Below are positions 1 to 45,464 of a stretch of DNA of 45,464 nucleotides, one piece after another. The stretch comes from a virus: positions 1-45,464 of IMG/VR virus record IMGVR_UViG_3300025896_000042. One strand, written 5' to 3'. The notes under the pieces were generated by a model that saw only the letters and a list, made by a program, of their open reading frames with translations, did not search any database and was not told the origin of the DNA. The translations under genes and the position numbers were made by a program. Positions within the stretch are counted from its first letter, which is position 1, and every line of letters starts with the position of its first letter.

Positions 1-36
1 CTCTTTCGTGAGAATTTTCCAGTTCGAGGAAATCAA

Positions 37-354
37 ATGGCCGGCACAAAGGGCCGGAGCGGTGGCCCCCGGGACGGGGCCGGTCGCAAGCCGGCGAAAC
101 CGCGTAAGACCAGGGCGAAGGCCTACCAGACGGACGATCCGGACGATTTCCTGCGTGCGGTGATGCGAGACCCCGGTGCCGACTTCAAGGACCGGATGGC
201 TGCCGCCCTGGCCCTGAAGAAGGCGGGGAAAGGTGGGGCTCCGGTGGGGAAGCGGGAGCAGCAGACCCGCGATGCGAAGGCGGTCGCGGGTAGGTCGCTG
301 GCGCCATCATCGGCTCCGACCAAGGTCCGCGGGCATCTGCGGTCGGTGAAGTGA
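37..354 (+). CDS. Terminase small subunit
   Basis: This 105-residue protein is the probable DNA-recognition subunit of the packaging motor. The N-terminus MAGTKGRSGG..GAGRK is a Gly/Lys/Arg-rich opening typical of small terminases of HK97-like phages, followed by a short acidic and helical segment (residues about 30-65) and a basic tail. A GAGGA Shine-Dalgarno sequence at 26-30 fixes the ATG at 37. The stop overlaps the GTG start of the large subunit (351-354), so translation is coupled. The family call rests on N-terminal character plus position immediately before the large terminase; no fold-level motif is visible. A cos or pac site would be expected nearby but I cannot identify one. Confidence 0.75.
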   Translation: MAGTKGRSGGPRDGAGRKPAKPRKTRAKAYQTDDPDDFLRAVMRDPGADFKDRMAAALALKKAGKGGAPVGKREQQTRDAKAVAGRSLAPSSAPTKVRGHLRSVK

Positions 355-2054
355 CCCCCACCTGGTCGACCGCTTGCCCAGACTGGGAGCAGCGGATCAG
401 GGAGGGCCGGTCGCTGATGCCGTGCGGGGCGATCTTCCCCGCGGAGGCTGAGGCGGGCATGCAGGTGTTCCGAAGCCTGTACGCCGTGGGCGTTGCCAAC
501 CCCGAGGGGAACATCGACGAGCACGGCCGACCCATCCCGCCGACCTACGGGCAGATCGCGCGGCCCTGGATCATGGAGATCGCCGAGGCGATCCACGGGG
601 CCTACAACGTCGAGACAGGTGACCGCCTGATCCGCGAGGCGCTGATCAAGGTCCCGAAGAAGAACTGGAAGTCCGGCCTGGCGGCTGGGCTGATGCTCTC
701 GTTGATGGTGCGGAACTGGCGGGAGTCGAACGAGGCAGCGGTAATCGCGCCGACCAAGGACACGGCCGACAACGTCTTCAAGCCGATGCGGGACGCCATC
801 AAGGCCGATCCCGAGCTCGACACGCTGTTCCACATCCAGCCGAACATGCGGACGATCACCCACCGGGTGACGGGCATGCAGTGCCGGGTGTACGCGGCGG
901 ACACCGACACGGTGGCCGGCAAGGTCTGGGCCTTCGTGATCTTCGAAGAGCTGTGGCTGCTGGCGCAGCGTGCCGGCGCGGTCGACATGGAGCTGGAGGC
1001 GACCGGCGGCCAGGCCTCGCGGCCGGAAGGGATCGTGATTTCGATCACCACCGAGTCGGACGACGAGCCGGTCGGGATCTATAAGGCGAAGCTGGAGTTC
1101 GCGCGCCAGGTACGAGACGGCAAGGTGGTGGCGCCTCACTTCCTGCCGCTGCTGTACGAATGGCCGAAGGACATGCTCAAGGCGAAAGCCTACATGGACC
1201 CGGCGAACTTCCACCTGGTGAACCCGAATTACGGGGCGTCGGTGGATCCGGAGGACATGCTCCGAAAGTTTGAGGCCGCCCAGGCAGCCGGCGGCGAGTC
1301 GCTCCGGGTGTTCCTGGCCAAGCGGCTGAACGTGCCGCCCTCGGATACGGCGGGCGGGAGTTGGGCCGGCAGCGAGTTCTGGGCCGGCAACGGGGACCCG
1401 GATTTAACGCTGGAGGCCGTGCTGGAGCGGTCTGAGGTGGTCACCGTCGGGATCGACGGCGGCGGCCTAGACGATCTGCTCGGCGTCGCGGTGATCGGCC
1501 GCGAGAAGGACACCGGGCGCTGGCTGCACTGGGCGCGAGCCTGGGCGCACCCGATCGCGCTGGATCGGCACAAGCAGTTCGCCGAGCGTTACAAGGCCTT
1601 CGAGGCGGCCGGCGACCTGGTACTCGTGACGCAGGTCGGCGAAGACATTGACGCAGTGGTAGAGGTGGTCGGCCGGTGCGAGAAGGTCGGGCTATTGGAC
1701 CGGATCGGCGTGGATAGCGCTGGCATCGCTTCGATCGTCCAGGGCCTGGAGAAGGTGATCCCGGCGGCGCAGCAAGAGCACCGGATCGTCGGCATCCCGC
1801 AGGGCTGGAAGCTCAAGGGTGCGATCGACCAGATCGAACGCATGCTCGCCGGCGGCCGGATGTCGCACGGCGCGTCCTCGTTGATGGCCTGGTGCGTCAC
1901 CAGCGCGCGGGTCCAACCGAACGGATCGATCACGAAGGCCGCATCCAGTGGCGGAAAGATCGACCCGCTGATGGCCACGTTCGACGCCGGCGCGCTGATG
2001 GCGCTGAACCCGAAGGCGCGAAAGAAGAAGCTCGTCCTTATGACCTTGGGGTGA
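351..2054 (+). CDS. Terminase large subunit
   Basis: This is the ATPase and nuclease of the DNA packaging motor, which docks on the portal. It has 567 residues, the usual size for the family. A Walker-A-like segment (VPKKNWKS, about residues 101-108) and a Walker B segment (VIFEELW, about 196-202) form the N-terminal ATPase. The C-terminal RNase H-like nuclease shows the acidic motif GIDGGG (about 367) and a second acidic motif GVDSAG (about 452). The start is GTG at 351 within a GTGA overlap with the small subunit. The variant lysine-rich Walker A is typical of HK97-like terminases (Terminase_1 type). Confidence 0.95.
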   Translation: MTPTWSTACPDWEQRIREGRSLMPCGAIFPAEAEAGMQVFRSLYAVGVANPEGNIDEHGRPIPPTYGQIARPWIMEIAEAIHGAYNVETGDRLIREALIKVPKKNWKSGLAAGLMLSLMVRNWRESNEAAVIAPTKDTADNVFKPMRDAIKADPELDTLFHIQPNMRTITHRVTGMQCRVYAADTDTVAGKVWAFVIFEELWLLAQRAGAVDMELEATGGQASRPEGIVISITTESDDEPVGIYKAKLEFARQVRDGKVVAPHFLPLLYEWPKDMLKAKAYMDPANFHLVNPNYGASVDPEDMLRKFEAAQAAGGESLRVFLAKRLNVPPSDTAGGSWAGSEFWAGNGDPDLTLEAVLERSEVVTVGIDGGGLDDLLGVAVIGREKDTGRWLHWARAWAHPIALDRHKQFAERYKAFEAAGDLVLVTQVGEDIDAVVEVVGRCEKVGLLDRIGVDSAGIASIVQGLEKVIPAAQQEHRIVGIPQGWKLKGAIDQIERMLAGGRMSHGASSLMAWCVTSARVQPNGSITKAASSGGKIDPLMATFDAGALMALNPKARKKKLVLMTLG

Positions 2055-2059
2055 AAACC

Positions 2060-2632
2060 ATGGAAACGAACAACTGCCGCGCCTACTCGGTTCTCGAGGT
2101 GAAAGCCTACGACGACGAGAAGCGCGAGATCACTGGTCTCGCCACGACCCCTGAGCCCGACCGCTACGGCGACATCGTGGACCCGATGGGCGCGAAGTTC
2201 GCTGCCGAGCTACCGCTGCTTTGGCAGCACCGGCACGACTCGCCCGTGGGCGTCGTCCGCTTCGGCAAGCCGACCAAGTCGGGCATTCCGTTCACGGCCA
2301 GCATCGCCAAGCTCGAGAACCAGGGACAGCTGAAGGACCTGGTCGACATGGCCTGGGATGCCGTGAAGGCCAAGCTCGTGCGCGGCGTGTCGATCGGCTT
2401 CCGGGCCCTCGAGTATGCCTACATGGAAAACAACGGGATCCGCTTCACCGAGGTCGAGATCTACGAGCTCAGCCTGGTGACGATCCCGGCGAACGCCTCT
2501 GCCACGATCCAGACGATCAAGGCGATGGACACGGCCGGCCGCGCGCGCGCGGTGTCGTGCGGTGTCCCGCTCGTGAAGCCTGCGGCCGCGCCGGTCGAGA
2601 AGCCGGCCGGCGGCGCGGTGAAGCTGCTCTAA
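2060..2632 (+). CDS. HK97-family prohead protease
   Basis: This 190-residue serine protease cleaves the capsid protein's N-terminal scaffold region during prohead maturation. The sequence shows the family pattern: an N-terminal strand with GLATTPEPDRYGDIV, the candidate catalytic His in HRHD (residues 57-59) and the catalytic Ser in GVSIGF (Ser111), followed by ITEL-like EIYELSLV. The ATG at 2060 has a GGGG stretch at about 2048-2051 as a plausible ribosome site. An alternative GTG at 2051 would overlap the terminase stop (GTGA) and add only three residues. Its place between terminase and capsid gene supports the role. Confidence 0.92.
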   Translation: METNNCRAYSVLEVKAYDDEKREITGLATTPEPDRYGDIVDPMGAKFAAELPLLWQHRHDSPVGVVRFGKPTKSGIPFTASIAKLENQGQLKDLVDMAWDAVKAKLVRGVSIGFRALEYAYMENNGIRFTEVEIYELSLVTIPANASATIQTIKAMDTAGRARAVSCGVPLVKPAAAPVEKPAGGAVKLL

Positions 2633-2714
2633 GCGAACCCCTTGGGCCGACGCGGCCCCGCGAGGGAAACCGAGCCGCGGCGCTGATCCTCGGCAACTCT
2701 TTCAAGCAGGCATT

Positions 2715-2734
2715 GCCCGGCGTGGAACCCGGGC
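2715..2734 (+). other. Hairpin in capsid-gene leader
   Basis: The 157-nt gap 2633-2789 between protease and capsid gene holds no supported gene. It contains a perfect 6-bp stem (GCCCGG at 2715-2720 with CCGGGC at 2729-2734, 8-nt loop) and a smaller GGCC hairpin near 2644. There is no U-tract, so this looks like a structured leader or processing site rather than a terminator. Confidence 0.3.
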
Positions 2735-2789
2735 CATAGGGCTGCTCGTGACCGCCGCAAGGCGAAAAATCCTACAGAAGGAACAGAAA

Positions 2790-4229
2790 ATGAAGACCAT
2801 CCGCGAGCAGCTGGAGTCGCTCAACGCGACCCGCGAGGAGCACCAGAAGCGCCTGACGGCGCTGGCCCAGAAGTCGATCGACGAGGGCCGCAGCATGAAC
2901 ACCGCCGAGGGCGAGGAGTTCGACACCCTCGAGGGCCAGATCAAGGCGCTGGACACCGACATCGCGCGCCTGAGCCGGCTCGAGGCCACCCAGGCCGCGG
3001 CGGCGACCCCGGCCGCCAACGGCGCCCGCGAGAACCAGGAGCGCGGCGTGGAACCGGCCCGCCCCTCCGGCGCCGATGTCACCCTCAAGACCGTCGAGAA
3101 GCTCGAGCCCGGCATCGCGTTCGCGCGCTACGCCATGTGCCTGACCAAGGCCAAGGGCAACCACCAGATCGCCTTCCAGCTCGCGCAGAAGCACTTCCCG
3201 CACACCGAGAACGTCGTCCGCACGCTCAAGGCCCAGGCCGAGGGCTACGACGTCCACGAGGCGCTGCGCATCAAGGCGGCGGTGGCGGCCGGCACCACGA
3301 GCGATTCGACCTGGGCCGGCCCGCTGGTGTACGCCCAGAACTACATGGGCGACTTCATCAGCTACCTGCGCCCGCGCACGCTGATTGGCCAGGCGCAGTT
3401 CCGCCCGGTGCCGTTCAACGTCCGCATCGGCGGCCAGACCAGCGGCGGCACCGCCGGCTGGGTCGGCCAGGGCAAGGCCAAGCCGGTCACGAAGTTCGAC
3501 TTCAACGCGACCTCGGTGCCCTTCACCAAGGTGGCCGCGATTGCCGTGCTTACGCAGGAACTGGTGCGCTTCTCGGACCCTTCGGCCGAAATCCTGGTGC
3601 GCGACTCGCTGGCGGACTGCGTGATCGCCCGCGTGGACTCGGACCTGTTCGACCCGGACGTGGCGGCGGTTGCGAACGTCAACCCGGCCGGCCTGCTCAA
3701 CGGCGTGTCGCCGACCGCCGTCAGTGCGATCGACTACTCCGACCCGGCGACGGTCCGCTGCGCGATTGCGGCCCTGTGGGCGAACTGGGACAGTTCCAAC
3801 CTCGGCGCCCGGCCGGCGTACTACACCACGCCGGCGGTCGCCCGCCAGCTGTCCATGGCGACCGAAGCCCTCGGCAACCCGGCGTTCCCGGGCGTGACCA
3901 TGAATGGCGGCACGCTGGGCGGGGTTCCGCTGCGCGTGTCGCAGTACCTGGCCAACAACGGCGGCTCCGGCGGCGCCCCGTTCATCCTGGTCGACGAGTC
4001 GGAGATCTACCTGGCCGACGACGGCAGCGTGACGCTCGACATGTCGGACGTTGCCTCCATCCAGATGGACGACGCGCCGAGCCACAACTCGGGCACGCCG
4101 ACCGCGGCGCAGCTGGTCTCCATGTGGCAGACCAACAGCATCGCGTTCCGCGCCGAGCGTTCGCTCTGGTGGGGCCCCCGTCGCAGCGGCGCCATCCAGT
4201 GGATCGACGGCTTCCCGACCAGCTGCTGA
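2790..4229 (+). CDS. HK97-fold major capsid protein
   Basis: This 479-residue protein forms the icosahedral shell. The first roughly 105 residues are a charged, coiled-coil-rich scaffold segment (the HK97 delta domain), including the dipeptide-rich region EGEEFDTLEGQIKALD, and then an Ala/Pro linker where the prohead protease would cut. The rest has the HK97 family pattern, with NYMGDFISYLRPRT at about residues 182-195 followed by a beta-rich core and a C-terminal AFRAERSLWWGPRRSG. The ATG at 2790 is preceded by AGAAGGA, a good ribosome site, which excludes the longer upstream in-frame start at 2748. A strong UUCG hairpin follows the gene. Confidence 0.95.
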   Translation: MKTIREQLESLNATREEHQKRLTALAQKSIDEGRSMNTAEGEEFDTLEGQIKALDTDIARLSRLEATQAAAATPAANGARENQERGVEPARPSGADVTLKTVEKLEPGIAFARYAMCLTKAKGNHQIAFQLAQKHFPHTENVVRTLKAQAEGYDVHEALRIKAAVAAGTTSDSTWAGPLVYAQNYMGDFISYLRPRTLIGQAQFRPVPFNVRIGGQTSGGTAGWVGQGKAKPVTKFDFNATSVPFTKVAAIAVLTQELVRFSDPSAEILVRDSLADCVIARVDSDLFDPDVAAVANVNPAGLLNGVSPTAVSAIDYSDPATVRCAIAALWANWDSSNLGARPAYYTTPAVARQLSMATEALGNPAFPGVTMNGGTLGGVPLRVSQYLANNGGSGGAPFILVDESEIYLADDGSVTLDMSDVASIQMDDAPSHNSGTPTAAQLVSMWQTNSIAFRAERSLWWGPRRSGAIQWIDGFPTSC

Positions 4230-4244
4230 TCCTGCTGCACCACG

Positions 4245-4272
4245 GGAGAGGGCGGCTTCGGCCGCCCTCTCC
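4245..4272 (+). terminator. UUCG-capped hairpin after capsid gene
   Basis: This is a perfect 12-bp stem (4245-4256 with 4261-4272) closed by a TTCG tetraloop, starting 16 nt after the capsid stop. Only a weak T-run follows (TATTC), so it may be a partial terminator or an mRNA-stabilising 3' end that allows high capsid expression with reduced read-through into portal. Confidence 0.55.
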
Positions 4273-4290
4273 TATTCAAGAGGGAATCCC

Positions 4291-4548
4291 ATGCTGATCC
4301 AGACGAAAATCGGCCGCCGGCAGCGCGTGAACGACAAGGTAGGCCGCGCGCTGATCCAGCGCGGGCTGGCCACCGATGTACAAGACATCGCCGAGCCCGC
4401 CCCGCGCGCCGGCTACCAGACCCGAATGATGCAGGCCGGCGGAGCCGCCGATCTGCCCCCGGCCGGAGACGCGCCCTACGGCTACAAGGCCGATGGCACG
4501 CCGCGCAAGCGCCCGGCCCCGTCCGCCGCCAACAAGAAGACCCGCTGA
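4291..4548 (+). CDS. Hypothetical head-region protein
   Basis: This 85-residue protein lies between the capsid and portal genes. It has a predicted helical N-terminus (MLIQTKIGRRQRVNDKVG), a motif LIQRGLATDV, and a disordered Pro/Ala/Lys-rich C-terminus. AAGAGGGAA just upstream supports the ATG at 4291, and the stop overlaps the portal start (TGATG at 4546-4550). I do not recognise a characterised family. Position suggests a minor head or decoration-associated protein, but that is inference. Confidence 0.7.
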   Translation: MLIQTKIGRRQRVNDKVGRALIQRGLATDVQDIAEPAPRAGYQTRMMQAGGAADLPPAGDAPYGYKADGTPRKRPAPSAANKKTR

Positions 4549-5888
4549 TGAAGCTCCCGTTCGGGCTGGAACTGTCGCGCCAGAAGGCCATGACGCCGGT
4601 CCCGAACCAGGGCCGCGGCCTGTGGCGCCGCATCCTCGAGCCGTTCGCTGGCGCCTGGCAGCAGAACGTGGAGGAAACCCGCGGCAACCTGCTGGCGTAC
4701 CCGACCCTGTACGCCTGCCTCAACCGCATCAGCCAGGACATCGGAAAGCTGCCGTTCCGGCTGGTACGCGAGGACGAGAACGGCGTCTGGTCGGTGGACA
4801 AGTCGAACACGGCCTACTGGCCAGTGCTGCGGAAGCCCAACCAGTACCAGACCGCTCAGCAGTTCCGCGAATACTGGGTGCTGTCGAAGCTGATGGACGG
4901 CAACACCTACGCCCTCAAGGGGCGCGACGAGCGGGGCGTCGTGACGCGCCTGTGGATACTTGATCCGGCCAACGTCATGCCGCTCGTATCGACCTCTGGC
5001 GACGTTTACTACCAGCTGCAGTTCTCGGCCGCTGAGAACTTGCTCCCGGAGAGCTACCCGGCAAAAACCATCGTCGTGCCGGCGTCGGAGATCATCCACG
5101 ACCGCCTCAACACCTTCCACCACCAGCTGATCGGCGTGCCTCCCCTCTGCGCGGCATACTGGCCGGCGGTGAAGAACCTCCGAATCCTTCAGGACGCCGC
5201 GAGGTATTTCCAGAACGGCGCCAAGCCCAGCGGTATCCTGACGGCGCCGGCAGGCATCTCTGACGAGGACGCCGAGGCCATCAAGGCGTACTGGAACACC
5301 AACTTCACCGGCGAGAAGGCCGGAAATGTCGGCCTGGTCGGCGCGGACCTGAAATACACCCCGTTCTCTTTCAACGCATCCGACTCGCAGTTGGTCGAGC
5401 AGATGCGGTACTCGGACGAGCAGATCTGCCAGGCGTTCAGCGTCCCGCCCTTCATCATCGGCCGCGGCACGATCCCGGCTGGTCTGAAGGCCGACGACAT
5501 TGCCCTGGTCTACTACCAGTTCGGCCTGCAGTCGCTGATCGAGGCGATGGAGAACCTGCTGGACGAAGGCCTTGGCGTGAAGCACCCGCAGGGCGTCGAG
5601 CTCGACCTCGAGCCGCTGATGCGCATGGATGTCGGCAAGCTGGCGGAGATCGAAACGAAACTGACCAGTGGCGGTGTGAAGACGCCGAACGAGGCGCGGC
5701 TGCGGTTTAACCTGAGCCCGCTTGATGGCGGAGACACGGTCTACATGCAGCAGCAGGACTACCCGCTCGACCAGGTTCGGCTCAACAAGATCGAGCAGGC
5801 ACCTGCCCCAGCTCCGGCGGCGCCCGAGGACGACGGCGACCCCATTCCCGACGACGAAATGGACGAGGCCATCGCCGATGAAGCCTGA
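4548..5888 (+). CDS. Portal protein (HK97 family)
   Basis: This 446-residue protein forms the dodecameric ring at the capsid vertex through which DNA passes and on which the terminase docks. It has the family layout: an N-terminal segment with ETRGNLLAYPTLYACLNRIS (about residues 44-63), a central EIIHDRL and GVPPLCAA region, the LVEQMRYSDEQICQAFSVPP motif and an acidic Pro/Ala-rich C-terminal tail. Length matches the family. The start overlaps the upstream stop and its own C-terminus overlaps the next gene by 11 nt. Confidence 0.93.
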   Translation: MKLPFGLELSRQKAMTPVPNQGRGLWRRILEPFAGAWQQNVEETRGNLLAYPTLYACLNRISQDIGKLPFRLVREDENGVWSVDKSNTAYWPVLRKPNQYQTAQQFREYWVLSKLMDGNTYALKGRDERGVVTRLWILDPANVMPLVSTSGDVYYQLQFSAAENLLPESYPAKTIVVPASEIIHDRLNTFHHQLIGVPPLCAAYWPAVKNLRILQDAARYFQNGAKPSGILTAPAGISDEDAEAIKAYWNTNFTGEKAGNVGLVGADLKYTPFSFNASDSQLVEQMRYSDEQICQAFSVPPFIIGRGTIPAGLKADDIALVYYQFGLQSLIEAMENLLDEGLGVKHPQGVELDLEPLMRMDVGKLAEIETKLTSGGVKTPNEARLRFNLSPLDGGDTVYMQQQDYPLDQVRLNKIEQAPAPAPAAPEDDGDPIPDDEMDEAIADEA

Positions 5889-6735
5889 CGTGCAGAAGGC
5901 CCTGCTTGCGGCGGCCGGGCGCTACATCCGCAAGCTGCTGGGCGAGTTCGAGCCGCGCATCAAGGCGATCGAGGCCCACCATGCTGAGAACGCCGCCCTA
6001 CGGTCGCGCATTGATGCTCTCGAGAAGGCCCTGGCCGAACGGCCGGTGCCCGAGAGGGGCGCTCCGGGCCCGCAGGGCGAGCCCGGCCGCGATGCCGATC
6101 CGGTGCTGGTTTCCGATGTGGTGCGCGAGCTGATCGCGCTGCCTGAGCTTCGGCCGGTACTTGACCTGCTTGCGACCGAGGCCGTCGAGAAGCACCTCGA
6201 GGCCAACCCGCCGCCGGCCGGCAAGGATGGGCGCGACGGTGAACCGGGCGCGCCTGGCAAAGATGGGGAGCGCGGAGCCGACGGTATCGGCCTGGCTGAT
6301 GCACTGATCGACCGCGACGGCGCGCTGGTGCTGACCCTCACCGACGGCCGCACGAAGTCGCTGGGCGTGGTGCTTGGGCGCGACGGCGCCGCCGGCAAGG
6401 ACGGCCGCGATGGCCTCAGCATGGCGGAAGTGGCCCGCGAGTACGACGCGGAGGGGCACGAGGTGGTCGAACGCTGGACGGTCGCCGGCGAGCAGCGCGA
6501 GCTGCGCTACCCGGCCGGTGGCATCCGCCCGGGCGGGTTCTGGCGCGAGGGCATGAAGTGCTTTGCAGCGCAGGCCATCACGCATGACGGCGCGCTCTGG
6601 ATCGCCAAGCGCGACACCGCCGCGCGCCCCTGCCTCGAGAACGCAGAAGACTGGCAGCTCGCCGCCCGCAAGGGCAGGGACGGGCGCGATGGCAAGGACG
6701 GCAAGCCGCCTCCAGGCCCGGTGGTGCTGTCGTGA
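5878..6735 (+). CDS. Collagen-like repeat protein next to portal
   Basis: This 285-residue protein carries several Gly-X-Y blocks, for example GAPGPQGEPGRDA near residue 61, a longer run near 118-140 (GKDGRDGEPGAPGKDG), a short one near 168-178 and one at the C-terminus (GRDGRDGKDGK). The N-terminal about 50 residues are helical, and a folded segment (about 185-265) with FWREGMKCF and HDGALWIAK resembles carbohydrate-binding-type beta modules seen in phage fibres. The start ATG at 5878 overlaps the portal stop. It probably trimerises as a fibrous head or neck decoration. That role is inferred; phage collagen-like proteins are known from fibres and capsid decorations. Confidence 0.75.
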   Translation: MKPDVQKALLAAAGRYIRKLLGEFEPRIKAIEAHHAENAALRSRIDALEKALAERPVPERGAPGPQGEPGRDADPVLVSDVVRELIALPELRPVLDLLATEAVEKHLEANPPPAGKDGRDGEPGAPGKDGERGADGIGLADALIDRDGALVLTLTDGRTKSLGVVLGRDGAAGKDGRDGLSMAEVAREYDAEGHEVVERWTVAGEQRELRYPAGGIRPGGFWREGMKCFAAQAITHDGALWIAKRDTAARPCLENAEDWQLAARKGRDGRDGKDGKPPPGPVVLS

Positions 6736-7130
6736 CCGAACTCGTTACCAAGGCCGAGGCCTACGCGCAGCTGCGCATTGACGACACCGCGCACGACGCC
6801 TGGCTGGCCGTCTGGATCCCGGCCGTGTCGCAGGCCGTGCTGAACTGGCTCAAGGACGAGTGGCGGGCCTACGATCCGGAGCTCGACGCCGACGGCAATC
6901 CGGTGCTGGATTCGGCCGGCGACGAGATCCCGCTGGTCGACACCAGCGGCAACATGACGCCGCGCTGGTCGGTGAAGGCCGCGGTCCTGCTCGAGCTGGC
7001 CAGCCAGTTCCGGTTCCGCGACGGCTCCGGCAAGGACAACGTGGTGCCGGCCGACGCTGGCCACGGTTACGTCCTGAACAAGGCGTCGACCGCGCTTCTG
7101 GCGCCCTTGCGCAAGCCGACGGTGCGCTGA
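6732..7130 (+). CDS. Head-tail connector (gp6-like)
   Basis: This 132-residue protein has the pattern of HK97 gp6-like connectors: TKAEAYAQLRID near the N-terminus, a helical segment with AVSQAVLNWLKDEW, and a C-terminal helix KAAVLLELASQFRFRDG. These proteins form a ring below the portal. The GTG start at 6732 overlaps the upstream stop (GTGA), and the stop overlaps the next gene's ATG at 7130. Confidence 0.85.
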   Translation: MTELVTKAEAYAQLRIDDTAHDAWLAVWIPAVSQAVLNWLKDEWRAYDPELDADGNPVLDSAGDEIPLVDTSGNMTPRWSVKAAVLLELASQFRFRDGSGKDNVVPADAGHGYVLNKASTALLAPLRKPTVR

Positions 7131-7465
7131 TGAGCCTCGACGCCGGCCTGCTGCGGCATCGGCTGCAGTTCCAGTCGCTGCAGAGCTATTTGGATACGGC
7201 CGGCGACACCGTCGAGGCCTGGGTCACTGATTTCGAGTGCTGGGGCTCAGTGGAGCCGCTGTCGGCGCGCGAGTTCGTCGCAAGCCAGGCAGTGCAGTCG
7301 CAGGTAACGGCACGCGTGGTTGTTCGCTATCGCAACGACGTTTCGCCGACCCAGCGCATCGTATTCCGGGGCAGGTTCTACAACATTGCCGGCATGCTGC
7401 CTGACAAAGACAGCGGTTTGGAGTACCTGACCATTCCCGTGTCCGAAGGCGTGAACCCGGGCTGA
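7130..7465 (+). CDS. Head closure / head-tail joining protein
   Basis: This 111-residue protein matches the phage head-tail joining family (SPP1 gp16-like): MSLDAGLLRHRLQFQS, then a beta-barrel pattern with WGSVEPLSAREF, VVVRYRNDVSPTQRIVFRGRFYNI and a terminal EYLTIPVSEG. Length is typical. It acts as a stopper joining the connector to the tail. It is chained by TGATG to the preceding gene and by TGATG at 7463-7467 to the sugar-transfer cassette. Confidence 0.88.
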   Translation: MSLDAGLLRHRLQFQSLQSYLDTAGDTVEAWVTDFECWGSVEPLSAREFVASQAVQSQVTARVVVRYRNDVSPTQRIVFRGRFYNIAGMLPDKDSGLEYLTIPVSEGVNPG

Positions 7466-7965
7466 TGCTGTTCGCGGTGATTGCCACCGGGCCGTCGTTG
7501 ACGCAGGCCCAGGTGGATGCTGTGCGCCATCTCCGGGTGGTAGTGGTTTCGGACGCCTACAAGCTGGCGCCGTGGGCTGATGCGCTGGTGAGCGCGGACA
7601 AGGCCTGGTGGAAGTTTCACAACCCAGACTTCGCCGGCCGGAGATTTTCGGCTCTGCCAGAGACCGGGATGGATTTGGAGGTAATGGATGGCATCCCGAT
7701 GGGATCGAACTCCGGGCTTTGGGCGATCCACCAGGCGGTGAAGCTTGGCGCCACGAGGATCATTCTGCTGGGCTTTGACCTCGGCGGCACGCACTTCTTC
7801 GGCGAGCATCCGGCGCCGCTGAAGAACACCAAGCCGGAGCGGTTCGAGGTCTTCAAGACGCAGTTTGAGCGATACCGGCCAAAAGGCGTCCAGATCACCA
7901 ACTGCACGCCGGGGTCGGCGCTGACGTGCTTCCCTCGGATGGACCTGCACGAGGCGCTGAAATGA
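7465..7965 (+). CDS. DUF115/MptE-like Rossmann protein
   Basis: This 166-residue protein is the first gene of a six-gene cassette placed inside the head-tail joining genes. It has an N-terminal TGPSLT motif, then VVVVSDAYKL and LVSADKAWW, and a central NSGLWAIHQAVKLGATRIILLGFDL. This GPS...SAD...NSG...LGFD pattern belongs to a Rossmann-like superfamily that includes DUF115 proteins and some sialyltransferase-like enzymes. Phage copies are often labelled norphogenetic protein. The substrate is unknown. The start overlaps the head-closure stop. A sugar-phosphate or nucleotide-sugar related role is inferred from the family and the neighbouring glycosyltransferase-like genes. Confidence 0.7.
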   Translation: MLFAVIATGPSLTQAQVDAVRHLRVVVVSDAYKLAPWADALVSADKAWWKFHNPDFAGRRFSALPETGMDLEVMDGIPMGSNSGLWAIHQAVKLGATRIILLGFDLGGTHFFGEHPAPLKNTKPERFEVFKTQFERYRPKGVQITNCTPGSALTCFPRMDLHEALK

Positions 7966-8675
7966 GGGCCTGGCTTAACCTGCGGTACGTCACTGGGGCG
8001 CGTGCAGATGCGTTCCGCGCCGGGCTGGAGGTCTGCGGGTTCGAAGTGGCGCCCCAACTGACCACGGAGCCTGGCCCGCACGACTTGCTGGTGACGTGGA
8101 ACCGCATCGGCCACGGCGACCATTGCGCTCGCCAGTTTGCCGCGCAGGGCCGGCCGGTGCTGGTGGCCGAGAACGCGGCCTGGGGCAATGAGTTCGCCGA
8201 CTCGTGCTGGTACACGCTGGCCCGGGACTGGCACAACACGGCCGGGTGCTTCCCGGTCGGGGGCCCGGAGCGATGGGACGACCTCGGTGTCGAGCTGGCG
8301 CCCTGGCGCACCGGCGGCGAGGTGGTAATCCTGCCGCAGCGCGGCATCGGGCCGCCCGGCGTGGCCATGCCGCGGGGCTGGGGGCAGGGGATCAAGGGCC
8401 GGATGCGCCCGCACCCCGGGCAGCACCCCTGCGTTCCGCTCGAGCAGGATCTGGCGCGCGCCGGCAAGGTGGTGACCTGGGGCAGCGGCGCCGCGGTTAA
8501 GGCGCTGGTCTGGGGCATTCCGGTCGAGTCGCACATGCCGGGCTGGATCGCCGAGCAGGACAACACCGACGCCGGCCGGCTGGCAATGTTCCGCCGGCTG
8601 GCCTGGGCGCAGTGGCGCATGGAGGAGATCGCGTCAGGGGAGGCCTTCCAATGGCTGTTACGGTCGCGTGCCTGA
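7962..8675 (+). CDS. Glycosyltransferase-like protein A
   Basis: This 237-residue protein begins with ATG inside an ATGA overlap with the preceding gene. It is recognisably related to the next gene: both have a WGPER/GGPER segment followed by ...LG..L.PWR..G, then a C-terminal block with AV.AL..GIPV and an ending W.QW...EI.SGEA. The S/A-AV-AL-GIPV block resembles the nucleotide-sugar binding region of capsule-polysaccharide (KpsS/KpsC-like) glycosyltransferases, where a Ser-rich loop precedes an A-GIPV motif. A sugar-transfer role is inferred; no reaction can be assigned. Confidence 0.6.
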   Translation: MRAWLNLRYVTGARADAFRAGLEVCGFEVAPQLTTEPGPHDLLVTWNRIGHGDHCARQFAAQGRPVLVAENAAWGNEFADSCWYTLARDWHNTAGCFPVGGPERWDDLGVELAPWRTGGEVVILPQRGIGPPGVAMPRGWGQGIKGRMRPHPGQHPCVPLEQDLARAGKVVTWGSGAAVKALVWGIPVESHMPGWIAEQDNTDAGRLAMFRRLAWAQWRMEEIASGEAFQWLLRSRA

Positions 8676-9448
8676 CTAGCCCGACGCAGAGGCGATACCG
8701 GCTTATCGCGGAGGCCATGGCCGCCGGCATCAATCGCTGCGGCGACCGGGCCAGCCTGGTGTCGGTATATGCGCCGCACCAAGTGGCCGACGTCGGGGTG
8801 ATGTACGGCTGGAAGCGGCACCAGCAGCTGCAGCGGTACGCGCGCTTCGTGTACGCCGATCTGGGCTACTGGCAGCGCGACAACTACTACCGGCTGGCGG
8901 TTGGCGGCTGGGGACCAGAGCGTTACGTCTGCGCTGGCCTTCCGGCCAGCCGGTTCGAGGCGCTGGGCCTGCAGCTGAAACCGTGGCGCGAGCATGGCAA
9001 CGAGATCATCGTCGCCGGCGCTACGGCCAAGGCGGCCGGCGAGCACGGCCTGGGGTACATGGAATGGGAGCGCCGGGCTGTGGCGCGGCTTCGGGAGTGC
9101 GGACGGAAGGTTATCTACCGACCGAAGCCGAACGACCGGCTGGCCCAGCCCATCAACGGCGCCGGCTACGACACGCGCCCGATCAGCGAGGCGCTGGCCA
9201 ACGCCTGGGCCTGGGTGACGCACCACAGCAACTCCGCGGTGGACGCGCTGCTGGCCGGCATCCCGGTGCACTGCGAGATCGGTGCCGCCGCCGCGCTGAG
9301 CGTGCCGATGGACCAGATCGGGGAGGCCCCACTGATTGAGGGCCGAGAGCAGTTTCTGGCCGACGTGGCCTGGCTGCAGTGGACATTGGATGAGATGCGC
9401 TCCGGCGAGGCCTGGGCGCACCTGAAGGATCGGGGGCTGGTGTGCTGA
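8651..9448 (+). CDS. Glycosyltransferase-like protein B (paralogue of A)
   Basis: This 265-residue protein has an ATG at 8651 with a GGGGAGG ribosome site, inside the end of the preceding gene (25-nt overlap). Motifs are YRPKPND, then VTHHSNSAVDALLAGIPVH, which is the clearest glycosyltransferase-type element here (a Ser-containing loop followed by A-GIPV, as in capsule polysaccharide transferases), and a C-terminal WLQWTLDEMRSGEAW. The central and C-terminal parts match gene A, so the two arose by duplication. It may act on surface sugars of the host or on virion proteins. Confidence 0.62.
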   Translation: MAVTVACLTSPTQRRYRLIAEAMAAGINRCGDRASLVSVYAPHQVADVGVMYGWKRHQQLQRYARFVYADLGYWQRDNYYRLAVGGWGPERYVCAGLPASRFEALGLQLKPWREHGNEIIVAGATAKAAGEHGLGYMEWERRAVARLRECGRKVIYRPKPNDRLAQPINGAGYDTRPISEALANAWAWVTHHSNSAVDALLAGIPVHCEIGAAAALSVPMDQIGEAPLIEGREQFLADVAWLQWTLDEMRSGEAWAHLKDRGLVC

Positions 9449-10140
9449 CATTCGACGCGGTGACGACGTTTGCCGATCGGCACTGGGAGGACCATGCCCG
9501 GCGCTGCGTCGAGACCTTCGACCGGCACTGGGTGGACATTCGGCTTCGGCAGTACCGCGACCAGCAGCTGGAGGACCTGTCGGACTGGCTGAGCGAGTTC
9601 AAGCAGCGGCACCGGCACCGGCCGACGCATAACTACCGCTTTGACGCGGTGCGATTCGCGCACAAGGTCGCGGCGATCGAGCTGGCTTTCCGGCTGGGCG
9701 AGGGCGACGTGCTTGTCTGGATCGACGCGGACTGCGTGACCCATGCGCCTGTCCGCGCCGACTGGCTGGCCGGTCTTCTGGGTGACGCGGACTTCGGCTA
9801 CCTGCGCCGGGCGAAGAAGTACCCGGAGTGCGGATTCATGCTGATCCGGCGAAGCGAGGCCGGCGCGCAGCTGATCCGGGACCTGGTCTGGCTGTACCGG
9901 ACCGACGCCCTTTTCGAGATGGAGGAATGGCACGACAGCTGGGCCATCGAGCAGGTTCGGCGCCGCATCGGCATCGCCTGCGCGTCGCTGTCCGGCGACG
10001 CGGAAGCCACCGGACATCCGCTGGTGAACGGTCCCCTGGGCGCTTGCCTGGACCACCTGAAGGGAAAACGGAAGGCGGCGGGGAAGTCCCTGCCGTCCGA
10101 CATCAAGACGCCACGGCGAGAGGCTTATTGGCATGGCTAA
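9442..10140 (+). CDS. GT-A-like glycosyltransferase with DxD motif
   Basis: This 232-residue protein has VLVWIDADCVTH at about residues 91-102. The D-A-D is the metal and nucleotide-sugar binding DxD of GT-A fold glycosyltransferases. Further features are GYLRRAKKYPECGFMLIRRS and a conserved Trp/Asp segment EEWHDSWAIEQ, as expected for an acceptor-side loop. The GTG start at 9442 lies 7 nt inside the preceding gene. It likely transfers a sugar from a nucleotide donor; donor and acceptor are unknown. Confidence 0.68.
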   Translation: MLTFDAVTTFADRHWEDHARRCVETFDRHWVDIRLRQYRDQQLEDLSDWLSEFKQRHRHRPTHNYRFDAVRFAHKVAAIELAFRLGEGDVLVWIDADCVTHAPVRADWLAGLLGDADFGYLRRAKKYPECGFMLIRRSEAGAQLIRDLVWLYRTDALFEMEEWHDSWAIEQVRRRIGIACASLSGDAEATGHPLVNGPLGACLDHLKGKRKAAGKSLPSDIKTPRREAYWHG

Positions 10141-10711
10141 GCGTTACGACCAGATGTTCCCGCTGATCGACCAGGTGAAGCCGCGACGAATCATTGAGAT
10201 CGGCGTGCACCGCGGCATCCGTGCGGCGAAGCTGTGCGCCCGCGCGCTCGAGCACCGGGGTTTGGTTCGCTACACCGGCTTCGACGTGTTCGACACCATG
10301 AATGCAGAGTTCCAGGAGCAGGCGCTGAACGGCAAGGGCGCCCCTAACGAGCAGCAGGCGAAGGCCCGGCTGCTTAGCCTGGGCGGCGGCCTGAAGTTCG
10401 AGTTCGCCATCGGAGACACCCGCAAGACCCTGCACGGGACCGAGCAGATGGTCGACTTCGCATTCATCGACGGCGACCACCGCGTGGATGCCATCGCCGG
10501 GGACTACGCGGCTGTCGCCGGCGCGGACTGCGTGGTGTTCGACGACTACTACCGGCCAGACGAGAACGGCCATCTTCCGGACCTGGCGCTGTATGGCGCC
10601 AATGCCACGGTGGATGCACTGGCCGCGGCCGGGCGTCGTGTCGAGATCCTCCCGGCTGGCGACCGCTGCAAGCATGGCGGCTACAGCCACCTGGCGGTGG
10701 TGTGGAAATGA
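10133..10711 (+). CDS. Class I SAM-dependent methyltransferase
   Basis: This 192-residue protein has a SAM-binding motif I, RIIEIGVHRGIRAAKL (about residues 19-34), a second-strand acidic residue in YTGFDVFDTM, and FAFIDGDHRVDAI followed by DCVVFDDYYRP, the pattern of the Methyltransf_24 group that often acts on sugars or small molecules. It starts 8 nt inside the preceding gene. In this cassette a sugar O-methyltransferase is the simplest reading, but this is inference from context. Confidence 0.75.
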   Translation: MAKRYDQMFPLIDQVKPRRIIEIGVHRGIRAAKLCARALEHRGLVRYTGFDVFDTMNAEFQEQALNGKGAPNEQQAKARLLSLGGGLKFEFAIGDTRKTLHGTEQMVDFAFIDGDHRVDAIAGDYAAVAGADCVVFDDYYRPDENGHLPDLALYGANATVDALAAAGRRVEILPAGDRCKHGGYSHLAVVWK

Positions 10712-11394
10712 AGGTCTACATCGGCTACGACCCGCGCGAGGAGGCCGCCTACGACGTGGCCGTGGCCAGCCTGCGGCGAGTGACCCCCGGGGCGGATGCG
10801 ACCCCGCTCAAGGCCGAGCGCCTGGCCGCGTGGGGCCTGCTGCGCCGCCTGGTAGACCGCCGCGGCGGGCTGTACGACCTGCCCAGCAATGCGCCGTGCG
10901 CGACCGAGTTCGCCGCCAGCCGCTTCCTGGTGCCGCACCTCGCGCAGACCGGCTGGGCATTGTTCACAGACTGCGACATGGTCTTCCTGTCGGACGTGCG
11001 CGAGATGCTCGAGCAGGCGGACCCGTCGAAGGCGGTGATGGTGGTCAAGCACCCGCCGCTCGAGGACGAGGGCACGAAGATGGACGGCGCGCTGCAGGTG
11101 CGCTACCCGCGCAAGAACTGGAGCAGCGTGATCCTCTGGAACTGCGACCACCCGGCGAACCAGCGGCTCAGCCTGCAGGACGTCAACGAGCGGCCCGGGC
11201 GCGACCTGCACCGCTTCTACTGGCTGGCCGACTCCGAGATCGGGTCGCTGACCCCGGACTGGAACTGGCTGGTCGGCGTGCAGCCCAAGCCGCTGTTCCC
11301 GAAGATCGCCCACTTCACCCTGGGCGGCCCGTGGTTTCCCGGCTGGACGGGCGCCGAGCACGACGACCTATGGCTGGAGGCGGCCCGTGGCTGA
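10708..11394 (+). CDS. Glycosyltransferase, GT-A type with DxD
   Basis: This 228-residue protein opens with MKVYIGYDPREE, a signature of a widespread group of small GT-A glycosyltransferases in phages and bacteria. It carries the DxD motif in LFTDCDMVFLSD (about residues 89-100) and conserved aromatic segments RYPRKNWSSVILWNC and IAHFTLGGPWFPGW near the C-terminus, which match the acceptor region of the group. The start ATG at 10708 is within an ATGA overlap with the methyltransferase; a GTG six bases earlier (10702) is an alternative. It is the last cassette member, overlapping the gp10-like tail-completion gene by 8 nt. Confidence 0.75.
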   Translation: MKVYIGYDPREEAAYDVAVASLRRVTPGADATPLKAERLAAWGLLRRLVDRRGGLYDLPSNAPCATEFAASRFLVPHLAQTGWALFTDCDMVFLSDVREMLEQADPSKAVMVVKHPPLEDEGTKMDGALQVRYPRKNWSSVILWNCDHPANQRLSLQDVNERPGRDLHRFYWLADSEIGSLTPDWNWLVGVQPKPLFPKIAHFTLGGPWFPGWTGAEHDDLWLEAARG

Positions 11395-11878
11395 GATCAA
11401 GGTCGAGGGCCTGGACAAGGTCGTGGCCGAAATGCGCAAGGTGACGGTGCAGATGCGCGGCAAGATCGCGCGCTCGGCTGTGCGCAAGGGCGCCAACGTC
11501 GTGCGCGATGCCGCGAAGCAAGCCTGGGCGCGCGTCGACCGCGAGGAGACCCCGAACAACATCGCCGAGAACGTGGCGGTGCAGTTCGCCGGGCGCACCT
11601 TCCGGCGCACCGGCGACATCATGTTCCGGGTCGGCATCCGCGGTGGCGCGAAGCAGTACGCCAACACGAAGGAGAACCGGCGCGCGCGGCGCGTCGGCAA
11701 GACCTACAAGACCGGCGGCTCGACGTTCTACTGGCGCTTCTACGAGCTCGGCACGAAGCACCAGCCGGCGCGGCCGGTGATGCAGCCGGCGCTGTTCAAC
11801 AACGGCCAGGCGGCCTTTAACGCGATGGTGAACGAGATGAACCGCCAGTTCGCCAAGCTGGGCAAGGGGCCGGGCTGA
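11387..11878 (+). CDS. HK97 gp10-like neck/tail-completion protein
   Basis: This 163-residue protein begins with IKVEGLDKVVAEMRKV, the diagnostic start of the HK97 gp10 family, continues with RKGANVVRDAAKQAW and ends with FYWRFYELGTKHQPARPVMQPAL, also characteristic. It belongs to the head-tail interface and normally directly follows the head-closure gene. Here the six-gene sugar cassette separates them. The GTG start overlaps the cassette's last gene by 8 nt. Confidence 0.9.
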   Translation: MAEIKVEGLDKVVAEMRKVTVQMRGKIARSAVRKGANVVRDAAKQAWARVDREETPNNIAENVAVQFAGRTFRRTGDIMFRVGIRGGAKQYANTKENRRARRVGKTYKTGGSTFYWRFYELGTKHQPARPVMQPALFNNGQAAFNAMVNEMNRQFAKLGKGPG

Positions 11879-12240
11879 TGTTCTCGCCGGCTTTCGAGAT
11901 CGCCGCCGCCTCGGCCGCAGTGAAGTCGGTGCTGGGCACTCCGCCCCGCTTCTACGGGTTCGGCGATGCGCAGCAGGACGGGACGAAGCCCTACGCCGTG
12001 CACCAGGTGATCGCCGGCAGCCCGGAGAACTACCTCAACCAGGTGCCCGACCAGGACACGCTGGTGGTGCAGGTGGACGCCTACGCCGGCACGCCGCAGG
12101 AAGCGAAGGCCATCGTGCGCGCGCTGGTCGGAGCCTTCGAGCCTGTGGCCCATGTCACGAGCTGGAACGGCGAATTCCGAGACCCCGAGACCCGCCTCTG
12201 GCGGATCAGTTTCACGGTCGAGTTCAAAGCCGACCGATAA
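11878..12240 (+). CDS. Tail terminator / completion protein (DUF3168)
   Basis: This 120-residue protein follows gp10 as usual. It shows the DUF3168 pattern: an N-terminal helix, a PYAVHQVIAGSPENYL strand, VVQVDAYAGTPQEAKAIVRAL and a final WRISFTVEF strand. Proteins of this family cap the tail tube at the head-proximal end. The start overlaps the previous stop by one base. A strong intrinsic terminator follows 27 nt after the stop. Confidence 0.87.
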   Translation: MFSPAFEIAAASAAVKSVLGTPPRFYGFGDAQQDGTKPYAVHQVIAGSPENYLNQVPDQDTLVVQVDAYAGTPQEAKAIVRALVGAFEPVAHVTSWNGEFRDPETRLWRISFTVEFKADR

Positions 12241-12267
12241 CCCCGGCATCCGCCGGACCCCGCAGAC

Positions 12268-12290
12268 CCCGCCGACCGGCGGGTTTTTTT
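12268..12290 (+). terminator. Rho-independent terminator
   Basis: A perfect 6-bp stem (CCCGCC at 12268-12273, GGCGGG at 12278-12283) with a 4-nt loop is followed by seven T residues at 12284-12290. It separates the head/neck operon from the tail tube gene. Confidence 0.88.
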
Positions 12291-12318
12291 ATGCCCGCAG
12301 ACATAGGAGGCGGCAGCA

Positions 12319-12789
12319 ATGGCGAAGAAAACCCAGGGCACCCAGCTCTACTTCATCGACCCGGCGGACGGCAGCGTGCAGGAAGTGGACTGCACCCTGA
12401 ACATCGACGGCATCGACACCACGAACGAACAGCGCGAAACGACCTGCCTGGCCGACCTCGCGCGCACCTACGAGGCCGGCCTGGCCACCCCGGGCCAGGC
12501 GACCTTCGGCATCAACGTCGACCCGACGGTGGCCAGCCACCTGCGCCTGCACCAGCTCAAGGTCGCCGGCACCACCCTGCAGTTCGCAGTGGGCTGGTCG
12601 GACGGCCTGAACATCGCGCCGACGGCGGACACCTCCGGCAACTTCATCCTGCCGGCCACGCGCTCGTGGATCAGCTACGAAGGCTACATCGCCAACTTCC
12701 CGTTCTCGTTCCAGCAGAACGCGAACGTGCAGTCGACCCTGGCCGTGCAGATCAGCGGCGAGCCGGTGCTGGCGGCGAAGTCGGCGTAA
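12319..12789 (+). CDS. Major tail tube protein
   Basis: This 156-residue protein would polymerise into the tail tube. A strong AGGAGG at 12305-12310 precedes the ATG. The sequence is beta-rich: TQLYFIDPADGS at the start, then TTCLADLARTYEAGLATPGQATF (a typical T-C-x-G/D-L...G block of tail tube proteins) and WISYEGYIANFPFSFQQNA near the end. It stands alone between a terminator and the chaperone gene, as expected for a highly expressed structural protein. No other candidate tube gene is present. Confidence 0.85.
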   Translation: MAKKTQGTQLYFIDPADGSVQEVDCTLNIDGIDTTNEQRETTCLADLARTYEAGLATPGQATFGINVDPTVASHLRLHQLKVAGTTLQFAVGWSDGLNIAPTADTSGNFILPATRSWISYEGYIANFPFSFQQNANVQSTLAVQISGEPVLAAKSA

Positions 12790-12859
12790 CCCCTGCGGGG
12801 CGGGCCTGGGGCGTGTCGCCGCACGTTCCCGCCGCCCCTCCATTCCCGGCGAGGAAAGT

Positions 12860-13339
12860 ATGGACCTGAACAAACTGCAGGCCATGGGCGCGCTCGTGCC
12901 CACCACCCTGTTTAAGCGCGAGATCGAAGTCACCTTCCACCCGCTCAAGCCCGAGTCGGAGTGGGAATCCCCGGACGTCCCCGAGCGCCAGGCCGCGCTG
13001 GTGACCGAGACCATGACGGTCTTCATCCGCAAGCGCAACTCGGCCGACATGCTCGACGTGAGCTTCGCCGACGGCGCCGACCGTTCGCTGCTGAGCATCC
13101 TGCGCTGCGTGGTGCAGACGGACGGCAAGCCGGTGTTCGAAGACATCGAGCAGGTCCGCCGGCTGGAGCCGTGGCTGTCCATCCCGCTGATGCGCGCGGT
13201 GACGGAGGTCAACCAGTACGACGCAAAAAAATCAGCGCCGAGGACGAGTTCTGGTGCTCGCTTGCCCTCGCGCTCGGCGGCCGGAGCATCGCGGAGTGGC
13301 AGCAAGCGATCTCCGAGGAAGAAAGGTCGCTCTGGCTGA
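12860..13339 (+). CDS. Tail assembly chaperone, short form (G-like)
   Basis: This 159-residue zero-frame product is the counterpart of lambda gpG, which binds the tape measure protein during tail assembly. Residues 1-124 form a plausible folded domain (VTFHPLKPESEWESPDVPERQ, FIRKRNSADMLDVSF). After the slippery A7 (13225-13231) the zero frame adds a 35-residue basic Ser/Arg/Lys-rich tail. The upstream GAGGAAAG at 12851-12858 supports the ATG. Its position between tube and tape measure is diagnostic. Confidence 0.85.
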   Translation: MDLNKLQAMGALVPTTLFKREIEVTFHPLKPESEWESPDVPERQAALVTETMTVFIRKRNSADMLDVSFADGADRSLLSILRCVVQTDGKPVFEDIEQVRRLEPWLSIPLMRAVTEVNQYDAKKSAPRTSSGARLPSRSAAGASRSGSKRSPRKKGRSG

Positions 13340-13566
13340 GCTACATCGCCAAGCACGGCCCGATCAACCCGCTGCGGCGGATGGATGGCGACATCGCCGA
13401 GCTCGCCACGTTGGTGGCCGGGATCAGCGGCTCGAAGAAGGCCAACGGCCAGCCGTTCCGACTCACTGACTTCTGCAACTGGACGCCGCCACCTCCCGAG
13501 GAGGAGGCGACGCTCGAGGAGGCGTTCCTGATGTTCCAGGCAATCGCGGGGCCCAAGCGTGGCTAG
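12860..13566 (+). CDS. Tail assembly chaperone, frameshifted form (GT-like)
   Basis: A -1 shift at 13225-13231 joins residues 1-124 of the short form to a second domain read from base 13231 onward, giving about 235 residues in total. The downstream part (AEDEFWCSLALALGG..IAEWQQAISEEERSLWLSYIAKHGPINPLRRMD) is a typical T-domain with a Trp-rich helix and ends with LMFQAIAGPKRG. No independent start with a good ribosome site exists for it. In lambda the GT form recruits the tail tube protein to the tape measure; the same is expected here. The stop overlaps the tape measure start by 8 nt. Confidence 0.82.
13225..13279 (+). promoter_or_regulatory. -1 frameshift site (A7) with downstream hairpin
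   Basis: Zero-frame codons GCA AAA AAA place the heptamer A AAA AAA at 13225-13231 in the correct phase for tandem -1 slippage. Four bases later CGCCGAG (13236-13242) can pair with CTCGGCG (13273-13279), and an inner CGAG/CTCG pair (13245-13248 with 13257-13260) fits inside the loop, giving a plausible stimulatory structure. Confidence 0.82.
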
Positions 13567-15592
13567 CCGGTCGCTCGGCACGCTCACGGTGGATTTGGTC
13601 GCCAAGATCGGCGGCTTCACCAAGGGCATGACCCAGGCCGAACGCGAGGCCGACAAAGGCGCGAAGGCGGTCGAGGCGCGCATGCGCAAGCTCGCCAAGG
13701 GCATCGACGCGGCCTTCCAGGTCGCGGCCGCTGCGGTCGTGGCGGCCGTTGGCGTCATGGCGGTAGGCGTGAACAACGCCATCAACCGCATGGACGACAT
13801 CGGGAAGTCGGCCCAGAAGGTCGGCATCTCGGCCGAGTCCTTCTCAAAGCTGGCTTATGCTGCGCAGCTGGCCGACGTGGACATCGGGCAGCTCGAAGGC
13901 GGCCTGGCCAAGCTGGCCAAGTCGCAGGACGCGGCCGCCCAGGGCGCGAAGGAGCAGCTCGACATCTTCCGCGCGCTGGGCGTCGAGTTCCAGAACGCCG
14001 ACGGCACGCTGCGCAAGACCGACGAGGTCTTCGCTGACCTCGCCGACCGCTTCCAGGGCCTGCCCGACGGTGCGAACAAGACCGCCGCGGCGATGGCGCT
14101 GCTCGGCCGCTCCGGCGCCCAGATGATCCCGCTGCTCAACGGCGGCTCGGACGGGCTGCGCGAGATGGGCGACGAGCTCGAGCGGTTCGGCGGTGTCGTC
14201 GGCCCCGAGGCGGCGCGCCAGGCCGAAACCTACAACGACAACCTGACCCGGCTGCGCGTGGCCGCCGATGGACTGTGGCAGTCGCTGGCCATGCAGCTGC
14301 TGCCTGACCTGATCCATCTCACTGAGGAAATGCTCGACGCCTCGAAGAAGGGCGGCGATCTGCGGGACGTGGTGGACGCTGCGGCCACGTTCGTTCGCGG
14401 GCTTGGGATGGCCGCGCAGCTGGCAGTGGATGGCGTGCAGGCGCTCACGTATTCGGCCATCGGCCTTTACAACGTGATGCAGGGTATCTCGCGCCTGAGC
14501 CCGGGCTCGGTGCGCAACTTCTTCGACGGCCGCACCGCTGGCGACGACTTCCGGGATGCCGGAGTTGCATTCGGCATGGCCGGCTCGGCCTTCGACGAGA
14601 CCTCGGCGAGCCTGTACGGCGACCCGAACGCCAAGCCGAAGTTCGACTGGGCCGCGGCGGAGGGCGAATCGCAGGCCCTGGCCGAACAGGCGAAGCGCGC
14701 GCTGGCGGCGGCCGAAGCTGAGAAGGCGCTTGCCAAGGCGCTGGCCGAAGCCCGCACCGAGCAGGAGCGCGCCGCGGCTGCGGCCAAGACCAAGGCCGAA
14801 GCCGACCGCGAGGCGGCGAAGGCCGCCCGCGAAGCCGAGGCCGAAGCCAAGCGAATCGCCGCCGAGAAGTTCGAAGAGCGGATGGACCTCGTGAAGATGG
14901 CCGCGCAGGAGCGCAAGGACCGCGAGGACGAGAAGAAGCGCCTGAAGGACTTCATCTCCGACCTGGAGTTCGAGGTCGAGCTGATGAAGATGGGCAACGT
15001 CGAGCGCGAGAAGGCAATTGCCCTGCGCTATGCCAACGTCGACGCCGCCAGCGCCGAGGGCATCGCCATCGGGGAAGCCATCGAGGCGCAGATGGCTCTC
15101 GGCGAGCAGATCTCGGCCATGGACGAGTTCCGCATGGCCTTCGAAGACAACGTCGCCTCTGTGCTCGACGGCTCGAAGTCCATCAAGGACGCCTTCACCG
15201 ACCTGGCTGACTCGGTGATCGCCCAGATCGCCAGGATGATCGCCAAGCAGTGGACCGCGCAGCTGTTCGGCGACATGGGGACCACTGGCAGCGGCAGCGC
15301 CGGCGGCGGCTGGATGAGTGCCCTGTTCAGTGCATTCGGCGGCCCGCGCGCTGCTGGCGGACCGATGTATCCGGGCAAGGCCTACCTTGTCGGCGAGGAA
15401 GGCCCCGAGCTCGTGCGCCCGATGGGCGCCGGCACCGTCGTCCCAGCGAAAGAAACCGCATCCCTGCTCGGCGGCCGAATGCGAGGCGGCGACACCTTCA
15501 TTTTCCAGGGGGCGACGAGCGGGCGTTCCGTTGATCGCCTGCGCATGGAGCGCACCCGCGCTGATCGGCGCGCTGAAGCGGAGTTCGGCTGA
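13559..15592 (+). CDS. Tape measure protein
   Basis: This 677-residue protein sets tail length and is later ejected. The N-terminus LGTLTVDLVAKIGGFTKGMTQAEREADK is typical of the family. A hydrophobic Ala/Val-rich segment lies at about residues 56-72, a long Ala/Glu/Lys coiled coil at about 370-460, and the C-terminus carries GGPMYPGKAYLVGEEGPELVRP, a frequent tape-measure ending motif. If the usual about 0.15 nm per residue holds, the tail would be near 100 nm. The GTG start at 13559 overlaps the chaperone stop by 8 nt. Confidence 0.92.
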   Translation: MASRSLGTLTVDLVAKIGGFTKGMTQAEREADKGAKAVEARMRKLAKGIDAAFQVAAAAVVAAVGVMAVGVNNAINRMDDIGKSAQKVGISAESFSKLAYAAQLADVDIGQLEGGLAKLAKSQDAAAQGAKEQLDIFRALGVEFQNADGTLRKTDEVFADLADRFQGLPDGANKTAAAMALLGRSGAQMIPLLNGGSDGLREMGDELERFGGVVGPEAARQAETYNDNLTRLRVAADGLWQSLAMQLLPDLIHLTEEMLDASKKGGDLRDVVDAAATFVRGLGMAAQLAVDGVQALTYSAIGLYNVMQGISRLSPGSVRNFFDGRTAGDDFRDAGVAFGMAGSAFDETSASLYGDPNAKPKFDWAAAEGESQALAEQAKRALAAAEAEKALAKALAEARTEQERAAAAAKTKAEADREAAKAAREAEAEAKRIAAEKFEERMDLVKMAAQERKDREDEKKRLKDFISDLEFEVELMKMGNVEREKAIALRYANVDAASAEGIAIGEAIEAQMALGEQISAMDEFRMAFEDNVASVLDGSKSIKDAFTDLADSVIAQIARMIAKQWTAQLFGDMGTTGSGSAGGGWMSALFSAFGGPRAAGGPMYPGKAYLVGEEGPELVRPMGAGTVVPAKETASLLGGRMRGGDTFIFQGATSGRSVDRLRMERTRADRRAEAEFG

Positions 15593-16227
15593 TGTCGCAC
15601 CTGGACGCCTACATCGAGAAGTGCCCGGGCTTCGCCTGGGAGGGTGCGCCGCAGTGGCAGACCACGGTGGTCGGGCTGCGCAACAAGCGGACGCGCCGGA
15701 ACAGCCGTTGGAGCCAGCCACGCTGGCGTTTCACCGTGCCGCTGAGCGGAGCGGAGCCGGCGCACTACGACCAGATCAGGCGCATGCACGCCGTCTGCCG
15801 CGGCCGCAAGCACTTCTTCCGAGTGCGGAACTGGCTGCACTACAAGGCTGAGGCCTGGCAGTTCGCCACCGGAGACGGCACCACCCAAGAATTCCAGCTC
15901 GGCGAACTGGTGACGGTCGACGGTATCTCGGTGCTTCTGGAGATCCATGCGCTGAGCCTGGACCCGGATGCTCCCGCGCCGACGGTCTACGTCGACGGCG
16001 TGGCCACCGCCGCAATCTTCAACGACCGCACCGGCATGGTTCGCCTCGGCGCCCCGCCTGGGCTTGGCGCTGTGCTCACCTGGTCCGGGTGGTTCGACTA
16101 CTGGGTGGCCTTCGCGGCTGACGACCTGCCTGCGCTGATCGCCACCAACTCACCGAAGGGTCGGATCGCTGACGTGGTCGTCGAGCTCGAGGAAGTCGAG
16201 GCGCCTGACGAGGGCTTCACCACGTGA
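15592..16227 (+). CDS. Distal tail protein (DUF2460)
   Basis: This 211-residue protein follows the tape measure. It shows the DUF2460 pattern: RNSRWSQPRWRFTVPLSGAEPAHYDQIRRMHAVCRGRKHFFRVRNWLHYKAE in short segments, then a C-terminal beta domain with FNDRTGMVRLGAPP and WFDYWVAFA. The gene-transfer-agent homologue forms the ring joining the tail tube to the baseplate. It overlaps the tape measure stop by one base and the next gene by GTGA. Confidence 0.87.
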   Translation: MSHLDAYIEKCPGFAWEGAPQWQTTVVGLRNKRTRRNSRWSQPRWRFTVPLSGAEPAHYDQIRRMHAVCRGRKHFFRVRNWLHYKAEAWQFATGDGTTQEFQLGELVTVDGISVLLEIHALSLDPDAPAPTVYVDGVATAAIFNDRTGMVRLGAPPGLGAVLTWSGWFDYWVAFAADDLPALIATNSPKGRIADVVVELEEVEAPDEGFTT

Positions 16228-17201
16228 CCGTCAAGAACGTCCCGGCCCTGCTGCAAGCCGACTACGACGCCGACGTCGGCACCCTGACCGACCTGCTGCA
16301 GATCGTGGCCACTGACGGCACCACCATCGGGCTGGCTGCGCTCGACCGCCCGCGCGACTACGACGCCGGCGACGGTGTCGGCTCGGTGACGTACCTGCCT
16401 GACCCGGGCTTCGACCCCACCGAGTTCGAGTTCGCCGCCGACCTGAGCGTGGACGGCGCGGACGCCACGGTGCTGGTGCCCATCGACGCCACGCCCATCC
16501 GCCCCGAGGACGTGCGCGCCGGCAAGTGGGACGACGCGCGCTGGAAGGTGATGCGGGTGAACTACGAGGCCCTAGACCATGGTCACGAGGAAATCTGCTC
16601 GGGCTACATCGGCGACATCACCCTGCGCGACGAGGTGCTGCTGATCATCCAGCTCGACGGCCCCACGCGTGCCTTGCGCCAGACCATGTGCCACCTCGAT
16701 TCCATCGCCTGCCGCGCCGTGCACGGGTCGCAGGAAGACGAGGCCATCGAGTTCTGCGGCTTCGACGCCACCGCCAACCTGATCAGCTTCACGGTCACCT
16801 CGGTGGACGGCGACGAGTCGAACCGCGTGTTCACCGCCTCGGGCCTGGGCCAGGCGGCCGGCTACTTCGTGCCGGGCGGGCTGCTGTGGGACACCGGCGA
16901 CAACGCTGGCAACACCTTCCGAGGCATCGACTCCCACCCCTCGGTGGGCGTGATCGGCCTGCGCGACCCGATGCCCCACGCCATCCAGATCGGCGACACC
17001 GGCCGCATCCGCATCAACTGCACCAACCAGGTCGAAGGCCGCCGCGGCTGCCGCGAATTCTTCGGCGACGAGTGGGTGCTGCATTACCAGGGCGAGCCCG
17101 ACATCCCGCTGGACGGCACGGCCATGACTCCGGGCGCGACTGTCGGCCCCGGCCAGGGTGGTTCCACCAGCGTTCCCAGCCCCGAGACCGCTCCCGAATG
17201 A
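16224..17201 (+). CDS. Baseplate hub protein (DUF2163 / GTA gp13-like)
   Basis: This 325-residue protein belongs to the DUF2163 family, the hub beneath the distal tail ring. Visible marks are a beta-rich N-terminus, ADLSVDGADATVLV, RVNYEALDHGHEEICSGYIGD, and a C-terminal half with conserved cysteines in TMCHLDSIAC, EFCGF, INCTN and GCREFFG. GTA hub proteins carry cysteines that may bind an iron-sulfur cluster; whether these do is inference. GTG at 16224 lies in a GTGA overlap. The C-terminal about 30 residues are a disordered Gly/Pro/Ser tail. Confidence 0.86.
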   Translation: MTVKNVPALLQADYDADVGTLTDLLQIVATDGTTIGLAALDRPRDYDAGDGVGSVTYLPDPGFDPTEFEFAADLSVDGADATVLVPIDATPIRPEDVRAGKWDDARWKVMRVNYEALDHGHEEICSGYIGDITLRDEVLLIIQLDGPTRALRQTMCHLDSIACRAVHGSQEDEAIEFCGFDATANLISFTVTSVDGDESNRVFTASGLGQAAGYFVPGGLLWDTGDNAGNTFRGIDSHPSVGVIGLRDPMPHAIQIGDTGRIRINCTNQVEGRRGCREFFGDEWVLHYQGEPDIPLDGTAMTPGATVGPGQGGSTSVPSPETAPE

Positions 17202-17635
17202 TCCCCGCGCATGTTCTCGCAGCTCGTTCCTACCTCGGGACGGGCTGGCACCACCGTGGGCGGACGCCGGGCCAGCGGCTCGATTGCGTGGGCCTGATCG
17301 TCTGCGCGATGGCGGCGGCGGGCCGGCCGGTGCAGGACCGCAAGCTCTACGGCCGCGAGCCGGAAGCCGACAACCTGCGAGCGGCGCTCGTGGCCGAGTT
17401 CGGCCCGGCGCTGCCGAAATCGCAGGCCCGTGTCGGCGACGTCGCCCTGTTCCGTGGCCGCGTGTACCCGCTGCACGTCGGCATCCTCGGCAACTACGCC
17501 TTCGGCGGCCTGTCGGTGATCCACGCCAGCAACGAGCCGGGCGTGAAGAAGGTCACCGAGAACCGCTTGGCCGCGCAGTGGCTCGACCGCCTGCTCGAGG
17601 TGTACCGCCCGGTGATGCCGGGGGAGGGCGCCTAA
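17198..17635 (+). CDS. NlpC/P60 tail peptidase
   Basis: This 145-residue cell-wall peptidase homologue is carried at the tail tip to help penetrate peptidoglycan. Candidate catalytic residues are Cys30 in QRLDCVGLIV, His93 in PLHVGIL and His109 in VIHASN, the Cys-His-His order of the family. It is the counterpart of GTA gp14 and lambda K-like proteins. ATG at 17198 is in an ATGA overlap with the hub gene, and the next gene begins directly after its TAA. Confidence 0.9.
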   Translation: MIPAHVLAARSYLGTGWHHRGRTPGQRLDCVGLIVCAMAAAGRPVQDRKLYGREPEADNLRAALVAEFGPALPKSQARVGDVALFRGRVYPLHVGILGNYAFGGLSVIHASNEPGVKKVTENRLAAQWLDRLLEVYRPVMPGEGA

Positions 17636-20600
17636 ATGGCCCGCCAGGCAATCACCCTCGCCGGCGCGTTCATCGGCGCGGCTTTCGGTGCTCCGCAGCT
17701 GGGCTTCTTCATCGGCTCGCTCGTTGGCAACGCCGTGGACCCGGTGCGCATCAAGGCGCCGAGCATCGGCGACATCGCGCAGCAGACTAGCACCGAGGGC
17801 GTGGCCTGCCCGCTGTACGCGGGCACGGCCGGCGGCGCCGGCAACCTGATCTACGCCAGCGAGCCGGACATCGTGGACGGCGGCACCAGCAGCGGCAAGG
17901 GCGGCCCCGAGGTCGAGAACCCCGACCGCGCCTACGTCACCTTCATCATCCGCATCGGCGCCAGTCTGTTCGACGGCCCGGGCTACCGCCTGGGCATCAC
18001 CAGCCTGATCAAGGTCTGGGAGGACGAGAAGCTGGTGTACGACGTGAGCCCCACGTCCACCATCCTCGAGGAATCCGCGAAGTACGCCGAGGGGTTCACC
18101 TTCTACCCCGGCGACCACACGCAGCTGCCCGACCCGGACCTCGAGGCCATCGAGGGCGTCGGCAACGTGCCGGCCTACCGCGGCCGCGCGATCTTCGTGA
18201 AGAAGCGCCACGACGTGACCGACCGGCGCGGCTCGGTTCCGAATTTCCGCTTCGAGGTGTCGGTCAACGGGACGCCGCTCGCAGCCGTCACGCTCGTCAC
18301 CGACCAGAACTACTACAGCGGCGCCGTCGCAAGCCTCAACTCCGAGGGGTCGATGGGCTGGGATGGCTCTATCAACATGGTGCGCGTGTCTCCGCGTGGC
18401 ACGTATGCCGCGGGAGGCAAGAACGGCTCTCTCGCTGCTGGCCGGTTTGAGGTTCGGAAGTATGACGCAGGCACCGGCACCTGGTCTGCGCTTCCGGCGC
18501 CAGTCGATTACCCGGTCGGGTGGCCGCAGGCCTTTTCCTGGTCACACGATGAGAGCCTGCTGGCGGTGACCGTTGAAGGTGGCGCCACCACGGCTGCCGA
18601 TCGAATCATTGTCTACAAGCTCGTCAGCGACACTCTGGTCAAGGTCCCAAACCCATCCACGCCGCTGCCAAATGGCGCGGTTGCTTGGGCTCTGGCATGG
18701 AACGCAGACGCGAACAAGTTGGCGGTCGGCAACGCCAGTTCGGTCGACAGCGTCTATGTGTACCCGTTCACTGGGGATGTTCTCGGAGCGCCGCAAGTCT
18801 TGGCATCCCCAGGGACGCATTTTCTTGGCGGCGTTCCGTATCGGTTCGACTGGAATGGCGAAAAACTGGCCGCCTACAATCCCGAGCGAGTCATCGTCAT
18901 AGATGCCGCCGTCTCGCCGATGACCATCGCTGCAACCGCGTCAGCAGGTTTCGGCCTTGGGGTGACGCAGGGCGTCTACTGGACCGCTGACGGCTCGCAC
19001 CTGGTTGCGGTCCAGGTAGACACGATCTACACGCTCTATTACGACGGGTTCAGCACGCTCACGCTGCTGTCCACCGATGCGATCCTTGGCGCCGCTTCTC
19101 AGGATTCGGCGATTGACTCCAGTCGCCGGTATCTCGCTGCCGCAAGCGGCGGGAACGTTGACATCGTGTCCCTCGGCTCACTCCCGCAGCCTGCTCCGAC
19201 GCTTGCCTATAGCCTGGCCACCTCCTCTGTCGAGTCGGTTGCCCTCGTGTCCAATCCGAACACCGATCAGGTCGTGGCCGGCACCACGACGTTCGAACAG
19301 GTGGTGCTGGCCACCGGCCGCCGCTGCAAGGTCGCGGACTCGACCTGGAACCTTCCGGGCCTCGACGCGAAGGTGATCCGCGGCACCGTGGCCGCCAGCC
19401 AGGGCTACACCGCCCAGGACTTCTTGAACGCCCTGCGCGTGCTGTACCCCTGCGACGGCAGCTGCCACGACGGGAAGATCCACATCCTGCTGCGTGGCGG
19501 CGCCGTGGACGTGGAGCTCGACGAGCAGTTCATGGTGGACGAGGACTCCGACCTAGAGCAGGAGGAGGTGCTGCGCAACGGCGACGACAAGCGCCTGGCG
19601 CCACTGCGCCGGCCCGCGCGCCTTAATCTGATGTTCCCGAACGCCAACGTGGGCTACACGCTCACGAAGGCCACGCCGCCGAACTACGGCGACCGCGGCG
19701 ATGCGGTGGGCGAAACCTCCATCCAGGTGCCGGCGGTGCTGGACGAGGAGACCGAAGCGCCCCAGCTGGCCGACATCCTCGACAAGGTGGGTCGGGCCGA
19801 CGCCGAGGGCGAGTTCGTCCGCGTGTTCCCCGAATACCTGGCGGCGAAGCTGGTGACCGGCTCCATCGTGCGCCTCACCGGCGGCGACCTCGTGCGCCGC
19901 ATGCGCGTGGAGACCCTGCGCCGCGGCGACGGCACCGTGCGCATGGGCCTGCGCATCGACCGCACGCATGCGCTCACCTCGCAGGCCACGGCACAGCCGA
20001 GCCCGGGCTGGCCGGCACCGCCGCCGAGCCTGGCGGGCGAGACTACGTTCGCGCTGCTCAACATCCCGGGCCTCGTGGACGAGGACGACCGGGTGGGCGT
20101 GCGCATCGGCGTCTGCGGGCAGCCGGGGTCGGCCTGGCGCGGCGCGCGCGTGGACTACCGCATCGCCGGCGACACCGAATGGATCTCGCTCGGGAACTTC
20201 ACGACCCGGGCGGTGATGGGCTCGCTGAGCGCGGGCCTGCCCGAGTTCAGCCCGTACTACACCGACTACTGGCACACGCTGCAGGTGCAGCTGCTGGACG
20301 ACGACGACCTTGCCGCGGTGTCCACCGCCCAGCTGCTGCGCGGCGGGAACGCGGCGGCCATCGTCTTCCCCGACAACACGGCCGAGATCCTGCAGTTCCA
20401 GACCCCGGTCGAGGGCAGCCCGCGCCAGTGGAGCCTGACGACGCTCCCGCGCGGCCGGCTCGCCACCACGCCTGGCCCGCACTCGGCCGGCGCGCGATTC
20501 GTGATGCTCGACGGCACCCGCTTCGTGGCGCTCCCGTCGTCGCTGATCGGCAAGGCGCTGCAGTTCAGAGTAACGAGCCTGGGCAACAGCCCGGAAACCG

Positions 20601-20929
20601 CGCCGGTCTACGACTTCACCTGGACCCCGGCGCACTGCCAGCGCGAGTTCGCGCCGGAGCGCCTGGAGCTGACCCGCGTCGGCGGGACCATCAGCGGCAC
20701 CTGGGCGGCGCGCAAGCGGTTCGGCACCGACGTGGCTCCGGTCCATTCCACGTACTTCCGCGGCTACCGCGTGACGCTCACGGACGGCGTGACCACCACG
20801 GTCCTGCCGGACACCAACGAAACCCAGTTCAGCGCCTCGGATGCCGCTTTCACCGGCGACATCACCGTGACCGTGCAGGGCGTGAACCTAATCACCGGGG
20901 CTGGCCCCGGCACTTCGGAGACCATCTAA
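17636..20929 (+). CDS. Central tail-tip/host-specificity protein with propeller insertion
   Basis: This 1097-residue protein of the J/GTA megatron group contacts the host. N-terminus LAGAFIGAAFGAPQLGFFIGSLVGNAVDP is typical. After about residue 220, where related proteins have their conserved core, comes a segment of about 325 residues with repeated short units ending in AAGG, LAVT, LAVG and LVAV (for example SWSHDESLLAVT and AWNADANKLAVG), which reads as WD40-like beta-propeller blades. The conserved core resumes at about 565 (LDAKVIRGTVAASQGYTAQDFLNAL), followed by the phage-tail_3-like region and a fibronectin-like C-terminus. The insertion DNA has lower GC than its flanks (see findings). 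Confidence 0.85.
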   Translation: MARQAITLAGAFIGAAFGAPQLGFFIGSLVGNAVDPVRIKAPSIGDIAQQTSTEGVACPLYAGTAGGAGNLIYASEPDIVDGGTSSGKGGPEVENPDRAYVTFIIRIGASLFDGPGYRLGITSLIKVWEDEKLVYDVSPTSTILEESAKYAEGFTFYPGDHTQLPDPDLEAIEGVGNVPAYRGRAIFVKKRHDVTDRRGSVPNFRFEVSVNGTPLAAVTLVTDQNYYSGAVASLNSEGSMGWDGSINMVRVSPRGTYAAGGKNGSLAAGRFEVRKYDAGTGTWSALPAPVDYPVGWPQAFSWSHDESLLAVTVEGGATTAADRIIVYKLVSDTLVKVPNPSTPLPNGAVAWALAWNADANKLAVGNASSVDSVYVYPFTGDVLGAPQVLASPGTHFLGGVPYRFDWNGEKLAAYNPERVIVIDAAVSPMTIAATASAGFGLGVTQGVYWTADGSHLVAVQVDTIYTLYYDGFSTLTLLSTDAILGAASQDSAIDSSRRYLAAASGGNVDIVSLGSLPQPAPTLAYSLATSSVESVALVSNPNTDQVVAGTTTFEQVVLATGRRCKVADSTWNLPGLDAKVIRGTVAASQGYTAQDFLNALRVLYPCDGSCHDGKIHILLRGGAVDVELDEQFMVDEDSDLEQEEVLRNGDDKRLAPLRRPARLNLMFPNANVGYTLTKATPPNYGDRGDAVGETSIQVPAVLDEETEAPQLADILDKVGRADAEGEFVRVFPEYLAAKLVTGSIVRLTGGDLVRRMRVETLRRGDGTVRMGLRIDRTHALTSQATAQPSPGWPAPPPSLAGETTFALLNIPGLVDEDDRVGVRIGVCGQPGSAWRGARVDYRIAGDTEWISLGNFTTRAVMGSLSAGLPEFSPYYTDYWHTLQVQLLDDDDLAAVSTAQLLRGGNAAAIVFPDNTAEILQFQTPVEGSPRQWSLTTLPRGRLATTPGPHSAGARFVMLDGTRFVALPSSLIGKALQFRVTSLGNSPETAPVYDFTWTPAHCQREFAPERLELTRVGGTISGTWAARKRFGTDVAPVHSTYFRGYRVTLTDGVTTTVLPDTNETQFSASDAAFTGDITVTVQGVNLITGAGPGTSETI

Positions 20930-21643
20930 ATGGCCGCGATCGCCAAGGCCCTGTTGCCGTTCGAAGTCTGGCCCAGCCAGATCGACGCGGCTGCGGACCC
21001 CGCCAACAACAACGCCCTGCGCGCCGAGGTGATCACCCGCCCGGCCATCAGCTTCATCGCGGCCCTTCCGGGGGCCCCCGACAATGGCGACCTGCACGTG
21101 CTGAGCGCCGCCATCGGCGACGAGGTGGCGGGGACGCTGGCGTTCTACACGGCCGGCGCCTGGACGTACTGGGTGCCGGTGATCGGCATGCTCAAGCGCA
21201 TCGGCACCGACTACTACACCTACGACCCGGACAGCTCCGACGAGTGGCAGGTCTATGCGCCTGGCGGTGGCGCCGTGGATTCCGTGAACGGGCGAACCGG
21301 AGCCGTAGTCCTTACGGCGGCCGACACGCCGGCCACGATCATCACGGAAACCACCACGGCCCGCGATCTCGGGGCCTCCGACATGGGCTGTTACATCCGC
21401 TTCACCAACTCGTCGGCCAAGGCCCTGACGGTGCGCGACAACGCCGATGTTGCCATTGCCAACGAGCTAGAGGTGCACGGCCGGAACGTCGGCGCCGGCG
21501 CCCTGACCATCACCGAGGACACGGCGGTGACCGTGAACGCTCCAGCCGGCGGCACGCTGGTGATCCCGCAGGGCGGCACCTTCACGCTCAAGAAGGTAGC
21601 CACAGACGAGTGGGATCTGTTCGGCGTGACGGTGGCCGCATGA
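20930..21643 (+). CDS. Tail fibre / appendage protein (DUF2793-like)
   Basis: This 237-residue protein follows the tip protein directly. Residues about 40-110 contain ISFIAALPGAPDNGDLHVL and YDPDSSDEWQVYAPGG, resembling the DUF2793 module that reads out surface parameters in GTA-type fibres. Next comes the common fibre linker VDSVNGRTGAVVLTAAD (about 117-133) and a C-terminal beta-rich domain with TVNAPAGGTLVIPQGG and ATDEWDLFG that looks like a trimeric head or capping domain. It is probably part of the host-recognition apparatus. Confidence 0.72.
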   Translation: MAAIAKALLPFEVWPSQIDAAADPANNNALRAEVITRPAISFIAALPGAPDNGDLHVLSAAIGDEVAGTLAFYTAGAWTYWVPVIGMLKRIGTDYYTYDPDSSDEWQVYAPGGGAVDSVNGRTGAVVLTAADTPATIITETTTARDLGASDMGCYIRFTNSSAKALTVRDNADVAIANELEVHGRNVGAGALTITEDTAVTVNAPAGGTLVIPQGGTFTLKKVATDEWDLFGVTVAA

Positions 21644-23019
21644 TCGCTGGCATTGTCGCGGGCGCGGCCGTCGTGTCCGGCCCGGTTTACGTCTTCGCCA
21701 CGCTCAATCCCAGCGACAACGGCGGGCTCACGCTGTCGGCTGGAAACCTGAAGGCCACGCGGCCTTCTGGGAGCGCCTGGCTCACCGTGCGCTCGACCAT
21801 CGGCCGGAACTCCGGTAAGTGGTACTTCGAGATCACGAACGACGCCAACGGCTCCACCGATGGTGATGCCATGTGGGGCTTCAACGAACCGACGGATTCG
21901 CTCACGACCTATCCCGGAAACTCGACGCTTGGGCCGAACAGCATGGGCTGGGAGCCCAACCTCACGCCGAACTCGGCGAAGTTTCAGGACGGCTCGCTGG
22001 GGGCGGTGTCCGGCTACGGCAGGGTCGCGGCTGGGCAGTACGCGCGCTTCGCCATCGACTTCGACGCCGGCAAGCTGTGGGTGCGCAACAGCTCGGCCAG
22101 CGGGTGGGCCGGCGGCGGTGATCCGGAGGCCGGCACCAGCCCGACCTTTACCTTCACCGCCAACACCTTCCTGCACGTCGCTGTTTCTGGATACTCCGGG
22201 CCGCAGGCGGCTACCTGCAATTTCGGCGAATCGGCCTTCTCCGGCACCGTGCCGTCCGGGTTCAACTCCGGTTTCTACGGCGCGCCGAATATCGGTGCCT
22301 TCACCTACGACAGCCGTTTCACCACGGCCGAGAGTGCGAACGCGCAGGGCGTGGCCACCGACGGCACGCACCTCTGGTATGCCAGCTCCGGCACGCTCTA
22401 CAAATACACCACGGCCGGCTCGCTGGTGACCTCGCGCTCTGTGGCCAGCGACGACCCGACCGACAAGAACCAGATCAACGGGCTGTTCATCAAGGACGGC
22501 GTGCTCTACGCCTCGGCCGCGAAGTTCTCCGGCGGTGTCGGCACCTCGTGGATCGTGGAGTACGACCCGGACACGCTGGCCTACATCGACCACCACGCCA
22601 TCACCGGGGACTGGTTCTCCGAGGGGCTGGCGTGGAAGGACGGCGCCTGGTGGCTGGTGTTCCATGCCAACAAGGTCGTGGCGAAGGTGGACCCGAGCAG
22701 CTGGGCGGTGCTCGACACCTACTCGATGTCCTTCCCGATCACCGGCAGCAGCGGCGGCTACGGCGCCGGCACCGGCTACGACGGCATCGCCTGGGTCGGC
22801 GACTACCTGCTCTGCAACGTTCACGAAATCTACGACCAGAACGTGCTCGACCTCTACTACTGGAACGGCTCCGGCTTCGAGGCCATCAAGCGTTACAGCC
22901 ACCCGACGAGCATGGCCACGCAGGGCCTCGCCGCTGACCCGACCGACCCCGGCGTGTTCTGGTTCGCCGAGCGCAACTACAGCGGCACTGATTCCATCGC
23001 CAAGGTGCTGCTCGCCTGA
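21640..23019 (+). CDS. Receptor-binding-type protein with SPRY and propeller-like domains
   Basis: This 459-residue protein starts within an ATGA overlap. A hydrophobic N-terminus (MIAGIVAGAAVVSG) is followed by a SPRY/concanavalin-like domain, about residues 22-200 (SGKWYFEITND, MWGFNEP, GQYARFAIDFDAGKLWVRN, PEAGTSPTFTF, FLHVAVSGYSG). The C-terminal half (about 225-459) has blades of a beta-propeller (GVATDGTHLWYAS, GLFIKDGVLYAS, GLAWKDGAWWLV, GIAWVGDYLLC, GLAADPTDPGVFWF). SPRY domains bind proteins or glycans, so a cell-surface ligand is plausible. It is most likely a virion surface protein, though it could be a moron expressed from the lysogen. Confidence 0.68.
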   Translation: MIAGIVAGAAVVSGPVYVFATLNPSDNGGLTLSAGNLKATRPSGSAWLTVRSTIGRNSGKWYFEITNDANGSTDGDAMWGFNEPTDSLTTYPGNSTLGPNSMGWEPNLTPNSAKFQDGSLGAVSGYGRVAAGQYARFAIDFDAGKLWVRNSSASGWAGGGDPEAGTSPTFTFTANTFLHVAVSGYSGPQAATCNFGESAFSGTVPSGFNSGFYGAPNIGAFTYDSRFTTAESANAQGVATDGTHLWYASSGTLYKYTTAGSLVTSRSVASDDPTDKNQINGLFIKDGVLYASAAKFSGGVGTSWIVEYDPDTLAYIDHHAITGDWFSEGLAWKDGAWWLVFHANKVVAKVDPSSWAVLDTYSMSFPITGSSGGYGAGTGYDGIAWVGDYLLCNVHEIYDQNVLDLYYWNGSGFEAIKRYSHPTSMATQGLAADPTDPGVFWFAERNYSGTDSIAKVLLA

Positions 23020-23065
23020 GCAGGCTTGGCGCAACGTCTTCCCCACCGAGCCGAGGAGGCTCCCC

Positions 23066-23446
23066 ATGTCGCTGATCGACGAATACAACAGCAAGCCCAG
23101 CAAGACCCGCAAGACCATCCGCACCATCCTCGTGTTCCTGGCCCTGGTGCTGCTGGCCATCGTCGTCCACGCCCGCAGCGGCCCCGCCCAGGCCCAACTC
23201 GTCGGCCGCGGCCCCGAGCCGGTGCACGTCGTCGGCCTCACCGTGCAGACCACCGCTGGCCGCCGCGTGGACGGCATGACGGTGGCGGTGCTGCCGCCCA
23301 TCGGCTACGTGTTCGTGGACGCCCGCGGCGCGCGCTGGCGCATCGTCGGCGGCGAGTTCGGCCCGCCGTCGTGCAGTTCGACCCGCTGCGGAATCCGCGC
23401 CACCGTGATCGTTGAGCCCGACAGCGCGAGCAAGCCCACCGGCTGA
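23066..23446 (+). CDS. Single-span membrane protein, unknown function
   Basis: This 126-residue protein has a basic N-terminal tail (residues 1-19), one hydrophobic span TILVFLALVLLAIVVHA (about 20-36), and an extracytoplasmic beta-rich domain with two close cysteines in PSCSSTRCGIRA. The GAGGAGG at 23051-23057 supports the ATG. Its position between fibre genes and lysis genes suggests a membrane role such as superinfection exclusion or lysis control, but I do not recognise a family. Confidence 0.68.
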   Translation: MSLIDEYNSKPSKTRKTIRTILVFLALVLLAIVVHARSGPAQAQLVGRGPEPVHVVGLTVQTTAGRRVDGMTVAVLPPIGYVFVDARGARWRIVGGEFGPPSCSSTRCGIRATVIVEPDSASKPTG

Positions 23447-23463
23447 CCCCTGCCGCCACCCCG

Positions 23464-23494
23464 CACGAATGCCCCGCTTCGGCGGGGCTTCGTG
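23464..23494 (+). terminator. UUCG-capped terminator before lysis genes
   Basis: GCCCCGC (23471-23477) pairs perfectly with GCGGGGC (23482-23488) around a TTCG loop. CACGAA (23464-23469) and TTCGTG (23489-23494) extend the stem past one bulged T. TTTCT follows. It sits between the tail and lysis modules. Confidence 0.75.
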
Positions 23495-23512
23495 TTTCTG
23501 GAGCCCTGAGCC

Positions 23513-24055
23513 ATGACCACGCCCGCGATCCCCGCCGGCTTCGGCCTCGACACCCCGCTGCGCCGGGCGCACTTCATGGCCCAGCTCGCCCATGAGTCGG
23601 GCGGCTTCAAGCGCCTGGTCGAGAACCTGAACTACTCGGCCGACGCACTGCTGCGCACCTGGCCGTCCCGCTTCACCCCGGAGAGCGCGAAGGCCTGCGC
23701 GCGCCAGCCGGAGAAGATCGCCAACACCGTCTACGCCGGTCGGCTCGGCAACGATCAGCCCGGCGACGGCTGGCGATACCGCGGCCGCGGCTACATCCAG
23801 CTCACCGGCAAGGCCAACTACGCCGAGTTCAGCCAGCGCCTGTTCGGCGACGACCGCCTCGTGCGCGACCCGCACCAGGCCGCCGAGCCCGGCACTGCCA
23901 TCCGGCTCGCCGGCGCCTTCTGGGTGGCCAAGGGCCTGAACACGCTCGCCGACCTCGACGACATCGAGGCCATCACCCGCCGCATCAACGGCGGCCTGCA
24001 CGGCCTGGCTGACCGCCGGCGCTGGCTCGACCACTTCAAGGGGAACCCGCCGTGA
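23513..24055 (+). CDS. Endolysin, glycoside hydrolase family 19
   Basis: This 180-residue chitinase/lysozyme-fold muralytic enzyme cleaves the glycan strands of peptidoglycan. Motifs include TPLRRAHFMAQLAHESGGF (catalytic Glu28 within HES), NYSADALLRTWPSRF, IANTVYAGRLGN, GWRYRGRGYIQLTGKANY (the family signature) and a final ITRRINGG. The start ATG at 23513 gives a slightly short N-terminus for the family. No export signal is visible, so it depends on the holin. The next gene starts in a GTGA overlap. Confidence 0.93.
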   Translation: MTTPAIPAGFGLDTPLRRAHFMAQLAHESGGFKRLVENLNYSADALLRTWPSRFTPESAKACARQPEKIANTVYAGRLGNDQPGDGWRYRGRGYIQLTGKANYAEFSQRLFGDDRLVRDPHQAAEPGTAIRLAGAFWVAKGLNTLADLDDIEAITRRINGGLHGLADRRRWLDHFKGNPP

Positions 24056-24450
24056 CCACGTTCTGGAACACCCTGCTGCACGTGCTGAACACCATGCCGG
24101 CCTGGCTGGCCGCGGTGCTGGTCGGCTGGGCCATCTCGGTCGGCTTCACCCAGGGCCTGAAGTTCGCCCTGCCGGTGCGCTGGTGCCCGGACGGCCGCGA
24201 GCTGACCGCGCGCATCGTCGCCTTCCTGTCGGCCGCGCTGCCGGCCTGGCTCTACTACGCGGGCCAGGACGGCGCGCAGCCCATGGCCGGCTTCCTCGTG
24301 GCCACCGGCTCGGGCCTCTGGTCCCCGCTGGCCTTCGCCATCCTGCAGGCCGTGCTGCGCCGCTTCGCGCCGTGGCTGGCCGACGCCCTGTCCGGCGACA
24401 AGCGCGGCGTGGTCGCGGCCAAGCTGAAGGGGCAGGGCGATGCACGGTGA
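24052..24450 (+). CDS. Putative holin
   Basis: This 132-residue membrane protein has three hydrophobic segments: about 18-40 (WLAAVLVGWAISVGF), about 54-70 (IVAFLSAALPAWLYYAG) and about 78-102 (AGFLVATGSGLWSPLAFAILQAVL), and a charged C-terminal tail. This layout and the position directly after the endolysin support a holin that permeabilises the inner membrane. The GTG start overlaps the endolysin stop. Confidence 0.7.
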   Translation: MTTFWNTLLHVLNTMPAWLAAVLVGWAISVGFTQGLKFALPVRWCPDGRELTARIVAFLSAALPAWLYYAGQDGAQPMAGFLVATGSGLWSPLAFAILQAVLRRFAPWLADALSGDKRGVVAAKLKGQGDAR

Positions 24451-24562
24451 CCTGGGCTGGATCTGGCTCGCCGTGAACGCCTGGTGGCTGCTGCCGGCGG
24501 CGATCCTGCTGGCGCTCGGGTTCGGGATGCTGCTGGCGGCGATCCGCCGGGGGCGGTCGTGA
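24440..24562 (+). CDS. 40-residue membrane protein in lysis cassette
   Basis: This small gene has its ATG at 24440 inside the putative holin gene and its TGA at 24560-24562 overlapping the next gene's GTG. It encodes MHGDLGWIWLAVNAWWLLP..., one hydrophobic span (about residues 8-33) and a short basic C-terminus AAIRRGRS. The span resembles the first span of the next gene's product (N..WW L.PA..L). It could be an antiholin, a second holin or a fragment from duplication. Confidence 0.6.
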   Translation: MHGDLGWIWLAVNAWWLLPAAILLALGFGMLLAAIRRGRS

Positions 24563-25029
24563 TCTGGGCCTTGGTGAACCTGTGGTGGCTCGTGCCGGCC
24601 CTGCTGGTCCTCTGCGTCGGCCTGGCGCTGCTGAGCGGCGTCGGCCTGCCGGTGCTGCGGGAACTGGCCCGGCGCGTCCCTGCGCCCGTCTGGCAGGCCC
24701 TGGCGCTGGTCGCGGTGCTGTCCTTCGCCTCCGACTGGCTGATCGGCGTGGGGGAGGGCCGCTGCCGCGCCGCCCTGGCCGCCGCCGACGACAAGGCCGA
24801 CGTGAAGGCCGCCAAGGTCGCGGGCCGCACCGCCGAGAAGGTCGAGGCCGACCGCGCCACCATCACCAAGGAGACCTCCGATGCCGCTGCCGAAGTCCGC
24901 ACCATCGTCCGCACGGTTCGCGCTGGCTGCCCTGCTGATCCTGTCCCTGAGCGCGTGCACGAGCTGGGGCGGGCTGCGGTGGAAGCCGCGCGTCGAGAGC
25001 TGCCAGCAGAGCCGCGCCCCGATCCCTGA
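24559..25029 (+). CDS. Inner-membrane spanin (Rz-like)
   Basis: This 156-residue protein starts with GTG at 24559 within a GTGA overlap. There are two hydrophobic segments (about residues 2-30 and 45-64), then a long periplasmic helical region rich in Ala/Lys/Asp/Glu (AADDKADVKAAKVAGRTAEKVEADRATI), as in Rz proteins, ending with Pro-rich EPRPDP. The outer-membrane partner gene is embedded in its 3' part in another frame, the classic Rz/Rz1 arrangement. It would connect inner and outer membranes and fuse them at lysis. Confidence 0.8.
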   Translation: MIWALVNLWWLVPALLVLCVGLALLSGVGLPVLRELARRVPAPVWQALALVAVLSFASDWLIGVGEGRCRAALAAADDKADVKAAKVAGRTAEKVEADRATITKETSDAAAEVRTIVRTVRAGCPADPVPERVHELGRAAVEAARRELPAEPRPDP

Positions 25030-25135
25030 CTGGCCCAAGGCCGACTACGAGGCCTACGCCCTGGAACTGCTCGGGGTGATCCGCGACGACCGGATGGCCG
25101 AGCGGCGGGAGCGGGAGTGCATCGAGGCGCTGTGA
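24881..25135 (+). CDS. Outer-membrane spanin lipoprotein (Rz1-like)
   Basis: This 84-residue protein is encoded in a different frame, overlapping the Rz-like gene by 149 nt and extending past it. It has a lipoprotein signal sequence FALAALLILSLSAC with lipobox L23-S24-A25-C26, so the mature protein begins at Cys26. The remainder has Pro/Trp-containing and charged helical segments and three further cysteines. GGAG at about 24870 supports the ATG. It pairs with the inner spanin. Confidence 0.82.
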   Translation: MPLPKSAPSSARFALAALLILSLSACTSWGGLRWKPRVESCQQSRAPIPDWPKADYEAYALELLGVIRDDRMAERRERECIEAL

Positions 25136-25265
25136 TCCCACCCAGGGAGGGGGATGGCCGGCCGCTGTGCTCATTGTGCTAACCGCCCCGCCGAAACGGG
25201 CCATTTCTTACCGCTCCGCGCCCTGAGAAGCCCGTAGAATCAAGGCCTGCGGGGTGGGCTGAGAT

Positions 25266-25304
25266 TTAGGAGGGGGACGCTCTATCCAGCTGAGCTACGG
25301 GGCC
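25266..25304 (-). repeat. tRNA-Arg(CCU) 5' half, probable attP core
   Basis: Read on the minus strand, the 39 nt from 25304 to 25266 fit a tRNA 5' half: acceptor strand GGCCCCG, TA, a D-arm with GCTC/GAGC stem and AGCTGGATA loop, G, anticodon 5' stem TCCCC, and loop CTCCTAA with anticodon CCT. After the loop, the expected GGGGA is replaced by ATCTC and no 3' half can be folded. The piece lies beside the integrase gene and an AT-rich stretch, as expected for a phage attachment site matching a host tRNA-Arg gene. The gap 25136-25330 holds nothing else I can support. Confidence 0.75.
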
Positions 25305-25330
25305 AGTTTAAAAATCAATAGCTTAGATTC

Positions 25331-25359
25331 TTGTGTGCTTTTTTCATGTGCTTTATGAT
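25331..25359 (+). promoter_or_regulatory. Sigma70-type promoter
   Basis: TTGTGT (25331-25336) and TATGAT (25354-25359) are separated by 17 bp in an AT-rich stretch. Initiation about 7 nt downstream would fall on the ATG at 25366, implying a leaderless transcript for the next gene. Confidence 0.6.
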
Positions 25360-25365
25360 CAGCGC

Positions 25366-25953
25366 ATGGGCCTTTACAAGCGGTTTGAGGACTCACTGGG
25401 CGAAATCGCGCTGGTAGCGCACGTTAGGACTTACACGATGTACCAGCGGGCCGGCGGCCTATGGTACGTCAACTTCCGGCATGAGGGTCGGCAGTACCGA
25501 CTCTCCACCAGGCTGACCGACTACGAAAAAGCCAAGGCGCTGGTCGAGTCACACCGAGGGAATCGGGTCGCTGGCGAGCCCGCCACGGTGAACGAGCAGC
25601 ACCTGTACCGCATGATCGAACGGGCGCGGTACAAGATGCGGAAGAAGGGCATCCCGATGAGTCTCGGCGTCAGCGACCTTCGGGAGATCGTCGCGCGATG
25701 CAAGGGGTACTGCGAGGTCAGCGGGCGCATCCTGGAGGACACCGGGCCTTTCCGCCCGTCGCTCGACCGCATCGTCCCGAAGCTGGGCTACGTGCCCGGC
25801 AACGTCCGAATCGTCTGCCTGGTGACGAACACGGCGATGCTGCACTACGGCGAGGCCGCCTTCGCCGAGATCGCTATCGCTTACTGCCGGCGGATCGGGC
25901 TGCTGGCGGAGCCTGCGGAAGGTCCCGGCCCCGGTCCATCCAGCCATCCATAG
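25366..25953 (+). CDS. HNH-type protein with integrase-like N-terminus
   Basis: This 195-residue protein lies between attP and the convergent integrase gene. Residues 1-60 (MGLYKRFED, MYQRAGGLWYVNFRHEGRQYRLSTRL) resemble the arm-DNA-binding domain of phage integrases and the N-terminus of this phage's own integrase (ATLYKRG..YYLNWREDGVQYRRSL). The C-terminal part (CKGYCEVSG, FRPSLDRIVPKLGYVPGNVRIVCLVTNTA) matches a small HNH-nuclease-related family with the SLDRI...GY..NV pattern. No Shine-Dalgarno sequence precedes the ATG; an in-frame GTG at 25333 would overlap the promoter. The 3' end overlaps the integrase 3' end by 80 nt tail-to-tail. Confidence 0.7.
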   Translation: MGLYKRFEDSLGEIALVAHVRTYTMYQRAGGLWYVNFRHEGRQYRLSTRLTDYEKAKALVESHRGNRVAGEPATVNEQHLYRMIERARYKMRKKGIPMSLGVSDLREIVARCKGYCEVSGRILEDTGPFRPSLDRIVPKLGYVPGNVRIVCLVTNTAMLHYGEAAFAEIAIAYCRRIGLLAEPAEGPGPGPSSHP

Positions 25954-26887
25954 AGGCCACGGCAGCCCGCCCGAAGTCAGGGGCGTGGTGGGCGTATCGC
26001 TCGGTAACCGTGATCGAGCTGTGGCCGGCCAGGCGCTTGACCTCGTGCAAGGTCACCCCCGACTGCACCAGCGCCGTGCAGAAGGTGTGCCGCAGCCAGT
26101 GAAGGGAGCCGGGCAATCCGGCAGCCCTGGCGTCCTTCCTGAACCAGTCGCCCAGCGTGTCCGGGTGGCAGTCCACCAGCCTGTCCTCGCCCAGCGAGGG
26201 GAGCGCGTCTACCGCCTGCCGATTCAGCGGCACGGCCCGCCACTTCCCCGATTTCGTCCGCCCCTCGGGCACGCTCTCGATCAGCAGCAGGCCGCCCTGC
26301 ACGTCCTGCCGGCGCGCCTTGGCCATTTCCCCGCGCCTGATCCCCGTGGCCACCATGAACGCCCACAGCGCGCCCCTGGGCGTCGTGTAGAGGGAATCCA
26401 GCTGCCGGGGGCGGTAGTAGTCCGGGGCCCGGCTGGTCAGCGGCTTCGGGATGTGGGTGCCTTCCATGGGCGACCTGGCCAGCAGGCGCTGCGCCACGGC
26501 CCTTCGGAAGGCGGCCCGGGCTAGCTTGAGGGCCTTTTCGGCGGTGGCGGGGGCGCCGTAGCCGGCGGCCCAGACCTCGAACGCGGACGCCGGCATGGAC
26601 TCGGCGGCGAAGTGGCCTAAGTGGGCCCGCAGGGGCTTGAGGGCGCTCAGGGACCGCCGGTAGGTGCTGGGCCGGGCGCTGGCGTACCAGCGCAGGTAGT
26701 CGGCCAGGATGGCGTCCACGGTGACGCCGCGGGTGGGCGTCAGGAGGCCGTGGAGCTCCGCTTCTTTCTCGGCGCGTATTTTCTCAGCCGCTTGGCGGTC
26801 AACCTGGCCGAGGCTGCGTCGGTACTGAACCCCGTCTTCCCGCCAGTTGAGGTAGTAGCTGGGGCCGCGCTTGTAGAGGGTCGCCAT
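25874..26887 (-). CDS. int: Tyrosine-type integrase
   Basis: This 337-residue site-specific recombinase catalyses integration and excision between attP and attB. The N-terminal arm-binding domain (residues 1-50) is followed by a SAM-like core-binding domain (about 53-140) and the catalytic domain. The catalytic set is visible: Arg184 in ATGIRRGE, Lys212 in RTKSGKW, His263-x-x-Arg266 in HWLRHTF, His289 in LAGHSS and the nucleophile Tyr298 in TERYAH. The start ATG at 26887 begins MATLYKRG, the usual family start; there is no clear ribosome site, and the gene overlaps the excisionase-like frame by 148 nt. Confidence 0.95.
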   Translation of the reverse strand: MATLYKRGPSYYLNWREDGVQYRRSLGQVDRQAAEKIRAEKEAELHGLLTPTRGVTVDAILADYLRWYASARPSTYRRSLSALKPLRAHLGHFAAESMPASAFEVWAAGYGAPATAEKALKLARAAFRRAVAQRLLARSPMEGTHIPKPLTSRAPDYYRPRQLDSLYTTPRGALWAFMVATGIRRGEMAKARRQDVQGGLLLIESVPEGRTKSGKWRAVPLNRQAVDALPSLGEDRLVDCHPDTLGDWFRKDARAAGLPGSLHWLRHTFCTALVQSGVTLHEVKRLAGHSSITVTERYAHHAPDFGRAAVASMDGWMDRGRDLPQAPPAARSAGSKR

Positions 26888-27054
26888 GGGCGGGCGAGGA
26901 TCGCCTGGTCGAGGGTGGCCCGATGATAGACCTTCCGGCCGCCCGAGTTCGACGCCTGCAGGCGCATGTCCCTGAACGAGCGCAGTGAGCACCGGCAGTA
27001 GTCGGCGGCCTCCTGCTCGGTGAGCCAGGTGGGGATGGCTTCAGCGACGTTCAC
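26740..27054 (-). CDS. Excisionase-like HTH protein overlapping int
   Basis: This 104-residue protein has an N-terminal winged-helix/MerR-like motif (WLTEQEAADYCRCSLRSFRDMRLQ, then GRKVYHRATLDQAI), the pattern of helix_turn_helix_17 excisionases that bend attP/attR DNA and control recombination direction. GGAGGGAG precedes the GTG start at 27054. The C-terminal about 50 residues (Ser/Thr/Ala, then RLTAKRLRKYAPRKKRSS) lie over the integrase 5' end in another frame, like the lambda xis-int overlap but longer. Confidence 0.75.
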   Translation of the reverse strand: MNVAEAIPTWLTEQEAADYCRCSLRSFRDMRLQASNSGGRKVYHRATLDQAILARPWRPSTSAAPATTSTGGKTGFSTDAASARLTAKRLRKYAPRKKRSSTAS

Positions 27055-27364
27055 GGATCTCCCTCCAGGGCTTTCCGCGCAGGGCCCGCTGCTGTTCCAG
27101 CGACGTGCTCGTGACGTTGAACAGCGGAGCTTCGGTGGCTATGGCCAGGGACTCCATGAACCGGGCGGTCTGCTCGTTCACGTATTCGTCGGACTCCATA
27201 CGCTCAGCCAGTTCGAACCAGGGCGAGTTGCGCCGGTGGCAGCTCAGCCGGTCACGCAGCCAGAAGGTGCTGCCGACGTAAAGCAGCCGGCCCTCGGCGT
27301 CGAAGAACCGGTAGACGAAACACCGGCGGTCGGGCTTTGGCGGCAGGGCGGGGGAGAGGGCCAT
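27041..27364 (-). CDS. GIY-YIG-domain protein
   Basis: This 107-residue protein shows a degenerate GIY-YIG nuclease pattern: CFVYRFFDAEGRLLYVGSTFWLRDRLSCHRR, where VYR/YVG replaces the GIY...YIG strands, followed by a helix with the conserved Arg, His and a late NVTST strand. ATG at 27364 overlaps the upstream gene's stop. It could be a stand-alone nuclease or a structural derivative. It lies directly upstream of the excisionase-like gene (14-nt overlap). Confidence 0.68.
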   Translation of the reverse strand: MALSPALPPKPDRRCFVYRFFDAEGRLLYVGSTFWLRDRLSCHRRNSPWFELAERMESDEYVNEQTARFMESLAIATEAPLFNVTSTSLEQQRALRGKPWREIRERR

Positions 27365-27795
27365 CAGCGGTTCTCCTCGTCGTCCCGCAGCATGCACCCC
27401 GGCGGCAGCGTGCCGTCCAGCTTGGCGCGGCATACGGTAGGGTCGCGGGGCAGGACCAGGTCGCCGTGGGCCCGAATCGTATTCTTGGCCTCTTGCGCAA
27501 GCTCCGCGTCGATCTCGAGCATGCTGATGGCAGCGAGTAGTGCCATGTCGGTGCGCATGCCCTCGTAGCGCCCCGAAGCGAGCTCGCGCTGCACCTCAGC
27601 GAACAGCACCGACGGCCGCGGCTCGCCCTGCGCCTTCCCCGGCCAGTCCAGCCATTCGTCCGGCAACTGGATGGGCTTGCCGACGGTGATGGGCGCGTCG
27701 GCCAGACTCGGCCCCCACTCGATGGTGCGCACCGGCTCGATGGCGTCGGCCAGCATGCGCAGGAAGTCCGCCAGCCAGCGCCGGAACTCACCCAT
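27364..27795 (-). CDS. Hypothetical early protein
   Basis: This 143-residue protein has an N-terminal helical segment (MGEFRRWLADFLRMLADAIEPV), a middle Pro/Asp-rich stretch and a helical C-terminal half (LASGRYEGMRTDMALLAAISMLEIDAELAQEAK). GGAGGGGA six bases before the ATG at 27795 fixes the start. No recognised motif. It overlaps both neighbours by a few bases in the leftward operon. Confidence 0.72.
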   Translation of the reverse strand: MGEFRRWLADFLRMLADAIEPVRTIEWGPSLADAPITVGKPIQLPDEWLDWPGKAQGEPRPSVLFAEVQRELASGRYEGMRTDMALLAAISMLEIDAELAQEAKNTIRAHGDLVLPRDPTVCRAKLDGTLPPGCMLRDDEENR

Positions 27796-28282
27796 GACCA
27801 CTCCCCTCCGGCTTCGGCGCGGCGGCGAGCAGGTAGCCTTCGTCCTCTGTGATGAATCCGGCAGGCCACTTCATTCGGCCCCATGCGCAACCGCCGTCTG
27901 CATCAACCATCGGCCACTTGGCAACCGGAACTTCCTTGCAGTCATCGCAGTCGCACGACTTGCGGCGCTCACGCTTCGACTGGAACAGGTTGTTACCCGA
28001 GTATCCACAACGTCCGTTTCCGAAGGTTTCTTCCAGATCGGTCAGGATTTCATCGGTGAGTTCGCCAAAGCTGTCCGAGTCGCAGGAACTATCGACCCGG
28101 ACAACCCAGTAGCGCGGGCGCTGATTGATGGTAGTGACAGCGAACAGTCGCCGGCCGTCGCCGTATTTCTTCGGCAGCACCATCGGTACAAACGTGAACC
28201 ACGGGTCGCTCACCCAAAGGCGCGTCCGCTCTCGGCGCTCGACCGCCTTTGCGAGCCGAGGATAAATCGCGTCTTTAGCCAC
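27788..28282 (-). CDS. Hypothetical Cys-containing early protein
   Basis: This 164-residue protein has GTG at 28282 with a perfect AAGGAGG six bases upstream. It contains VSDPWFTFVPMVLPKKYGDG, YWVVRVDSSCDSDSFGELTDEI and a cysteine cluster SCDCDDCKEVPVAKW, then CAWGRMKWPAGF. The two CxC/DDC clusters could bind a metal. No family recognised. It overlaps the upstream gene's end by 8 nt. Confidence 0.7.
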   Translation of the reverse strand: MAKDAIYPRLAKAVERRERTRLWVSDPWFTFVPMVLPKKYGDGRRLFAVTTINQRPRYWVVRVDSSCDSDSFGELTDEILTDLEETFGNGRCGYSGNNLFQSKRERRKSCDCDDCKEVPVAKWPMVDADGGCAWGRMKWPAGFITEDEGYLLAAAPKPEGSGHG

Positions 28283-28604
28283 GGTCGGCCTCCTTGTTGT
28301 CGGACGACTGGGCGGCGGCGAGCATGGCGGCGCGGCATTCGTTCCAGCCATCAGCGTAAGCGTGCGCGCAGCACGGGCCAGTATCGTTGCCGTTCTCGTC
28401 AGGCTTCGGATACCGCTTTGCGACAGGCACATTCTGCTTCACTGAACCAGCCGACCCCTCCCGCTGCTCAATGGCGCGGGCCAGAATTCGCTCGTAAGCG
28501 GCCCGCTGGCTGCTGGTCATGTAAACGTCACGCATCAAGTCCTGGTCGGCGGCAAAGTCGCCCAGCTTGGCGCGGATTTCCTGCTGCCTGTTCATCGTGG
28601 TCAC
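28275..28604 (-). CDS. Hypothetical early protein (MTTMNRQQ start)
   Basis: This 109-residue protein starts at GTG 28604, in a GTGA overlap with the zinc-ribbon gene upstream. The first residues MTTMNRQQ match the start of the 28766-29782 gene; an internal ATG at 28595 is possible. The body is helical (FAADQDLMRDVYMTSSQRAAYERILARAIEQREG), with a C-terminal CCAHAYADGWNECRAAM motif typical of short phage early proteins. Function unknown. Confidence 0.72.
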   Translation of the reverse strand: MTTMNRQQEIRAKLGDFAADQDLMRDVYMTSSQRAAYERILARAIEQREGSAGSVKQNVPVAKRYPKPDENGNDTGPCCAHAYADGWNECRAAMLAAAQSSDNKEADRG

Positions 28605-28762
28605 GTCATGTCCTCGTAGTAGAGTTTGTAGCTTCGGCCGCAGACCGTGCATTCGTATCGCTCGCTTTCCATGCTCGTGTCGTCTGGGTCAGGCTTCACG
28701 TTTGGACAATCCTCAACGCGCTGATAATTCAACTCGCACTTGTAGGTGTTCATCGTGGTCAT
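28601..28762 (-). CDS. 53-residue zinc-ribbon-like protein
   Basis: This short frame begins with ATGACCACGATGAAC, preceded by AAGGA. It encodes MTTMNTYKCELNYQRVEDC..., with Cys9, Cys19 and a CTVCG pair (Cys38, Cys41), enough for a single zinc site. It ends with LYYEDMT. It overlaps the next gene by GTGA and sits 3 nt downstream of the previous stop. The function is unknown; size and cysteines suggest a small nucleic-acid- or protein-binding module. Confidence 0.68.
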   Translation of the reverse strand: MTTMNTYKCELNYQRVEDCPNVKPDPDDTSMESERYECTVCGRSYKLYYEDMT

Positions 28763-28765
28763 GGG

Positions 28766-29782
28766 TTAGTCCTTCTTGGTCAGGGCGGATTCCAGTTCGT
28801 CGGCGCAGCTTTTAAGGGCCTTACAAAGCGATATAGAGCGATGACGCCCCACAGAGGCCGACTCTCTGCGCCACTTCTCCACCAGCCCCAGCACCTTCTC
28901 GCCGGGCTGGTCGGGCTGCTTGCCGTAGAACTTCTCGCACGGCTGGCCGTCGTGGCACAGCTTCACCATGTCGTCGCCCTCGGGCTGGGGCGCGGCGGTG
29001 CTCTCGCCGTGATGCCACAGGAAGGCACAGTAGGCCGCCACGTCGCGGGGGTCGCCCTTGGCAACGTGCTCGACCAGCTTTCGGCGGCACTCGTCCATCC
29101 ACGACGGGTCGGCCCAGCCATCGCTGTAGCCGTACTTCCGCTCGGCAGACGCCAGCTTCTCGGCCAGTGCCGTGGCGAACCTGGCGACGAGGTTGACCGT
29201 GTGCGGGTGCAGGCCCTCCGGCACCACGAAGAACTCATTGCCGCTATCGTCTGGCTGGGGCGCGGGGCGGGTGATTGAGCGCACCGTGTCCACAACGCTA
29301 CCGCCCGGCTCCAACAGGCCAGCGTTTTGCAGCGCCTCGGCTACCATGTCGTAGGCGTCGGCCTTGATGGATTGCTCCGTTTCCTCGGGCTGCTGGGGCG
29401 CGGGGCGGGCCGCCGACCCGCGGGGTGGGTGGAGCCTCTGGAAAGCCACGAGTGCCGCTGCATATGCAGCCTTTCGGTCAGGCCACGCCGCGTTGAACGC
29501 TGTGCTGCACGCTTGATAGGTGGCAGCCGGAGCGTAGCCGTTTCCGTCCGTCAGGTGGTCGCACTCAAACTCGACCCACGCCGACTGCCTTTCGTCGTGC
29601 GCCTCCTCCCCCGCCTCGTCGCGCAGGGCGGCGATGTCAGGAAGCAGCTCGAACAGTTCGCGCCAAACCTCGCGCACCAACGAAGCCGCACGCCCGCGAA
29701 GCTCGGTATTGCACAAGTGGGAAAGCTGCGCCGTAGCCAGCGTTAGCCTATCCACCGCCTGCTGCCTGTTCATCGTGGTCAT
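28766..29782 (-). CDS. Ead/Ea22-like accessory early protein
   Basis: This 338-residue protein is assembled from separate modules: an N-terminal helical part starting MTTMNRQQAVDRLTLATAQ, a middle SAWVEFECDHLTDGNGY segment, a linker of Pro/Gln-rich sequence, and a conserved block KYGYSDGWADPSWMDECRRKLVEHVAKGDPRD + AAYCAFLWHHGEST found in many Ead/Ea22-like phage proteins. Function unknown; these genes are non-essential early accessory genes in lambdoid phages. It overlaps the methyltransferase gene upstream by 4 nt. Confidence 0.68.
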   Translation of the reverse strand: MTTMNRQQAVDRLTLATAQLSHLCNTELRGRAASLVREVWRELFELLPDIAALRDEAGEEAHDERQSAWVEFECDHLTDGNGYAPAATYQACSTAFNAAWPDRKAAYAAALVAFQRLHPPRGSAARPAPQQPEETEQSIKADAYDMVAEALQNAGLLEPGGSVVDTVRSITRPAPQPDDSGNEFFVVPEGLHPHTVNLVARFATALAEKLASAERKYGYSDGWADPSWMDECRRKLVEHVAKGDPRDVAAYCAFLWHHGESTAAPQPEGDDMVKLCHDGQPCEKFYGKQPDQPGEKVLGLVEKWRRESASVGRHRSISLCKALKSCADELESALTKKD

Positions 29783-31407
29783 GCCGCTCTCCTGGCTTCG
29801 GTGATTCGGTCGAGGTTGGCTTCAGCCAGCGCGCGCAGCGGCGGCGGGCTAACGCTGTTGCCGACCATGCGCACGGCGTGGGTGCCGTTGATGGGCCGGC
29901 CGTCGGCGGTGCGGTCGATCACGTAGTCGGCCGGGAAGCCCTGCGCGCGGTACAACTCCGGCGGGCGCAGCATGCGCAGGCCGATGTCGACGATCACGTA
30001 GGGCGTGCCGCGGATCGACACGGTGACCAGGGCGATGCGGTCGCGGGTGGTGATGGTGTCGAGCGGCGCGCGCAGATCCCCCCACTGGCCGCCCTCGCTG
30101 TAGTAGCGGATCAGGAACGCGGCCACGCGGAGCGCGCCGGCCTCCTGCTCGGGCGACAGCTCGCCGAGCACCGCCTCGACCAGCTGCTGCTGGCTGCCGC
30201 TGGCGGTGGTGGTGGACATGGGCTCGCGCAGATCGCGCCCGCCGCCGGCGTAGAAGCCGCCGTTGGCCTGCTCGAGGAAGGCGGCCACCAGCGCGTGCTT
30301 CACGCCACCGGCCACGACCGTGCCCAGCGGCTGCCGGATGTCGAGCGAGCGCGGCTGCTGGCCCTCGCGTTCGCCGTAGCCGGTCTGCACGAGCGTCGGC
30401 GCCACCACAGCGAAGTGGCCGCCCTTCACGCCAGCGCACTGGGTCCGCAGCGGCTCCTGCGCCGACCAGGTGCGGCCGTTGCTGGCGTTGGCGAACTCGG
30501 TCAAGAAGAACGGTTCGGCGGCCTGCAGCACGTGCTTGTGCACGCCCTTGGCGATGCGGCGCAGGGTCGCCTCGGCCAGCGGCCGGGAGCGGGTGAAGAT
30601 CGAAGGGCAGGGGATGCCGAAGTCGATGCAGTCGGCGGCCGTCACCAGCGGCTTCAGCCCGGGCCGCTTGCCGTGGGTCGGCTCGGGCCAGGCGATGGCC
30701 TCGCCGTCGCGGCGCGCCAGCAGGAAAAGGCGCTCGCGGCTGGTGCCGGCGCCGTAGTCGCTGGCCACCAGCTTGCGCCACTGGACCTGGTAGCCGTAGC
30801 CGCGCAGGGCCGCCACGAACTGCCCCCAGGTACGGCCGGCATGGCGTTTGTCGGGCACGAGTTGCTGGTTCTGGATAGGAACGCGCTCGCCGGGCCCGGC
30901 CACGCTGCCGTCCATCTTCAGCACGCGGCCGGTTTCCCGGCACCGCTTCGCCACCAGCGGGCCCCACGTCAGGATCTGCCAGACGTTCTCCAGGCTGATG
31001 ATCCGCGGCGGCTGGCCGGCCCGGCTGAGCTGGCCCACCCACTTCAGCACCACCCACGACAGCGCGCGGGTCTTCCGGCTGCGCGGCTGGCCGCCCTTCG
31101 CCTGGCTGAAGTGCGTGCAGTCCGGCGAGGCATGGAACCAGCCGACCGGCCGGCCCGCCACGTCCTTCACCGGGTCGGCGTGCCAGATGTCCTCCCGGTG
31201 GTGGATCGTGAGCGGGTGGTTCGCGGCGTGCATGCCGATGGCCCACTCGTCGTGGTTGTAGGCGAGTGCCGGGTCGATGCCAAGCGCCTGCTTCAGCGCC
31301 TCGCTGGCGCCGCCGCCACCGGCGAACAGGTCCACGAGGATCTCGTCGCCGCGCAGGCGCGAAACCTGCGGGGGCGGGAAGGGGAAGCGGTGCGAACCGT
31401 CAGCCAT
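29779..31407 (-). CDS. DNA (cytosine-5) methyltransferase
   Basis: This 542-residue C5-cytosine methyltransferase is larger than the usual 330-420 residues. The SAM motif DLFAGGGGASE is at 26-36, the catalytic motif SPDCTHFSQAK carries the nucleophile Cys97 (the variant D-C replaces P-C), motif VI is LENVWQI (140-146), motif VIII region RERLFLLARR, and motif X VGNSVSPP is near the C-terminus. The central part is long, so target recognition probably spans about 300 residues. GGCAGGAGA precedes the ATG. With no restriction partner, self-protection against host restriction is the likely role. Confidence 0.92.
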   Translation of the reverse strand: MADGSHRFPFPPPQVSRLRGDEILVDLFAGGGGASEALKQALGIDPALAYNHDEWAIGMHAANHPLTIHHREDIWHADPVKDVAGRPVGWFHASPDCTHFSQAKGGQPRSRKTRALSWVVLKWVGQLSRAGQPPRIISLENVWQILTWGPLVAKRCRETGRVLKMDGSVAGPGERVPIQNQQLVPDKRHAGRTWGQFVAALRGYGYQVQWRKLVASDYGAGTSRERLFLLARRDGEAIAWPEPTHGKRPGLKPLVTAADCIDFGIPCPSIFTRSRPLAEATLRRIAKGVHKHVLQAAEPFFLTEFANASNGRTWSAQEPLRTQCAGVKGGHFAVVAPTLVQTGYGEREGQQPRSLDIRQPLGTVVAGGVKHALVAAFLEQANGGFYAGGGRDLREPMSTTTASGSQQQLVEAVLGELSPEQEAGALRVAAFLIRYYSEGGQWGDLRAPLDTITTRDRIALVTVSIRGTPYVIVDIGLRMLRPPELYRAQGFPADYVIDRTADGRPINGTHAVRMVGNSVSPPPLRALAEANLDRITEARRAA

Positions 31408-31455
31408 GCAAATCTCCTGCCGGGAATAGCCGCCCGGCTCGGCGGTGGGGTGGGG

Positions 31456-31962
31456 TTACGCGGCCTTCTGCTGCGCGGACTTCGGCGGTTCGAGCGTGAG
31501 CTGCAGCTCCTGGCCCTGCCATTCGTACAGCCGCGCGACCTGCTCGCCGTCGGGCGTGCCGGCCACGGAGAACTCGATCACCGCGCTGCCGCCATCGATG
31601 AACTCGAAGGCGAACTTCGACAGCGTGACGTCGGACAGGCGCACCGGGTCGGAGGCTTCGAGGCCGACGCCGATGGCCAGGCCATAGCCGGGGTATTCGG
31701 CGTCCCAGCCGACGTGCTTGATCTCGGGGATGGCGATGGCCGTGCGGTCGTCGCCGTTCTCGAACGGGATGCGCTGCTGGTCGCCGACGCGCGGCTTGCA
31801 GTAGAAGGTCTTTTTCAGCGCCGGGTTGAACATGTCGAGCAGCGAGGACGCGACCGCGACCTTCAGGCGCAGGCTGGCGGCCGGCACGTCGTCGTCGCCG
31901 TGCTTCTCGGTGCGGGTGGTGAGCTTGGCCAGGGTGGCCATGTGGTCGGTGAGCTGGAACAT
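31456..31962 (-). CDS. Conserved-type hypothetical early protein
   Basis: This 168-residue protein is preceded by AGGAGGGC. It is beta-rich: SLRLKVAVASSLLDMFNPALKKTFYCKP near residues 30-57, a conserved FENGDDRTAIAIPEIKHVGWD, and a terminal beta segment SKFAFEFIDGGSAVIEFSVAG and LTLEPPKS. It lies between the methyltransferase and NinB, in the recombination region. I do not recognise a named family. Confidence 0.72.
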   Translation of the reverse strand: MFQLTDHMATLAKLTTRTEKHGDDDVPAASLRLKVAVASSLLDMFNPALKKTFYCKPRVGDQQRIPFENGDDRTAIAIPEIKHVGWDAEYPGYGLAIGVGLEASDPVRLSDVTLSKFAFEFIDGGSAVIEFSVAGTPDGEQVARLYEWQGQELQLTLEPPKSAQQKAA

Positions 31963-31992
31963 GGGTGCCCTCCTGGGGCAGTGGTGGATGGG

Positions 31993-32475
31993 TCAGGGGT
32001 CGGGAAGCGGTGCGGGTTCGGTGAAGGAAACGCCCAGCTGCGCGCCCCACGCGAACGCGGAGTCGATCAGCTCGGTCATTTGCCGCTTGGACATGCGCGA
32101 CGTGCTCAGGCCTACAGCCACCACGCCGCCGTCGATGCCGGCGAACATGCGCGGGCGCACGAGGGCGGCGGTGAGCAAGTCCTTGAACTGCTCCGGTGTC
32201 AGCCGCCGGGCGTTCGGGTGTTCGGCCAGCAGGACGTAGCCGCCGTCCTCCAGGCAGACGTTCCCGCGCCACCGGGCTGGCTTGAAGCCCACCTGGTCGG
32301 CGAGGTCGTGAAGCACGGCCCACATCAGGCGGTTCTGCTCGTCGCTGCGCTTTGGCTCGGTGATCGACACCGTGCGCGGGCCGGATTGCAGCTCCGCGCC
32401 CAGCGTGTCGAGGAACCGGCGGCGCACGTCCGGGTAGCGGGCGTCCTGCGGGTCGAGCTTGAACACGGCCGGCAT
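31993..32475 (-). CDS. ninB: NinB-type recombination protein
   Basis: This 160-residue protein has the NinB signature PKRSDEQNRLMWAVLHDLADQV (about residues 41-62), followed by a helical region with RLTPEQFKDLLTAALVRPR and GLSTSRMSKRQMTELIDSAFAWGA, matching lambda NinB/Orf, which helps load recombination proteins in place of RecFOR. It comes after the exonuclease gene, with only 2 nt between genes. Confidence 0.85.
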   Translation of the reverse strand: MPAVFKLDPQDARYPDVRRRFLDTLGAELQSGPRTVSITEPKRSDEQNRLMWAVLHDLADQVGFKPARWRGNVCLEDGGYVLLAEHPNARRLTPEQFKDLLTAALVRPRMFAGIDGGVVAVGLSTSRMSKRQMTELIDSAFAWGAQLGVSFTEPAPLPDP

Positions 32476-32477
32476 GG

Positions 32478-34160
32478 TCAGGCGGCCCGCCTGCTGCCGG
32501 TGAACTCGGCGCGCTCGATCACCTGGATCAGCGCCGCGCAGATGCGCGGCATGTCGGCCTCGGCGTAGAGCTTGGCCGCGCCTTCCTTGCCGACCGGCTG
32601 GAAGCCCAGCGAGGCCAGGCCGTCGGCGGTGATGCTCAGCGGCGCCAGACGGGCGTTGATGTCACCCAGCTTGACGCGGGCCGTGGACACCGGGGCCGCA
32701 GGCGCGGGCGCAGCAGCCACCGGCGCCGGCTTCGCGGGCTCGGCGACAGGGGCCGGCGTTTCCGCCGCCGCAGCCTTCGCCGCCTCGGCATCACGCGCGC
32801 GCTGCTCGGCTTCCAGCCTGGCCGATTCCTCGGCGCGGATGCGCTCGCGTTCCCGCTCCAGGCGCGCCTCCTCGGCCGCCTTGTGCTCGGCGATACGCCC
32901 GCGCACCAGCGCCCGGATGTCGTCCAGCGGCTTGCCGATGAAGGACAGGTAGTCCGGGAACAGGTGCTTGTGCTCGGCCGTTTCCTCGGTGAGCAGCGCC
33001 AGCGCGGCGCGGATGTGCTTGGCCGATTCGTTGGCCGCGATCTTCGCGTGCGCCAGCACCGTGTCGCAGGCGTCCTGCATGCTGCTCAGGGACTTCTTGC
33101 CTTTGATCGCGCCGGCCAGGTCGGGATCGTTGAGGTTGAGCCAGACGCCGTTCGTCTCGGCGCGCAGCTGGTCCACGTGCGCGAAGTAGGCGTCGCGGCA
33201 GCGGCGGACGATCTCGGCCTTGCGGTTCTCCTTCTCGCGGCTCACCAGCTTGTCTAGCTCCAGACGGATGCGGCGGGTTTCAGCCGACACCTCGTCCATG
33301 GTGCGGAACACCGCGTCGATGTCGGCGGTCTGGCCCAGCACCTGTTCCTTCGTGGCCTCCAGTCGCTCCTCGACGGCCTTGCACCATTTCACCGTCTTCT
33401 CGGCGTCGGCGAAGTCCTCGTCGGTCTGCAGGTCGCGGTTGATGCCGCCCAGCACCGCCATGGCATTCGCCTTGAACTCGGCGAGGTTGCTGGCGGTGAC
33501 CATGCCGGTGACCTGGATGCTCAGGGCCGGCAGGGAGCCGGGGGCGCGGCCAACCGGCGCGGGCGCGGCTTCGGGCTCGGGCACGTAGGCAGCGACGTCG
33601 GCGTCGAACTGCGCCCAGCTGGCCAGCAGCTTCGGGATGTCGGCTTCGACCTGGCTGCGCTCGACGAAAAGCCACTTCGTGCCGGCATCGGTGCCGTCGC
33701 CGACCATGTAGAGGCAGCGCGTGGCGGATTCGCAGACGGCGAACTGGTGAACCAGCTGAAAATAATCCTGGTGTGGGACTTCGCCGCGCTCGATGCACTC
33801 GATCTTGCTGGCGTTCGCCTGCTTGGCTTCGAAGATCAGGTCTTCGCCCAGGGTGACGCCGTCGAAGCTGGCGCCAAGGTAGCCGTCGTCGCTGACGCCG
33901 GTAATCGGGTAAAGGTCTTCGTCGATCAGCGACTCGGCCAGGGCCCGGAGCGCGGGCTCAACCTCGTGGCCTTTGTCGAAGCGCGCCTGGGTGGCGTCGT
34001 CGATCTCGGCCTCGATACCGGTGGCGATGCGGCGCAACAGCTGCGCGCGCGTGACGTAGGGCGAGGCACCCATCATGGCCGGCGCATCGGAGGCGTTGCG
34101 GGTGGTGCGGCGGTGGGCCAGCCACTCGGGGCTGCCCTGCTGCAGGTCGATGGTCTTCAC
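32478..34160 (-). CDS. YqaJ-type exonuclease with long C-terminal extension
   Basis: This 560-residue lambda-exonuclease-like protein degrades one strand of duplex DNA to feed single-strand annealing. The nuclease domain (about 1-200) shows GSPEWLAHR, Glu66/Glu68 in GHEVEP, Asp100 in GASFDG and Glu111-x-Lys113 in FEAKQA, then HQDYFQLVHQ. Typical YqaJ nucleases have 200-350 residues; here a helical region from about 215 (EFKANAMAVLGGINRDL, EERLEATKEQVLG) to 450 and an Ala/Pro linker (about 455-495) precede a small C-terminal domain. GTG at 34160 lies in a GTGA overlap with a GAGGAGGG ribosome site. The role of the extension is unknown. Confidence 0.85.
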   Translation of the reverse strand: MKTIDLQQGSPEWLAHRRTTRNASDAPAMMGASPYVTRAQLLRRIATGIEAEIDDATQARFDKGHEVEPALRALAESLIDEDLYPITGVSDDGYLGASFDGVTLGEDLIFEAKQANASKIECIERGEVPHQDYFQLVHQFAVCESATRCLYMVGDGTDAGTKWLFVERSQVEADIPKLLASWAQFDADVAAYVPEPEAAPAPVGRAPGSLPALSIQVTGMVTASNLAEFKANAMAVLGGINRDLQTDEDFADAEKTVKWCKAVEERLEATKEQVLGQTADIDAVFRTMDEVSAETRRIRLELDKLVSREKENRKAEIVRRCRDAYFAHVDQLRAETNGVWLNLNDPDLAGAIKGKKSLSSMQDACDTVLAHAKIAANESAKHIRAALALLTEETAEHKHLFPDYLSFIGKPLDDIRALVRGRIAEHKAAEEARLERERERIRAEESARLEAEQRARDAEAAKAAAAETPAPVAEPAKPAPVAAAPAPAAPVSTARVKLGDINARLAPLSITADGLASLGFQPVGKEGAAKLYAEADMPRICAALIQVIERAEFTGSRRAA

Positions 34161-35236
34161 TTGTCGCCCTCCTCGTTCATGTCCGAGCCCTGCGAGGCGT
34201 CCTCGGCAGCTTTGGCCGGCGGCGCGTAGTCGTAGATGCGAGCCTTCTGCTCCTCGCTCAGCGAGCCCTTGGTGCTGGCCATGGCGATGATTTCCTGCAC
34301 GGTCTTCTTGCCGGACTCGATGGCCTTGCCCCACGCCTGGAGGCTCTTCTTGAAGTCCTCGTCCGACCAGGCCTGCAGCGGCTTGCCGTCGCGCTCGGCC
34401 TTGTTCTCCATGACGCTCTTCCACGAGGCCTCGCCGTCACGAATGGCGCCGTAGATGCCACGCAGGTTCACCAGCTCAGTGGGGGAGCAGGTGTCGAGGC
34501 TGTGGCCGAGGTACGCAGCGAGGTCCGCCGCCTTCACGCCGATCTCGGCGAACGCATCGGCGATGCGCTTGCGCTCGGCGTCGGGGTCGCGCGCGGCCTC
34601 GTTCATGCGGATGCCCTTGATGATCGCTTCTGCCTCGTCCTGCAGGTCGCCGGGGATGATGCGCAGGCCCAGGGTACGGATCGCCTTGGAGATCTGGGCG
34701 CTGCGCTTGTTGAGCAGGTCGTCGTCGGTCGCCGGCACCGTGTAGACGTTCCGGCCGTAGCTGTTCTTCCGGACGCTGATGTAGCTGCCGTCGTCGCTCG
34801 GCTTGGAACGCTCCACCGTCCGGGTCACCCGCACGTCAAGCGGGTAGGTCAGGTTCGACTCGAGGTCGGTGACCGACACGCGGTGGATCTCCTTGGCCTC
34901 GTCCTCGTAGACCATGGACGTCTCCACCAGCACGTTGGTCATGCAGCGCAGGGCGACCTCGACGAATCGGATGCCCAGGCCCTCGACGCCGTCGCCGATG
35001 GGCTTGCGATAGAAGGCCGACTTGTTGTGCGCGAAGCTCGGGCGCTTGCACTCCTTGAGCAGGTCTTGCCGCACCTGGTCCCAGTTGCGCGGCCGACGCA
35101 AGGCCATGATGTAGCGCGCCTCGACCATGGCCTTGGCCTGGGCGGCGACGGCCGTCGAAGCGGTTTCCGCGAGCGCAGTGCCTGCGATGGGGGCGAGATC
35201 CTGGTGAAGCGTTTCCACTCGGGCGGGCGTGTTCAT
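34157..35236 (-). CDS. Probable single-strand annealing protein
   Basis: This 359-residue protein lies directly upstream of the exonuclease gene and is translationally coupled to it, the usual order for a phage recombinase pair. A conserved segment RPRNWDQVRQDLLKECKRP..A..KSAFYRKPIGDGVEGLGIRFVEVALR (shown with gaps, about residues 47-97) resembles a phage protein group often called recombination-associated. The C-terminal half is helical and acidic, ending EEGDK, a feature of annealing proteins that bind SSB or partners. I do not see a RecT, Erf or Rad52 signature, so the assignment rests mainly on context. Confidence 0.6.
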   Translation of the reverse strand: MNTPARVETLHQDLAPIAGTALAETASTAVAAQAKAMVEARYIMALRRPRNWDQVRQDLLKECKRPSFAHNKSAFYRKPIGDGVEGLGIRFVEVALRCMTNVLVETSMVYEDEAKEIHRVSVTDLESNLTYPLDVRVTRTVERSKPSDDGSYISVRKNSYGRNVYTVPATDDDLLNKRSAQISKAIRTLGLRIIPGDLQDEAEAIIKGIRMNEAARDPDAERKRIADAFAEIGVKAADLAAYLGHSLDTCSPTELVNLRGIYGAIRDGEASWKSVMENKAERDGKPLQAWSDEDFKKSLQAWGKAIESGKKTVQEIIAMASTKGSLSEEQKARIYDYAPPAKAAEDASQGSDMNEEGDK

Positions 35237-35239
35237 GGC

Positions 35240-35533
35240 TCAGGCAATCTCCGGCTGGGTTTCGACGGCCAGCTTGTCGGCGACCTTCGTGTACGGGAAC
35301 TTGTCGGCGAACGGCTTGATGCACTTGCCGAAGTGCCGGCCGATGGACTCGGCGCCCTTGAAGGCTTCGAAGTCCTCGGCGGTGAAGTTGGCGTAGTGGT
35401 ACGTAGCGCCGATCTCGCCCTTCCAGCCCTTGAACTGGATGGCCAGGGTGTTGCTCTCGGCGTCGTGGCCGATGGCGTTGATCTGGCTGCTCTCGACCGG
35501 CTGCAGCGGGATGGGGCTCAGGATGTCGGACAT
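35240..35533 (-). CDS. KTSC-domain protein
   Basis: This 97-residue protein has the KTSC-type pattern: INAIGHDAESNTLAIQFKG, then ATYHYANFTAEDFEAFKGAESIGRHFGKCI, i.e. the strand W/Y-x-Y..V..e.w..f..A.S.G..f. KTSC domains occur next to recombination, ribosome and replication genes and are thought to bind nucleic acids or partners. The start ATG at 35533 is upstream of the annealing gene by 3 nt in the same operon. Confidence 0.8.
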   Translation of the reverse strand: MSDILSPIPLQPVESSQINAIGHDAESNTLAIQFKGWKGEIGATYHYANFTAEDFEAFKGAESIGRHFGKCIKPFADKFPYTKVADKLAVETQPEIA

Positions 35534-35556
35534 GTGTTTCTCCTTGGGTTGATGGG

Positions 35557-35649
35557 TTACGGCAGCCAGCCCAGAGCGAACAGGGCGGCCATGCCGGCCG
35601 CGATCAGCGGCAGGGCGACGTTCTCGATGAAGGCGGGGCGGGGGTTCAT
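35557..35649 (-). CDS. 30-residue membrane peptide
   Basis: The short frame MNPRPAFIENVALPLIAAGM...LGWLP has one hydrophobic span (about residues 9-29). It lies between the KTSC gene and the next upstream gene, whose TGA ends 1 nt before its ATG. No clear Shine-Dalgarno sequence, so expression would depend on coupling. Low confidence, but the gap has no other content. Confidence 0.4.
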   Translation of the reverse strand: MNPRPAFIENVALPLIAAGMAALFALGWLP

Positions 35650-35650
35650 C

Positions 35651-36217
35651 TCAGGACTTCGCCACGAGGGCGAACTTCTGCGCGGCCTCGCTGATGGCAA
35701 GCTGGCAGGCCTTGGTGAGGCCTTGGGCCATGGTGGCGTTCGCGTCCTTGAGAGACTTTTCCATCGCGGAGTGGATGGAATACTGCAGGTGGCGGTCGAT
35801 CATGTAGGCGATGCGCGTCCCGTAGGCCCGGAAGCCGCCGTAGCCAGACTCGCCCTTCGTCTTACCGTCGTGGGAGACTTCCTCGACCATGTAGGCCTCA
35901 GCGCGCTGCACCAGGTATTCGATGAAGCTGACCGGCTTGCCGGCCTTCTCGCCCCAGTTGTTGGTGGCCTGCAGCTGCACGTTTTCGATGTAGCTGCCGA
36001 CGTTGGGGAGAATGTGCTTCTCGGCAATCTCGGCAATCTTCGCGTCGATGGTTTCCTTCACCGACTTCTGAAGGCGCTTGGCCAGCGGGGAGTGGTCCGA
36101 GAACGTGTCGCCGTCTTCGTCGTACTCGGTGGTTTCCAGCAGGGCCGAAACGGCACGCTCGATGATGCGATCCTGCAGTTCTTCGGGCGAAAGGCCCAGG
36201 GTGGCGATCAGATCCAT
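35651..36217 (-). CDS. Hypothetical early protein, helical
   Basis: This 188-residue protein has its ATG at 36217 with AAGGAA upstream. It is predicted largely helical: MDLIATLGLSPEELQDRIIERAVSALLE, then LAKRLQKSVKETIDAKIAEIAEKHILP, a central aromatic/Gly segment YGGFRAYGTRIAYMIDRHLQ and an Ala-rich C-terminal helix. No known family recognised. Position upstream of the recombination genes suggests an early DNA-metabolism or accessory role. Confidence 0.72.
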   Translation of the reverse strand: MDLIATLGLSPEELQDRIIERAVSALLETTEYDEDGDTFSDHSPLAKRLQKSVKETIDAKIAEIAEKHILPNVGSYIENVQLQATNNWGEKAGKPVSFIEYLVQRAEAYMVEEVSHDGKTKGESGYGGFRAYGTRIAYMIDRHLQYSIHSAMEKSLKDANATMAQGLTKACQLAISEAAQKFALVAKS

Positions 36218-36234
36218 CTCAATTCCTTTGCCGC

Positions 36235-36462
36235 TCAAGCGGCGTGGTCGGGAGCAATCGGGGCGGGGATGCCAGCGAACGCAGCGACCCAGTCGTCGGC
36301 CTCGCGGTGCGCCAGGCACGGGCGGCCAAGCTCGGCGCACAAGGCGCACGGGGCCGGCTCGACGGGGCGCAGTTCGGTGAGGTGGCGGGCCATGGAAATC
36401 AGGCAGGACTCGGCGAACTCGCGCTCGCGGACGGACTCGGCCATGGAGTGGAGGTCAGTCAT
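36235..36462 (-). CDS. Small Cys-rich protein
   Basis: This 75-residue protein has its ATG at 36462, inside the stop of the Gly-Tyr repeat gene (ATGACTGA overlap). It contains CALCAELGRPCLAHR (Cys39, Cys42, Cys48, His51 by counting), a Cx2C..Cx2H arrangement that could hold zinc. The longer in-frame extension through the hexanucleotide repeat (an Ala-Thr run) is rejected as a false start. Function unknown. Confidence 0.68.
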   Translation of the reverse strand: MTDLHSMAESVREREFAESCLISMARHLTELRPVEPAPCALCAELGRPCLAHREADDWVAAFAGIPAPIAPDHAA

Positions 36463-36841
36463 CGCCGTAGCCGTAGCCGTCGCCGTAGCCGTCGCCGTCG
36501 CCGCAGCCGCAGCCGTAGCCGTCGCCGTCGCCGTAGCCGCAGCCGTCGCCGTCGCCGTAGCCGTAGCCGTAGCCGTAGCCGTAGCCGTAGCCGTAGCCGT
36601 AGCCGTAGCCGTAGCCGTAGCCGTCGCCGTAGCCGTAGCCGTAGCCGTAGCCGTAGCCGTAGCCGTAGCCGTAGCCGTAGCCGGCCGCCTTCTGGATGTA
36701 GTGCTCATCCGGGAAGTCGGACGCCTTCGCGGAAATCAAGCCCTTGTGCCGCGCAATGAAGGACTTGACCCCATCAATGCAGGCCCCGGCGTCGAGCACG
36801 TCGCAGACGGTGACAACCTCCTTGAAGGCCAGCGCGCTCAC
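36455..36841 (-). CDS. Protein with Gly-Tyr dipeptide repeat tail
   Basis: This 128-residue protein has a small globular N-terminal domain (residues 1-53: MSALAFKEVVTVCDVLDAGACIDGV, then FPDEHYIQKAA) and a tail of 37 Gly-X dipeptides (Gly-Tyr mostly, some Gly-Asp and Gly-Cys) plus a final Asp. The start GTG at 36841 has a GGGAGG ribosome site and overlaps the upstream stop (GTGA); a TTG at 36853 also exists. The N-terminal part keeps normal codon use, so this is a true gene with an expanded repeat. Gly-Tyr tails resemble low-complexity, sticky or condensate-forming sequences. Confidence 0.78.
   Translation of the reverse strand: MSALAFKEVVTVCDVLDAGACIDGVKSFIARHKGLISAKASDFPDEHYIQKAAGYGYGYGYGYGYGYGYGYGDGYGYGYGYGYGYGYGYGYGYGYGDGDGCGYGDGDGYGCGCGDGDGYGDGYGYGDD
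36461..36682 (-). repeat. Hexanucleotide repeat (GGCTAC)n, 37 units
   Basis: 222 bp of tandem hexamers GGCTAC (Gly-Tyr) on the minus strand, with interspersed GGCGAC and GGCTGC variants concentrated in the downstream (C-terminal) third. The unit is two codons, so copy-number change alters tail length but not frame. Confidence 0.95.
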
Positions 36842-37113
36842 GCGGCCTCCCAACGCTCCGCAGCGGCCGGGGTCACTTCGAACACCGCCGTGACCTTGCG
36901 CACGTCGATGTCGGCGCGGGCGCTGACCTTGCTGCGCGAGGTCGGGCCGGTTTCGGCCAGTTCCATCACGCCCCTGGTGGTGCCGAACGCGATGGCCATG
37001 CGGGCGCGTTCCAGCTTGATTTCGGTGCCGCTGGTGTCGGCCGCGTAGCCGAAGAAAACGCCGCGATGCTCGGTGCAGACGATCACGGGGCGGGTGTTGG
37101 TGTTCTCGGACAT
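36838..37113 (-). CDS. Conserved-type hypothetical phage protein
   Basis: This 91-residue protein has AAGGAG upstream of the ATG. It carries RPVIVCTEHRGVFFGYAAD, KLERARMAIAFGTTRGVMELAETGPTSRSKVS, a pattern (V-I-V-T-E-RGVFFGY ... ARMAI ... ELA..GP) of a recurrent small phage protein family (DUF6948-like). Function unknown. The TGA overlaps the GTG of the Gly-Tyr gene. Confidence 0.78.
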   Translation of the reverse strand: MSENTNTRPVIVCTEHRGVFFGYAADTSGTEIKLERARMAIAFGTTRGVMELAETGPTSRSKVSARADIDVRKVTAVFEVTPAAAERWEAA

Positions 37114-37167
37114 TGCGTTGCTCCTTGTGCGCGGGATGCGCGTGGTTTGGTTGAATGGGTGTGCGGG

Positions 37168-37449
37168 CTAGACCGTCGCTCCCCCGTCGTCTTCCCAGCC
37201 GGCCAGCTGCTCAGGCTCGGGGCGGATGCGCGCCGGGCGTACCGGAGCCTCGCCACGCGCGGCCAGACGGCGGCCGTAGGCCTTGGCCGACAGGTCGTTG
37301 CGCGGCTCGCGGGTCAGCTGGCACAGGTAGTCGTGCGGGCGCGTCAGGTCGTGGTGCTTGGCCCGGCCGCTGCCGACGAAGAACTCGAAGACGCCGAAGA
37401 TCGCAGCGGAGCCGGCCAGGCACAGGCCGATGATGGTGAGGGCGCTCAT
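37168..37449 (-). CDS. Single-span membrane protein
   Basis: This 93-residue protein has an N-terminal hydrophobic span (residues 3-24: ALTIIGLCLAGSAAIFGVFEFF) and a soluble, basic Arg/Pro-rich C-terminus (RPHDYLCQLTREPRNDLSAKAYG). The start overlaps the upstream stop (ATGA). Unknown function. Confidence 0.68.
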   Translation of the reverse strand: MSALTIIGLCLAGSAAIFGVFEFFVGSGRAKHHDLTRPHDYLCQLTREPRNDLSAKAYGRRLAARGEAPVRPARIRPEPEQLAGWEDDGGATV

Positions 37450-37664
37450 TCGGCACCGCCTTCGCTCTCGTGGCGGAGTTCGTCCTCGGAGAACAGCCAG
37501 CCAGACTCGGGCTTGTCCACCGGGCTAGGGCCGGAATCCATCTTGACGCGGATGTAGAAGCCGACATGCGAAACAACGACGCCCGCCTGCCCCGGCGAAA
37601 GGTGCGCCGAGTGGAAGTATTTCTTGACGATCACCACGCGGTCGCCGACCTTGAAGGCGCTCAT
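37446..37664 (-). CDS. SH3/KOW-like small protein
   Basis: This 72-residue protein has a beta-barrel-like pattern FKVGDRVVIVKK, LSPGQAGVVVSHVGFYIRVKMD and a final LFSEDELRHE. The VGDRVVIV..GxxGxVV layout is typical of small SH3-like or KOW-type domains that bind nucleic acid or protein. ATGA overlap with the upstream gene; coupled to the downstream membrane protein gene. Confidence 0.68.
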   Translation of the reverse strand: MSAFKVGDRVVIVKKYFHSAHLSPGQAGVVVSHVGFYIRVKMDSGPSPVDKPESGWLFSEDELRHESEGGAE

Positions 37665-37900
37665 GCGCCACCCCGCTCAGACGCCGGCACCCGAAGCGCC
37701 AGCACCACGCACAGCCAGAGGAACGCCACGACCGACAGCGCGCACGCCCCGGCGATGAAGTACGGCGCCTTCGGCTGCATCAGCAGGGCCATGATCTGCA
37801 CGCGGTGGTCGCGGAACAGGCCGACCAGCGCCGGCATGACCAGGACGAAGATCACCAGCGCGAGGGTGTCGCGGTTGCGCTCGTCCATGGCGCGGCTCAC
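37661..37900 (-). CDS. Two-span membrane protein
   Basis: This 79-residue protein has two hydrophobic spans: about residues 13-29 (TLALVIFVLVMPALVGL) and about 48-68 (FIAGACALSVVAFLWLCVVLA). The GTG start at 37900 lies in a GTGA overlap with the next gene; an ATG at 37888 is a possible alternative. Unknown function. Confidence 0.66.
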   Translation of the reverse strand: MSRAMDERNRDTLALVIFVLVMPALVGLFRDHRVQIMALLMQPKAPYFIAGACALSVVAFLWLCVVLALRVPASERGGA

Positions 37901-38157
37901 TTGCCACCCCCGACGCGCCCAAGGACGCGCATCGCCAGGTCACGCTGCTCCGGCGTCAGGCCCGGCTGGCGAAGCTGGCGCAGGGCATCGGCCTGCCGGT
38001 CGGCGTGGTTGCGCTCCACCGCCTGCGCGCGCCGGTCGTCCTGCGCATTGCGCCGACGGCGGAACAGGTCGAGGAAGGTCTGCCAGTGGCTGCGCTGGCT
38101 GGCCGACACGCCCGGCTGGTAGTCCAGCGGGATGCGGCGGTCGTCGTGCTCGTGCAT
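37897..38157 (-). CDS. Hypothetical first gene of left operon
   Basis: This 86-residue basic protein has an Arg/Gln-rich helical core (HWQTFLDLFRRRRNAQDDRRAQAVERN, LTPEQRDLAMRVLGRVGG). The ATG at 38157 has GGGGGA nearby and lies about 33 nt after the expected transcription start. As the first gene downstream of the left promoter it occupies the lambda N position, but no N-like motif is evident beyond basicness. Confidence 0.6.
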   Translation of the reverse strand: MHEHDDRRIPLDYQPGVSASQRSHWQTFLDLFRRRRNAQDDRRAQAVERNHADRQADALRQLRQPGLTPEQRDLAMRVLGRVGGGK

Positions 38158-38186
38158 GGGTCGGTCCCCCGGGCCACCATGGCCCT

Positions 38187-38201
38187 ACGGTTACTAACCG
38201 T
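38187..38201. promoter_or_regulatory. Palindromic operator over left promoter
   Basis: ACGGTTA-C-TAACCGT is a perfect 15-bp palindrome (7+1+7). It covers the -10 of the leftward promoter. GGTTAC half-sites also occur at 38959-38964 and 38992-38997 in the divergent region, so this is a strong repressor/Cro operator candidate. Confidence 0.72.
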
Positions 38202-38225
38202 AACCCCGCGCTAGACGCCTGTCAA
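38197..38225 (-). promoter_or_regulatory. Leftward early promoter (PL-like)
   Basis: On the minus strand TTGACA (38225-38220) is a consensus -35, a 17-bp spacer follows, then TACGGT (38202-38197) as -10, overlapping the operator. It drives the leftward early operon from 38157 on. Confidence 0.72.
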
Positions 38226-38246
38226 CACCCTGTAACCGCATCGGTC

Positions 38247-38283
38247 ACAAAAAAGCCGGGGTGAGAAAAAGTCCCAGCCCGGC
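38247..38283 (-). terminator. Terminator of repressor operon
   Basis: On the minus strand GCCGGG (38283-38278) can pair with CCCGGC (38260-38255), followed by TTTTTT. The loop is 17 nt. It lies just after the 38299-38556 gene and would keep repressor transcripts out of the left operon. Confidence 0.55.
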
Positions 38284-38298
38284 CCGATTGTGCCTAGG

Positions 38299-38556
38299 TC
38301 AACCGCCCTGCCGGCGCTCGACCTCCCGGTTGTATTCCCCGACGGCCCCGCCGCCGATCACCATCATGCAGGTGGCCAGCGGCAGCAGCAGCAACAGGAC
38401 GATGATCCAGCCGATGATCATCCACGGGTTGGTCGGCTTGCGCTCCGGCATCGGCCGCCCCACTGGCTGGCGGGCAACCGGCACGCCGCACTTCGGGCAG
38501 CTGGGCGCCTCGGTGCTTACCTGGTTGCCGCACTCGCGGCACGAAATCAGGGCCAT
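38299..38556 (-). CDS. Zinc-ribbon membrane protein
   Basis: This 85-residue protein has an N-terminal zinc ribbon (CRECG at about 6-10 and CPKCG at about 20-24), a basic Pro-rich linker and a hydrophobic span (about 46-70: MIIGWIIVLLLLLPLATCMMVI), then a short tail. GGGAGG precedes the ATG. It is co-transcribed with the repressor, so expressed in the lysogen. Such genes are often superinfection-exclusion or accessory functions. This role is inference. Confidence 0.72.
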   Translation of the reverse strand: MALISCRECGNQVSTEAPSCPKCGVPVARQPVGRPMPERKPTNPWMIIGWIIVLLLLLPLATCMMVIGGGAVGEYNREVERRQGG

Positions 38557-38558
38557 GT

Positions 38559-38912
38559 TCAGGAGCCTCCCTTCGACTCGATCTGCATCTGAAGCCACAC
38601 GTCCAGCCTTTCCTGGTCTTCCGGCGACAGGGCCCGCATCTTCTCGACCCTCGCCTTTTCCTCGCCCTGGTACACCACCAGCGTGTCCTCGGTGACCAGC
38701 TCCAACCAGTGCACGCCGATGGCGTCGGCCATCGCTTTCAGTTGCCGCATCGTAGGCTCCCCCCTGTCCCTGAACCAGTGTCCGACGGCCTGGCGCTCCA
38801 AACCGAGCGCTCGGCCGATATCCGCGTAGGTCTTGCCGTGGGCCTTCAGTGCGGCCTTGGCCTTCGCTACGTCGAACAGCTTGTCCGGGTTTTGTCGCAG
38901 GGTGTGAGGCAT
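38559..38912 (-). CDS. CI-like repressor (HTH)
   Basis: This 117-residue protein has an N-terminal helix-turn-helix: KAHGKTYADIGRALGLERQAVGHWFRDRGEPT (about residues 23-54), with the recognition helix RQAVGHWF. It lacks a LexA-like peptidase domain, so induction cannot depend on RecA-stimulated self-cleavage of this chain. The C-terminal helical region (about 76-117) could dimerise. It is divergent from the Cro-like gene and probably binds the GGTTAC half-sites. Confidence 0.8.
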   Translation of the reverse strand: MPHTLRQNPDKLFDVAKAKAALKAHGKTYADIGRALGLERQAVGHWFRDRGEPTMRQLKAMADAIGVHWLELVTEDTLVVYQGEEKARVEKMRALSPEDQERLDVWLQMQIESKGGS

Positions 38913-38970
38913 GGCGGGCAGCTCTAGGGGGTGCCCGGGAAATGGTAGGAACCGGCGCGGTTACGTGCCG

Positions 38971-39000
38971 TTGACTTCTGCCATTTGCGTCGGTTACGCT
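38971..39000 (+). promoter_or_regulatory. Rightward early promoter (PR-like)
   Basis: TTGACT (38971-38976), an 18-bp spacer and TACGCT (38995-39000) form a sigma70-like promoter overlapping GGTTAC half-sites (38959-38964 and 38992-38997). Start of transcription at about 39007-39009 would coincide with the Cro-like ATG. Confidence 0.65.
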
Positions 39001-39008
39001 CAGTTACC

Positions 39009-39224
39009 ATGAAGCTATCCGACTACATCGCGAAGATTGGCAATAAGGCCGCCGCCGACCTGTTTGGCGTCGAGGAAACCACCGCAAAGGCTTGGCGCTA
39101 CAACCTGCGCCGCCCGCTGCCCGAAGCAGCCATGCGCATCGTGGCCGCCACCAACGGCGAAGTCAGCCTCGTCGAGGCCTTGGCCCCGGCCAAGAAGGCC
39201 AAGCCTGCGAAGAAGGCCGCCTAA
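39009..39224 (+). CDS. Cro-like regulator
   Basis: This 71-residue protein has an HTH of the DUF/Cro type: KLSDYIAKIGNKAAADLFGVEETTAKAWRYNLRRPLP (about residues 2-38), followed by PEAAMRIVAATNGEVSL and a Lys/Ala-rich tail. The ATG at 39009 lacks a Shine-Dalgarno sequence and coincides with the expected transcription start; the longer upstream GTG-type start (38985) would lie inside the promoter. It likely controls the early promoters during lytic growth. Confidence 0.85.
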   Translation: MKLSDYIAKIGNKAAADLFGVEETTAKAWRYNLRRPLPEAAMRIVAATNGEVSLVEALAPAKKAKPAKKAA

Positions 39225-39306
39225 CCCATGTCCCGCCCGGTCGCCCAGCTGCCCACGTGCCTCCCCTCGCGGGGCGGTGTGGGCGGCCGGGCGCAGGCCC
39301 GAATTC

Positions 39307-39356
39307 CCCGCCACGCCACGCACGGCTCCGAGCTTAGGACGGGGCGGCGTGGCGGG
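39307..39356 (+). terminator. Hairpin with weak U-tract after cro-like gene
   Basis: CCCGCCACGCC (39307-39317) pairs perfectly with GGCGTGGCGGG (39346-39356), 11 bp, with a 28-nt loop and CTTTCTGTT downstream. An additional hairpin (CCCC TCGC GGGG core, about 39267-39278) lies upstream. The region 39225-39439 has no convincing gene; it may act as a tR1-like attenuator in the right operon. Confidence 0.5.
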
Positions 39357-39439
39357 CTTTCTGTTCGTCGTGTCCATGGCGCCCATTCTCTGGCCCAGCA
39401 GTGGGAATCAGGGGGAGCGCGCCGTCCCGGAGGTTCCCG

Positions 39440-40201
39440 GTGACACGAATCGAACGAATCGGCAACGCCACCCTTTACCTTGGCGACTGCCGCGAAATCC
39501 TGCCGACGTTGCCAAAGGTGGACGCGGTGATTACGGACCCGCCCTACGAGGCCGAGGCGCATGGCGCTGGTCGCAGGCTGCTGGGTCGCACGGATGAACT
39601 GGCCGACAAGCGCACGCGGGAGATTGAAGGAGCGCCGCTGGATTTCGAGGCGATGACGCCCGAGCTGCGCGCCGCCATGTGCGAATGGGCTGCGGCGAAC
39701 TGCGCAGGCTGGATGTTGGCCTTCTGCCAAGCCGAAGCCGTGGCCGTTTGGAGGGAGGCGATGGAGCGAGCCGGCCAAAAGTGGCGCCGCGCGATGGTGT
39801 GGGTTAAGCCTGATTCGTCGCCGCAACTTTCCGGTGATCGCCCCGCTCAAGGCTTCGAGAGCATCTCTGCGGCTTGGTGCGGAGAGGGTGGTAGCAAGTG
39901 GAACGGCGGCGGCAAACGCGGAGTGTTTGTCTACAACAAGCATGACCCAGGAAACGGCCACGGCGGAGCCCGGAATGAACACCCGACGCAGAAGCCGGTC
40001 GCGCTGATGAAAGACCTTGTAAGCCTGTTCTCAAACCCCGGAGAGCTCGTGCTCGACATGTGCGCCGGCTCCGGCGCCACTGGTATCGCCTGCCATGACC
40101 TGGGCCGGCGGTTCATCGGCATCGAGAAAAAGCCTCAACACTTCGAAACCCTTTGCCGCCGCATAGAGGACGCGCATCGCCAGGGGAGGCTGATCGCATG
40201 A
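39440..40201 (+). CDS. DNA amino-methyltransferase (adenine-N6 or cytosine-N4)
   Basis: This 253-residue protein has DPPY at 33-36 (ITDPPYEAEA) as catalytic motif and a SAM-binding motif LVLDMCAGSGATG (about 203-215) near the C-terminus, so the order is catalytic first, SAM second (beta class). The target-recognition part lies between. GGAGG at 39429-39433 places the start at GTG 39440. First enzyme of the right operon, ahead of the CII-like gene. Probably protects phage DNA or regulates phage promoters by methylation; no cognate nuclease is present. Confidence 0.88.
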   Translation: MTRIERIGNATLYLGDCREILPTLPKVDAVITDPPYEAEAHGAGRRLLGRTDELADKRTREIEGAPLDFEAMTPELRAAMCEWAAANCAGWMLAFCQAEAVAVWREAMERAGQKWRRAMVWVKPDSSPQLSGDRPAQGFESISAAWCGEGGSKWNGGGKRGVFVYNKHDPGNGHGGARNEHPTQKPVALMKDLVSLFSNPGELVLDMCAGSGATGIACHDLGRRFIGIEKKPQHFETLCRRIEDAHRQGRLIA

Positions 40202-40563
40202 CCTCCCAGCTGACCCTCTCGCTCGAGCCCGGCGTGACCGCCCACCCGAGCCTGAAAGCCTGCATGGCCGCGGGCGTCTACCAGCGCGGCGTCACCACCG
40301 TCGCCGGCAAGCTCGACCTGTCGCCATCGCACCTGTCGGAGGCCCTGTCCGGCTCCGAGCGCCGCAAGCTCGACGTGGACGACCTCGAGGCCTACATCGA
40401 GCGCACGGGCGACACGACCCCGATCATGTACCTGGTCGCCAAGTACCTGCGCGACCCGGGCGTGATCCAGCACGAGGCCCTGCAGCGGCTTGTCGGCCTT
40501 GCCGACCAGCTGCCGGCACTGCTGGCTGCCGCTGGCCTGGCCAAGCCGGGGAGGGGTCGCTGA
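40198..40563 (+). CDS. CII-like regulatory protein
   Basis: This 121-residue protein matches the phage regulatory CII family pattern: PSLKACMAAGVYQRG..VAGKLDLSPSHLSEALSGSERRKLDVDDLEAYIERTGDTTPIMYLVAKYL (shown with gaps), i.e. an HTH with SPSHLSEALSG as the recognition helix. GGGGAGG at about 40183-40189 precedes the ATG, which overlaps the methyltransferase stop. In lambda-like phages CII controls the lysogeny decision and this position after cro fits. Confidence 0.78.
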   Translation: MTSQLTLSLEPGVTAHPSLKACMAAGVYQRGVTTVAGKLDLSPSHLSEALSGSERRKLDVDDLEAYIERTGDTTPIMYLVAKYLRDPGVIQHEALQRLVGLADQLPALLAAAGLAKPGRGR

Positions 40564-40739
40564 TGGACTGGCCTCAGATCACCTGGATTGTCTTGGCGGC
40601 CATCGGCCTCGGCATTGATCTCTCGCGCGATGGGCGCGAGAAGGAAGGCCGCCACAACTTCATCGCCACCCTGATCGGGACCGGCCTCATGGCGTGGCTG
40701 CTGTGGGCTGGCGGATTCTTCGGCGGAGGGAATGGCTGA
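40563..40739 (+). CDS. 58-residue two-span membrane protein
   Basis: The ATG overlaps the CII-like stop (TGATG at 40561-40565). It encodes MDWPQITWIVLAAIGLGIDL, then a charged loop (SRDGREKEGRHNF) and a second hydrophobic span (about residues 33-51). Its stop overlaps the next gene (TGATG at 40737-40741). Short membrane proteins of this layout are frequent in phage early operons; function unknown. Confidence 0.68.
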   Translation: MDWPQITWIVLAAIGLGIDLSRDGREKEGRHNFIATLIGTGLMAWLLWAGGFFGGGNG

Positions 40740-40966
40740 TGGCCGCCCTCACTGGGATCGACGGGAACACCACCATCCCCCTGCGCCAGGAGCGCGCCTT
40801 GGCCAAGTTCCGCGCCGGCGCCCGTGACGCCATCGCCGACCTGCAGGCCCACTTCGCCAACGGCGTGCACCTGACGGCCGAGCAGCTGGCGGACTACCGC
40901 CGCGCGCGCGCCGCGTATGCCGGTTCCGGTTCCGCGCCGTTCACCGACGGACCGAGCGCCGCCTGA
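40739..40966 (+). CDS. Hypothetical small early protein
   Basis: This 75-residue protein is chained by TGATG on both sides. N-terminus MAALTGIDGNTTIPLRQERAL is followed by a helical segment (AKFRAGARDAIADLQAHFANG, then TAEQLADYRRARAAY) and a short disordered tail. No family recognised. Confidence 0.68.
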   Translation: MAALTGIDGNTTIPLRQERALAKFRAGARDAIADLQAHFANGVHLTAEQLADYRRARAAYAGSGSAPFTDGPSAA

Positions 40967-41727
40967 TGTCGAACCGGCTCATGGACCTGGCCTGGCCGCT
41001 GCCAATCCCGCCTTCGCCGAAGGTGGTGCTGGTGGCGCTGGCCGACCAGGCGGACGACTCCGGCACCTGCTGGCCGTCCATTCCGTCGCTGTGCCAGCGC
41101 ACCAGCCTTGGCCGCACGGCGGTGATCGAAGCCGTGAAGTGGTTGGAGAAAGCCGGCCTCGTTTCGGTGTCCCGTGACTCCCGCTGCAACCGCTACGTCG
41201 TCACCCCGGCGGCGTTCAACCAGTCCGCCTGCCGGACTATTGAACAGTCCGCTAGCCGGACTAGTCCGCCTGCCGTACCAGTCCGCCTGCCGGACGGCGA
41301 CCAGTCCGCCTGCCGGACTGACCAGTCCGCCTGCCGGACTACACCAGTCCGCCTGCCGGACCCTAACCCCCAAGAACCCTCAATAACCCCCAAGAAAGCA
41401 ACCCCCAAGACGCGACCTGCGATCGCGTTGCCGGAGTGGTTGCCCGAGGAAGCCTGGGCGGACTGGGTGGCCCACCGGAAGGCGTCGAAGCACCCAATGA
41501 CCCCGAAGGCCGAGGAGCTTTCGATTGCCGGTCTGGGCCAGCTGAGGGAGCAGGGTCACGACCCGGTGGCGGTGATTCACCACGCGATCAAGTCGGGCTG
41601 GCGGGGGCTGTACGCGCCGCCGGTCAGGGCCGGGCCGAATCCGGGCAACCACTCCGCCGCCGCCAACTTCCGAGGAAAACGCTATGACGCAACCCCTGAC
41701 GACAAGCTACCCCCTGGCCTCCGCTGA
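40966..41727 (+). CDS. O-like replication initiator with embedded iterons
   Basis: This 253-residue protein has a winged helix at about residues 10-85: PIPPSPKVVLVALADQADDSG, then CWPSIPSLCQRTSLGRTAVIEAVKWLEKAGLVSVSRD (split), the HTH_36-like replication-initiator type. A middle linker (about 86-150: QSACRT and PVRLPD repeats) is encoded by seven 17-bp iterons, as in lambda O, where the origin lies inside the gene. The C-terminal part (about 150-253) has ALPEWLPEEAWADWVAHRKA and HDPVAVIHHAIKSGWRGLY, a typical O-like helicase-loader contact region. The DnaC-like gene overlaps its 3' end by 44 nt. Confidence 0.87.
   Translation: MSNRLMDLAWPLPIPPSPKVVLVALADQADDSGTCWPSIPSLCQRTSLGRTAVIEAVKWLEKAGLVSVSRDSRCNRYVVTPAAFNQSACRTIEQSASRTSPPAVPVRLPDGDQSACRTDQSACRTTPVRLPDPNPQEPSITPKKATPKTRPAIALPEWLPEEAWADWVAHRKASKHPMTPKAEELSIAGLGQLREQGHDPVAVIHHAIKSGWRGLYAPPVRAGPNPGNHSAAANFRGKRYDATPDDKLPPGLR
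41222..41362 (+). repeat. Seven palindromic iterons, probable replication origin
   Basis: Seven copies of a 17-bp unit AGTCCG-CCTGC-CGGACT start at 41222, 41246, 41263, 41280, 41303, 41324 and 41346. Each has 6-bp inverted arms around a 5-bp centre. Copies 1, 5 and 6 are exact; copies 2 (CTAGC centre), 3, 4 and 7 have one or more changes in the centre or right arm. Spacing between starts is 17-24 bp. They lie in the linker-coding part of the O-like gene, the position of lambda ori. Confidence 0.85.
41365..41409 (+). repeat. Three AACCCCCAAG direct repeats beside iterons
   Basis: AACCCCCAAG occurs at 41365-41374, 41385-41394 and 41400-41409, directly following the iterons. The top strand is nearly free of G and T, unlike its surroundings. 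It may be a second protein-binding site or the melting region of the origin. Confidence 0.6.
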
Positions 41728-42496
41728 CTCTGGCTGGCAGGAGGTCGAGGGCAACTGCGACAAGCACGGCCCGTGCAAGGCAGTCGTGATGCCGCACCCG
41801 ATGATCCCGGGCAAGACCATCGGCCCGAACAACCGCTGCGAGAAGTGCGCGGACGAGCGCCGCCAGGCCGAGGAGGAGGCCAAGCGGGCCGCCGATGCGC
41901 GCCGCAAGGCTGCGAAGATCGAGGAGCTGTTCGGCCGGTCGAACATCCCGCTCCGGTTCCGCGACAAGAAGCTCACCAGCTACCGCGCCGAGAGCGTTGG
42001 GCAGAAGCGCGCCGCCTCGGTGGCCTCCCGCTTCGTCGAGAAGTGGCCCGACAACTACGAGCGCGGCACCAGCCTGATCCTCACCGGCGGCCCCGGCACC
42101 GGGAAAACGCACCTGGCTTGCGGCATCGGGTCGGCGCTGATCGAGCAGTACCAGGCGGCGGTGCTGTTCCTCGGGACGCTGGAGGCGCTGCGGTCGATCA
42201 AGGCGACGTACAACCGTGACTCGGAGGTCACCGAGCAGGAGGCCATCGACCGGCTGCTGGCGCCACACCTGCTGATCCTCGACGAGGTCGGCGTCCAGGT
42301 CGGGAGCGAGCACGAGAAGCTGCTGCTGTTTGACGTGCTGAACAGCCGCTACCAGGACTGCATGCCGACCATCCTCCTGTCTAACCTGTCGGGCGCGGAC
42401 CTCGAGAACTACCTGGGCCAGCGGGTGATGGACCGCTACCGCGAGTGCGGCGCGGTCCTGGCTTTCGACTGGGAAAGCTACCGGGGGCGGCAGTGA
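41684..42496 (+). CDS. DnaC-like helicase loader ATPase
   Basis: This 270-residue AAA+ protein loads the host DnaB helicase at the origin. Walker A GGPGTGKTH is at 135-143, Walker B LLILDEVG is at 196-203, followed by sensor/Arg-finger regions with NSRYQ and ERVMDRYRECGAVLAFDWESYRG at the C-terminus, matching the DnaC/IstB family. The N-terminus has a Cys2-Cys2 pattern (Cys25, Cys31, Cys52, Cys55) that may bind zinc. It starts 44 nt inside the initiator gene with GGAAAA nearby. Together with the O-like protein it forms the replication module. Confidence 0.92.
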   Translation: MTQPLTTSYPLASADSGWQEVEGNCDKHGPCKAVVMPHPMIPGKTIGPNNRCEKCADERRQAEEEAKRAADARRKAAKIEELFGRSNIPLRFRDKKLTSYRAESVGQKRAASVASRFVEKWPDNYERGTSLILTGGPGTGKTHLACGIGSALIEQYQAAVLFLGTLEALRSIKATYNRDSEVTEQEAIDRLLAPHLLILDEVGVQVGSEHEKLLLFDVLNSRYQDCMPTILLSNLSGADLENYLGQRVMDRYRECGAVLAFDWESYRGRQ

Positions 42497-42663
42497 GCCG
42501 CGCGCTGTCCGACGCGGACGTGGTGACGTTCGTGCTGGCCGGCTGCAACGCGGCGGAAATCGCCGCCTACGCCGGCACCGACGAGCAGACCGCGCAGGCC
42601 CGCATCTACCGGGCGCAGACGCAGATCGCGCACCCCGAGTTCCAGCACGAGGCGGCGGCCTGA
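42493..42663 (+). CDS. 56-residue HTH-like protein
   Basis: The GTG start lies in a GTGA overlap with the helicase loader. It encodes SRALSDADVVTFVLAGCNAAEIAAYAGTDEQTAQARIYRAQ, with a helix-turn-helix-like stretch NAAEIAAYAGTDEQTAQARIYRA (about residues 21-43), so probably a small DNA-binding protein. Its stop overlaps the next ATG. Confidence 0.65.
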   Translation: MSRALSDADVVTFVLAGCNAAEIAAYAGTDEQTAQARIYRAQTQIAHPEFQHEAAA

Positions 42664-43031
42664 TGTTCCGCTCCCGAAGCACCGGCAAGCCAACGGCCGC
42701 CCAGGTGGCGCGTTTCGAGGCGATTCACCGCGGTGGGTGCATCGCCAGCCGCAAGCGCGGTCAGGTCGTGCCCTGCGAGATCCACCACCTGACGGTCGGC
42801 GGCCTGCACGGCCAGAAGCGTCGCGGCCACGACTTCACCATCGGCCTGTCGCCTTGGCACCACCGCGGCGAGCCGATGTTCGGGCTGTCGCACGCGGAGT
42901 GCGAGGCGCGTTTCGGCCCCAGCTACGCCCGGCAGCCGCGGCGCTTCCGTGAGGTGTTCGGCCGCGACGACGAGCTGCTGGCCTATCAAAACGAACTGCT
43001 GGCCCGCGTGGCCGCACTGGAGGACGCATGA
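42663..43031 (+). CDS. Ref-like HNH nuclease
   Basis: This 122-residue protein has the pattern of the phage P1 Ref family of RecA-dependent nucleases: CIASRKRGQVVPCEIHHLTVGG, GQKRRGHDFTIGLSPWHHRGEP. The Cys pair, the IHH motif (His41/His42 by position), a Gly-His-Asp segment and the final PWHH form an HNH-like site. The C-terminal helix FREVFGRDDELLAYQNELLARVAALE could be a coiled coil. Ref cleaves single-stranded DNA bound by RecA. In this right operon a repair or recombination role is likely. Confidence 0.82.
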   Translation: MFRSRSTGKPTAAQVARFEAIHRGGCIASRKRGQVVPCEIHHLTVGGLHGQKRRGHDFTIGLSPWHHRGEPMFGLSHAECEARFGPSYARQPRRFREVFGRDDELLAYQNELLARVAALEDA

Positions 43032-43564
43032 CCCTGCGCCTGACCATCGGCATCGACCCGGGCCTGACTGGCGCCATCGCGGTTGTGGCGGACGGCGAGC
43101 CGGCTGGCTGCCACGACATGCCGACCCGCGCGCGCCGCCGCGGCACCGGCCGCGAGATCGACGCCTACCGCCTGATGGACCTGCTGCGCACGATCATGCG
43201 CAACCACCAGGGCGCCGCGGTGACTGTGGTGCTGGAGGTCGTCGCCGGCTTCACCGGCCGGGCCGCGAGCCGGTCCTTCGCCTTCGGGCAGGGCGACGGC
43301 ATGGTGCGCGCGGTGCTGGCCTGCCTCGGGCTGGAGCCGGTCGAGGTCTACCCGGTGACCTGGAAGGGCTACTTCGGTCTGCTGGCGCCGCGGGTGCCGA
43401 AGGGCGCGCCGAAGCCGCCGGCGCCGGGCAAGGACGCGAGCCGCGCGCGCGTCGTGGCGCTGTTTCCCAACCACGCGCTGCCCTTCCTGCGGGCCAAGGA
43501 CGACGGCCGCGCCGAGGCGCTGCTGCTGGCGCTGTGGGCCATCCAGACGGAGGCCGCGGCATGA
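43028..43564 (+). CDS. RuvC-like Holliday junction resolvase
   Basis: This 178-residue protein has an RNase H fold with catalytic acidic residues at Asp10 (GIDPGLTG), Glu70 (VVLEVV) and the C-terminal pair Asp158/Asp159 with Glu163 (KDDGRAEA), the RuvC arrangement. The helix-rich middle matches the family, and the region GAPKPPAPGKDASRARVVALFPNHA is a DNA-facing basic loop. It resolves recombination or replication junctions before packaging. ATGA overlap at both ends. Confidence 0.86.
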   Translation: MTLRLTIGIDPGLTGAIAVVADGEPAGCHDMPTRARRRGTGREIDAYRLMDLLRTIMRNHQGAAVTVVLEVVAGFTGRAASRSFAFGQGDGMVRAVLACLGLEPVEVYPVTWKGYFGLLAPRVPKGAPKPPAPGKDASRARVVALFPNHALPFLRAKDDGRAEALLLALWAIQTEAAA

Positions 43565-44571
43565 TCCACATCGGCAACTGCCTGGACATCCTTCCGACGC
43601 TGCCGGCCGAGTCGGTGCAGACCTGCATCACCAGCCCGCCGTACTTCGGCCTGCGCGATTACGGGGTGGCTGGCCAGCTTGGGCTGGAAGCCACGCCGCG
43701 CGAGTTCGTGGACGCCATGGTGCGCGTGTTCGCTGAGGTGCGGCGCGTGCTGCGCGATGACGGAACGCTATGGCTTAACCTTGGCGACAGCTATGCCGGC
43801 GGCGGCTGTGGCAGCCGCGACCCGGTGAAGTGGCCGAAGCAAAGCCGCAACGACCACCGCGTCGTGCACGCCAAAGGCAACACCGGCCTGCGCCGAAAGA
43901 ACCTGATCGGCATCCCATGGCGCGTCGCGTTCGCGCTGCAGGCCGACGGCTGGTATCTGCGGCAGGACATCATCTGGCACAAGCCGAACCCGATGCCGGA
44001 GAGCGTGCGCGACCGCTGCACGAAGGCGCACGAGTACCTGTTCCTGCTGAGCAAGTCGCCCGGCTACTACTTCGACGCCGAGGCCATCGCTGAGCCGCCG
44101 GCACAGGCGAGCATTGACCGCCTGGGCCAGTCCAGCCTAGCCGAGCAGGCCGGTAGAGACCGCGTGCCCGGTAAGACCAACGGCCCGATGAAGGCCAAGC
44201 CTCCGCGCTTCGGCGGGAGCAAGTACGGCGACAACAGCGAGAACCCCGACCACCGCAGCAGCGGGAACGACTGGGAGGGCAGTTCATCGGGCCGAGCCAA
44301 AAAGCGCAGCGTCTGGACCGTGCCGACGGCCAAGTTCAGCGAGGCCCACTTCGCCACTTTCCCCGAGCGCCTGATCGAGCCGTGCGTTCTCGCCGGCAGC
44401 CGCCACGGCGACTTGGTGCTCGACCCGTTCATGGGCGCGGGGACCACGGCCGTCGTCGCCGAGCGCCTAGCGCGCCGATGGGTCGGGTGCGAACTGAACC
44501 CCGAGTACGCCCGCATCGCCGAGGCGCGCATCCGCGCGATCCAGCCCGGCCTGGCACTGGGGGCCGCATGA
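43561..44571 (+). CDS. DNA amino-methyltransferase (TSPPY type)
   Basis: This 336-residue protein has TSPPY at 24-28 (CITSPPYFGLRDYG) as catalytic motif IV, a target-recognition region (about 60-270) with ENPDHRS and the SAM motif LVLDPFMGAGTTAVVAERL near residues 284-303, then a final helix. SPPY suggests cytosine-N4 specificity (adenine-N6 cannot be excluded). It is the third DNA methyltransferase of the genome and again stands without a nuclease partner. Start in an ATGA overlap with the RuvC-like gene. Confidence 0.9.
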   Translation: MIHIGNCLDILPTLPAESVQTCITSPPYFGLRDYGVAGQLGLEATPREFVDAMVRVFAEVRRVLRDDGTLWLNLGDSYAGGGCGSRDPVKWPKQSRNDHRVVHAKGNTGLRRKNLIGIPWRVAFALQADGWYLRQDIIWHKPNPMPESVRDRCTKAHEYLFLLSKSPGYYFDAEAIAEPPAQASIDRLGQSSLAEQAGRDRVPGKTNGPMKAKPPRFGGSKYGDNSENPDHRSSGNDWEGSSSGRAKKRSVWTVPTAKFSEAHFATFPERLIEPCVLAGSRHGDLVLDPFMGAGTTAVVAERLARRWVGCELNPEYARIAEARIRAIQPGLALGAA

Positions 44572-44804
44572 CCCCCGAACTCGCCCTGCTGATGCTGCGC
44601 GAGAACGCCGGCAAGCACACCGTCTGGCTGATCGACCGCGGCCTTGGCCCGGAGCTGACCACCAGCATCCCCTGCGGCCGCACCGCCGCCTACTCGATGG
44701 GCCGCTACACGCCCGACGCCATCCCGACGCTGGCCGAGGTCGCCGACGACCTGATGTACGGCCTGCAGCAGCTCAAGCGCCTGACCAACCGGAGAGCCGC
44801 ATGA
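44568..44804 (+). CDS. Hypothetical small protein
   Basis: This 78-residue protein has a helical N-terminus (MTPELALLMLRENAGKHTVWLIDRG), a central TSIPCGRTAAYSMGRYTPDAIPTL and a C-terminal helix EVADDLMYGLQQLKRLTNRR. ATGA overlaps on both sides place it firmly in the operon. No family recognised. Confidence 0.7.
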   Translation: MTPELALLMLRENAGKHTVWLIDRGLGPELTTSIPCGRTAAYSMGRYTPDAIPTLAEVADDLMYGLQQLKRLTNRRAA

Positions 44805-45262
44805 CCGACCTGACCCTGGCCGCCTCGGTGCGGCAAGCCGAACACGACGCCATGGCCAGCGATGTCGAGCGGTTCCTCGCGGCCGGCGGCGAGATCGAGC
44901 GCATCCCGCGCGGCGCGATGGTCGAGGCGGGGTGGAAGCCGCGCCAAGTGATCAACCCGCAGGCCATGACCGCCACCCGCCGCCGGGCCGAGATCGAGGA
45001 ACGGGAGGCGCGCAAGAAGGCCGAGGCCGCGATCCCTTACGGCCCCAGCGCCAGTGGCCGCCCGCCCGGTGTCGCCCCCGGCAGCCAGAAGGCCCGCATC
45101 CTCGAACTGCTCGCCGCCACCCCGGAGCAGAGCGCCCGCCTGCTTGCGGCCCAGGTCGGCACCAGCCGTGAGGTCGTGAACCAGCACCTGGCCATCCTCC
45201 GAAACAAGGGCCTGGTGAGCGGAAAAGGCCCGCGGCACGCGATGGTCTGGAGCCTGACGTGA
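44801..45262 (+). CDS. Winged-helix DNA-binding protein
   Basis: This 153-residue protein has a C-terminal winged helix (about residues 95-153): SQKARILELLAATPEQSARLLAAQVGTSREVVNQHLAILRNKGLVSGKG, of the type seen in MarR/ArsR-like or late-operon regulators. The N-terminal about 70 residues are helical and Lys/Arg-rich. Its position late in the right operon, upstream of terminase, suits a late-transcription regulator. Confidence 0.68.
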   Translation: MTDLTLAASVRQAEHDAMASDVERFLAAGGEIERIPRGAMVEAGWKPRQVINPQAMTATRRRAEIEEREARKKAEAAIPYGPSASGRPPGVAPGSQKARILELLAATPEQSARLLAAQVGTSREVVNQHLAILRNKGLVSGKGPRHAMVWSLT

Positions 45263-45464
45263 CCCGCGGTGCCGGCGCACAGATGCCGCAGCAGCGGGGC
45301 AAGTCGCCCTGCGAGGCGCTGGAAATGCAGGTCGAGGCCATGTGGCTGCGGCTGGGCCAGCTCGGCCCGAAATGCCAGCGCACGGTCTGCCTGTCGCCCG
45401 CCAGCGGCCGGCTGGTGCTGCGCCACCCGAGCCAGCAGGCCTACGCCGGCGAGGTGGGCACGTA
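45259..45464 (+). CDS. Unfinished reading frame at the window end
   Basis: The GTG in a GTGA overlap opens a frame of 68 complete codons (MTRGAGAQMPQQRGK, then CEALEMQVEAMWLRLGQL, CQRTVCLSPASGRLVLRHP) with no stop before the end. If the window is circular, the frame continues through base 1 as TYSFVRIFQFEEI and beyond, running into the small terminase gene in another frame to about base 165. It may be a late regulator or a Q-like antiterminator by position, but no motif shows it. Confidence 0.5.
   Translation, partial: MTRGAGAQMPQQRGKSPCEALEMQVEAMWLRLGQLGPKCQRTVCLSPASGRLVLRHPSQQAYAGEVGT

Follow-up and report, generated by a model that had tools for sequence, protein, structure and literature searches.

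The gap between the head closure gene (Hc1) and the gp10-like gene in the phage lineage surveyed here is a hotspot at which gene cassettes are swapped, gained and lost, and the recognised content of these cassettes is almost always a glycosyltransferase (GT), a methyltransferase (MT) or a 2OG-oxygenase. In the window, by which is meant the whole 45,464-base IMG/VR virus record IMGVR_UViG_3300025896_000042 with its HK97-type late operon, the gap is filled by six plus-strand open reading frames, g1 to g6 (7465-11394; Table 1). By fold or family, three of the proteins point towards CMP-activated acidic sugars, another two resemble NDP-sugar transferases and the last is a methyltransferase. The best reading, which we hold to be about evenly balanced between right and wrong, is that of a late, translationally coupled, soluble cytosolic kit that would build a short methylated glycan, perhaps acidic, whose most likely carrier is a virion protein.

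Organization of the six-gene cassette

The initial annotation had placed six overlapping genes between head closure and gp10 with coding overlaps on both sides, and this arrangement was confirmed, both flanks giving the expected profile matches. The successive overlaps are 1 nt (Hc1/g1), 4 nt (g1/g2), 25 nt (g2/g3), 7 nt (g3/g4), 8 nt (g4/g5), 4 nt (g5/g6) and 8 nt (g6/gp10), with ATGA couplings at the g1/g2 and g5/g6 junctions. The GC content of the cassette (~64-71%) is the same as that of the remainder of the window, so that composition gives no mark of foreign origin. The grouping of g1 to g6 goes beyond chance, since homologues of g1, g2, g3 and g6 form a group in Caulobacter jumbo phages as well, and other contigs repeat the full order.

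Likely transmembrane segments were absent from all six proteins (maximum 19-residue hydropathy 0.8-1.6), and the six-gene block holds no recognised gene for a flippase, polymerase or lipid carrier. None of g1 to g6 received a useful name from NCBIfam, and a nucleotide search with the cassette as query did not find a close phage relative.

Table 1. Genes of the cassette and its immediate neighbours in the window.
Feature	Position	Strand	Evidence
Head-tail adaptor Ad1 (left context)	6732..7130	+	phrog_40 1.5e-8
Head closure Hc1, left flank of site	7130..7465	+	PF05521 E 5.7e-27; phrog_25 4.3e-32
g1, GT42/MptE-like sialyltransferase-type protein (putative)	7465..7965	+	phrog_4603 7.5e-36
g2, retaining-Kdo-transferase-fold GT-B protein, RXHP motif, without nucleophile Asp	7962..8675	+	AlphaFold model, structural matches, motif check
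g3, diverged g2 paralogue, RXKP in place of RXHP	8651..9448	+	blastp 1.5e-9, alignment
g4, DxD glycosyltransferase-like protein	9442..10140	+	invariant DAD at 95-97 (13 relatives); weak Glycos_transf_2 E 0.072
g5, SAM-dependent methyltransferase (Methyltransf_24)	10133..10711	+	PF13578 9.3e-9; conserved E(I/V)G and IDGDH motifs
g6, GT8-fold glycosyltransferase, DCD and HFT motifs	10708..11394	+	phrog_28018 5.9e-49; model pLDDT 89.4
gp10-like / tail completion protein, right flank of site	11387..11878	+	PF04883 E 1.3e-5; phrog_5 6.8e-18
Tail terminator (right context)	11878..12240	+	PF11367 7.3e-13; phrog_78 2.2e-14

Relationships of the encoded proteins

The domain assignments first proposed from the DNA alone proved largely sound, in that g2 and g3 are related, g4 and g6 carry DxD motifs and g5 is a methyltransferase. 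The description of g1 as DUF115-like held only weakly: its match to the MptE-like (DUF115) family, at 8.7e-4, falls under the Pfam cut-off, and its strong match is to the full length of phrog_4603 ('alpha-2,3-sialyltransferase'; residues 6-165 of g1). When a profile of 33 g1 relatives was searched, the best non-phage match was Campylobacter CstII, weak at E 0.044 and confined to a single stretch of ~39 residues. By sequence, g1 thus appears to resemble the GT42 sialyltransferases, but the GT42 link is weak.

The paralogous g2 and g3 found no convincing match in Pfam, PHROG or NCBIfam. The best 15 structural matches of the AlphaFold model of g2 (pLDDT 93.5) were all KpsC, WbbB or KrkA, with Z of 9.1-12.0 over 206-224 residues, the first unrelated match having a Z of 6.6; the g2 sequence profile independently placed KpsC at the top (E 0.019). 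The defining features of retaining Kdo transferases are a (K/R)XHP nucleotide motif and QXXXD, the Asp of which is the covalent nucleophile (PMC12887879, PMC10148158). In g2 the former reads RPHP (residues 149-152), and in the g2-type alignment HP is present in all 22 rows and K/R is absent from three. The Q of QXXXD is kept in 20 of these 22 rows, the nucleophile Asp in none. Rows of the g3 type lack both Q and Asp, and g3 and most of its relatives have RXKP or a similar sequence, not (K/R)XHP, with HP kept in one of 10 rows (L106). Both proteins therefore have the retaining Kdo transferase fold, and g2 also the CMP-binding signature; they are not filed under GT99, GT107 or GT140, because the nucleophile Asp is missing from both, and H and Q from g3 as well. 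KpsC-fold enzymes that lack the nucleophile would be relevant to research on glycosyltransferase mechanism.

As to g6, the model has a GT8 fold, matching LgtC with a Z of 16.6 over ~200 residues and also GlyE, WbbM and glycogenin. The residues of its DxD motif and of the C-terminal HxT-type metal/nucleotide site (D88, D90, H202 and T204) are invariant in 18 rows. Bacterial chromosomal homologues of g6, mostly found without the remainder of the cassette, lie near genes for GT9, TPR-repeat GT-like and hexapeptide transferase proteins. The Methyltransf_24 match of g5 scored 36.6 bits against a Pfam gathering cut-off of 26.3. Profile searches of the PDB gave nothing useful for g4, for family F4 or for the family of D3 orf12 and PAJU2 gp11; the last appears, by eye, to have a GT9-like GxGD start.

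The Hc1/gp10 gap in related phages

Relatives were sampled from IMG/VR with the portal of the window as a cassette-independent bait, which gave 77 loci. Among the 56 with a classifiable site, 46 carried sugar genes after Hc1 and 10 were empty, gp10 following Hc1 directly; a wider set (53 occupied, 10 empty) adds loci found via g4 or g6 and two named phages. The initial annotation had taken these neck genes to be contiguous as a rule; in this lineage they are not, and phages with and without the cassette at the same site, for which it had proposed a search, both exist. The cleanest pair, L101 (occupied) and L060 (empty), shares 79% DNA identity up to the end of Hc1 and 75% again from gp10, the gap being 1,714 nt in the former and 9 nt in the latter. 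The same pattern, an empty site with intact flanks, was seen in a second pair (L046/L041), and empty sites also occur in two named phages, Stenotrophomonas phage SOVA965, where the flanks are again intact, and E. coli phage JLK-2012. With presence and absence at one site and a filling that is nearly always of GT and MT genes, the idea that the sugar/methyl transfer genes form a cassette and were inserted as one unit holds good.

A g1-type gene leads 41 of the 43 occupied sites in which both flanks could be read, and in two loci (L068 and L109) it is the sole gene of the site. Other fillings are g1-MT-GT2, g1-phrog_6804-MT (the PAJU2 type), g1-MT-GT-F15 and a six-gene variant in which Glyco_trans_1-like and Methyltransf_11 genes stand in for g4 and g5. 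A 2OG-Fe(II) oxygenase is added in L094, L015 and a bacterial contig (L129). The exact order of g1 to g6 is complete in at least six other contigs (L077, L120, L123, L124, L126 and L127), and five further contigs have part of it. Prophage-like copies were found in bacterial contigs of a gammaproteobacterial MAG (L129), a Hydrogenedentota MAG (L132) and Mesorhizobium jarvisii (L151).

Such variable gene content, and the fact that the site can be empty, would also suit accessory genes without a common function that gather in a permissive gap between neck genes, as would the dispensability of the P1 homologues (PMC10695390). This explanation is improbable given the narrow range of recognised functions, the g1-type gene in first place, the six-gene order kept across divergent contigs and the recurrence of the same module in unrelated phages.

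Possible function of the cassette

A glycan would be assembled stepwise in the cytosol from host nucleotide sugars during particle production, with the donors, order of reactions, acceptor and benefit that we infer as follows. The first sugar may be added to the acceptor by g1, a starter role suggested by its near-constant presence and its occasional occurrence alone. Acidic sugars from the host CMP-Kdo or CMP-nonulosonate pool would then be added by g2 and g3, as their CMP-Kdo transferase fold suggests, and neutral sugars from NDP-sugars by g6 (GT8) and g4, while g5 would methylate the glycan. Exchange of the kit at the Hc1/gp10 site would diversify the particle surface. A virion protein is favoured as the acceptor because the genes lie late among neck genes and are coupled through their overlaps, and because no membrane, flippase or polymerase gene could be recognised. 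The phage of the window also encodes an integrase and an HTH repressor-like gene, so that genes serving lysogenic conversion would be expected to lie elsewhere than in the late operon.

Observations on both sides bear on a virion acceptor. For it are the identity of the enzymes, the conserved module in unrelated phages (the Caulobacter jumbo phages and Mosig), the filling of the same site in PAJU2 and many IMG/VR contigs and the empty sites with intact flanks; against it are the closest solved relatives, KpsC, WbbB, LgtC and WbbM, which act on lipid-linked polysaccharide or LOS and not on protein, as well as the weak link of g1 to GT42, the absence of a PDB match for g4 and the normal plaques of P1 after single losses of pmgO, pmgP or pmgQ. 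These three genes were rated non-essential in a CRISPRi survey that cites a knockout survey for the same verdict (PMC10695390), and in the P1 knockout study 24 of 29 single-gene mutants had neither a plaquing nor an antirestriction defect (PMC9024508). In laboratory E. coli, loss of any one of the three left plaquing unaffected (PMC10695390, PMC9024508). In the P1 virion proteome paper, PmgO, PmgP and PmgQ go unmentioned in the main text.

Action on the host envelope is a real alternative and a serious rival, because lipid-linked glycans are what the solved relatives work on, namely KpsC, WbbB and KrkA in the case of g2 and LgtC and WbbM in that of g6. We consider it distinctly less probable than a glycan on the virion. 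The cassette would then act late in infection on a glycan of the host surface (LPS core, LOS or capsule linker), one possible benefit being that released progeny avoid sticking to debris or to cells already infected. The lipid-linked reactions are likewise cytosolic, with no need of a phage flippase, and the neighbours of the chromosomal g6 homologues also fit such a role. The timing of the late operon, however, leaves little time for envelope remodelling, the related genes of D3, PAJU2, Psp6 and P1 lie among head and neck genes, and a membrane-anchoring segment is absent.

Phage glycosyltransferases are able to act on DNA bases, as is established for T4-type phages, and the window encodes three DNA methyltransferases. 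An anti-defence role, in which the enzymes act on phage DNA, by adding sugar to a hypermodified base, or on a small-molecule signal, is nonetheless very improbable. The Pfam-scanned ORFs, a subset of those in the window, included none resembling a base hydroxymethylase or hydroxylase; the genes lie in the structural and not the replication block; PADLOC returned zero defence-gene matches; and antirestriction activity was unchanged in P1 single-gene knockouts (PMC9024508).

A collagen-like protein encoded at 5722-6735 was considered as the acceptor and is not supported, as its distribution on the tree does not follow that of the cassette. Its Gly-X-Y repeats are absent from all 10 empty loci of the tree set, a raw association that in phylogenetically independent pairs came down to about one informative contrast. 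Co-inheritance of the cassette with any one neck or tail gene was likewise rejected, the cassette changing four times on each of the gp10, terminator, tail-protein and Hc1 trees and three times on the portal tree, and the search for an acceptor by covariation over neck and tail gene trees found no candidate. Action on virion proteins during assembly, as suggested at the outset, stays plausible as a mode of action.

If the cassettes do decorate virions, exchangeable glycans on the particle surface would exist in many phage lineages, with consequences for host range, for adsorption and for recognition by antibodies. In that case a function would also be gained by dozens of late genes now called 'hypothetical' or 'morphogenetic', including P1 pmgO, pmgP and pmgQ. 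A bolder proposal, which we regard as doubtful, is that g2 and g3 form a new GT family of nucleophile-less KpsC-fold enzymes that move acidic CMP-sugars to virion proteins, the Hc1/gp10 gap being a dedicated, fast-exchanging virion-glycan locus in many temperate siphophages, akin to the serotype-determining sugar loci of bacteria.

Comparison with known systems

The arrangement itself is not new, as PAJU2 has a version of it in a named phage; with annotated relatives in PAJU2, D3, P1/P7 and Caulobacter phages, the block, first put forward as a candidate for an undescribed modification system, is neither isolated nor wholly undescribed. Full-text searches of open-access papers did not find a description of the hotspot or of the function of the PAJU2 cassette. 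Within the reach of these searches, three points are new. The gap is recognised as a site of exchange that has clean empty counterparts, a Kdo-transferase fold is seen with its nucleophile missing, and the six-gene block is linked to the P1 pmg genes. The P1 and PAJU2 versions bring the question within reach of laboratory phages.

The likeness of g2 to KpsC, WbbB and KrkA, retaining beta-Kdo transferases of families GT107, GT99 and GT140, lies in the fold (Z 9-12) and the (K/R)XHP CMP-binding motif (PMC12887879); unlike them, g2 and g3 are shorter and lack the QXXXD nucleophile Asp, and CMP-Kdo is a putative donor for them.

Homologues of g1 are present in phages PAJU2, D3 and P1. In Pseudomonas phage PAJU2 (NC_011373), gp10-gp12 occupy the exact Hc1/gp10-like site with the g1 homologue first (35% identity) and a methyltransferase last, but there are three genes instead of six, g2, g3, g4 and g6 are missing, and the middle gene belongs to phrog_6804 (unknown function). 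The window fits the pattern of a leading g1-family gene and a methyltransferase placed between Hc1 and gp10. Genes of the PAJU2 type lie between capsid and Ad1 in Psp6. Pseudomonas phage D3 (NC_002484; orf7, orf11-orf13) likewise has a g1 homologue among its head genes (orf7), and its Hc1/gp10 site holds a block with a methyltransferase; here, however, the g1 homologue lies upstream of Ad1, and a Kdo-transferase-like or GT8 gene was not found in the block. A mini-version is found in coliphage P1 (pmgO-pmgP-ppp-pmgQ), with hdmB-hdmD as its counterpart in P7. Here pmgO belongs to the g1 family, pmgP does so weakly, and pmgQ encodes a glycosyltransferase with kinship to family F15, which occurs in other cassettes. 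The P1 genes differ from the window in belonging to a myophage, in including a protein phosphatase, in adjoining pmgR, in lacking g2, g3 and g6 and in tolerating single-gene loss (PMC10695390).

The Caulobacter jumbo phages (CcrColossus gp126-gp131 and CcrSC gp516-gp511) have homologues of g1, g2, g3 and g6 in the same order together with a methyltransferase, and CcrColossus has an annotated GT9 gene in addition. Unlike the window, their genomes are ~280-317 kb, the module lies between tail genes and the endolysin, and blastp did not find homologues of g4 and g5. In pelagiphage Mosig, g4, g6 and two g3-type genes occur together. Freeman et al., in 2023 (cited in PMC12691614), reportedly found virion proteins of mycobacteriophages to be glycosylated, which, in different phages, would be a proof of principle for glycans on virion proteins such as the cassette may produce.

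Other features of the window

The temperate phage of the window carries three DNA methyltransferases within one genome (see table).

Features of the window beside the cassette
Feature	Position	Remark
DNA methyltransferases (one C5-cytosine, two N4/N6)	29779-31407, 39401-40201, 43555-44571	
Integrase	25874-26992	
HTH repressor-like gene	38559-38912	
Protein at end of tail genes	21640-23019	Glu_cyclase_2-like match, 1.8e-6
Low-complexity repeat tract, long	36235-36708	
Collagen-like Gly-X-Y protein	5722-6735	Between portal and head-tail adaptor Ad1

The protein closing the tail genes may possibly be a receptor-binding tail component. The repeat tract translates, frame by frame, to alternating Ala-Thr, Arg-Ser and Gly-Tyr runs. 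The Gly-X-Y repeat content of the collagen-like protein differs widely from relative to relative, and its true start is probably later than called, because the start of the ORF overlaps the portal gene.

Cassette-bearing relatives and variants

The cassette is also present in L017, L018 and L019 (IMG/VR 3300026078_000172, 3300005563_000129 and 3300005548_000485), where in-frame TAG codons occur across the late genes; the tape measure frame of L019, 1,576 codons long, has 19 of them. Some of these late-gene TAG positions align with Gln, and the three are probably amber-recoded phages.

A 2OG-Fe(II) oxygenase was found amid the cassette sugar genes in L129 (a gammaproteobacterial MAG), L015 and L094 (PF13640 match in the last, 7.9e-19). 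The archaeal contig L167, from a Candidatus Methanoperedens MAG, has a consecutive run (701-9699) of four Kdo-transferase-like genes together with g4-like (DxD protein), methyltransferase and g6-like (GT8-fold) genes. In Mesorhizobium jarvisii (L151, 8510-14690) the sugar genes are flanked by capsid and portal genes in a prophage-like block, and the Kdo-transferase-like match has one TGA in frame.

In phage P1 (L214, 4932-7490), three genes that carry the annotation "putative morphogenetic", pmgO, pmgP and pmgQ, flank a protein phosphatase; all three look like sugar-transfer enzymes.

Follow-up and report, generated by a model that had tools for sequence, protein, structure and literature searches.

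The window analysed here, the whole 45,464-base stretch of a virus record, carries lambdoid-type genes. Its plus strand encodes terminase, portal and tape measure proteins as well as O-like and DnaC-like replication proteins, and a leftward cluster encodes a RecE-like exonuclease, a weakly Gam-like protein, a KTSC protein, a Gly-X repeat protein and a DUF6948 protein (Table 1). Inside the O-like gene, AGTCCGCCTGCCGGACT is repeated some six or seven times, every copy forming an inverted repeat (GTCCG/CGGAC), and an A- and C-rich stretch follows; this array looks like the iterons of a lambda-type origin within an initiator gene. Three genes matching DNA methyltransferase families and a weak match to Ren-like exclusion proteins are also found in the window.

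Table 1. Features of the Gly-X locus and other annotated elements of the window.
Feature	Position	Strand	Details
Gly-X repeat protein gene	36455..36841	minus	GTG start at 36841, TGA stop 36455-36457, 128 aa
N-terminal GAC domain, residues 1-53	36683..36841	minus	Motif DxLDxGACIDGVxxF; alignments; AlphaFold2 pLDDT 87.6
37 hexamers encoding (Gly-X)37, residues 54-127	36461..36682	minus	X = 25 Tyr, 9 Asp, 3 Cys
GTGA overlap of Gly-X start codon and DUF6948 stop	36838..36841	minus	Sequence
DUF6948 gene (PF22253), 91 aa	36838..37113	minus	Pfam 82.6 bits against a cut-off of 27, E 2.2e-23
75-aa ORF downstream of the Gly-X gene	36235..36462	minus	ATG at 36462-36460 overlaps the Gly-X gene end
AGTCCGCCTGCCGGACT array	41219..41362	plus	Inside O-like gene, 40966..41727
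DNA methyltransferase family match	29779..31407	minus	
DNA methyltransferase family match	39401..40201	plus	
DNA methyltransferase family match	42949..44571	plus	
Weak Ren-like match	44801..45262	plus	phrog_142, E 1.3e-4

The original prediction placed a phage protein with a coding, low-complexity Gly-X tail at exactly these coordinates, without giving the strand, and its description of a normal 53-residue domain extended by 37 Gly-X units holds. The tract is the strongest repeat of the window (36464-36683; period 6, 36.7 copies, 93% matches in Tandem Repeats Finder). All 37 of its Gly codons are GGC, a codon that accounts for 76% of Gly codons in the confident window genes, and codon usage alone would produce this uniformity with P ~4e-5. 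Because the Gly-X start codon overlaps the DUF6948 stop, the GTGA sequence suggests coupled translation of the two genes. At the far end of the gene, the 75-aa downstream ORF is seen only in a near-identical contig (L009) and is not kept with the pair among the relatives tested. Within 36235-36708 of the minus strand all three forward frames stay open through the repeat, and the next frame reads (Ala-Thr)n and continues stop-free into this ORF; a ribosomal frame change within the tract would fuse both.

Searches with the 53-residue N-terminal domain, as had been proposed for this protein, recovered 14 and then 25 IMG/VR loci in overlapping sets, and the protein has at least 13 distinct relatives of the same architecture. 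Homologs lacking the tail, which would have spoken against the original prediction, were looked for and none was found: all relatives examined whose gene is complete carry (Gly-X)n at their end, with Tyr, Asp, Asn or Ser at most X positions. In metagenome assemblies, where some repeat collapse is possible, the arrays of near-identical contigs are shown to differ by whole hexamers, as L009, which is the same phage as the window (99.98% identity over 5,004 nt, with 400-nt flanks 100% identical on both sides), has a tail shorter by 72 nt or 12 hexamers, and the tails of L035 and L036 measure 129 and 291 nt (162 nt apart) between identical flanks. The expectation that length changes would preserve the reading frame is thus borne out. 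Tail length is not always in flux, since a single 246-nt tail is common to six contigs (L015-L020). No convincing cultured relative of the N-terminal domain was found in 50,697 phage records, where another GAC domain was also searched, and no relative was confirmed in the bacterial collection. The GAC domain returned no significant fold match, and neither it nor the Gly-X protein belongs to a family in Pfam, PHROGs, NCBIfam or PADLOC; sub-threshold TrAA12 and serine-rich matches were rejected as low complexity.

In some Gly-X proteins a short leader precedes the tail, in others a GAC domain does, and still others have the tail in front of a C-terminal domain, of which there are several. One of these C-terminal domains, with the pattern AFWRSDxxGxPANGG...LHATxxPxKWKGxRxWVVAL, is found at nine loci (L092, L104, L122, L145, L152, L153, L165, L187 and L191) and matches no Pfam, PHROG or NCBIfam family when tested with L104. 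A second, the LTG[SA]CxxG domain, follows Gly-X tracts at eight loci (L060, L169, L192, L205, L234, L258, L278 and L292).

The original prediction treated the repeat as an oddity of one compact genome and overlooked its neighbor. Our analysis instead finds a widespread and almost obligate partnership: DUF6948 lies directly upstream in 20/20 relatives tested, while the other neighbors vary. The pairing was evaluated with a GC-rich and an AT-rich DNA pattern, which located Gly-X tracts in viral contigs independently of any protein domain; the tracts found this way are a sample, taken among the matches listed. Counting DUF6948 as upstream when a homologue ends no more than 600 nt away on the same strand, and considering tracts with at least 500 nt of upstream sequence, 110 of the 125 mixed Gly-X tracts listed from viral contigs have the partner, compared to 4.4% for random placement at the same loci. 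In bacterial genomes DUF6948 accompanies 23/25 mixed Tyr/Asp tracts versus 0/33 pure Gly-Tyr and 0/36 pure Gly-Asp tracts, and in the AT-rich set it is found at 32/41 versus 1/65. The homologues were collected by an iterated profile, and Pfam's own model confirms 62 of the 66 tested.

The pairing also holds in the reverse direction. Among 83 DUF6948 loci similar to two DUF6948 proteins, together with six annotated phage collection records, a Gly-X ORF lies within 900 nt downstream in 82 of the 84 loci with room for one, a count to be read with the facts that both query proteins came from Gly-X loci and that some loci are contigs of the forward test; the two exceptions are still Gly-rich. A cleaner but small test used Pfam's curated DUF6948 model on about 1,670 bacterial genomes, where at most about 1% of the genomes in any group have the family. 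Five of the new cases include sufficient sequence beyond DUF6948, and each of them shows a Gly-X gene 32-53 nt downstream. The earliest start codon available to the Gly-X frame overlaps the DUF6948 stop in 107 of 117 pairs. At one locus (L050), DUF6948 and 43 Gly-X units share one open frame, the sole same-frame fusion among 296 hits; since another Gly-X tract, preceded by a similar leader, lies just downstream, the sequence suggests that this fusion arose by duplication of the Gly-X gene and an indel. Taken together, comparative sequence data indicate that the Gly-X gene almost certainly occupies the second position in a phage cassette of two genes, adjacent to or overlapping the DUF6948 gene that precedes it. 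The pair is found in phages and prophages of Proteobacteria, Firmicutes, Bacteroidota, Planctomycetes and others, at GC contents from about 22 to 70%. In Iodobacter phage PhiPLPE (L413, 1161-1409), a Gly-X ORF that is unannotated in the GenBank record lies directly behind the DUF6948-like phiPLPE_84.

The DUF6948 structure predicted by AlphaFold2 from 66 rows has a pLDDT of 95 and five strands in the order b-b-b-a-b-b-a. Foldseek searches of the PDB return Sm, LSm and archaeal SmAP proteins almost throughout the top list (best E 5.9e-3, probability 1.00), and the listed VIA-align rows are likewise nearly all Sm/LSm (best Z 6.9, rmsd 3.0 over 63 residues). OB-fold SSB proteins are absent among the matches listed by either program. 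A Z below 8 may reflect a chance arrangement of the fold without kinship. At the sequence level, the 66 DUF6948 members match no LSM family in Pfam, a comparison with five approximate Sm sequences gives an hhalign probability of 1.3%, and no PDB sequence match was found. DUF6948 is confidently predicted to be a small beta-barrel most like Sm/LSm proteins. We do not assign it to the Sm proteins proper, as no recognisable Sm1/Sm2 signature or LSM profile match was found, and we call the fold Sm-like only, because such a Z can arise without kinship and the sequence profiles do not link the families.

By analogy with Acinetobacter Hfq, whose plan likewise joins a barrel to a Gly-rich tail, we propose, as a tentative reading that we rate at somewhat under an even chance, that DUF6948 forms a core that binds nucleic acids and that the Gly-X protein provides, in trans, a disordered, acidic tail rich in Tyr. 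The core, perhaps a ring, would be made from the same message as the Gly-X protein through coupled translation, and the intrinsically disordered tail would bind the core or the substrate of the core and tune the binding and release of RNA (or DNA), much as the Hfq tail acts in cis. Optional domains of Gly-X proteins, such as the GAC domain, would serve as adaptors, and the pair may be expressed early, as its operon with recombination genes would imply. The in-frame DUF6948-(GX)43 fusion at L050 counts for this core and tail arrangement, although it may be an indel product. The neighboring genes implicate DNA recombination no less than RNA, which counts against the proposal.

The original prediction offered DNA packing, host shut-off and phase separation of replication centres as possible functions. 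Of these, phase separation is close to a less likely but serious alternative, a role as a condensate or assembly scaffold. Here Tyr residues would act as stickers and Gly, Asp, Asn and Ser as spacers, and self-association of the Gly-X protein would concentrate DUF6948 and its ligand at sites of phage replication or recombination, a function compatible with the core and tail reading. The composition of X (41% Tyr, 32% Asp, 10% Ser and 10% Asn) and the length of the tracts (15-106 units, median 35) fit such a scaffold, and E. coli SSB is reported to condense under the control of Gly-rich linker regions and aromatic residues (PMC12143593). Simple self-association is opposed by the strong acidity of the tails, with ten Asp ascribed to the tail of the window, and short tracts of 6-12 units also exist.

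The genes around the pair also keep a direct DNA role in play, in which DUF6948 would bind ssDNA and the Gly-X protein, in the role of the Gly-rich acidic SSB tail, would recruit or regulate phage recombinases. The window pair clusters with the RecE-like exonuclease and the weakly Gam-like protein, Erf and SSB genes adjoin the pair CDS0033/CDS0032 in Pectobacterium phage Ymer, RecE lies near it in PhiPLPE, and Erf, Sak4, RecT and primase families are among its neighbors elsewhere. Such an accessory function is nonetheless improbable in our estimation: the fold matches listed are Sm/LSm rather than OB-fold SSB, Ymer has its own SSB beside the pair, and recombination genes are in any case common in early phage operons. 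Slightly more improbable still is a decoy in host interaction, by which the variable tail would engage or evade a host factor (e.g., a defence protein or nuclease) with DUF6948 as its carrier or stabiliser. The quick turnover of the array, the exchangeable extra domains and location in the early region would suit a decoy, but the pair has no match to PADLOC models and no known target, and phages whose hosts are unrelated share one tail composition, which speaks for a biophysical role of a general kind.

The remaining alternatives concern the repeat as DNA. In 13 tails recruited through the N-terminal domain, with the tail itself not used as bait, the mean within-tract diversity at positions 1-3 is 0.000, 0.000 and 0.017 for the Gly codon and 0.472, 0.122 and 0.037 for the X codon. 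Synonymous sites are near-frozen inside each tract, yet they differ from tract to tract: the Gly codon is GGC in some, GGG in others (L012 and L013) and GGT in L031, and AT-rich phages follow the same dipeptide rule with GGA or GGT combined with NNC or NNT. Because synonymous sites are near-invariant while X remains mixed, these sequence comparisons show that the amino acids of the tract, with Gly at every second residue and a mixture of Tyr, Asp, Asn and Ser at X, are under selection. We read this pattern as fast array turnover that homogenises neutral sites while selection keeps X mixed, and we find a moderate excess of longer duplications within the X strings (p <= 0.05 in 33% of 135 arrays). 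An RNA-structure role for the tract was rejected, as its RNA folds little better than shuffled sequence (z -1.9, with 10/200 shuffles folding as well) and the codons differ between phages; Rfam has no match in the window.

It is very improbable that the tract is a neutral microsatellite or an assembly artefact, i.e., a hexamer prone to slippage that is open in a Gly-X frame by chance. Arrays do change in whole units, and bacterial chromosomes do contain pure GGCTAC runs with incoherent flanks, but the Gly-X frame and the composition of X are the same in phages of GC 0.22-0.70 that use other codons, variation is restricted to X-codon positions (0.47 at position 1 versus 0.02-0.04 at synonymous sites), the DUF6948 context is fixed and is absent from pure tracts, and the 246-nt tail is identical in its six contigs. 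The codon-position bias and the fixed DUF6948 context bring the neutral hexanucleotide model close to refutation. The pure GGCTAC runs themselves, which are long, have incoherent flanks and lack DUF6948, occur at L293, L299, L310, L319 and other actinobacterial loci, in chromosomes of Streptomyces, Nocardia and others, and are a separate class of hexanucleotide microsatellite. A diversity-generating retroelement that writes variable X codons by adenine mutagenesis of an NNC template has next to no chance of being correct, for although X codons vary at the first two bases with the third fixed, like the target codons of such elements, block duplications within tracts are in excess, and adenine-directed mutagenesis is excluded, and the model effectively refuted, because most GGA tracts keep the A at position 3 (e.g., 59/59, 51/51 and 43/43) and the window record, which may be a fragment, has no reverse transcriptase match (PF00078).

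In conclusion, because the pair has been kept together across many phyla and a wide GC range, it very likely does something useful. The core and tail reading extends to a broader picture, which we regard as possible but doubtful, of a phage-specific two-component system for handling nucleic acids, comprising a DUF6948 core, a fast-evolving Gly-X tail in trans and interchangeable adaptor domains, distributed over many phyla. DUF6948 is not mentioned in the literature searched, which lay mostly outside subscription journals, so that an earlier mention is possible; a string search of the literature for the Gly-X repeat found nothing, and other searches gave analogues only. The two-gene unit has apparently not been described before, and the rules of pairing and composition seem to be new, as does the prediction of an Sm-like fold. 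Neither gene of the pair has a known function, and the repeat gene is unannotated in at least one named phage (PhiPLPE). With hundreds of natural dipeptide-repeat proteins that have a known partner, vary in length and obey fixed rules of composition, the pair would allow direct tests, in laboratory phages that carry it, of how disordered tails function and of whether tail length is important.

A comparison with known systems shows both similarities and disparities. The window partner is a clear member of Pfam DUF6948 (PF22253), a family without a described function whose definition omits the Gly-X partner. The leucine-rich repeat protein of Riemerella phage vB_RanS_CRP6 (CRP6_000055, annotated as "ribonuclease inhibitor") has the LTG[SA]CxxG domain in common with some Gly-X proteins, and this domain resembles the GAC domain of the window (hhalign probability 76%, E 2e-5). 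In CRP6_000055 the domain stands behind leucine-rich repeats where Gly-X proteins have Gly-X, the repeats being unrelated, and no DUF6948 was found beside the gene, unlike Gly-X genes; it is as if unlike repeat modules had been exchanged on one domain. Bacterial SSB, with its OB-fold core, Gly-rich linker and acidic tip (PMC12143593), is comparable as a small barrel of nucleic-acid type with a disordered, Gly-rich acidic region, and the pair sits in a recombination-gene context. The predicted fold of DUF6948 is a different one, and the tail of the pair is encoded by a separate gene and follows a strict dipeptide repeat. In A. baumannii Hfq, an Sm core is followed by GGFGGQ repeats and an acidic tip, and these Gly-rich repeats and the tip alter RNA affinity and autoregulation (PMC11617691), an arrangement to which we liken DUF6948 and its Gly-X tail. 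Unlike the pair, Hfq is one polypeptide, whereas DUF6948 and Gly-X are separate overlapping genes (with one fusion); the repeat units differ, and the likeness of DUF6948 to Hfq and Sm proteins rests on the predicted fold, without a sequence link. If the Sm-like reading is true, the pair would amount to a phage equivalent of Hfq whose tail is encoded by a gene of its own.
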